Part shown: positions 1 through 34,301 of the stretch, one piece after another
Layout of the letters: every line of letters begins with the position of its first letter
Position numbering within the stretch: the stretch's first letter is position 1
Assembly (NCBI GenBank): GCA_030950365.1
Contig: JAUZRQ010000019.1
Span: 1-34,301 of the forward strand
Origin: Candidatus Zhuqueibacterota bacterium
GTDB taxonomy: Bacteria > Zhuqueibacterota > Zhuqueibacteria > Zhuqueibacterales > Geothermadaptataceae
Reading direction: 5' to 3'
Length of the DNA: 34,301 nucleotides
Program-made: the position numbers and the translations under genes
The notes under the pieces: generated by a model
The model's database searches: none
The model's input: the letters and a program-made list of their open reading frames with translations, nothing else
What the model was told of the DNA's origin: nothing

Positions 1-9
1 CCAAGTCAT

Positions 10-148
10 ACCTGGGACGGAAATAATCAAAAGAAGCTTCGCTTCGGAAGGCAACTGCTCCCAGCAACCGCTCAAAAAGCACTATGCCGAAGCAAAGCTT
101 CTGCAAGTTCCTTCCGTCCCAAATCCAATTTGGGACGGAGAATGGAAG
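10..148 (+). repeat. Left REP-like repeat unit (cut by window start)
   Basis: The unit starts with the right arm of a palindrome (ACCTGGGACGG, 10-20), whose left arm is partly outside the window. An inner inverted repeat follows (about 32-46 against 88-102). It ends with a perfect 11-bp hairpin, CCGTCCCAAAT (114-124) and ATTTGGGACGG (128-138), with a 3-nt loop. The downstream copy is at 744-883. Translated, the unit gives a spurious peptide starting MPKQSFC, which should not be taken as the transposase N-terminus. Confidence 0.85.
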
Positions 149-164
149 GTCGGAAGGGGAAATT

Positions 165-707
165 ATGCGAAGCAATTATAAAATTTACGAAAAAAAGGGC
201 GTATATTTCGTCACATCAACAATCACCGCATGGATACCTATTTTCGTCAACAAAAGCTATTTTGACATCCTTGTTTCGGCGCTAAACTTTTGTGCTGAGC
301 AAAAAAATTTAAATATCTTCGCCTGGGTAATCCTGGACAACCATTTTCATCTCGTTTGCCAGGCTCCAGAATTGAGTCAAACCTTCCAGAGCCTTAAGCG
401 ACATACCGCCAAACAAATCATTACACAATTGAAATCTGACAACAAAAAATGGGCACTTAATTTGTTCGCATACTACAAAAAAAGGCACAAAAAAGGGAGC
501 GAGTATCAAGTGTGGCAGGAAGGATTTCATCCTCAACTCATCAACAGCGAAGATATGTTGACACAAAAGATTGAATATATTCATTACAATCCAGTGAAAC
601 GCGGTTATGTCGAAAAGCCGGAACATTGGCTACATAGCTCAGCCCGTTATTTTAAGACTGGTGATGAAAGCCCGGTCTCGATGAAATCATTAGAGTTCAT
701 ATTATGA
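165..707 (+). CDS. REP-associated tyrosine transposase (RAYT, Y1_Tnp / IS200-like)
   Basis: This 180-residue protein carries the HUH metal-binding motif H-F-H in DNHFHLV (about residues 56-62) and the family's tyrosine signature YIHYNPVKRGY near residue 145. RAYTs nick single-stranded DNA at REP palindromes through a 5'-phosphotyrosine link. The start at 165 is chosen because a purine-rich ribosome site (GGAAGGGGA, 151-160 region) precedes it, and because the longer frame from 84 is only translated repeat DNA. Length and both catalytic motifs are intact, so the enzyme looks functional. It is AT-rich compared with the following hyp genes, which fits separate ancestry. It stands alone, with matching repeat units on both sides as its presumed substrates. 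Confidence 0.88.
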   Translation: MRSNYKIYEKKGVYFVTSTITAWIPIFVNKSYFDILVSALNFCAEQKNLNIFAWVILDNHFHLVCQAPELSQTFQSLKRHTAKQIITQLKSDNKKWALNLFAYYKKRHKKGSEYQVWQEGFHPQLINSEDMLTQKIEYIHYNPVKRGYVEKPEHWLHSSARYFKTGDESPVSMKSLEFIL

Positions 708-729
708 AGCCAAAGGCAAGTTTTCCCCT

Positions 730-883
730 CCGTCCCAGGTGTAACCTGGGACGGAAATAAACAAAAGAAGCTTCGCTTCGAAAAGCAGCTGCTCCAATGG
801 CAGCTCAAAAAGCGCTATGCCGAAGCAAAGCTTCTGCGAATTCCTTCCGTCCCAAATCCAATTTGGGACGGAGAAATGGAAGG
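730..883 (+). repeat. Right REP-like repeat unit (complete)
   Basis: This is the complete unit. Hairpin one pairs CCGTCCCAGGT (730-740) with ACCTGGGACGG (744-754) around a 3-nt loop. Hairpin two pairs CCGTCCCAAAT (847-857) with ATTTGGGACGG (861-871), again with a 3-nt loop. Between them sits the inner inverted repeat, about 766-780 against 821-836. Positions 744-883 match 10-148 with a few substitutions and one extra base. It lies just after the transposase stop and before hypF, and its translation adds a false N-terminus to the hypF frame. Confidence 0.85.
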
Positions 884-894
884 AAAATTTTGAT

Positions 895-1022
895 CTCACG
901 CAGAGCCGCGGAGAGCGCCGTTTTTTCTACATTGAATCCTCTACGATCCCCCCGTCTCTGCGAGAGCGTAAAGCCGTTTTTTCCTATTCGTTTCTCTCTG
1001 TGTCCTTCGTGACTTCGTGGTT
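895..1022. repeat. Dispersed repeat with self-complementary CGCAGAG-type arms, upstream of hypF
   Basis: The stretch has a CGCAGAGCCGCGGAGAGCGC-like arm (about 897-920). An inverse arm, GTCTCTGCGAGAGCG (about 953-968), follows, then a TCCTTCGTGACTTCGTGG segment (about 1002-1020). The same three modules recur before hypC and, in part, around hypD, hypE and korB. No coding sense is visible. The function is unknown; it may be a small non-autonomous element. Confidence 0.6.
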
Positions 1023-1032
1023 GGATATTTCT

Positions 1033-3306
1033 ATGCCCATCATCCGTCAAAAAATCCGCATCAACGGCATCGTGCAGGGCGTGGGCTTCCGGCCGTTCGT
1101 GTATCGCCTGGCGCAGGAGTGCGGGATCGCCGGCTTCGTGAACAACAGCAGCGATGGCGTGCTCATCGAGGCCGAGGGCCCGCCCGAGGCGCTGGCCACC
1201 TTTCGCGAGCGGCTGCGCCGCGAAGCCCCGCCACTGTCGCACATCGTCGAGTTCGAATATGATGACCTGCCGCCCAGGGGCGACACGCAATTCGTCATCC
1301 AGCAAAGTCGCCGCGACTCGGCGCCGGTCACCCTCATCTCTCCGGATGTCGCCACCTGCGACGACTGCCTTCGCGAGCTGTTCGATCCGGGCGACCGGCG
1401 CTACCGCTATCCGTTCATCAATTGCACCAACTGCGGCCCGCGGTACACCATCGTGTACACCATCCCGTACGACCGCGGCAACACCTCCATGCGCGTGTTC
1501 CCCATGTGCCCGGAGTGCGAGCGTGAGTACCACGATCCGGCCAACCGCCGCTTTCACGCCCAGCCGAACGCCTGCCCGAAATGCGGTCCGCAGGTGACGC
1601 TGTACGACCGCAGGGGCCAGCCAATCGACGCGGACGATCCCATTGCGAGGGCGGTGGATTTGCTGCGCGCCGGACACATTCTCGCCATCCGCGGACTCGG
1701 CGGCTTCCACCTGGCCGTGGATGCCCATAACGATGCCGCGGTGCGCGAGCTGCGCCGGCGCAAGGGCCGCGCCGAAAAGCCCTTCGCCTTGATGGCGCCG
1801 GACCTCGATAGCATCGAAAAATTTTGCATCGTTTCCGAAGCCGAGCGCGAGCTGCTGCAACACCCCACCCGGCCGATCGTGCTGCTGCCGGCGCGCGACG
1901 GCCACCGCATCGCGCCGTCGGTGGCGCCGAACCAGCGCTATCTCGGCTTCATACTGCCCTACACACCGCTGCATCATCTATTGCTGCGCGGTCACTTCGA
2001 CGCCCTGGTGATGACCAGCGGCAATTTCACCGAGGAGCCCATCGCCATCGGCAACGGCGAAGCGCTGGAGCGGCTGGCGCATCTGGCCGACTATTTCCTG
2101 CTGCACAACCGCGACATCCTGCAGCGCTGCGACGACTCCATCGCCCGGATGGCGGCCGGCAAACCGCGCATCATCCGGCGCTCGCGCGGCTACGTGCCCG
2201 CACCGGTGTTTCTCAAAACGCCCACGCGGCGCAACATTTTGGCCTGCGGCGGCGAGCTGAAAAACACCATCGCGCTGTCGCGGGGCAATACGGTGTTCTT
2301 CAGCCAGCACATCGGCGATCTGGACAATCCGGCGGCGCTGGCGTTCTTCGAAAACAGCATCGCGCATTTGCAGCGCATTCTCGAAATCGAGCCGGAAATC
2401 ATTGCGTATGATCTACATCCGGAGTATCTTTCCACCAAGTGGGCGCTGGCGCAGGACCTGCCGAAAATCGGCGTGCAGCACCATCATGCGCACCTGGCCG
2501 CGGTCATGGCCGAGAACGGCGTGGAAGTGCGCACGATCGGCATCATTCTCGATGGCACCGGTTACGGCACCGACGGCACCATCTGGGGCGGCGAAGTGCT
2601 GGTCGGCGATTTCAGCGGTTTCGAGCGTTTCGCCCATCTCGAGCCCGTGCCGCTGCCGGGCGGCGAAGCGGCCATCCGGCAGCCGTGGCGCATGGCGGTG
2701 AGCTACCTGTACGCCGCTTATGGCGAGGCGCTGTGGGACCTGCCGCTGCTGCAGCGAATCCACGAGGAGAAGGTTCGCATCATCCTACAAATGATCGACA
2801 AACGCCTGAACGCGCCGCTGACCTCGAGCTGCGGCCGGCTGTTCGACGGCGTGGCGGCGCTGCTCGGCATCCGCGACGAGATCAATTATGAAGCGCAGGC
2901 GGCCATCGAGCTGGAGATGCACATCGACGAAACCGTTGATGAGTTTTATGCCGAAGCGCTTCCTGCACGCACGGCCAAAGGCGCCCTCGACTGGCGGCCG
3001 CTCATCCGTGTCATCGTGGAGGAACTGCAACGTGGCGAGCCGGTGGGCCGCATCGCCGTCCGGTTTCACCGCACCTTTGCGGAGCTGTTCATCCGTGCCG
3101 CGGAACACGCCCGGGAGGAAACCGGTCTGCAGCGCGTGGGCCTGAGCGGCGGGGTGTATCAGAACACCTATTTTTTCGAATACATGGTGCAGCGGTTGCA
3201 GGAGCACGACTTCGAAGTGCTCACGCATTCGCTTGTGCCCACCAATGACGGCGGCCTGGCCCTGGGGCAAATTGCCATTGCAAATGCGACAATAGAACAC
3301 GGATAA
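1033..3306 (+). CDS. hypF: Carbamoyltransferase HypF, [NiFe]-hydrogenase maturation
   Basis: HypF uses carbamoyl phosphate and ATP to carbamoylate the C-terminal Cys of HypE, the first step of CN ligand synthesis for [NiFe]-hydrogenases in the cytoplasm. The 757-residue protein has all expected parts. They are an acylphosphatase domain with GVGFRPFVYR (16-25), and two C-x2-C-x18-C-x2-C zinc fingers (C109, C112, C131, C134; C159, C162, C181, C184). A YrdC-like domain (about 200-380) follows, then a Kae1/TsaD-like domain with the HHHAHLA metal site near residue 483 and a GLSGGVYQN motif near the end. The start at 1033 gives the family's usual N-terminus; upstream in-frame sequence to 817 is translated repeat DNA. 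The stop codon sits in an ACACGGATAAAACGG-type repeat. It leads the hypF-C-D cluster. Confidence 0.97.
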   Translation: MPIIRQKIRINGIVQGVGFRPFVYRLAQECGIAGFVNNSSDGVLIEAEGPPEALATFRERLRREAPPLSHIVEFEYDDLPPRGDTQFVIQQSRRDSAPVTLISPDVATCDDCLRELFDPGDRRYRYPFINCTNCGPRYTIVYTIPYDRGNTSMRVFPMCPECEREYHDPANRRFHAQPNACPKCGPQVTLYDRRGQPIDADDPIARAVDLLRAGHILAIRGLGGFHLAVDAHNDAAVRELRRRKGRAEKPFALMAPDLDSIEKFCIVSEAERELLQHPTRPIVLLPARDGHRIAPSVAPNQRYLGFILPYTPLHHLLLRGHFDALVMTSGNFTEEPIAIGNGEALERLAHLADYFLLHNRDILQRCDDSIARMAAGKPRIIRRSRGYVPAPVFLKTPTRRNILACGGELKNTIALSRGNTVFFSQHIGDLDNPAALAFFENSIAHLQRILEIEPEIIAYDLHPEYLSTKWALAQDLPKIGVQHHHAHLAAVMAENGVEVRTIGIILDGTGYGTDGTIWGGEVLVGDFSGFERFAHLEPVPLPGGEAAIRQPWRMAVSYLYAAYGEALWDLPLLQRIHEEKVRIILQMIDKRLNAPLTSSCGRLFDGVAALLGIRDEINYEAQAAIELEMHIDETVDEFYAEALPARTAKGALDWRPLIRVIVEELQRGEPVGRIAVRFHRTFAELFIRAAEHAREETGLQRVGLSGGVYQNTYFFEYMVQRLQEHDFEVLTHSLVPTNDGGLALGQIAIANATIEHG

Positions 3307-3480
3307 AACGGATGATGCGGATGGACACGAATTATTAAAAATCTCTCGCAGAGGTGCAGAGAGCGCTGTTGGTTTCACACAAAATCCCCTGCGATCTCTG
3401 CGTCTCCGCGAGAGAAGAAAATTGCATCATTTCTCATGCCAATTTAAATTCCTTTGTGCTCTTTGTGCCTTTGTGGTCAA
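3295..3480. repeat. Composite dispersed repeat between hypF and hypC
   Basis: There are three modules in order. An ACACGGATAAAACGGATGATGCGG-like segment (about 3297-3320) overlaps the hypF stop. Paired CGCAGAGGTGCAGAGAGCG (about 3346-3364) and TCTCTGCGTCTCCGCGAGA (about 3394-3413) arms could fold together. A TTTGTGCTCTTTGTGCCTTTGTGG segment (3452-3475) completes it. The same modules occur at 895-1022, 4921-4947, 6184-6241, 7370-7396 and 11063-11180. Nothing else is visible in this 206-bp gap except the hypC ribosome site. Confidence 0.6.
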
Positions 3481-3512
3481 TAAAATTTGAACCCTAAACG
3501 AAAGGAATCGCC

Positions 3513-3812
3513 ATGTGCCTTGCCATTCCTGGAAAAGTCATTGAAATTTACGAAGAGAACGGCCTGAAGATGGGCAAACTGGACTACGCCGGCACCGTGA
3601 ATGTCGCCTGTCTCGAATACGTGCCGGAGATCAAAATCGGCCAGTACGCCATGGTGCATGCCGGTTTTGCCATCAGCATCGTCGATGAAGAAGAAGCCCA
3701 GCGCACCTATGCTGTCTGGGATGAGCTTGTGCAGGCGGCCGCCGAGGAAGGGACGGATATCTTCGGCATGCCCTTCGAAGACGAACCGCCCAAGCCGGAG
3801 GACAAAAAATGA
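3513..3812 (+). CDS. hypC: Hydrogenase maturation chaperone HypC/HybG
   Basis: The 99-residue protein begins MCLAIPGKV, the defining N-terminus of HypC. Cys2 is the residue that binds the Fe(CN)2CO unit and partners HypD. The conserved His lies in [11 protein letters not shown] (H49). An AAAGGA ribosome site precedes the ATG. HypC forms a complex with HypD, receives cyanide from HypE and delivers the iron centre to the hydrogenase large-subunit precursor. Its stop overlaps the hypD start by four bases (ATGA), so the two are translationally coupled. The last 20 or so residues are an acidic, proline-rich tail, slightly longer than in many family members. Confidence 0.96.
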
Positions 3813-4909
3813 AATACCTGGATGAATACCGCAATCCCGAGATCGCCCGGAAAATCGTGGAAGAGCTGCATGCCGTGACCAAGCACAACTGGGTGATCAT
3901 GGAAGTCTGCGGCGGCCAGACGCACTCCATCATCAAAAACGGCATCGACAAGATCATTCCGCAGCAAATCGAGCTGGTGCACGGTCCGGGTTGCCCGGTG
4001 TGTGTGACGCCTCTGGAGCAGATCGACAAGGCCATTGCCATTGCCTCGCGGCCGGATGTGATTTTCACCTCGTTCGGCGACATGCTGCGTGTGCCCGGCT
4101 CCGAAAAAGACCTGTTCATGGTCAAATCCGAAGGCGGCGACGTACGCATCGTCTATTCGCCGCTGGATGCGGTGAACATCGCCCGCGAAAATCCGGACAA
4201 AAAAGTCGTGTTTTTTGCCGTCGGCTTCGAGACCACCGCGCCGAACAACGCCATGGCCGTGTGGCAGGCGCATCGCGAGGGGCTGAAAAATTTTTACCTG
4301 CTGGTGTCACACGTGCTGGTGCCACCGGCCATGCGGGCGCTGCTCAGCTCACCCAACAACCGCGTGCAGGGCTATCTCGCCGCCGGACACGTGTGCACGG
4401 TCATGGGCTGGGAGGAGTACATCCCCATCGCCGAGGAGTACAAGGTTCCCATCGTGGTGACCGGCTTCGAACCGGTGGACATCCTCGAAGGCATCCTCAT
4501 GGTGGTGCAACTGCTGGAGCGGGGAGAGGCGAAAGTAGAGAATCAGTATTCACGGGTGGTGCGCCGCGAGGGCAACCGGCCGGCGCAGGAGCTCATCCAG
4601 CGCGTGTTCGAAATCGCCGACCGCAAGTGGCGCGGCATTGGTGAGATTCCGGCCAGCGGCCTGCGGTTGCGGGAAGAATTCCGCGAACACGATGCGGAGT
4701 TAGCCTTCGGCATGGGCGAAATCCAGGTGGAAGAACCGCCGGAATGCATCAGCGGGCTGGTGCTGCAGGGGCTGAAGAAGCCATACGAGTGCGAGGCCTT
4801 CGGCAAGCAGTGCACGCCGCAAACCCCGCTCGGCGCCACGATGGTCTCCGCCGAAGGCGCCTGTGCGGCGTATTTCAATTACAGCCGGCATGAAGAAAGC
4901 GCGGGGTGA
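3809..4909 (+). CDS. hypD: Hydrogenase maturation protein HypD
   Basis: HypD is the [4Fe-4S] scaffold on which, with HypC, the Fe(CN)2CO group is assembled. The 366 residues match the family length. Visible signatures are CGGQTHSI (C34), [10 protein letters not shown] (C62, C65), the central [10 protein letters not shown] segment and a CTVMGWEEY segment. The C-terminal cluster-binding region holds cysteines in [15 protein letters not shown] and [11 protein letters not shown]. The start overlaps the hypC stop by four bases. Downstream the operon is broken by a repeat fragment and a two-gene insertion before hypE. No truncation or missing key residue is seen. Confidence 0.97.
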
Positions 4910-4920
4910 GATTTTGGGAA

Positions 4921-4947
4921 CCGCGGAGAACGCTAAGACCGCAGAGA
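4921..4947. repeat. Fragment of the CGCAGAG-type dispersed repeat after hypD
   Basis: The string CCGCGGAGAACGCTAAGACC followed by GCAGAG matches one arm of the repeat found before hypF and hypC. It starts about 10 bp after the hypD stop, close to where the cluster is interrupted by the Phd-like/DUF3800 pair. Confidence 0.5.
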
Positions 4948-5014
4948 TTGGTTGGAATACTGCCCAAATGCAACAAAATTTGCAAATCATTTCAATTGAA
5001 TAGAAAATAATTAA

Positions 5015-5215
5015 ATGGTAACGACCATGCTGACAATCAGGGATCTCAATGTCCGGTACATCACGGATAAAAATGGGAAAAAGACTCAAGTTATATTGGA
5101 CTTGAAAGATTTCGAACAGCTTTTGGAGGACCTCCAAGATTTGGCCGCTGTGGTCGAAAGACGTGATGAAACGCGCGTTCCACATGCAGCAATTAAAAAA
5201 TTGCTTCAAAGTTAG
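5015..5215 (+). CDS. Small antitoxin-like protein (Phd/YefM-type resemblance)
   Basis: This 66-residue ORF has the pattern of short antitoxin-like proteins: a beta-rich start (VRYITDKNGKKTQVILDL), then an acidic helix (FEQLLEDLQDLAAVVERRDE) and a basic C-terminus. The resemblance to Phd/YefM-type antitoxins is by eye, and no DNA-binding fold is proved. Two in-frame starts are possible, 5015 and 5027 (MLTIRDL); neither has a strong ribosome site. It lies 63 bp before a DUF3800 gene in the same direction, so it may be that protein's partner. It is AT-rich compared with hypD and hypE, which suggests insertion into the hyp cluster. Confidence 0.6.
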   Translation: MVTTMLTIRDLNVRYITDKNGKKTQVILDLKDFEQLLEDLQDLAAVVERRDETRVPHAAIKKLLQS

Positions 5216-5278
5216 CAATTCAAATTTATTTACTGATTGGACAAATAAGCGCTTGATTTTCTAAGGAGATTCTACCTA

Positions 5279-6046
5279 ATGTTTTTAATGTATGTGGATG
5301 AAAGTGGTGACATTGGTGTGGAAAGAAGCCCAACAAATTATTTCATCTTGAGTGCAATCGTTTTTCATGAATTAAGATGGATGTCTCTTTTAAACAGCCT
5401 GATTGACTTTCGACGCCAACTTAGAGATGCAAAAGGATTAAAATTAAGGGAGGAAATACATGCTACAAATTTCGCAAATCGGCCCGGTGATCTAAGACGC
5501 ATCAAACGCAATGACCGAATTGATATCTTAAAAAAATGCATAGATTGGTTGAAGAATCAGCCTGACATCAATATTATTACGGTCGTTTGTAGAAAAGCAA
5601 ATAGGTCCAAAGAAGAGGTGTTTATAAAGAGCTGGCAAGCCCTGATTCAAAGATTTGAGAATACGATTCGCCATCGCAATTTTAATGGTCCCCTAAATCC
5701 AGATGATAAAGGTTTAATTTTACCAGATATTACAGATGACAATAAATTGACTCAATTGGTTCGCAAAATGCGTCGGTTTAATCCAATTCCTCATTCAAGG
5801 TTATTATATTCTGGTGGTTACCGTAATTTGCCTTTAGATTATATAATCGAAGACCCTGTTTTTAGAAACTCGAAAAAATCATTTTTTCATCAAATGGTGG
5901 ATGTCGTTTCTTACTGTGCGAAACAGCTTTATGAACCTAACAAATATATGAGGAAAAAAGGCGGGCATCGGTTTTATCAGCGTCTTGAACCAGTGCTTGT
6001 AAAACAGGCATCAACTCTACATCCGTTGGGAATCGTAGAAATATAA
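5279..6046 (+). CDS. DUF3800 domain protein
   Basis: The 255-residue protein opens with MYVDESGDIG, the hallmark of DUF3800, a family predicted to have an RNase H-like fold with acidic catalytic residues. Other family-like segments are YFILSAIVF (about 20-30), an EIHATN segment near residue 60 and a conserved C-terminal stretch with FFHQMVDVVSYCAKQLYEP. A clear AAGGAG (5263-5268) fixes the start. DUF3800 genes are frequent in mobile and defence-type neighbourhoods, but the biochemical role is not established. Here it follows a small antitoxin-like ORF and ends at a terminator, forming a self-contained AT-rich cassette between hypD and hypE. A toxin or nuclease role is inference. Confidence 0.8.
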   Translation: MFLMYVDESGDIGVERSPTNYFILSAIVFHELRWMSLLNSLIDFRRQLRDAKGLKLREEIHATNFANRPGDLRRIKRNDRIDILKKCIDWLKNQPDINIITVVCRKANRSKEEVFIKSWQALIQRFENTIRHRNFNGPLNPDDKGLILPDITDDNKLTQLVRKMRRFNPIPHSRLLYSGGYRNLPLDYIIEDPVFRNSKKSFFHQMVDVVSYCAKQLYEPNKYMRKKGGHRFYQRLEPVLVKQASTLHPLGIVEI

Positions 6047-6053
6047 AAAAAGA

Positions 6054-6069
6054 GCCGGCTTTCGCCGGC
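6054..6069 (-). terminator. GC-rich hairpin with A-run, possible minus-strand terminator
   Basis: GCCGGC (6054-6059) pairs with GCCGGC (6064-6069) around a TTTC loop. A run of A upstream (about 6044-6051) reads as U on the minus strand. It adjoins the plus-strand terminator at 6075-6117, so the pair may insulate in both directions. Confidence 0.45.
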
Positions 6070-6074
6070 CCGGG

Positions 6075-6117
6075 GGAATCCTACTCCAGGTTCTAGACCT
6101 GTTTCGGATTCCTTTTT
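6075..6117 (+). terminator. Rho-independent terminator after DUF3800
   Basis: GGAATCC (6075-6081) pairs with GGATTCC (6106-6112). An inner CAGGT (6087-6091) and ACCTG (6097-6101) stem lies within it, and five Ts (6113-6117) follow. It begins 29 bp after the DUF3800 stop and separates that cassette from hypE. Confidence 0.7.
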
Positions 6118-6183
6118 AGAATAAATGATTGAATAACAAAAAGCAAGAATTTTCATAAAAGATACAAGTGGCACGTAAAAAAT

Positions 6184-6241
6184 TCTCTACGCCCTCGGCG
6201 GTTTAAATTCAAATGCTTTGTGTTCTTCGTGTCTCTGTGGC
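6184..6241. repeat. Dispersed repeat fragment upstream of hypE
   Basis: CTACGCCCTCGGCGG (about 6187-6201) and TTTGTGTTCTTCGTGTCTCTGTGG (6217-6240) match the arm and tail modules seen before hypF and hypC. An ATG at 6213 inside it opens a frame into hypE and would add a false N-terminus beginning MLCVLRV. Confidence 0.55.
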
Positions 6242-6266
6242 AAACCCAAAATCATGGAAACCGGTC

Positions 6267-7352
6267 ATGAGCAAAACCATTCCCCCTGATACCTTCGGCC
6301 AGTGCCCGCTACCCATCACGCAGTACGATACCGTCCAGCTCGGCCACGGCAGCGGCGGCAAAATGATGAATGATCTCATCAGCAAGCTCTTCGTATGGGC
6401 TTTCGACAATCCCATGCTGCAAGACATGGACGACCAGGCGGTGCTGGACATTCCCTCGCCGGATGGAAAAACCGGCAGCGTGCGTCTGGCCCTCAGCACC
6501 GATTCCTTCGTCGTCGATCCGATCTTTTTTCCGGGAGGCAACATCGGTGAGCTGGCGGTGAACGGCACGGTGAACGACGTGTGCATGAGCGGCGCCCGGC
6601 CGCTGTATTTGAGCGCCGGGTTCATCATCGAAGAAGGCTTTTCGCTGGATGAATTGCGGCGGATCGTCGAATCCATGCGCGATGCCGCCCGCCGCGCCGG
6701 CGTGGCCATCGTTACCGGCGACACCAAGGTGGTGCACAAGGGCAAAGGCGACAAGGTGTTCATCAACACCGCTGGCATTGGCATTATCGAGCATTCGTAT
6801 GCCATTGGCGCCAAACACATCCGCCCCGGGGATATCATCCTGCTGAGCGGCACCATCGCCGATCACGGCATTGCCATTCTCTCCAAACGCGAAGGGCTGG
6901 CCTTCGAGACCTCCATCGAGAGCGACACCGCGCCGCTGAACGACCTGGTGCGCGTCATTCTCGACGCCGGCGGCGAGGCGGTGCACGCCATGCGCGATCC
7001 CACCCGCGGCGGACTGGCCGCCACTCTGAACGAATTCGCCGATGCAGCCGGGGTGGGCATCCGCATCCGTCAGGATCGCATTCCCATCCATCCGGCCGTC
7101 GAAGGGGCCTGCGAGATGCTGGGCCTCGACCCGCTGTATGTAGCCAATGAAGGCAAGGTGGTGGTTGTGGTGGCGCGCGACAAAAGCCAGGCGGTGCTGG
7201 AAGCCATGCGGCAGCATCCGCTGGGCCAGCAGGCCGCCATCATCGGCGATATCACCGAAGAAAATGCCGGCCGGGTCTCCATGCTCACGCGCATCGGTAG
7301 CTGGCGCATGGTGGACAGGATCGTCGGCGAGCAATTGCCGCGGATTTGTTGA
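6267..7352 (+). CDS. hypE: Carbamoyl dehydratase HypE, hydrogenase maturation
   Basis: HypE dehydrates the thiocarboxamide formed on its C-terminal Cys by HypF, yielding the thiocyanate that supplies CN to HypC-HypD. The 361-residue protein belongs to the PurM-like ATP-binding family. Seen are QLGHGSGGKMMNDLI (about 24-38), a DMDDQAVL segment, the NGTVNDVCMSGA motif, VTGDTKVVHKGKGD, and the terminal PRIC whose Cys is the modified residue. I place the start at 6267 (MSKTIPPD); the frame from 6213 runs through repeat DNA. A diverged second copy of its last 41 codons (7230-7352) occurs at 8208-8330. It is separated from hypD by an inserted cassette of about 1.3 kb. Confidence 0.96.
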   Translation: MSKTIPPDTFGQCPLPITQYDTVQLGHGSGGKMMNDLISKLFVWAFDNPMLQDMDDQAVLDIPSPDGKTGSVRLALSTDSFVVDPIFFPGGNIGELAVNGTVNDVCMSGARPLYLSAGFIIEEGFSLDELRRIVESMRDAARRAGVAIVTGDTKVVHKGKGDKVFINTAGIGIIEHSYAIGAKHIRPGDIILLSGTIADHGIAILSKREGLAFETSIESDTAPLNDLVRVILDAGGEAVHAMRDPTRGGLAATLNEFADAAGVGIRIRQDRIPIHPAVEGACEMLGLDPLYVANEGKVVVVVARDKSQAVLEAMRQHPLGQQAAIIGDITEENAGRVSMLTRIGSWRMVDRIVGEQLPRIC

Positions 7353-7369
7353 ATGGGCAGAATTCTGGG

Positions 7370-7396
7370 AAAACCACGAAGGCACAAAGAAAAAAA
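7370..7396. repeat. Inverted fragment of the dispersed repeat after hypE
   Basis: AACCACGAAGGCACAAAGAA (about 7371-7390) is the reverse-complement form of the CTTTGTGCCTTCGTGG module seen upstream of hypF, hypC and hypE. It lies between the hypE stop and its terminator. Confidence 0.5.
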
Positions 7397-7409
7397 CTGG
7401 CAGCGATCC

Positions 7410-7444
7410 AAACACCAGGAACCTTAAAGGTGCCTGGTGTTTCT
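7410..7444 (+). terminator. Terminator-like hairpin after hypE
   Basis: AAACACCAGG (7410-7419) pairs with CCTGGTGTTT (7433-7442). An inner ACCT/AGGT stem and a TAA loop complete a 14-bp hairpin with one internal mismatch. The T-tract after it is short (TTTCTATT). It closes the hypE transcript. Confidence 0.7.
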
Positions 7445-7492
7445 ATTCATTGGATTGATTTCAAATAAATTTAAATTTATCCGCCATTGCCG

Positions 7493-7521
7493 TTGACATT
7501 AGAAACTCAACAATATAACTT
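7493..7521 (+). promoter_or_regulatory. Sigma70-type promoter for the DUF433/DUF5615 pair
   Basis: TTGACA (7493-7498), a 17-bp spacer and TAACTT (7516-7521) lie 34 bp before the chosen DUF433 start. It sits just after the hypE terminator, so the pair is probably expressed on its own. Confidence 0.55.
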
Positions 7522-7554
7522 ATATGAAATGCTTTTGATTAAATGGAGTTAGCC

Positions 7555-7773
7555 ATGAAAGACCGTATTATTGTGGATCCGAATATTTGTGGTGGTGAGC
7601 CCTGCATCAAAGGAACGCGCATTCCAGTGCACATTATTCTCAGCCACCTCGCCGCCGGAGATGACTTTGCCACCATCCTGAAAAATTTCCCCAGGCTCAC
7701 CAGAGAAGATATTAAAGCCTGCCTGGAATATGCCTCTTATCTGGCAACCGAAAAAGAGATTGCTGTTCCATGA
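7555..7773 (+). CDS. DUF433 antitoxin
   Basis: This 72-residue protein has the DUF433 signature: a DRIIVDPNICGGEPCIKGTR opening, then IPVHIILSHLAAGDD and a REDIKACLEYA helix. DUF433 proteins are small HTH-like antitoxins usually paired with PIN-like DUF5615 toxins. The start at 7555 is favoured because GGAG (7545-7548) is correctly spaced for it; the upstream ATG at 7543 would overlap that site. The stop overlaps the next gene's ATG (ATGA at 7770-7773), so toxin and antitoxin are coupled. The pair lies between hypE and a diverged hypE 3' remnant, which points to insertion. Confidence 0.88.
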   Translation: MKDRIIVDPNICGGEPCIKGTRIPVHIILSHLAAGDDFATILKNFPRLTREDIKACLEYASYLATEKEIAVP

Positions 7774-8119
7774 AAGTCGTTGTCGATGAAAATATAAGCT
7801 ATGGGGTGGCGCAATACTTAAAAGGGTTAGGCTATGACGTCATTGCCATCGCAGATGCTAAGCATTCGGCATGTCAGACGCTAACGTTTTTGAATTGGCA
7901 AAGAAAGAAAAAGTGATTCTTTTAACAAGAGATCATCATTTCACCAATAGCTTAAGATTTTCGCCGAAAGAGGTTTACTGCATTATTTTTATTCGGAAAG
8001 GGAATTTAACCTCTCAAGAAGAATTGGATTTAATTCAATGGTTCTTTCAGGCTTTTCCCATTTCGAATTTTGAGGGGCATTTGGTTACGATTTATAAAGG
8101 CAGCGTCAAGGTTCGATGA
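7770..8119 (+). pseudogene. DUF5615 PIN-like toxin, frameshifted
   Basis: Frame one (from 7770) begins MKVVVDENISYGVAQYLKG and reads as the start of DUF5615, with its conserved DEN acid. It goes out of frame after HS at about 7868-7870. From 7871, two frames over, the family continues as MSDANVFELAKKEKVILLTR, then DHHF, and runs on to 8119. One added base at 7868-7870 would join them as ...AKHSG-MSDANVF..., matching the usual spacing. The toxin is therefore a one-base-deletion pseudogene, or the base is a sequencing or assembly error. The predicted nuclease acids (DEN, SD, TRD) are all present across the two frames. Confidence 0.82.
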
Positions 8120-8207
8120 TTCAGGGAATATTCCTCAATAACAATTTCCTCTTTTACTAAACAGCCTTCCAAAGAAACCAATCAATAAAGTGTTTCCTCT
8201 CGATAAG

Positions 8208-8330
8208 CAGACCGCCATCATCGGCGATGTCACCGCCGACAAGCCCGGCCAGGTCTCCATGCTCACGCGCATTGGCAGTTGGCGCATGGTGGACAGGATC
8301 GTCGGCGAGCAGTTGCCAAGGATATGTTAA
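8208..8330 (+). pseudogene. Second, diverged copy of the hypE 3' end
   Basis: These 41 codons encode QTAIIGDVTADKPGQ, then the VSMLTRIGSWRMVDR block and a terminal GEQLPRIC with stop. They match hypE 7230-7352 at 33 of 40 residues with no gap. DNA differences are scattered, so this is not a recent exact duplication. No hypE sequence precedes 8208, so it is a remnant. It brackets the DUF433/DUF5615 pair together with the intact hypE end. Either an element integrated at the hypE 3' end bringing its own end copy, or a tandem hypE was mostly deleted. Confidence 0.88.
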
Positions 8331-8466
8331 GTTTACCTTTCCCGCCCATTCCTTGCAGCTATTTTCATGCATATGTGTTGCAAATTTTCGTTTATTGGGT
8401 TACATTTGTAAGATTGGCTATGTGAAAAGTAAGATTACGCGTGTGTTCGATTCGGAGGCGAGAACG

Positions 8467-9639
8467 ATGTCTGAACTATCTTCCCGGCGGGTGCTCACCG
8501 ATGCGTCCCGCCTGATCATCGAGGCGGCGGTGCGCGCCGGCGCCAATGTGTTCGTTGGTTATCCCATCACCCCGGCCAATTGGCTTTATCATTACGCCAC
8601 CCAACGATTCCCGACCACCCTCCCGGCTACCGACGAAATCACCACCCTGCAATGGATGGCGGGTTTTGCCACCGCAGGCAAATTTCCGGTTACGGCCACA
8701 TCGTTTCCGGGATTTGCACTCATGGTGGAATCCGTGAACATGGCTTACATGATGGAGCTGCCCATGCTCATCGTGCTGGTGCAGCGGCTGGGGCCGAGCA
8801 CCGGCTCAGCCACCACCGGCGCCCAGGGCGACCTCTTGCTCCTGCGCGGTGTGATTTCTGGCGGCTATCCGTTACCCGTGTTTTCGCCGTCCAATTTCGA
8901 GGACTGTTGGGAACTCACGGGACGGGCCGTGGCCGCCTCGTTGCAGATGCGCACGCCCGTGGTGTTGCTTACCTCCAAAGAAATGGTGATGACCAGCCGC
9001 AGCTTCGACCTTTCGCGGCTGCCGGACATCCAGCAGGCCGCGTGGCCCGAATACCGCAGCGCTAATGGCTACCTGCCGTACCGGGCCAAACCCGCCGAGC
9101 CGCCACCGTTTTTGCCGGTGGGCAATCGCCAGCACCAGGTGCGCATCAACGCATCCACGCACGACGCCAGCGGGCTGATCCGCAAGGCCACGCCCGAAGC
9201 GCTGGCCAATACGCGGCGGTTGCAGGAAAAAATCGAAGCCGGCATGCAAAAGCACATGCTGTTTGACTATCATGCCGCTCCGGGTTCCGACACCCTGCTC
9301 GTCACCTACGGGGTAACCGCCGAGGCCGCGCGCGACGCCATCCGCCGGTTGCGAGAGCATGGTAGGGCCATTTCGTTGCTCGTCGTCAAAACCCTGCTGC
9401 CGTTTCCACCGGAGGCGCTGGCCATCCTTCGCCGATATGCGCGTGTGCTCATCGCCGAAGAGAATCTCTCCGGACTGCTGCGTGAATTGATTTACGGCCA
9501 GATGACGCCCGCCAGCGTGCTCGGCGTGAACAAAATTGGCAAGCTGATTTCGCCCGAAGACATCGTGGCCGGTTATGAAAAACTGTCGTCGATGCCATCG
9601 AACCCGAACTCCGAAGCGCAGGGAGGGAAACGGTCATGA
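8467..9639 (+). CDS. 2-oxoacid:ferredoxin oxidoreductase alpha subunit (KorA/VorB-like)
   Basis: This is the pyrimidine-binding and C-terminal transketolase part of a 2-oxoacid:ferredoxin oxidoreductase, which oxidatively decarboxylates a 2-oxoacid to acyl-CoA and reduces ferredoxin. In 390 residues it shows GYPITPAN near residue 30, EITTLQWMAGFATAG with the catalytic Glu near 58, and VQRLGPSTGSATTGAQGD near 110. The C-terminal part reads LLVTYGVTAEAARDAI and VKTLLPFPPEAL. The start at 8467 follows GGAGG (8455-8459). The frame is open further upstream, but only across the hypE remnant in another phase. It overlaps the beta gene by four bases. The substrate (2-oxoglutarate, branched-chain or other) cannot be read from sequence alone. 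Confidence 0.9.
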   Translation: MSELSSRRVLTDASRLIIEAAVRAGANVFVGYPITPANWLYHYATQRFPTTLPATDEITTLQWMAGFATAGKFPVTATSFPGFALMVESVNMAYMMELPMLIVLVQRLGPSTGSATTGAQGDLLLLRGVISGGYPLPVFSPSNFEDCWELTGRAVAASLQMRTPVVLLTSKEMVMTSRSFDLSRLPDIQQAAWPEYRSANGYLPYRAKPAEPPPFLPVGNRQHQVRINASTHDASGLIRKATPEALANTRRLQEKIEAGMQKHMLFDYHAAPGSDTLLVTYGVTAEAARDAIRRLREHGRAISLLVVKTLLPFPPEALAILRRYARVLIAEENLSGLLRELIYGQMTPASVLGVNKIGKLISPEDIVAGYEKLSSMPSNPNSEAQGGKRS

Positions 9640-10892
9640 GTACGAAAACCACTAATTTGTTGACCGATATGAAAATGCCGTTCTGCCCTGGCTGCGGCTA
9701 TCATCTGTCCACGCGCGTGCTGGCCAGAGCTATCGAAAAAGCCGGCATTCACCCGCTGGATGTGGTGGTGGTGAGTGACATCGGCTGCTGCGGCCTGATC
9801 GACGGGCTGCTGCGGGCGCACACGGTGCACGGTCTGCACGGCCGGGCCGCGGCGCTGGCCTTCGGCATCGCCCATGGGCTGGCGGATGCATCGAAAAAAG
9901 TGATTGCCATCCAGGGCGATGGCGGCGCCACCATCGGTCTGCAGCATCTGCTGGAGGCCGCGCGCCGCAATGTGGACATGACGCTGCTGGTGCACAACAA
10001 CATGGTGTATGGCATGACCGGCGGCCAGGTGAGCGGCCTGTCGCCCGAGCCGGTCAAAGACCGGAAAATGCCGGATGAGAAAGACATCCCGCCATTCGAT
10101 GTGGTGGAGCTGGCGCGAGCGGCCGGCGCGGCCTATTCTGGCCGCATCATCGAACGCGGCGATTATACTGACGTTCTCGTCGAAGCCATTCAGACGCCCG
10201 GATTTTCGTTGCTGGAAATCGTGGGGCCGTGCCCGGCGCACGGCATCGGCAAAATCAAAGACATCGCCGGAATGGCGCTGCAGGACGTGACCTACCGCAG
10301 CGATCGCGAGCCGCACGTGGCGCCCCGCCGGGAGACGCACTCGCTGTTTTCGCAGTTGCGCAGCGTGAAAGTCGATTTTCAGGCCAACTTGCAGGGACGC
10401 TTCTCGCTCATCGTCGCCGGATCGGCGGGCGAAGGTGTGCAGTCGGCGGCGGATTTGCTGGCCAACGCAGGCGTGGCCTCGGGCCTGCATGCCACGAAAA
10501 AAGGCGATTATCCGGTGACCGTGGGCACCGGTTTTTCCATCGCCGAGGTGATTCTGTCGTCCGAAGAGATTCACCACACCGGCATCGAACAGCCGGATAT
10601 GGCCATCATTGTTTCGGAAGATGGACTGTCCATGATGAAAAACCGGCTGACCGATACGCGCATTTTGCTGGATGCCGCCCTGAGCTGGCCGGACGCGCCC
10701 GGCTCGGTGGCGTCGTTGCCGTTCCGCAAGACCGCCGGCGGTAAAGGCGCGGCTCTGTGCGCCATTGCCCACTGGCTGCGGCAAGAAAACCTACTGCCCG
10801 TCGAGGCCCTGCAACAGGCCGCCGCACAGCACAAACTCGCCGACCGGTTTCTGGGGATTATCGAGAAGGCGAAAACGTTGGCTGGATCGTGA
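9636..10892 (+). CDS. 2-oxoacid:ferredoxin oxidoreductase beta subunit with fused gamma domain
   Basis: This is the TPP-binding beta subunit joined to a gamma domain. Beta part (about 1-245): PFCPGCGYH (C17, C20), SDIGCCGLI, the TPP/Mg motif IQGDGGATIG near residue 92, then NNMVYGMTGGQ. Gamma part (from about 252): SLIVAGSAGEGVQSAADLLA, YPVTVGTGFSIAEVI and a PDMAIIVSEDG segment. At 418 residues it is well above the roughly 280 of a stand-alone beta. The usual fusion in KorA-type enzymes puts gamma at the alpha N-terminus; here it is at the beta C-terminus, which makes a two-gene enzyme. No separate ferredoxin subunit follows. The start overlaps the alpha stop by four bases. Confidence 0.9.
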   Translation: MSTKTTNLLTDMKMPFCPGCGYHLSTRVLARAIEKAGIHPLDVVVVSDIGCCGLIDGLLRAHTVHGLHGRAAALAFGIAHGLADASKKVIAIQGDGGATIGLQHLLEAARRNVDMTLLVHNNMVYGMTGGQVSGLSPEPVKDRKMPDEKDIPPFDVVELARAAGAAYSGRIIERGDYTDVLVEAIQTPGFSLLEIVGPCPAHGIGKIKDIAGMALQDVTYRSDREPHVAPRRETHSLFSQLRSVKVDFQANLQGRFSLIVAGSAGEGVQSAADLLANAGVASGLHATKKGDYPVTVGTGFSIAEVILSSEEIHHTGIEQPDMAIIVSEDGLSMMKNRLTDTRILLDAALSWPDAPGSVASLPFRKTAGGKGAALCAIAHWLRQENLLPVEALQQAAAQHKLADRFLGIIEKAKTLAGS

Positions 10893-11062
10893 TTGTTTGG
10901 GTTGGATTGCGCTATTATGAGCTAATTGTACCAACCACTTCCTGGCGGAAAAAATCGGCAATTAACTCTCATCGGAAACGCATAGGCAATTTTGCAGGTA
11001 TTGCAGAAATTTGCATCGGGCACTGCTTGCCATAGAACATGGATATTTCGGATACATCAGAT

Positions 11063-11180
11063 GTTCACAGATCAAACACGGATGCATCCTATTTCATTTT
11101 AAAGGACAATATTTTTCCGTTTTTTTCATAATTGATTTTTTCTTCATTCGACCTCTGCGGGCTCAGCGAGCTCTGCGAGA
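11063..11180. repeat. Dispersed repeat fragments after korB-type gene
   Basis: CACAGATCAAACACGGATG (11066-11084) and CCTCTGCGGGCTCAGCGAGC (11152-11171) are related to the modules in the hyp cluster. AT-rich sequence separates them. Confidence 0.45.
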
Positions 11181-11242
11181 TATTTTTCCTCCATACCTAT
11201 GGTTTGAATTCAAATCGCGCACCCCCATTAGCCCTTTATATC

Positions 11243-11290
11243 AAAAAGCCAGAGGCCGATTCTACTTCGAATCCACCTCTGGCTTTTTTT
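11243..11290. terminator. Bidirectional rho-independent terminator
   Basis: AAAAAGCCAGAGG (11243-11255) pairs perfectly with CCTCTGGCTTTTT (11276-11288). Seven Ts follow on the plus strand and five on the minus strand. It sits between convergent genes (beta-gamma subunit and sufE) and would stop transcription from both sides. Confidence 0.85.
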
Positions 11291-11304
11291 ATTATATGCT
11301 TACT

Positions 11305-11757
11305 TCACTTCCTGGAATCTTCCGACACATAACGCAGGGCCAGGTTTTTCACCATGCCTACCATGCCCATAAGGCCCTGGCCCTTGCCCATGGAGATGTT
11401 CTGGCCAAAAATCTTCAGCACAATGTCCGGCGAAATTTGCGCCGCCACCTCCGGAGGCTGACCGGACAGGCTCTCGTCCAGGATCGCGGCCATGGCTTTC
11501 GCCGAAATCCCCTGCGGATTCTCCACCGCGAAATAGAACTGCAGCGTGCCGTCCGGATTCTGCCGCACCCACACGTAGGCATCGGATTCACAAAACGGCA
11601 CGCGGTGTTCCTCGGGAAACGGCCTCCTGGCAACGGTCTCCGGTACTTCTCTGAACTGATCCGCGTATTCAATCAGCACCTCGGATTTCTCGTACGGATC
11701 GGTGATGGACTGGATGTCCTCGATGATTTCGGCCAGTTTTTCGGGATAGACACTCAT
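11305..11757 (-). CDS. sufE: SufE family cysteine desulfuration protein
   Basis: The 150-residue protein has the SufE plan. An N-terminal helix pair (KLAEIIEDIQSITD, KSEVLIEYADQF) precedes a loop HRVPFCESDAYVWV carrying the sulfur-accepting Cys (C56; C51 in E. coli SufE). The ISAKAMAAILDESLSGQPPE segment (about 84-103) and helices ending VKNLALRY follow. SufE accepts persulfide sulfur from a cysteine desulfurase such as SufS and passes it to Fe-S assembly. It begins one base after the stop of the sulfurtransferase and is clearly in the same transcript. The sulfurtransferase pairing suggests sulfur delivery, but no sufS, sufB or sufC is in view. Confidence 0.88.
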   Translation of the reverse strand: MSVYPEKLAEIIEDIQSITDPYEKSEVLIEYADQFREVPETVARRPFPEEHRVPFCESDAYVWVRQNPDGTLQFYFAVENPQGISAKAMAAILDESLSGQPPEVAAQISPDIVLKIFGQNISMGKGQGLMGMVGMVKNLALRYVSEDSRK

Positions 11758-11758
11758 C

Positions 11759-12646
11759 TCATCCGCTCCTCGGTTTGCCTGGCCCCTTTTCTACCGGGGC
11801 ACCCACCAGATTGCCCCACTCAGTCCAGCTCCCGTCGTAGTTGCGTACCTTCGGGAAACCGAGCAGGTATTTGAGCACGAACCAGGTATGGCTGCTGCGC
11901 TCGCCGATACGGCAATACGCAATCACCTCATCGTCCGGTCTGAGGCCCTGTTCTTCGAGGTAAATCTTGCGCAGGTCATCGGCCGGTTTGAAGGTGCCAT
12001 CGTCCGGATTGGCCGCACGGCTCCACGGCACATTGACCGCGCCCGGGATGTGGCCGCCGCGCAGCGCTCCTTCGTTGGGATAGCCCTCCATGTGCAACCG
12101 TTCGCCGGTGTATTCCTCGGGCGAGCGCACATCCACCAGTGGCCTGCCGGCCTTCAAATGTTCCATCACCTGCTCGCGAAACGCCCGGATCTGCGAATCG
12201 TCGCGCTCCGGCGCCCGGTATTCGGTACGCGGATAGGTCGGCACCTCGCGCGTCAGCGGACGGCCTTCTTTTTCCCACTTCAGCCGGCCGCCGTCCATGA
12301 TTTTGGCGTTCTTGTGCTGGAAAAGTTGAAACACCCAGAAAGCGTAACACGCCCACCAGTTATTTTTATCGCCGTAAAACACCACCGTCATGTCGGGCGT
12401 CACGCCGATGCGCGACATCAGCTCTTCGAATTGCTCCTTCTGGATGTAATCGCGCCGCACCTGATCGTTCAGGTCGGCGGTCCAGTCCACATGCACCGCG
12501 CCGGGGATGTGGCCCGAGGCATACAGCAATGGGTCCTCATTGGACTCGATGATCCGCACGTTGGGATCATTTATGTGTTGCTCCACCCATTCCGTGGACA
12601 CCAGCACCTCCGAATGGGCGTAGCCTTTTTTCAGGATATCGCTCAT
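11759..12646 (-). CDS. Two-domain sulfurtransferase (rhodanese / 3-mercaptopyruvate type)
   Basis: This is a tandem rhodanese protein of 295 residues. The N-terminal inactive domain (about 13-135) holds [12 protein letters not shown]. The C-terminal domain (about 165-290) holds [24 protein letters not shown] and the active-site loop [11 protein letters not shown] with C245. That CRIGERSS loop is the thiosulfate:cyanide sulfurtransferase CysA type rather than the CG[S/T]G[V/T]T loop of mercaptopyruvate enzymes. The first ATG has a GGAGG ribosome site. A plausible promoter lies at 12782-12810. Co-transcription with sufE suggests a persulfide-handling role; a cyanide-detoxifying role is an alternative. 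Confidence 0.9.
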
Positions 12647-12977
12647 AACACGCCTCCATCGATTAGCGGTTTAATGGTTCAACATCAGGGCGCATCAATC
12701 ATGTTTGGCAAGGCGCTCGTTGTGTTTAAACGCCGCGGACTTTAAGAGAGTTCGCAAGCGAGCATCCTTTCCGGTCCTTAAAGCATAACCAAATTGAAGC
12801 TTAAATTCAATAAAAAATTGGATGCATCCAACTCGATGGGAGACCGGCCTCCCGGCGACAGTTTTGATGGCGTGAAATCAGGCCCTGCAAAGAGGATAAA
12901 ACTTTCCCCCGCGATAGGCATTGTCATACGCGATAGCTTATAAATTGGCCTATCGATTCGGCTTTTTCAGCCGTGAA
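12647..12977. other. Intergenic region with promoter and inverted repeats
   Basis: There is no gene in these 331 bp. They hold the likely promoter of the sulfurtransferase operon (12782-12810). An 8-bp inverted repeat CGATAGGC (12912-12919) / GCCTATCG (12948-12955) follows, then a small CGGCT/AGCCG hairpin (12959-12973) directly after the NagB-fusion stop. The last two may end the upstream transcript but lack a U-run. Confidence 0.5.
12782..12810 (-). promoter_or_regulatory. Candidate promoter of the sulfurtransferase-sufE operon
   Basis: On the minus strand TTGAAT (12810-12805), a 17-bp spacer and TATGCT (12787-12782) form a sigma70-like pair about 135 bp before the sulfurtransferase start. 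Confidence 0.4.
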
Positions 12978-15320
12978 CTACCGATTCTCCGTACTCTTCC
13001 GTAGCTCGCGCGAGAACCGATGGAACGCTTCCGGTGTCAGCTTTTTGAGGAACACCATGCCTCGCGTGGCACGGATCAGCGCGCTTTCGTGGTTGTTGAA
13101 ATATTCGCTGCCCAGGCAGATCTTCAGTTTTTCGTACTGCTCCACCTGAATGCGCTTCGCCAGTTCCGAAAACGGCCCGTCGTATTCGTGACTCGGAAAC
13201 GACGCATCTTTTTGCGACAGGAACGAATTCTTGAACGCATTGTCCTGCAGCGCGAACATGTTCAGCGACACGGGCACGAAAATATCCGCCTCCGCCGGGT
13301 GAAACCGGTACCACACATTGCGGTAGCCAATGACCGTGACGTCCGGCGTGGGCTCGGTCTCCTGCCGATACAGCTTCAGCGCTTCGTTGATGGCCTGCAG
13401 AACTTTGTAATGCGTATCCGGCCCACTGGCCTCGGGATCCAGCGCCACAGTGATGATATCCGGCTTTCTTCGGCGCAGCAATTTTAAAACCGGTTCTACA
13501 TCCCGCTCGATGGTCGGCTCTTCGTTGAAAATATCGCCCTTGTAAAATCCCAACCGAAGATGGTCGATGGCGTCGGAGTGCCAGCCGAAATAGCCCCACA
13601 AACAGTCCCCCTCCCACTCCCGGCACATGCCCTTGAGCTGCTGCTTGTCGGGTTCATCCTTCTGACCGGGATACTGGCGTTTAAAGTAGCCAATCAACTC
13701 CTCGATTTTTTCTTTTAGCGCATTCAAATCCTTCAGGCCGTATAATTGCATGATGTTGCGCGCCAGCCGCCGCGAGTAGCCTTCGATTTTGCGTTCGTCC
13801 GAATTGGCGGCCACGCCATCCAGATAGATCCACACATCCACATCTTTCTCAAAGTCGAGGTCTCCGGCCTGCTCAAGCGCATGCAGAAAGTTTTTCAAGG
13901 CGCCGTTGGCCTTGCTGCCCAGCAGCTTCTGCAGATTTTTGAGCCGTTCGATCATGAACGCATTGGTCACAGCGGTAAAGCCACTGGTAAGCGTGGCAAA
14001 AAAGTGGCGGTTCGAGTGTTCGCGAATATGGCGCACCACAGAGGGCAGATAGCCCAGCATGATGTCATCGTGGTGCGGCTCGGTGTGCAAAAAGCGCTTA
14101 CCGGTTTCGATTTTGATGCCTTCATCGAGTTTGGCGATCAGCCGGTCCCGGACCTGCTCCCGGGTCGCTTCCACATTTTTGCCGAGCTCGAGCAGCAGCC
14201 GGCCAAAACGATCGTTCTCGAAATCCGATTGGCTCAATTGCGTAATGGGCTTACGGGCAGCCAGCGACATATCGATGAGAATTTTTTCGATTTGCTGGTC
14301 GGAAAAATTGGGCTGGCTGGCGAGGATTTGCGCCTGCCGTTCGCGCAGCAATTTGGCTGCGCCGCGGGTCAGATAGAAGCGCGCATTCGGCAGTTTTTGC
14401 AGCGCGGTGGCCGGATACCGGATGCTCATCTGGTTGCGCACCGATTGCGCCACGATTTCGGCCTTGGCCTCGCCCGCAGCGATGATGATGGCCACGCAAT
14501 TTTCGTTGTAGGTGATGGTGGACAGCCCGATGGTAATCACCAGCCGGCTGCGCGAAATCTCGATGCCGCCGAGATCGCCGGCGGCCGCGGCCTGGGTTTC
14601 GTAATTGGTCTGCGTGAGCCGTGTGGTCGAGAAAAAGTCGCTGCCGCGTACGTTGAAACCGATGTGCCCATCCGGGCCAATCCCGCCCAGGAAAAACCCA
14701 ATTCCTCCCAGTCCGCGGATCCGTTCTTCGTAGTCGATGCACCAGGTATCGATCTTCTCCAGTACGTCCTTCTGAATCGTCTCCAGTCGCGTCGTCGGTT
14801 GTCGGTAGCGCAAGGACAGATCCACATGGCCTTCCGGCCAGATCTGATCCAGTGATTTCCCGGGCGGTAGCCCGACTTCTTCGCAATTGATCAAAAGGGC
14901 TTTGGCGGGATCCAAATCAAAGCCTTTGATATAGTATTCCTGCACGTAATGATAAAAGCTGTTGTGCTGTGATGGATCGATGGGATAAAACTCGTCAATC
15001 TGTACAAAGTGCAGGCTGCGCAGGTCCGGCTTGGTGGCCGGATCGATGCCATGTTCGGCCAGTTCCTGTTGAATGGCTTTGCGGTCCCAGCCGTTTAAAA
15101 ACCGCTGCACTTCTTTGATGAAATATTCCGGCGTTTTTCCAGTGGGCAACGAGACCACGCCGCCGGGATTGGCCTGTACCCACTCGAGAAAGCGCAACGC
15201 CGTCAGGGTTCCCAGCGCCGGGAAGTTGTCCACCATAATCACGCCGATGTTTTCATCCGGCTCATATTTCAAGCGCTGTCCTGAGCGCTCAATCGCAAGC
15301 TGTTCTACCTGTGAAGTCAT
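12978..15320 (-). CDS. nagB: Glucosamine-6-phosphate deaminase (NagB) fused to a PIG-L family deacetylase-like domain
   Basis: The N-terminal half (about 20-340) is NagB-like. It has LPTGKTPEYF, VQIDEFYPID and FLGGIGPDGHIGFN, where the D-G-H pair matches the catalytic Asp and His of NagB. The C-terminal half (about 415-780) is PIG-L/LmbE-like, with the metal motif EPHHDDIMLG, then GWHSDAIDHLRLG and DPEASGPDTHYKVL. NagB converts glucosamine-6-phosphate to fructose-6-phosphate and ammonia; PIG-L enzymes remove acetyl from GlcNAc groups. The fusion, known from Bacteroidetes-type genomes, could carry out both steps on GlcNAc-6-phosphate. I use the ATG at 15320; a TTG at 15329 is closer to the AGGAG at about 15334-15338 and also possible. 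It is followed by ROK genes. Confidence 0.9.
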   Translation of the reverse strand: MTSQVEQLAIERSGQRLKYEPDENIGVIMVDNFPALGTLTALRFLEWVQANPGGVVSLPTGKTPEYFIKEVQRFLNGWDRKAIQQELAEHGIDPATKPDLRSLHFVQIDEFYPIDPSQHNSFYHYVQEYYIKGFDLDPAKALLINCEEVGLPPGKSLDQIWPEGHVDLSLRYRQPTTRLETIQKDVLEKIDTWCIDYEERIRGLGGIGFFLGGIGPDGHIGFNVRGSDFFSTTRLTQTNYETQAAAAGDLGGIEISRSRLVITIGLSTITYNENCVAIIIAAGEAKAEIVAQSVRNQMSIRYPATALQKLPNARFYLTRGAAKLLRERQAQILASQPNFSDQQIEKILIDMSLAARKPITQLSQSDFENDRFGRLLLELGKNVEATREQVRDRLIAKLDEGIKIETGKRFLHTEPHHDDIMLGYLPSVVRHIREHSNRHFFATLTSGFTAVTNAFMIERLKNLQKLLGSKANGALKNFLHALEQAGDLDFEKDVDVWIYLDGVAANSDERKIEGYSRRLARNIMQLYGLKDLNALKEKIEELIGYFKRQYPGQKDEPDKQQLKGMCREWEGDCLWGYFGWHSDAIDHLRLGFYKGDIFNEEPTIERDVEPVLKLLRRRKPDIITVALDPEASGPDTHYKVLQAINEALKLYRQETEPTPDVTVIGYRNVWYRFHPAEADIFVPVSLNMFALQDNAFKNSFLSQKDASFPSHEYDGPFSELAKRIQVEQYEKLKICLGSEYFNNHESALIRATRGMVFLKKLTPEAFHRFSRELRKSTENR

Positions 15321-15587
15321 GTCTTTCAACGGCTCCTATTGATTCATCCAGAATTGCAACCATTCTCCGCGGTTGTTTTTGGCCATTCAGACTATGCCGT
15401 GGCCCTGAGCACAATGGTCGGTGGCACCCAGCAGGTCATTCATGGCACGGTCACGACCGGCTCGCCCGACTTTTGCGCCTGGAGCTGCGCTAAAAAATAC
15501 GCCAGACATCGGGGCATACCGGCTTCGTGAACCCGTCGGCTTATATTCGCCGCACTTGATGCGTTCCAGCGACCAATGCAACCGGGA

Positions 15588-16547
15588 TCAATGGCTCAGA
15601 CGCCGGCGGGCCAGTGCGCCGGCGCCCAGAACCGCACCGCGGTTCTGGGAAATTTGCGTCAGCCGCAGGGCGATGCGGCCTTTGTAGAGATACAGCAACG
15701 AGTTCTCGAACGTCTGCTGCGTCGGCTTCAACAACAGCTCACCCGCTTCGGCCAGACCGCCGAACAGAAAGATGGCCTCGGGATCGAAAATCGCGGCCAG
15801 ATTGGCCAGCGCCTGGCCGAGAATCCGACCAGTTTCAGCAAACGCCGCAATAGCCAGTGGGTCGCCGTTGCTGGCATGTTGATAAATCACTTTCGAATCG
15901 ATTTTCTCAGCGCTTAACCCATCCAGGGAGGATTTTCGTAAATCTTTCGCCATCATTTCCAGCACCGTGCGCAGCAGGCCGGTGGCCGAGACATACGTTT
16001 CCAGACATCCGCGCCGCCCGCAGCGGCACTGCCGGCCATCGGGCTCGACGATGATATGCCCGAACTCACCGGCGAAGCCGTTTTGGCCAGCATACACGTG
16101 GCCGTCGATCACCACCCCGCCGCCGACGCCCGTGCCGAGCGTGACGATCAGGAAATTCTGCATGCCGCGGGCACCGCCATACGTCATTTCGCCCAGCGCC
16201 GCGGCATTGGCATCGTTGGTCACCGCGATGGGTAGAGAAAAGAATTTGGCCAGTTCGGCCTTCAGGTCCACCGTCCCCCAATCCAGGTTGGCCGGGGATT
16301 CCAATCGACCGGCGGCATCCACGCTGGGGACGGCAATGCCAATCCCCTGGCAGGTGGCCTCTTCGGAGACCTCATCCAGCAGCCGTTGCATAATGGCGGC
16401 GACTTCTTGCGCGAAATCATCAAACAGCGGAAAATTCTGAGTCGGTAAAACCGCCTCTTTCAGGAAGTATCCATTTTCGTCAATCAGTGCCATTCGCGTT
16501 GTGGTGCCACCGATATCGATACCTGCCATAATCGATTTCTTGGCCAT
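15588..16547 (-). CDS. ROK family sugar kinase (glucokinase-like)
   Basis: This 319-residue ROK kinase shows the phosphate-binding GIDIGGTTTRMA (D11) and VTNDANAAALGE with the catalytic Asp (D112). It also has TLGTGVGGGVVIDG, and the ROK zinc site H164 with C174, C176 and C181 in GRQCRCGRRGCLE. Zinc ligands and catalytic residues are all present, so it should phosphorylate a hexose or N-acetylated hexosamine; glucose, GlcNAc or ManNAc cannot be told apart here. An AAGGA precedes the ATG. It sits between a ROK repressor and the NagB/PIG-L fusion, so GlcNAc as substrate is a fair inference: kinase makes GlcNAc-6-P, the fusion deacetylates and deaminates it. Confidence 0.9.
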   Translation of the reverse strand: MAKKSIMAGIDIGGTTTRMALIDENGYFLKEAVLPTQNFPLFDDFAQEVAAIMQRLLDEVSEEATCQGIGIAVPSVDAAGRLESPANLDWGTVDLKAELAKFFSLPIAVTNDANAAALGEMTYGGARGMQNFLIVTLGTGVGGGVVIDGHVYAGQNGFAGEFGHIIVEPDGRQCRCGRRGCLETYVSATGLLRTVLEMMAKDLRKSSLDGLSAEKIDSKVIYQHASNGDPLAIAAFAETGRILGQALANLAAIFDPEAIFLFGGLAEAGELLLKPTQQTFENSLLYLYKGRIALRLTQISQNRGAVLGAGALARRRLSH

Positions 16548-16654
16548 AGGAAGTCCTTCATCCGTGTATCAGGAAATACGCGCTTCGGATCGCGAATGTG
16601 GTCAAGCCAGCGTAGCAATGCAAGCATGGGCGTCGCGCAAACGGGGAGGCGAAC

Positions 16655-17872
16655 TTACAGGATGATTTGATAATCGTGAAAGATTTCACGAATCGCCAGG
16701 GTGGCCGCGCCAAGCAACCGTGGCGCGATCTGCAGCGATGTCCGCAAAATATGCACGCCACCGTCCTTGCCGAAAAACGCCCGGCGGCTTACCGTTTGGA
16801 TGATTTCCGGATATAAAATCTCGAACGCCCGGGTTACCTTGCCACCCAGAATGATCGCCTGCGGATCGAGCGCTTTGATAATGTTGGAAATACCGAGTCC
16901 TAGATAATAGCCCGTCTGGCGCAGGGCTTCGCGGGCTTCTTCATCGCCCTGCCGGGCCAGTTCCACCAGTTGTTCGATGGTGTAGCTCTCCTCGCTGTGC
17001 GGCGATTTCCGCTTGCGGATATGAAAGCGCTTGAGGGTGGCGTAATCCGAGGCATAGGCCTCCCAGCAGCCATAATTGCCACAGGTGCACAGTTCTCCGC
17101 CTTCGTACAGGGTCATGTGGCCGAACTCGCCCGAAGCATTGCACTGCCCCGAAATCAACTTTTTGTCGATGATAATGCCGGCGCCAATGCCTTCGCCAAC
17201 CGACAGGAAGACAAAATTGGTCAGTTCAATTTCATGCTTGCCGAACCAAAGTTCCGCCAATGCGGACGCCTTGGCATCGTTATTCACGGAAACAAAGCAG
17301 TCGTCCGGCAAATGGTTCTGCAGGATGGTTTTGACCTCGACATGTTCCCAGCCGAGATGCGGCGCAAATTTCACCACGCCGGATTCGTGATCGACAATGC
17401 CGGCGACGCTCACGCCGATGCCGCGTAGCGGCTTGCCACCGATTTTTTTGCGCAGGCCCGTAAGCCTGTCCAGGCAGTTGCTCAAAAACGCCGTGGGGTC
17501 CTCGGGCTCGGTTTTCAGGGTGATCACCTCGGTCACGCTGCCGTCGAGGTCGGCAATGGTCAGGCTGGTGAGCGGGTAATCCAGATTAAGCGCACCGACG
17601 TAATGTTCATCGAGGCGCAACCGCAGGTTAATGGGATTGCGGCCGATGCTTTTGTCGCGGTAAACTTCTTCATAAATGAGCCGCTCATCCAGCAACTCGG
17701 CCACGATATTGGTCACGGTGCTTTTGTTGAGTCCGCTAAGAGCGGCGATTTGCGTGCGGGAAATGGGCTGGTGTTCACGGATGAGATTGAGAATCACCGC
17801 CCGATTGACGTTGCGAACCACGCGCGCATTTCCACTGATGACCGTCTGTTGCCTGGAGTTGGATTTGTTCAT
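16655..17872 (-). CDS. ROK family transcriptional repressor (NagC/XylR type)
   Basis: The N-terminal winged HTH (about 20-85) has ISRTQIAALSGLNKSTVTNI as the recognition region. It is followed by a ROK sugar-binding domain with VNNDAKASALAELWFG, SVGEGIGAGIIID and the zinc motif GELCTCGNYGCWE. The 405-residue length is normal for NagC/Mlc/XylR regulators. In this family, inducer sugar bound to the ROK domain relieves repression. A strong promoter (17906-17934) with two AACGAAAA direct repeats over its -10 lies just upstream, so autoregulation is likely. It heads the leftward module with the ROK kinase and the NagB/PIG-L fusion. Confidence 0.92.
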   Translation of the reverse strand: MNKSNSRQQTVISGNARVVRNVNRAVILNLIREHQPISRTQIAALSGLNKSTVTNIVAELLDERLIYEEVYRDKSIGRNPINLRLRLDEHYVGALNLDYPLTSLTIADLDGSVTEVITLKTEPEDPTAFLSNCLDRLTGLRKKIGGKPLRGIGVSVAGIVDHESGVVKFAPHLGWEHVEVKTILQNHLPDDCFVSVNNDAKASALAELWFGKHEIELTNFVFLSVGEGIGAGIIIDKKLISGQCNASGEFGHMTLYEGGELCTCGNYGCWEAYASDYATLKRFHIRKRKSPHSEESYTIEQLVELARQGDEEAREALRQTGYYLGLGISNIIKALDPQAIILGGKVTRAFEILYPEIIQTVSRRAFFGKDGGVHILRTSLQIAPRLLGAATLAIREIFHDYQIIL

Positions 17873-17899
17873 ATTCCCGATTCATTTGTTGATTCAATA

Positions 17900-17918
17900 A
17901 ACGAAAAATTAACGAAAA
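17900..17918 (-). promoter_or_regulatory. Direct-repeat candidate operator of the ROK repressor
   Basis: AACGAAAA occurs at 17900-17907 and 17911-17918, an 11-bp spacing (one helical turn). The copies overlap and flank the -10 box. Placement fits a repressor site, but binding is inferred. Confidence 0.4.
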
Positions 17919-17934
17919 GTGTTCGAATTGTCAA
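17906..17934 (-). promoter_or_regulatory. Sigma70-type promoter of the ROK repressor
   Basis: On the minus strand TTGACA (17934-17929), exactly 17 bp, then TAATTT (17911-17906). It gives a leader of roughly 25-30 nt to the ATG at 17872. Confidence 0.65.
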
Positions 17935-18610
17935 TCTTTTTCTATGGAAATTTTTCCTTTTTGCGAAACACGTGCATGTCTCAACACGTCGAAATTGGTG
18001 TCAGCCCGTAACGGTGGTTCCAAATTCGAGGTACAACTCCAGATCTTCCTTTAGCGGATCAATTTTTTTACCGCAAAAGACTCCCACACGCAATGAAAGC
18101 CTTTCGAGAAATATAATAATGACGAAATTAGAATCTCTATTATGCAAAAATTCTGCACTCATTTCTTAAACGCACAAGGCGTTTTTGTGGTATTCGACGT
18201 CGGTAAACCAAACCGCTATTCATCTTTGTTGGGATACCGCTTGGACGCGATGCAAGTGGAAAGAAGGCCCTGTTTGAACACAAGGAGACAAGATATGGGA
18301 TGGGATGACAATGCCTAGTCGCACAGCAGACTGAAGGACAATGTTGATCCGAAAGATCAAAAAAACGCGGCAACACAGGGAGCTCATTTGGAGTCCCACG
18401 ATTCGATCCCGGTGTGCAAAATCAACCCGGCTGGCAATCGGAACGCCGGATTCAAAGCCAGTCGGTGCGATCCCTGTCTCGCAGGCGCGTCGAACGGCGT
18501 GCAGGCCTCCCCGCCATTCCTGCGCTGGTTTGCCGCAGGTTGTACAGGGATTGCTTGAATCGGTTCAAGCCGTCCCTGATGCCACCCAGTCCCGACCGAA
18601 GGTATCCAAT
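17935..18610. other. Gene-free stretch with strong stem-loops
   Basis: No convincing coding frame is seen in about 675 bp. The left half is AT-rich with a small AAACGC/GCGTTT hairpin (18168-18184). The right half (18360-18600) is GC-rich and carries hairpins at 18519-18539 and 18545-18578, lying just past the TPR gene stop on its transcript. Confidence 0.5.
18519..18578 (-). other. Pair of stem-loops downstream of the TPR gene
   Basis: The first pairs CAGGGA (18545-18550) with TCCCTG (18573-18578) and GCTTGAA (18553-18559) with TTCAAGC (18564-18570) around a TCGG loop, giving 13 bp with a 2x2 internal loop. A second, CCTGCG (18519-18524) / CGCAGG (18534-18539), adjoins it. Neither has a U-run, so an mRNA-stabilising 3' end or repeat role is as likely as termination. 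Confidence 0.55.
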
Positions 18611-20335
18611 TTATGAGGCTCGTTCTTTCAATTTTGAATCGAGCTTAGCCTTGTAAGGCGGATTCAGATTCAGGCGGGCCACCATGTGGTACACCTTGAA
18701 GGCTTTTTCATCGTTCCTATCCAGCATGAGATAGATTCCGGCCAACTCGGCATAGAGCCGAATGCGCTCGGGATTCTTCTCCAGTATTTTTTCATAAATC
18801 CGCGCCGCTGAAGCATAGTTACCACGCAGGATATGCATCTTCGCTCGGGAAGTTGGCGAAAAAGCCAGAAAGGTCAGCCCGAAAAAGACCACACCACATG
18901 CAAAAGCCACCACTCCCAATTGCCAGGGCGGTATATTTTGCCAGGGTTTTGTTTTCGAAGCTGCAAGATCGGTGTTTTGAACCACAGGCTTTTTCTCTTT
19001 CATTTCCATTTCGGCGAGGGCCCCTTCGTATGGCTCCACATCCACGGCTTCGCCAATATCCAGTTCGGCGGTTTGCGCCAGCGGCTCGGATTCGGCCTCT
19101 GCAGCCACCACGCCCTGCTCGGCCTTTCTGGCGGCTTCCAGCAAGGATTGCACCTCGCGGTAGCGGGGATTGATTCGCGCCACCGTCTCAAATTTTTTGA
19201 TCGCGGCGGAATAATCCTTAAGCTGCATGGCCAGTAGGCCTTCACTGTAATTAATTTCCGCCTTCCGTGTCAGGTCTGCCTGTTTGGCCTTTCGGCGGGC
19301 CTGTTGCCGCTTCTGTTTTGCCAGTTTGTTCTTGGGGTCCATTTCCAGGACACGGCTGAAGGCCAACTCGGCCCGGTCCCACATCTTGTGCCGCATGGCG
19401 ATGGTGCCTTCGTTCAAATACCGCGCAATGGCTTGCTGGCGGCGCTGCTTATCCAACAGCTCGCGGTACCGTGCCAGTTTGGAATCCGCGTCTTTGAATC
19501 CCGGATTTTCTTCGAGCAACTGCTGCAAGATTTCCACCGCCTGCTGATATTGTTCTTCGCTGGCCAGCTTCAGCGCTTTTTCGTACAATATCTCGTTGAT
19601 TTCCTGCTTTGTATTTTCCTTCAAAATGGAGTCATATGTCGCGATTCGTTCGGCGACATCCCTGAAGTGCGGTTGGATCTGCTGCAGTTGCTGCAAATAA
19701 CTTCTTGCGGATTGATAATCGCGCCGCCGTTCCGCCGACAGCGCCGATTGATAGAGTTTGCGGAGCTCAATTTCTGTACGGCAGTTTTCAATCATGCGGC
19801 GGATTTCGGTCTGATTGGTCCCCTCAAATTGCATCGCATTTTTCAGCGCTTCAACGGCTTCCTCATATCGTGCCTGATCGTAGAGCAAACCACCCAGTTC
19901 GGCCCAGAGCTTGCCCATCTGGCGAGGGTCGGACGTCAATTTCAAACATTGACGCAGGCTTTGTTCGCTTTCGCGGAGCTTGCCAAGCCTTAGGCGTACG
20001 CGAAACAGTTCATAATGCACCGCTAACTTTAAATTGCCAGGAGAGTACGCAAACCGGGTCTGCGAAGCGCGCTCGAAATAGCGCTCCGCCTGCCGATACT
20101 CGCCCAATTGCTTGTAGGCGATGCCCAGGTTGTAAAGCGCCTCGGTGAAATTGGGATCGAATTTCAAGGCTCGTTCATAGGCATCGATTTTTTCCAAAGC
20201 CGTTTTCGCATTCACGCCAACCTTGAACCAAGAAATAGCCTGGCGACGATCATTCTGAGAATAGCCTTCCCCCAATGAAAAAGTGGACATGACCGCTACC
20301 AACAACAAGACAGGTTTCACCTTCTTCTGGTTCAT
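18611..20335 (-). CDS. TPR-repeat protein with signal peptide and one internal membrane segment
   Basis: The 574-residue protein has a Lys-rich start and a hydrophobic signal (VKPVLLLVAVMSTFSLG). About 400 residues of TPR motifs follow, for example NFTEALYNLGIAYKQLGEYR and EEAVEALKNAMQF. A low-complexity acidic linker (about 415-465) leads to one membrane segment (GVVAFACGVVFFGLTFLAF, about 474-492) and a further TPR pair at the C-terminus. If both hydrophobic segments are used, most TPRs are periplasmic and the last are cytoplasmic. The start at 20335 has a GGGAGG site; the longer frame to 20524 overlaps the receptor gene. It follows the TonB-receptor gene by 61 bp, so the two are probably co-transcribed. 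The molecular role is unknown; a scaffold for the receptor is one possibility. Confidence 0.82.
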   Translation of the reverse strand: MNQKKVKPVLLLVAVMSTFSLGEGYSQNDRRQAISWFKVGVNAKTALEKIDAYERALKFDPNFTEALYNLGIAYKQLGEYRQAERYFERASQTRFAYSPGNLKLAVHYELFRVRLRLGKLRESEQSLRQCLKLTSDPRQMGKLWAELGGLLYDQARYEEAVEALKNAMQFEGTNQTEIRRMIENCRTEIELRKLYQSALSAERRRDYQSARSYLQQLQQIQPHFRDVAERIATYDSILKENTKQEINEILYEKALKLASEEQYQQAVEILQQLLEENPGFKDADSKLARYRELLDKQRRQQAIARYLNEGTIAMRHKMWDRAELAFSRVLEMDPKNKLAKQKRQQARRKAKQADLTRKAEINYSEGLLAMQLKDYSAAIKKFETVARINPRYREVQSLLEAARKAEQGVVAAEAESEPLAQTAELDIGEAVDVEPYEGALAEMEMKEKKPVVQNTDLAASKTKPWQNIPPWQLGVVAFACGVVFFGLTFLAFSPTSRAKMHILRGNYASAARIYEKILEKNPERIRLYAELAGIYLMLDRNDEKAFKVYHMVARLNLNPPYKAKLDSKLKERAS

Positions 20336-20396
20336 CCTGTTGCCTCCCGCATTACCCCCAATGTCCAATTGATGATTTAGCCATGAAGCCCATAAA

Positions 20397-22865
20397 TCAA
20401 AATCCCGTTTCCAACCCCGCCGTAATGACTCTTCCCATGGTATCTGCAAATGGAAACTGATTCTGTGAGTTATTGAACAGGTCGGTAATGGAAATCCCAA
20501 TACGTGCTTTGGGATTAAACGCATAACCTACATACAGATTCACCGTGGCATAATCCGGTACTACGACAGGCGCGGGCATCTCGCCAGGCCGTGCAATGTT
20601 CCAAACCGTTTTGCTGGTATAATAAGCCCACAGGTTGACAAAAAGGCCCCGGCTGGGATTCCGGTATAACCCAAACATCAGTTTGGTTGCCGGCGAGGCC
20701 TCCTGGAAACCCAAGAACCTTGCATTATCGTTGATTTTTTGATAGGCATAGGTGAAATTGATTTGCCATTTGTTGGACAACCGCAATCCCACTTCCAGCT
20801 CGCCGCCGGTGTTGGACGATTCGCCGCCATTGGAAAAGGAGATGGTGGTGGAATCCTGAGGCGCGAATAAAATGAAATCCGACAGCTTTTGGTGGTAAAT
20901 CTCGAGTCCGATATACATTCGCTCCTGCATCCAGATGCCACGATAACCGAACTCATACGAAGTCGCCTGTTCCGGCAGGAGGTTGGTATTGCCCACCACT
21001 TTAGCGCTGCCAAATTGCGAAACCACAAAGTACTCCACCAGCGATGGCGACCGGAACCCGCGGGAGACGCTGAGCCGGAAACTATGATTCGGTTGCGGCG
21101 AATAGAGCATCGCAGCGCGTAGAGGGATCTCCGTGGTCGTCAGCGGTTTCGAATCGATCCGCCCGCCAAGGGTGAGCGAGAGCTCCTGCGAAAAATCAAT
21201 CACATCCTGCAGGTAAAAGGAATATTGCGTGATGGTTTTGCGCTGATCCGCCGTGACATTGCCTTTAAACGCATCCTGGCGGTAAACGAGTCCGGCGACC
21301 AGGGTTTGATGCTGGCCGAGCTGGCTGGCAAATTCCAGTGAATTGTGAAACAGGGAATTGCGGATTTGCACCAGAAACGGCACGCCCCGGCCCACCGAGT
21401 TAAACCAGATATCATTATAATAGCTCTGCAGTTTGAATGGCCCCATCTGCAAATTTACTTTGGCATAATCCAATTTGTGTTCCGAGAACACCGGCATGGC
21501 GAAAAAGCCCCATGGCAGAAGTTCATTCTGGAACGCACGACCGCGGCCGACGTCCACCGAAAACCGGCGGTCGAGCCCGAATTCCTTTTCGATATAAAGC
21601 CGGCCTCTGCGGCTTTGCAGGTCGAAATCTCTGGTGTGTGCCGGATTGCCAAGATTGGTGCCCACCAGGCTCAAAATCGCTCCCCAGTCGCCTTTGTGGA
21701 AGTTGTAATTGATTTCCGAAACAAAGGTGTTCTCCTTGCTTCCCAGGTAGGATCGCACGCTCAGCCCGTTGGTCAGCCCCGGCCGTTTGGTGACGATATT
21801 GACCACACCGCTTACGGCATTGGCCCCGTACAGCGAACCGGACGGGCCGCGAATGATTTCGATGCTCTGGATATCCTGCAGGCCAATGGGAAACGTGTTC
21901 CAGAACACCGTGCCAAAAAAAGTCGTGTAAACGATCCGGTTATCGACCAAAACCAGGGTCCGGTTGGAGTACAGGCGATTGTATCCGCGCGGGTTGATAT
22001 TGAGGTTGCCCGTATTGGTGGCAAACACATCCACGCCGGGGAGGAAGCGGAAGAGGTCGGCAAGCCCCAGATGGCCGTATTGCTGCAACTTTTCTTCCTG
22101 AATCGCCGAAATGGCCGACGGCGCCTGCATGATGTTCTGCAGCGTGCGCGTCGCAGAGATCACGCTGATTTCGCCAAAGCTAAAGGCATCCAAATCCGAT
22201 TCCAGGGTAGCACCATCGGCGGTGTTTCGAGTTTCATCGGGTGCGGAGCGATCCGGCACCGGCACCGCCTCCCTCGAGACCAATGTTTCCCGCGGTTCCG
22301 GTTTCGGATACAGCCAAAAGCTCTGCTCCTTCCCCTGCGTGATTTTAAAGGTCTTGTTGTTAATCATCAAAACGTTGGCATTGCAATGCTCAATGAGGAT
22401 GTTTTCCAGCACGGGATCGCCGTTGCTCACGTACACCGGATTGAAGCAATAGCGAATGACGGCATATCGGATGATTAGCTTGCTCTGTTCGCCCTGCGCG
22501 AAAAATCGGATGCCGCTCCAGTCAAACTTGGTGGGTTTTCGCTGGCCCGATCGGTTGTTGCGGGCAAATTGTGAATCATGAACGGAGGTGAAAACAATTC
22601 TATTGCCGGATGTGCCTTCGGCGATGAGGCTGCCATATACGACGATTCGATATTTGCCAGTAAAAAGCAACGTCACGCCCGGCTCTATGATCAACGTCTG
22701 ATCCGCCGGAACTTCAACATCCCCTTTGACAACGTACGGACTTTCTTCCACGGTCCATTTGCCGAATTGCTGACCTTCTACTTCCCCCGCCTGAACCGAA
22801 TCAACCATCAGAATTCCTGTCGAAATACTGATACCGCCCAGAAGCATTGGTATCCATTGACGCAT
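20397..22865 (-). CDS. TonB-dependent receptor with N-terminal beta-helix-like domain
   Basis: After a signal peptide (about 1-27, ending near VQAGE), residues about 30-190 resemble a right-handed parallel beta-helix (pectin-lyase-like) domain. It has the stretch VPADQTLIIEPGVTLLF, and then GSLIAEGTSGNRIVFTS. A proline-rich acidic linker precedes a normal plug (FSFGEISVISATR, GLADLFRFLPGVDV, IEIIRGPSGSLYGANAVSGV) at about 245-370. An outer-membrane barrel ends with a terminal aromatic (TAGLETGF). Receptors of this class import siderophores, cobalamin or glycans using TonB. The start is the ATG at 22865, with AGGAGG seven bases upstream. The N-terminal domain is where many receptors carry a carboxypeptidase-like domain, so its replacement is unusual. 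The ligand is unknown. Confidence 0.9.
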   Translation of the reverse strand: MRQWIPMLLGGISISTGILMVDSVQAGEVEGQQFGKWTVEESPYVVKGDVEVPADQTLIIEPGVTLLFTGKYRIVVYGSLIAEGTSGNRIVFTSVHDSQFARNNRSGQRKPTKFDWSGIRFFAQGEQSKLIIRYAVIRYCFNPVYVSNGDPVLENILIEHCNANVLMINNKTFKITQGKEQSFWLYPKPEPRETLVSREAVPVPDRSAPDETRNTADGATLESDLDAFSFGEISVISATRTLQNIMQAPSAISAIQEEKLQQYGHLGLADLFRFLPGVDVFATNTGNLNINPRGYNRLYSNRTLVLVDNRIVYTTFFGTVFWNTFPIGLQDIQSIEIIRGPSGSLYGANAVSGVVNIVTKRPGLTNGLSVRSYLGSKENTFVSEINYNFHKGDWGAILSLVGTNLGNPAHTRDFDLQSRRGRLYIEKEFGLDRRFSVDVGRGRAFQNELLPWGFFAMPVFSEHKLDYAKVNLQMGPFKLQSYYNDIWFNSVGRGVPFLVQIRNSLFHNSLEFASQLGQHQTLVAGLVYRQDAFKGNVTADQRKTITQYSFYLQDVIDFSQELSLTLGGRIDSKPLTTTEIPLRAAMLYSPQPNHSFRLSVSRGFRSPSLVEYFVVSQFGSAKVVGNTNLLPEQATSYEFGYRGIWMQERMYIGLEIYHQKLSDFILFAPQDSTTISFSNGGESSNTGGELEVGLRLSNKWQINFTYAYQKINDNARFLGFQEASPATKLMFGLYRNPSRGLFVNLWAYYTSKTVWNIARPGEMPAPVVVPDYATVNLYVGYAFNPKARIGISITDLFNNSQNQFPFADTMGRVITAGLETGF

Positions 22866-23578
22866 AAAAATCCTCCTAACCATTCGTCCTGCTATTGGCA
22901 CCTGTTCAACCTCCAGCAAAATTTCACATCGCCTTCTGGTGCCTCCGTAAGGTGGACACCGGAAGATCGGTATATCATGCTCAAAATATCCCGGGAATGA
23001 AATTCAACTTTTTCCGCCAGTTCACCTTTGCATCTTTATAAATTACGAAAAAGCCGGAATGACCAGATTGCTGGTATGGTTGGGTGGTTAACGGTATTTT
23101 TGTCTAAATTTTATTTATTAATACCTTTAAAAAATTTCAATGCGAAACTATTAATGAAATTTAATATTCAGCCAGCACTTTACCGGCTGTTTGTATAGCA
23201 GTTTTCGAAAATTCGAGGAACTCGTCTTGTAAGCTCCGGGCAGTTATGCCAGAGGGGTTGCAATCTTTCAAACATCGACTATTCATCCCTTCGATGGTAA
23301 ATCCTGATTCTTGCTTTGACCATCTATAATTCTTCTCTGATTTAACATACTCAGAAAATTCAATGAACCGTTCAAATTTTGTTTGCAAAAACAAACATTA
23401 AAATTTAAATTGGCTTTAAATGTTCATTCTCTCAATTTCCTATTTCCAACTCATGCCCCCTGCATTGGAAATTTGTTAGAATTGGAACATTTGAGATAAA
23501 TAAAACTTGACAGAAATCGGGAACTTGGCTATTTTTGCGAAACATTAATTGGCGCATTCATTTGCTGCAAGTGGAGTG
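22866..23578. other. Divergent intergenic region between receptor and KaiC-like genes
   Basis: This AT-rich 713-bp gap separates two divergent transcripts. It holds the KaiC-like promoter at 23507-23535. A minus-strand frame at 23161-23394 has only a TTG start right after a stop and no ribosome site, so I do not call it a gene. No riboswitch or tRNA fold was recognised. Confidence 0.5.
23507..23535 (+). promoter_or_regulatory. Sigma70-type promoter of the KaiC-like gene
   Basis: TTGACA (23507-23512), a 17-bp spacer and TATTTT (23530-23535) put transcription start near 23542. That supports translation from the ATG at 23579 rather than the TTG at 23549. Confidence 0.65.
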
Positions 23579-25039
23579 ATGTCAATAAATGCGAAAGACC
23601 GCCTCCCCAGCGGGATCCCCGGCCTTGATGAGATCATTCAGGGTGGCTTCATTCAAAATCGAAGTTACCTGATCCGGGGGCTTCCTGGAAGCGGTAAAAC
23701 AACATTAGGGTTGCACTTTCTGTGTTCGGCCAGTGCGAAGAATAATGAAAAATCACTCTACATCACTCTTTCTGAAAATGAGAACATCATCCGCGACAAC
23801 GCCGGCCGGCTCGGGTTCGATTTATCCCGTGTGCATTTTCTGGACCTGAGTCCAACATCTGCTCATTTTTCTGGTTCAAAAGATTACACTATATTCTTCC
23901 CCGCGGAAGTTGAACAGGAAGAGACCACGCAAAAAATCGTTACAGCGGTTAAAAAACTCAAACCCAAACGCGTCTTTATCGACGCCATTACCCAGCTTCG
24001 CTATCTCACGGTAGATACCTACCATTACCGCAGGCAAGTGCTCTCCTTTTTGCGTTTCCTGATCGAATCCGGGGCCACGGTTCTGCTGACCTCCGAGGGT
24101 AGCCCCGAAGCCCCTGATGAAGACCTGCAGTTTCTCAGCGACGGCGTCATCCAGCTCGACTTTTCTTCAGCCGGCCGCAGCATCTCCATCAAAAAATTCC
24201 GCGGCTCCGACTTCCGCTCCGGTCCGCATGCCATGGCCCTGACGAATCGCGGCATGGTGGTCTATCCCAAACTCATCCCGGAAGATTTTGGCCGCGAATT
24301 CATTCCTGAGACTATGTCCTCCGGCGTGCCGGAAATCGACCGGCTTCTGTACGGCGGCCTGGAGCGCGGCACGGTGACGATCATCAGCGGCCCGAGCGGG
24401 GTGGGCAAAACGTCCCTGGGCATGCAATTCGTCAAAGAAGCCGCCTCCCACGGCGAATACGCGTCGGTATATATTTTCGAAGAAAGCGTGGATACGCTTA
24501 TGCATCGTTCCGAGTCGATTGGCCTGTCGGTCAACGATTTGCTCAAACGGGGCACGCTCAACATCACGCATATTGAGCCGCTGAAATACCTGCCCGATCA
24601 ACTGGCCAATCTCGTTCGCCGCGAAGTGGAGCAAAAAGGCGCCCGCATCGTCATGCTCGACAGCATCGCGGGCTACAAACTGTCGCTGCTGGGCGGCGAT
24701 TTGGCTCAGCACCTGCATGCCCTGTCAAAATACCTCTCCAATATGGGGGTGACGGTGCTGCTCATCAATGAAGTAGAAACCATTGCCGGCGGCATCTTCA
24801 AAGCCACCGAAGCCGGCATCAGTTATCTGGCGGACAACATCATTTTTATGCGATATCTGGAGTACCGTGGCCAGTTGCGTCGCGCCATCGGCGTGCTAAA
24901 AAAACGGTTGACCGATTTCGAACGGACGCTACGTGAAATCGCCATCACCGAAAAAGGCATCCAGGTCGGCGCGCCGCTCACCAACTTGCGCGGCATCTTG
25001 CAGGGCATGCCAGACTGGCCCGCAGGCGAAGCTTCATGA
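23579..25039 (+). CDS. Double-domain KaiC-like RecA-superfamily ATPase
   Basis: The 486-residue protein has two KaiC domains. The first has RLPSGIPGLDEIIQGG and Walker A GLPGSGKT (34-41). The second has SSGVPEIDRLLYGG, Walker A GPSGVGKT (271-278), Walker B VMLDSI, and the C-terminal KaiC signature around MRYLEYRGQLRRAIGVLKKR. Cyanobacterial KaiC autophosphorylates in T-D-S-H-I-S-T (T426, S431, T432). The equivalent here is T410-E-A-G-I-S415-Y416, so the last Thr is Tyr. Catalytic Glu pairs follow each Walker A region in the EEs at about residue 310 (IFEES) and the first-domain TLSEN. ATP start 23579 is backed by the promoter. No KaiA or KaiB is in view; kinase genes follow about 660 bp on. 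Confidence 0.9.
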   Translation: MSINAKDRLPSGIPGLDEIIQGGFIQNRSYLIRGLPGSGKTTLGLHFLCSASAKNNEKSLYITLSENENIIRDNAGRLGFDLSRVHFLDLSPTSAHFSGSKDYTIFFPAEVEQEETTQKIVTAVKKLKPKRVFIDAITQLRYLTVDTYHYRRQVLSFLRFLIESGATVLLTSEGSPEAPDEDLQFLSDGVIQLDFSSAGRSISIKKFRGSDFRSGPHAMALTNRGMVVYPKLIPEDFGREFIPETMSSGVPEIDRLLYGGLERGTVTIISGPSGVGKTSLGMQFVKEAASHGEYASVYIFEESVDTLMHRSESIGLSVNDLLKRGTLNITHIEPLKYLPDQLANLVRREVEQKGARIVMLDSIAGYKLSLLGGDLAQHLHALSKYLSNMGVTVLLINEVETIAGGIFKATEAGISYLADNIIFMRYLEYRGQLRRAIGVLKKRLTDFERTLREIAITEKGIQVGAPLTNLRGILQGMPDWPAGEAS

Positions 25040-25696
25040 GCGTGATTCGGCGATCGGGTTCAGGAAACCGATGCCGCCTCCATGCCGAAAAGGCGGACAT
25101 TTTTTTTCGTTCCAATCCCAAAATCGGTGATAAATCGGCCATTGCTTCGGCTTTTCTTAGAGGCCTGTCCGAAGCTCGCAAGCATGACACCTGCACAACA
25201 TGCATGTTTGGCCCCTCCTGAGTACTTCGGTCGGGAGTTCATCATTCCTTTTGCAGAAGACGGGAAACGATCGGCTTGCTGGTGAAGGCAAAATCGCAAC
25301 CTCCTGAAGTTTATCCCATACTCGATGCACGACTCGTCGAAATACCAGATTGACGGTTGGGTTGATTTAGCGGCCAGGCAAAGTTTGCAAGAGCAAAAAT
25401 TTAATTTTTGCAAATTTTGAAAAATGGGCGATTTTAGATTGTAATTTGTTCTTTGTTTTATTAAATTTCGCCGGCTCAGATGGGGAAAGAAGGCTTTTCC
25501 GTCTGCGGAGTGTGTTGGCAGCTCTATCTATTTTACCTGAAAAGCAATTCTGTTGTGCACTCATCGACTCTTCCGGGCTTGTGTTGGTTTGCTATGGTGG
25601 TTTCATTTCCCTTCTCTGTTGCCGCTGTACCCAGGCTCCTTACTCCCGGCTTCCAGTTCTATCAAATCGAGCGATCACTATTGACATGCACAGGTC
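25040..25696. other. Intergenic region between KaiC-like and histidine kinase genes
   Basis: No recognisable gene is seen in 657 bp. It contains a near-perfect AT-rich palindrome, GCAAAAATT (25393-25401) and AATTTTTGC (25403-25411), with T between. A small open frame (25446-25700) overlaps the next start, but its sequence resembles no family and it has no ribosome site. The gap suggests the kinases have their own promoter, though I see no clear one. Confidence 0.4.
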
Positions 25697-26746
25697 ATGA
25701 AGTGTATCCTTTTGCTGTTTAAATATCAAAAAAACGGTATTCTACTGCGGGGGGCGCTCCAGAACGATTATCAGGTCATTCTCGATTTCACAGGACACAA
25801 CATCGATCGTCCCTGCGATCTTATTATTATCGACGCCCCCTCGCTATTGCAACATGCCGGTGACCTAGCCGCCCGCGTGAAAATGGAGGCACCGCTTTAT
25901 TTACCGGTTCTGCTGCTCTCGCATAGCCGCAGCATCCGTTACCGGCTCTCTCAATTCAAGGTTCCCATCAGCGGCCTGCTGTACCCTCCGGTTGAAAAAT
26001 TCGAGCTGATGCTTACCATTGAGAACCTGCTGCATACGCGCGATCTATCCATTGCCCTGAAAAAACGTAACGAAGACCTCGAATCGTTCATTCACCTGAT
26101 GAGCCACGATTTACGGGCTCCTCTACGCGCGATCAAGGGCTTCTCAGAGGCCATCCTCGAAGACAACCTGGCTAGCGGCCAACCGGAACTGCAGGCCTAC
26201 CTCAATCGGATCCGGCGCTCATCGGAAGAAATGGAAGAGCTGATTAGCTCGATTTTGAATTATCTGAATTGCGACCGCCGCACGGTGCAGAAAACCTCGG
26301 TATCCCTATCCTCGCTGATCACCGATGTGGTCAATGGCTTGCGCTACGAAATCGAAAAAAGCCACACGCAAATCGATATTCAGGTAAGTTCGGACGAAGT
26401 CGCAGTGGATCCTTTTCTGGCCAAAACCGTGCTGCAAAATCTGCTTCACAATGCCATCAAGTTCGTTCCGCCCAAACGACGACCGCGCATTCGTATCACC
26501 GGGCAGCGCAATCAAAGCGAATACATCGTCAAAATTCATGACAACGGCATCGGCATTCCCAAACAATTTGCACAGCAAATTTTCCAACCATTTAACCGGT
26601 TGCATGGTGTGGAAGCCTATCCGGGCGTAGGACTGGGGCTGGCGGTTGTCAAACGTGCTATGGAAATCATGGGGGGGGATGTCGGCGTCCATTCGCAGCG
26701 TGGCAAAGGCAGTGAATTCTGGCTGAAATTCAAAAGGAGACCATAG
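25697..26746 (+). CDS. Sensor histidine kinase with N-terminal pseudo-receiver
   Basis: The 349-residue kinase starts with a receiver-like fold (about 1-112). It keeps one Asp (D46 in LIIIDAPS) but lacks the acidic pair after the first strand and has PPVE where the conserved Lys would be. HisKA follows with SHDLRAPLRAIKGF (H137), then HATPase_c with N box LLHNAIKF, G1 HDNGIGIP, and G2 GVGLGLAVVKRAM. There is no membrane segment, so it acts in the cytoplasm. It stops just before the next kinase (TAG then ATG), so the two are coupled. SasA, the KaiC-linked kinase in cyanobacteria, has a KaiB-like N-terminus instead; linkage to KaiC here is by gene order only. Confidence 0.9.
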   Translation: MKCILLLFKYQKNGILLRGALQNDYQVILDFTGHNIDRPCDLIIIDAPSLLQHAGDLAARVKMEAPLYLPVLLLSHSRSIRYRLSQFKVPISGLLYPPVEKFELMLTIENLLHTRDLSIALKKRNEDLESFIHLMSHDLRAPLRAIKGFSEAILEDNLASGQPELQAYLNRIRRSSEEMEELISSILNYLNCDRRTVQKTSVSLSSLITDVVNGLRYEIEKSHTQIDIQVSSDEVAVDPFLAKTVLQNLLHNAIKFVPPKRRPRIRITGQRNQSEYIVKIHDNGIGIPKQFAQQIFQPFNRLHGVEAYPGVGLGLAVVKRAMEIMGGDVGVHSQRGKGSEFWLKFKRRP

Positions 26747-29062
26747 ATGCGGTTTCTGATCATCGACGACAACCCGAGCGATCGGCAACTGATCATCCGC
26801 AAAATCAAACAGGCGATCGGCCACATCCATATTCTGGAGGTGTCTTCCAGAAAAGACTGGAAACAACTCTATAAATCCGGTGAGTTTGATCTTGTGATCA
26901 CCGACTATTTTCTGCGTTGGCAGGATGGTTTGCAAATTTTGCGCGAAATTCGAAAACGCGATCCCTATTTGCCTGTGATCATGGTCACCGATTCCGGCGA
27001 CGAAAAGGTTGCTGTCGAAGGCATGAAATTGGGGCTGAGCGATTACATTAAAAAAAGCGAACTGAATCAGTTGCCGGAGCTGATCAAAAAAAGCCTGAAG
27101 AATTCGGCCCTGCAAAAAAAACGCGATGAGGCGCACAAAACGATCTCGGAACTGGCCACGCTTTTCGGACAACTGACCGAGCAAATTTCTCAGATTTTCT
27201 GGCTGCGCGATATTCAAACCGGGCAGTGGATTTTCGTGAGCATGGCTATCGCATCCATGTGGGGCCTGCCGATCAAGGAGGTGTACCGCTCGCCGCAAAA
27301 ATTCTTTGACCGAATTCATCCCGAAGATCGGGAGTTTGTTCGCAACACCTATCATCAAAATCCCAAAGCGAGCTTCGATATTCAATACCGGATCGTCAAG
27401 TCCGACGGCAGTATCCGTTGGATGCGCGATCGCGGTATGCCAGTCGTTGCAGATTCCTGTCAACCTATAAAAATGGCCGGCATGATCGAAGACGTGACCG
27501 AATTAAAAGAAGCCCTCGACCGGCTGCGCGTCAGCGAGCAACGCTACAAAAATTTCTTTTTAGAAGACCTGACCGGTGATTTCACCCTTACGCCCGAGGG
27601 CATCATCACCGATGTCAACCCTGCCTTCCTAAAAATTTTTGGTTTAAAGACAGCCACCGATGTTTTGAATCGCTCCATCAAGGAGCTGTTCTGGAGACCG
27701 GATGACATGGATTATTATCTGGAAAGGCTGCGACAGGGCGAAAAAATCACCGATCTGGAAATCAATATGCGGGATATCAGCGGAAATCCGCTGTACCTCA
27801 TTGCCAACTTCATTGGCAAATATAACGGGAACGGCTGTCTGACGCAAATTTTCGGCTATTTATTCGATATTACGCAAAAAAAAGTGCTCGAACAACAATT
27901 GCTGCAGTCACAAAAAATGGAAGCCATTGGCCAGCTCGCCGGCGGCATTGCCCACGATTTCAACAACATCCTGTCGGCCATCATCGGCTACACCGAAATG
28001 GCCAAAAGTGATATTCCACCCAACAGCCGGGCGCAGGATGATCTTGATCAGGTCCTGGTGGCCTCCTACCGAGCCCGGGACATCGTCCGGCAGATCCTCA
28101 CTTTCAGCCGTGAAACCCAAAAGGACTACCGGCCGGTAAAGCTGGAAGACCTAGTCAAAAATTGCATCAAGCTTCTGCGGGCCGGGCTCCCCAGCACCAT
28201 CGATATCCGGCTGAATATGGAAAACGATCTGGGTTATGTGCTCGGGGATTCGACACAACTGCATCAGATGCTGATGAACATCTGCACCAATGCGTTCTAT
28301 GCCATGAAAGAAAACGGCGGCACGCTGACCATCGAGGTGCAGAAAGTCCAAGAGGCTATGAATTATGACCCAACCAAAACCGCAGGCATAGTCCTGAAGC
28401 AGGATTGCATCAAAATCAAAATTCAGGATACCGGCATCGGCATTGATCCGGCGAACGTCAGCCGCATTTTCGATCCATTCTTCACGACGAAACCCGTGGG
28501 TGAAGGCACCGGCCTGGGCCTGTCGGTGGTGCACGGCATCGTCAAAAGCATGCAGGGTGATATCTACGTGACCAGCGAGCCTGGCAAAGGTACGACGTTT
28601 ACTATCATTCTGCCGCGTATGGAATCGGCTCAGGTGGACGATCACGCCGCGTTCCATCAGGATATACCCGCCGGGCAGGAGCACATTCTGCTGGTGGATG
28701 ACGAAAAGGCATTGACACACATCGGCAAACGACTTCTGGAACGGCTCGGGTACCATGTCGTGGAGGCCAACTCCGGCTATGAAGCCCTATTCCACTTTCA
28801 GAAAAACCCGCACCGGTTCAATCTGGTGATCACCGATTCCACCATGCCGAAAATGACCGGTCTGGAATTGGTGCAAAACATTTTAAGCATTCGTTCCGAT
28901 ATTCCGATTATTCTGATGAGCGGTTATAAAGAAGAAAAACTGACCAAAAAAGCTCAGGAACTGGGGGTAAGTGAGTTTATCATGAAACCCATTTTACCCT
29001 CCCATCTGGCAAAGGTGGTTCGAAACGTTTTGGACACGTATCGCAGGAAAGAAATTGTCTAA
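26747..29062 (+). CDS. Hybrid sensor kinase REC-PAS-PAS-HisKA-HATPase-REC
   Basis: The domain order in 771 residues is as follows. A receiver (1-120) has DD at 7-8, D53 in ITDYFLRW and a Lys in DYIKK. PAS one (about 135-250) has WIFVSMAIASMWG and HPEDREF with a PAC-like RIVKSDGSIRWMRDRG. PAS two (about 260-385) has GIITDVNPAFLKIFG. HisKA (about 390-455) has GGIAHDFNNILSAIIGY, phospho-His near 402. HATPase has TGIGIDPANV and GEGTGLGLSVV. The terminal receiver (about 645-765) has LVITDSTMPKMTGLEL. No membrane segment is seen, so it is a cytoplasmic phosphorelay hub. It starts immediately after the upstream kinase and overlaps the response regulator by eight bases. Confidence 0.92.
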   Translation: MRFLIIDDNPSDRQLIIRKIKQAIGHIHILEVSSRKDWKQLYKSGEFDLVITDYFLRWQDGLQILREIRKRDPYLPVIMVTDSGDEKVAVEGMKLGLSDYIKKSELNQLPELIKKSLKNSALQKKRDEAHKTISELATLFGQLTEQISQIFWLRDIQTGQWIFVSMAIASMWGLPIKEVYRSPQKFFDRIHPEDREFVRNTYHQNPKASFDIQYRIVKSDGSIRWMRDRGMPVVADSCQPIKMAGMIEDVTELKEALDRLRVSEQRYKNFFLEDLTGDFTLTPEGIITDVNPAFLKIFGLKTATDVLNRSIKELFWRPDDMDYYLERLRQGEKITDLEINMRDISGNPLYLIANFIGKYNGNGCLTQIFGYLFDITQKKVLEQQLLQSQKMEAIGQLAGGIAHDFNNILSAIIGYTEMAKSDIPPNSRAQDDLDQVLVASYRARDIVRQILTFSRETQKDYRPVKLEDLVKNCIKLLRAGLPSTIDIRLNMENDLGYVLGDSTQLHQMLMNICTNAFYAMKENGGTLTIEVQKVQEAMNYDPTKTAGIVLKQDCIKIKIQDTGIGIDPANVSRIFDPFFTTKPVGEGTGLGLSVVHGIVKSMQGDIYVTSEPGKGTTFTIILPRMESAQVDDHAAFHQDIPAGQEHILLVDDEKALTHIGKRLLERLGYHVVEANSGYEALFHFQKNPHRFNLVITDSTMPKMTGLELVQNILSIRSDIPIILMSGYKEEKLTKKAQELGVSEFIMKPILPSHLAKVVRNVLDTYRRKEIV

Positions 29063-29438
29063 AGTTCTGATTATCGAAGATGATCCCCACACCCGCGGGA
29101 TGCTGAACACACTGCTGCAGCGGGAAGGGTATGAAACCCTGGTGGCTTCAGATGGGGCGGAAGGTTTGAAACTCTTCCTTGATCATTCTGCAGACGTGAT
29201 TTTGTTGGATATTTTTATGCCTGAAAAAGACGGACTGGAGCTCATCCTCGAGCTGCGGCAAAATCATCGCTTCGATAACATCATCGCCATTTCGGGCGGT
29301 GGCATTCTGGCTTCCCACTCCAAAGACATTTTGAAAACCGCACAAACATTCGGGGCTAAATACGCCTTTCCCAAACCGTTCAATCGCCACGCTTTGCTCA
29401 AGGCGATTGGCTCGCTCTGCCAGGCCCGGCAGCGGTAA
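29055..29438 (+). CDS. Single-domain response regulator
   Basis: This 127-residue receiver has no output domain: acidic pocket EDD (8-10), phospho-Asp D52 in LLDIFMPEKDG, and the conserved Lys in FPKPF. It starts with TTG after AGGAAAG and overlaps the hybrid kinase stop by eight bases, so it is coupled to it. Stand-alone receivers relay phosphate to a phosphotransfer protein or bind a target such as a motor or an enzyme. Its place at the end of the cluster makes it the likely output of the two kinases; the target is not in the window. Confidence 0.9.
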   Translation: MSKVLIIEDDPHTRGMLNTLLQREGYETLVASDGAEGLKLFLDHSADVILLDIFMPEKDGLELILELRQNHRFDNIIAISGGGILASHSKDILKTAQTFGAKYAFPKPFNRHALLKAIGSLCQARQR

Positions 29439-29544
29439 TTCACAAGCACCATTGCGCAAGCTCCTCCGCGGGGCCTGTTCGTGCGCGCTGCTGAAAAGCA
29501 GCATGAAGAATTGCGAACTATCTTGCAGGCCTTGATGGGTAGTT

Positions 29545-29573
29545 CTCCTTCCCAGGTTAAACTTGGGAAGGAG
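29545..29573 (+). repeat. Isolated REP-like palindrome
   Basis: CTCCTTCCCAGGT (29545-29557) pairs with ACTTGGGAAGGAG (29561-29573) around three bases, with one G-T mismatch. Its C-T-C-C-x-T-C-C-C-A core resembles the CCGTCCCAGGT arms at 730-754. An adjacent GCTGCTGAAAAGCAGC hairpin lies near 29488-29503. Confidence 0.5.
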
Positions 29574-29605
29574 GTAAAAAATAGTCACTTTGTCAGTCCG
29601 GTTGC

Positions 29606-29723
29606 TTCGCCTTTCGGCGAATGGAGAATGGCAAAAAAATACATGCAACTTTTCTGCATGTGGCATTATTTGTCATTCCGGCTTTCAGCGGCGACCGCAA
29701 GGGAGACGCTGAAATGCCGGAAT
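29606..29723. repeat. Cluster of three hairpins
   Basis: TTCGCC/GGCGAA (29606-29621) has a TTTC loop. ACATGCA (29641-29647) pairs with TGCATGT (29655-29661). ATTCCGGC-TTTCAGCG (29675-29690) pairs with CGCTGAAA-T-GCCGGAAT (29707-29723) with one bulge. The last is long enough to be an element terminus or a non-coding RNA hairpin. Confidence 0.55.
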
Positions 29724-29772
29724 CTCATATCCTTTTGTTCCAAGGGAAGAGATTCCGGTATCCATCGGTGGC

Positions 29773-29803
29773 CGGACACGTCCGCCAGGAGTCGGACACG
29801 TCC
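29773..29803 (+). repeat. Short 20-bp tandem repeat
   Basis: CGGACACGTCC occurs at 29773-29783 and 29793-29803, each followed by an RCCAG sequence, giving two 20-bp copies. Confidence 0.55.
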
Positions 29804-30045
29804 ACCAGCTGGCGCAACCGGAATGCAATTTAAAATGTCTAAATTGTTGATGCGGCTGAATAGTTACAAATTAATACCGGTGAAAACCTCCCCGCAGAAA
29901 ATCATCCCACCGTGTCCATGCCCTGCGCCGCCACGCCAGATTCTTGCATGCCGATGAAAACTCCCCTCGCGGCGCCATTGGCATTCCAGAAAGGCCACCG
30001 TTCGCGGCAAAACGCCATCTTTTTTTCGAAATCGTATTTTTAATC

Positions 30046-30082
30046 TTGCTTTCCTGCACAATTGTTGTAGATTTCATACAAC
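30046..30082 (+). promoter_or_regulatory. Candidate promoter and inverted repeat before the radical SAM gene
   Basis: TTGCTT (30046-30051), 16 bp, TAGATT (30068-30073). GTTGTA (30064-30069) and TACAAC (30077-30082) form an inverted repeat over the -10 and start region, a possible operator or leader hairpin. Confidence 0.35.
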
Positions 30083-30130
30083 CTTTTCTATTTTTTATAA
30101 CCTTTTTTAATTTTCGCGGAGGTACCAATC

Positions 30131-32008
30131 GTGCGACTCCTACTCATCAATCCCCGTTTCCCCGAAAGTTTTTGGAGCTATAAATGGGCCATCGACCAGG
30201 TGATTCCAAACAAGCGGACGGTGAATCCGCCCCTGGGACTGGCCACGCTCGCCGCCCTGTGTCCAGAAGACTGGCAGATCGAAATTGTGGACGAGAATAT
30301 CGAATCCATCCCCCTGAATCCGCAGGCGGATATCGTCGGCGTCTGCGGCATGGGCGTGCAGTTTCCACGCCAGAAAGAGCTGTTGCAATATTACCGCAAG
30401 AAAGGCTATACCACCGTGGCCGGCGGCAGCTATGCGTCGCTGTGCCCCGAGCTCTACGAAGACCTCGCCGACACCGTGGTGGTGGGCGAGGCCGAATATA
30501 TATGGAAAGAATTCTGCCACGATTTCGCCCGCGGCCGGGCAAAGAAGCTCTATCAGGAAACCGGGGAAGTCAGCCTGCACGATTCACCAACGCCACGGTT
30601 TGATCTGTTGCAATTGGACAAATACCAGAGCGTCAGCCTACAATTTTCGCGTGGCTGCCCGTACCGCTGCGAATTTTGCGATATCATCGTCATGTTTGGC
30701 CGCAAGCCGCGCACCAAAACCATGGAGCAGGTTGGCAAAGAGCTTGATCTGCTACGCCAGCGCGGCGTGCACAAAGTCTTTTTCGTGGATGACAATCTCA
30801 TCGGCAACAAGCCCGTGGCCAAAGAGCTGCTGCGGTTTTTGTATGAGTACCAACAACGGCATCACTATACATTCCAATTCGGCACCGAGGCCTCGCTCAA
30901 CCTGGCCTATGACGATGAATTGCTGCATCTGTTTCGCAAGGCCAATTTCGGCTGGGTCTTCATCGGCATCGAATCGCCGGACGAGGCCAGCCTTAAAGAA
31001 ACCAAGAAGTTCCAAAACGTTAAAGAAGACATTTTTAGCTCGGTCAAGAAAATCTACGCCAATGGCATCGATATTCTCGCCGGTTTCATCATCGGTTTCG
31101 ACAACGACACCATGAAAACCTTTGATTTGCAGTACAATTTTATCATGGAAACCGGCATCCAGGCGGCCATGGTGGGGCTTTTGACCGCACCGCCCAAAAC
31201 ACCGCTATACATCCGCCTGCAAAAGCAAGGCCGGCTACGCACCGACATCGAGCATTACGACAACACCAAACTCGGCACCAATGTGATCCCCAAGCAAATG
31301 GATTACAACGCCATGATCAAAGCCTACCAGGCGCTGTATTTCCGGCTGCTGGAAAATCGCAACATTGCCTACCGCGTACGGCGGAAGCTGCAATTGCTGA
31401 AGAATCCACTGATCAACAAATCGTACAGCTTGCGGGAAATTGCCCACATTCTATTTCGGTTCGTTTTCAAAGGCCTGATGCCGGGCGGCATCTCGCGAAT
31501 CTATCACTTCCTGCGCTCGCTGCCGCTGACCAGCGTTGCTAAAATGCAAATGGCCATTCAAGACTGGATTCTGGCCCTCGCCATGCGCAATTACATCGAC
31601 CGTCATTTTCAGTATGAAGAAGTGGAAGATCGGTTAGATGACGTGCTGCGCAGCTATCTGGCTCGCGTCGAAAAGGCTTTTCAGCGCTATTTAAAATCAG
31701 GCGACCTCGAGATTTCCATTCAGCACGCCCGCAACACGGCATCCAATCTGCTGATATCCCTGCGCGGCCATCTCGATAGGCCGTTTTTCAAGCGCTCGGT
31801 GCGGCACCTCAATGCAGTGCTGAAACATTCTGCGGCTTCCATTACCCTGAACATCGAGACCCTGCATGACCATCAGGTGAAGCATCTGCAACGCATGCTG
31901 AAACGGCTCTCCCAGTACGGCGATCGCATCTCCATCCGCATTCACGAAGCCCTGCTCGACAAGATCCACATCGATTCGTCCATGTTCAATCTGGTGCTGG
32001 TAACCTGA
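30131..32008 (+). CDS. B12-binding radical SAM protein, HpnP/DUF4070-like
   Basis: The N-terminal domain (about 1-150) is cobalamin-binding type, with GVCGMGVQFPRQ and VAGGSYASL segments. The radical SAM domain follows, with C176-PYR-C180-EF-C183 in RGCPYRCEFCDIIVMFGRKP, a VFFVDDNLIGN strand and FIGIESPDEASL. A DUF4070-like part (about 330-480) resembles HpnP, the hopanoid C-2 methylase family. The last 120-odd residues (from about 500, RVEKAFQRYLKSGDLEIS onward) are an extra C-terminal extension. GTG is the start, after GGAGG (30118-30122). Members methylate unreactive carbon using cobalamin and SAM. No hopanoid gene is in the window, so the substrate is unassigned. Confidence 0.88.
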   Translation: MRLLLINPRFPESFWSYKWAIDQVIPNKRTVNPPLGLATLAALCPEDWQIEIVDENIESIPLNPQADIVGVCGMGVQFPRQKELLQYYRKKGYTTVAGGSYASLCPELYEDLADTVVVGEAEYIWKEFCHDFARGRAKKLYQETGEVSLHDSPTPRFDLLQLDKYQSVSLQFSRGCPYRCEFCDIIVMFGRKPRTKTMEQVGKELDLLRQRGVHKVFFVDDNLIGNKPVAKELLRFLYEYQQRHHYTFQFGTEASLNLAYDDELLHLFRKANFGWVFIGIESPDEASLKETKKFQNVKEDIFSSVKKIYANGIDILAGFIIGFDNDTMKTFDLQYNFIMETGIQAAMVGLLTAPPKTPLYIRLQKQGRLRTDIEHYDNTKLGTNVIPKQMDYNAMIKAYQALYFRLLENRNIAYRVRRKLQLLKNPLINKSYSLREIAHILFRFVFKGLMPGGISRIYHFLRSLPLTSVAKMQMAIQDWILALAMRNYIDRHFQYEEVEDRLDDVLRSYLARVEKAFQRYLKSGDLEISIQHARNTASNLLISLRGHLDRPFFKRSVRHLNAVLKHSAASITLNIETLHDHQVKHLQRMLKRLSQYGDRISIRIHEALLDKIHIDSSMFNLVLVT

Positions 32009-32184
32009 ACCGGCTTTGAATAGGCCAACCAGTCGCGCATGGCGCTGGCGCTGTCCGGCGCCGTGCGTAGATTCCTTGTTTGACTTTCAGCGGAACCATT
32101 CATCTTGTGAACTTTCCGTAGCAGTATATGGAATTTCGGGAAGCAATCTCAGGTGTGTAAATCAAGAAGGGTAGAAAGAAGAGT
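32009..32184. other. Intergenic hairpin after the radical SAM gene
   Basis: GCATGGCGC (32037-32045) and GCGCCGTGC (32058-32066) can pair with one wobble, about 30 bp after the stop. No U-run follows closely. The rest of the 176-bp gap between convergent genes is featureless. Confidence 0.35.
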
Positions 32185-32586
32185 TTATTCGAGTATTCGA
32201 CGCACTTCCTCCGGCAAAGCCATTTTCTCCCCCGTTTTGGAGTTAACCGCCACGTGCACGGTTTTGGCCCGGCCTACGGATTGGCCATTTTGCCCCCTGA
32301 AATCATAGCCAAGTGTAAAGGAGCTGTTCCCGATGCGCTCCACGGTCAACTCAATGCGAATCTTATCCCCCACAAATAGCGGCGCCAGATAATCACTCTC
32401 CGCATGAACAATAGGAAGATCATAAGGCCTGTCCTGCACAATGATTGCCAGTGGCAGGCCGGATGTTTGCAGGAAGGCCTCATACGCATCATGCGCCAAT
32501 TTCAGTTGATGCGCAAAAAATAGCCGACCGGCGGCATCGGTTTCGTGGAATTTGATGGACGTCTCGTAGGAAAAATTTTTCTTCAT
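32185..32586 (-). CDS. Hotdog-fold acyl-CoA thioesterase (YbgC / DHNA-CoA hydrolase-like)
   Basis: The 133-residue protein has the 4-hydroxybenzoyl-CoA thioesterase signature FHETDAAGRLFFAHQL, with the catalytic Asp D17, followed by AHDAYEAFLQTSG and a strand HAESDYLAPLFVGDKI. The closest resemblance by motif is to 1,4-dihydroxy-2-naphthoyl-CoA hydrolase, which releases DHNA in menaquinone or phylloquinone synthesis, but the substrate is not proved. I use the ATG at 32586; a TTG at 32592 in frame is a weaker alternative. The end of the Uma2 frame (32589) is three bases upstream, so they may be co-transcribed by chance. No menaquinone gene is nearby. Confidence 0.85.
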   Translation of the reverse strand: MKKNFSYETSIKFHETDAAGRLFFAHQLKLAHDAYEAFLQTSGLPLAIIVQDRPYDLPIVHAESDYLAPLFVGDKIRIELTVERIGNSSFTLGYDFRGQNGQSVGRAKTVHVAVNSKTGEKMALPEEVRRILE

Positions 32587-32588
32587 GC

Positions 32589-33157
32589 TCAATTTGATTT
32601 CCGCAAAATGTTCTTTATCGAGAGATGAAATTCCGGAAAAGCTTGCGGGGCTATTTCATCGCCGATTTCAACCTTTTCGATGCGCCTGTATCGTTCTCCC
32701 GAGGGCACAAGATAGCGCTCCACCGCTTCATTTACCCCATCCACCAGCCATACCTCGCGGATGTCTGCTTGTGCATACAGGGGCAGTTTTCTATCCCGAT
32801 CCAGATGCTGCGAGGTTTCGGTCACCTCAACAAGCCAGTAAAAGTCTTCTGAGGATGGAGGGCGTGATTGACCATAATCTTCTCGCGGCTTCAGGATGGA
32901 CAAATCCGGTTGCAGCTCTGAAAACTTGCCCGGACGATCCCAGTTTTGAACTGCCACAATCATTGCTTCCGATAAAAAGCGATTAAGCACTTTTGAAAGA
33001 AAGTTCACACACGCCACATGCCGACTACCGATCGGACTCATTTCCACGATCTCCCCTGCCAAAAGCTCCACACGATCATCCTCTTGCAAAAGTCGGACTG
33101 GATCATCGTGTGGTATTCATCCACCGTGAATTTACGGGTGGCAATGGGAACGCCCAT
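32589..33157 (-). pseudogene. Uma2 family nuclease-like protein, frameshifted near the N-terminus
   Basis: An ATG at 33157 opens MGVPIATRKFTVDEY and reads to HTMIQSD. The frame breaks at about 33107-33112 and continues one base over as LLQEDDRVELLAGEI through to the end (IKNILRKSN). One base restored (a G-G pair reduced to G) would join both, matching the neighbours' MIRWGILQEDD and MIQTGILQEDD. The fold's acids are present: QPD in ELQPDLSILK, EV in YWLVEVTETSQ and K in DRDRKLPLYA (PD-(D/E)xK-like). An ATG inside the frame at 33089 could still give a 166-residue product missing about 25 residues. The deletion may be real or a sequencing error. Confidence 0.8.
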
Positions 33158-33169
33158 GGTTTCATCCTT

Positions 33170-33736
33170 TTATTTCAGCAAAATATCTTTAATTGCGAGA
33201 TGGAAATCCGGAAATGCATGTGGAGAGATCTCATCACCTGTGACAAACTTTTCAACGTGCATAAATCGATCGCCTGATGGATCAATATACCGCTCTACCA
33301 CCTCCTGCGTCAAATCAATTAACCAGACTTCACGGATGCCGCTCCTGGCATAAAGTTGTATTTTAACATTGCGATCGATATGCTGAGAGGTTTCTGCCAC
33401 CTCGATGAGCCAATATACGTCCTCTGCTGAAGGATGTCTGAATTGATACATATCTTGTCGAGGCTTTAAAATAGATACATCTGGCTGAGGTTCGGAATCA
33501 GGCTCAAGTAGAACTGGATTTTGAATGGCCAGGACAATCTTTTGCCGTAAATTCAGCGGCGATAGAAGCCGCGTTAGGTTATTCACACACGCCGCATGCC
33601 GGCTACTGATTGGACTCATTTCCACGATCTCCCCTGATAGCAACTCCACCCGGTCATCCTCCTGCAAAATTCCCCAACGTATCATCGCGTGGTATTCATC
33701 CACGGTAAATTTGCGCGTGGTTACGGCAAGACTCAT
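33170..33736 (-). CDS. Uma2 family restriction endonuclease-like protein
   Basis: This is the intact copy of 188 residues: MSLAVTTRKFTVDEYHAMI opening, GEIVEMSPI, EPQPDVSILKPR (D), YWLIEVAETSQ (E), DRNVKIQLYA (K) and a GIREVWLIDL strand. These give the PD-(D/E)xK-like core of Uma2 (DUF820). Family members are predicted nucleases whose function is not settled; they often form tandem arrays. The ATG at 33736 lies about 12 bp from the next gene's end at 33749. It sits between two paralogues in the same direction, so the three probably arose by tandem duplication. Confidence 0.9.
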   Translation of the reverse strand: MSLAVTTRKFTVDEYHAMIRWGILQEDDRVELLSGEIVEMSPISSRHAACVNNLTRLLSPLNLRQKIVLAIQNPVLLEPDSEPQPDVSILKPRQDMYQFRHPSAEDVYWLIEVAETSQHIDRNVKIQLYARSGIREVWLIDLTQEVVERYIDPSGDRFMHVEKFVTGDEISPHAFPDFHLAIKDILLK

Positions 33737-33748
33737 GTTGATATCCCT

Positions 33749-34301
33749 TTATTTCAGCAAAATGCCTTTAACAGCAAGACGGCATTCCGAAAAAGCCATC
33801 GGCGCAAGCTCATCGCCAATGGCAAATTTTTTAAAGCGTTTGTATTGATTTCCCAGAGGTTCCCAATACTGCTCAACAATCTCGTTTCTCAGATCGATTA
33901 GCCAGACTTCGGGAATGCCCGCTTGAGCATATAGCGGCAGTTTGCTCGTTTTGTCGTGGTCGATAGACGCTTCACCGATTTCGATGACCAAAATAATATC
34001 TTTGGGCTGAGGAAGATTATTTACATAAAAATCGTCACGAAACTTCAAAAGCGTCAGGTCCGGCTGTGGTTCAGAATAAGGGCTTAATTGAACCGGGTTT
34101 TGCACACTAATTCCAGCCCTCCCTCGCAATCGCGCGATAAAGCTGTCTGCCAGTTTATTCACCACAGCCGCATGGAGTTTACCAATCGGACTCATTTCCA
34201 CGATCTCCCCTGCCAAAAGCTCCACACGGTCATCCTCCTGCAAAATACCGGTCTGGATCATCGTGTGGTATTCATCCACCGTAAATTTGCGTGTGGTCAC
34301 A
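33749..34301 (-). CDS. Uma2 family restriction endonuclease-like protein (5' end cut by window)
   Basis: This is the third paralogue, 183 residues in view, reading TTRKFTVDEYHTMIQTGI, then QEDDRVELLAGEIVEMSP. Core residues are EPQPDLTLLK (D), ILVIEIGEAS (E), HDKTSKLPLYA (K) and GIPEVWLIDL. By comparison with the neighbour (MSLAVTTRKF) the true start should lie a few codons beyond the window edge; the GTG at 34300 is only an internal Val. Its sequence is diverged from the middle copy in the centre (about residues 45-110), so duplication is not recent. Confidence 0.9.
   Translation of the reverse strand, partial: VTTRKFTVDEYHTMIQTGILQEDDRVELLAGEIVEMSPIGKLHAAVVNKLADSFIARLRGRAGISVQNPVQLSPYSEPQPDLTLLKFRDDFYVNNLPQPKDIILVIEIGEASIDHDKTSKLPLYAQAGIPEVWLIDLRNEIVEQYWEPLGNQYKRFKKFAIGDELAPMAFSECRLAVKGILLK

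Follow-up and report, generated by a model that had tools for sequence, protein, structure and literature searches.

What a beta-helix could do at the periplasmic end of an outer-membrane receptor is the question raised by a gene from a genome of Candidatus Zhuqueibacterota (candidate division KSB1). The position ahead of the plug of TonB-dependent receptors is usually occupied by an STN or a CarboxypepD_reg domain (PMC6434023). In a survey of 34,893 TonB-dependent receptors, STN, CarboxypepD_reg and AMIN were the only extra N-terminal domains recognised (PMC6434023); since this survey was Pfam-based, it was blind to a beta-helix domain. We analysed a stretch of 34,301 nucleotides of contig JAUZRQ010000019.1, here called the window, for which an earlier note had proposed a right-handed beta-helix fused to a normal plug and barrel.

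The open reading frame at 20397..22865 on the minus strand is genuine and uninterrupted, and encodes one protein of 822 residues. Its ATG start at 22865 is preceded by the Shine-Dalgarno sequence AGGAGG; the mechanically assigned start, a TTG at 22919, lies further upstream. The protein begins with a signal peptide (residues 1–26, 22788..22865), recognised by eye from a short basic start, a hydrophobic core and VQA at residues 23–25. It is followed by an N-terminal domain of about 158 residues (27–184, 22314..22787), a linker predicted to be disordered (187–239, 22149..22307, pLDDT < 50), the TonB box region FSFGEISVISATRTL (228–242, 22140..22184), the plug (245–354, 21804..22133; Pfam PF07715, 6.8e-19) and the barrel, the matched part of which covers residues 483–793 (20487..21419; PF00593, 6.6e-35), all on the minus strand. 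Plug and barrel both exceed the curated cut-offs, the TonB box FSFGEISVISA ahead of the plug is supported by the sequence and by alignment with relatives, and the same genome has 12 matches to the TonB C-terminal domain (TonB_C). Judged from these domains and the TonB box in its sequence, the protein is a TonB-dependent receptor. Ahead of residue 245 Pfam gave no match. Specifically, no STN domain (PF07660) was found in the receptor at E < 1, no CarboxypepD_reg domain (PF13620/PF13715) before the plug, and no Beta_helix or NosD match above the curated cut-off for the N-terminal domain, for which no NCBIfam model was found either. The NCBIfam models closest to the barrel are all below their cut-offs and we therefore name no ligand for it; the window also has no Rfam match, and no hint at a ligand came from a riboswitch. 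Elsewhere in the window, genes for HypF, HypD and an AIR-synthase-like (HypE-like) protein of hydrogenase maturation are found at 817–7352 with a DUF3800 gene in between. A KaiC-like ATPase (plus strand), a histidine kinase and a hybrid histidine kinase are encoded at 23549–29062, starting divergently from the receptor gene, and two adjoining Uma2 family genes at 33170–34300.

The N-terminal domain is predicted with high confidence to be a right-handed parallel beta-helix. AlphaFold2 modelled residues 27–195 with a pLDDT of 94.3 and a pTM of 0.88, with short repeated strands throughout the domain. The alignment used for this prediction had 40 rows, namely the window sequence, five family members and 34 generic beta-helices from other organisms. 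When the full-length protein was predicted with five family sequences only, the mean pLDDT of the domain was still about 85, and the fold is therefore independent of the generic rows. A structure search with VIA-align returned mostly right-handed beta-helices, with Z-scores up to 8.2 and identities mostly of 5–14%, while Foldseek found nothing at E < 0.001 for the domain. The alternative that another fold would be predicted can thus be set aside, and the reading of a beta-helix ahead of a normal plug and barrel held. The family alignment (A1) has 22 invariant columns, conserved across several families. The domain shares its N-cap and coil style with secreted right-handed beta-helices (Beta_helix, NosD, pectate lyase-like), with about 27–53% identity over the matched segments. 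Whereas those proteins mostly stand alone, are longer and in some cases have a sorting tail, the helices of the present family are short (~158 residues), attached to barrels, and have their own C-terminal stretch and mostly a longer loop (residues 69–88).

The distribution of the family was determined in a phylum sample of 82 KSB1 genomes; most records of close relatives carry the name KSB1 or Caldithrix, and the relatives named in the collections are metagenome-assembled. In a scan with A1, 16 domain copies scored E < 1e-59, and these come from 12 of the 82 genomes. Generic secreted beta-helices follow at 7e-25, so that more than 30 orders of magnitude separate them from the family. Thirteen copies belong to TonB-dependent receptors and two to a plugless barrel, and one is a free beta-helix protein of 220 residues (G022:C27). 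The plugless barrel (G010:C224 and G011:C95) has neither a Pfam match nor a recognised plug and is called porin-like from its sequence alone. As the fusion recurs in 12 further receptor genes of other genomes, a separate gene mis-joined in the assembly is ruled out. Among the receptors, short ones occur in the window, G038, G048, G032 (two), G022:C1 and G044. In the six long ones the helix is followed by a CarboxypepD_reg-like segment, which is detected by Pfam between helix and plug in G007 (L034) and by sequence only in G008, G009, G010, G011 and G013. The suggestion that the helix takes the place of a carboxypeptidase-like or signalling domain was thus right in the position (PMC6434023) but not as a simple replacement: the tandem occurrence of both rules out that the helix substitutes for CarboxypepD_reg. 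Because the segment follows the helix in six receptors, the helix adds to it, and the two are separate modules.

Within the taxonomic family of the window, the helix is present in one of seven genomes, the window's own. Domain tree and barrel tree partially disagree; G022:C1 pairs with G048 in the former and with G032:C30 in the latter. Swapping of the domain between barrels is therefore possible, with most forks of the domain tree being weak. The helix occurs as a free protein as well as on two barrel types that are unrelated to each other, and therefore constitutes a module with its own function. Outside KSB1, a narrow collection scan by one peptide pattern (80 loci) found the fusion in none of 75 generic beta-helix ORFs, and literature searches for a beta-helix together with a TonB-dependent receptor returned nothing relevant. 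The fusion is real and conserved, and no earlier description of it was found in the literature searched.

The strongest hint at a partner comes from the gene neighbourhood. A TPR gene (18611..20335, minus strand) with its own Shine-Dalgarno sequence GGAGG lies 61 bases downstream of the receptor gene. It encodes a protein of 574 residues with a signal peptide, a long TPR array placed in the periplasm, a single transmembrane segment near the C-terminus and a basic, TPR-like cytoplasmic tail, as judged from Pfam TPRs and the position of the transmembrane segment. We defined the family, here named TPR-TM, through an alignment (A2) of the transmembrane segment and the cytoplasmic tail (18614..18928, minus strand), and found it in 26 of the 82 genomes. 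The conserved neighbour became apparent when all retrieved loci were compared with one another. A TPR-TM gene lies at most two genes away from 11 of the 14 testable helix copies, two of the 16 (G013 and G032:C197) being left out because they are located at contig ends. The fusion in G038 adjoins a TPR protein that is shorter and has its transmembrane segment at one end, the one in G044 is flanked by PP2C and TPR-kinase genes with no TPR-TM gene, and G032:C30 has no TPR gene nearby. The pairing recurs across the families f1, f2 and f5. A rough estimate of its probability by chance is 1e-21, the true weight of which is less because the copies were taken as independent although G007, G009, G010 and G011 are closely related. 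At four loci (L034, L035, L036 and L038), three or four TPR-TM paralogues are arrayed around one beta-helix receptor.

TPR-TM genes also adjoin receptor or porin-like genes without a helix (G007:C1, G014 and G007:C5; loci L030, L178 and L186). The receptor of G007:C1 at L030 (6939–8913), encoded in two overlapping frames beside a TPR-TM gene, is 54–63% identical to the barrel of the window. Since the pairing exists without the helix, the helix is not required for it, and may tune the link rather than make it.

A second context of TPR-TM genes are clusters of Hanks-type Ser/Thr protein kinase (STPK) genes. In 17 genomes TPR-TM genes are accompanied by STPK genes and by those for FHA, PP2C or both, and in most cases also by a TPR-kinase. 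The window's genome is among them (L155, G000:C46), with the kinase operon on a different contig from the receptor. This cluster (L155:4092–15826) and those at loci L157–L191 represent a conserved assembly of STPK, FHA, PP2C, TPR-TM and TPR-kinase genes in KSB1. At L162, L167, L187, L190 and L191 the TPR-TM gene is reduced to the transmembrane segment and the cytoplasmic tail (131–139 residues), and the one FHA protein of a cluster that was searched contains FG-GAP repeats. In G022:C27 the gene order is STPK, FHA, PP2C, beta-helix, TPR-TM, TPR-kinase; as this free helix lies inside a kinase cluster without a barrel, its companion there is the TPR protein rather than a barrel. A TPR-kinase is found in the same cluster as the fusion in G008, and the stretches read in G007, G009, G010 and G011 (g4), with TPR arrays around the fusion, contain no kinase gene. 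Among 69 distinct TPR-TM rows, 29 are near kinase, FHA or PP2C genes, 23 near a beta-helix, six near another receptor or porin-like gene and 11 near none of these. Separate clades of helix-linked and kinase-linked TPR-TM proteins were not found in a tree on 133 columns; the two are intermixed. The clusters have the same gene content as PknB-type (Hanks) clusters with FHA and PP2C. They differ in that Pfam detected PEGA and CarboxypepD_reg instead of PASTA in the one KSB1 kinase searched, and in that a beta-helix protein lies inside the cluster in two genomes.

We propose, with about even confidence, that the helix is a periplasmic docking domain which ties the receptor to the TPR adaptor encoded next door, probably for signalling. 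The helix should remain in the periplasm because the TonB box, which lies between helix and plug, must be within the reach of TonB; this supports the periplasmic location suggested in the earlier note. That note had left open whether the domain binds a polysaccharide or a protein, and the genes nearby speak for a protein as partner, namely the membrane-anchored TPR protein. This protein would be exported, hold its TPR array in the periplasm, cross the inner membrane once and end in the cytoplasmic TPR tail. A contact of the helix with the periplasmic TPRs would be the simplest link. A ligand or a TonB event at the barrel could alter this contact, and the change could be sensed in the cytoplasm through the tail and partners such as the TPR-kinases, with Hanks-type Ser/Thr kinases as the presumed output in some genomes.

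The precedent for such docking is the STN-type signalling domain, which in the same position contacts an inner-membrane anti-sigma factor (PMC11637429). STN transducers (FecA, FoxA, FpvA) with their FecR-type anti-sigma factors likewise have an additional domain in the periplasm ahead of the TonB box and pair the receptor with a single-span inner-membrane protein, and are thus our candidate for a system that works alike. In contrast to them, the domain described here has a beta-helix fold, the neighbour proposed as partner is a TPR protein, and the co-located cytoplasmic genes are in some genomes those of kinases, not of sigma factors. The receptor is not a member of the STN-type transducers because it has no STN domain and the window ORFs that were searched with Pfam include no gene for a FecR-type anti-sigma factor. 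SusC/Oar receptors also carry an extra domain before the TonB box, the CarboxypepD_reg domain or NTE; its fold, a transthyretin-like barrel of seven strands (PMC7782687), is different from the beta-helix found here.

Binding of a polysaccharide, either peptidoglycan or an imported glycan, on the periplasmic side would fit the top structural matches, which are polysaccharide lyases and hydrolases (4yz0, PL6, Z 8.2). Such matches, with Z-scores around 8 at 5–14% identity ("middling" by the tool's own scale), reflect a generic fold, besides which nothing in this analysis points to a polysaccharide. The invariant residues look chiefly structural with few polar exceptions (T67, S68, D71, D89), and it is TPR and kinase genes that are conserved nearby. 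None of the related loci compared has an equivalent of the nearby ROK kinase and repressor, and a link to a sugar locus through these genes was therefore rejected. We therefore regard polysaccharide binding as unlikely. Similarly low is the probability that the helix aids biogenesis or stability of the barrel like a chaperone, as has been considered for the NTE of SusC: SusC lacking the NTE was produced, yet growth on levan was abolished, and a role of the NTE in biogenesis or in the function of the cell was deduced from this (PMC7782687). The presence of the helix on two barrel types would agree with this, but the free copy has no barrel nearby and the close barrel relative at L030 does without the helix.

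Still less probable is that the helix confers specificity for a certain TonB or simply extends the reach over the periplasm. The 12 TonB_C matches in the genome are consistent with this explanation, as is the location of the helix, which precedes the TonB box and is followed by a flexible linker. The copies on a barrel that lacks a recognised plug, and the free copy, argue against it. That the helix is a functionless, passive mobile remnant of a secreted beta-helix protein appears very improbable. Generic secreted beta-helices sharing this N-cap are indeed common, also in the window's own genome (L007), but the conservation over several families with the 22 invariant columns and the retained neighbour argue against a remnant.

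Returning to the docking domain, we consider it possible, although rather less probable than the docking itself, that KSB1 bacteria have a new type of surface signalling, in which a helix-bearing receptor or porin and a TPR adaptor act with Hanks-type kinases, FHA and PP2C proteins as output. The conserved association of the receptor with a neighbour spanning the inner membrane suggests an undescribed route for signals from the surface to the inside of the cell. If the pairing holds, an outer-membrane receptor would be connected, in place of an anti-sigma factor, to a TPR adaptor and possibly further to eukaryotic-like kinases.
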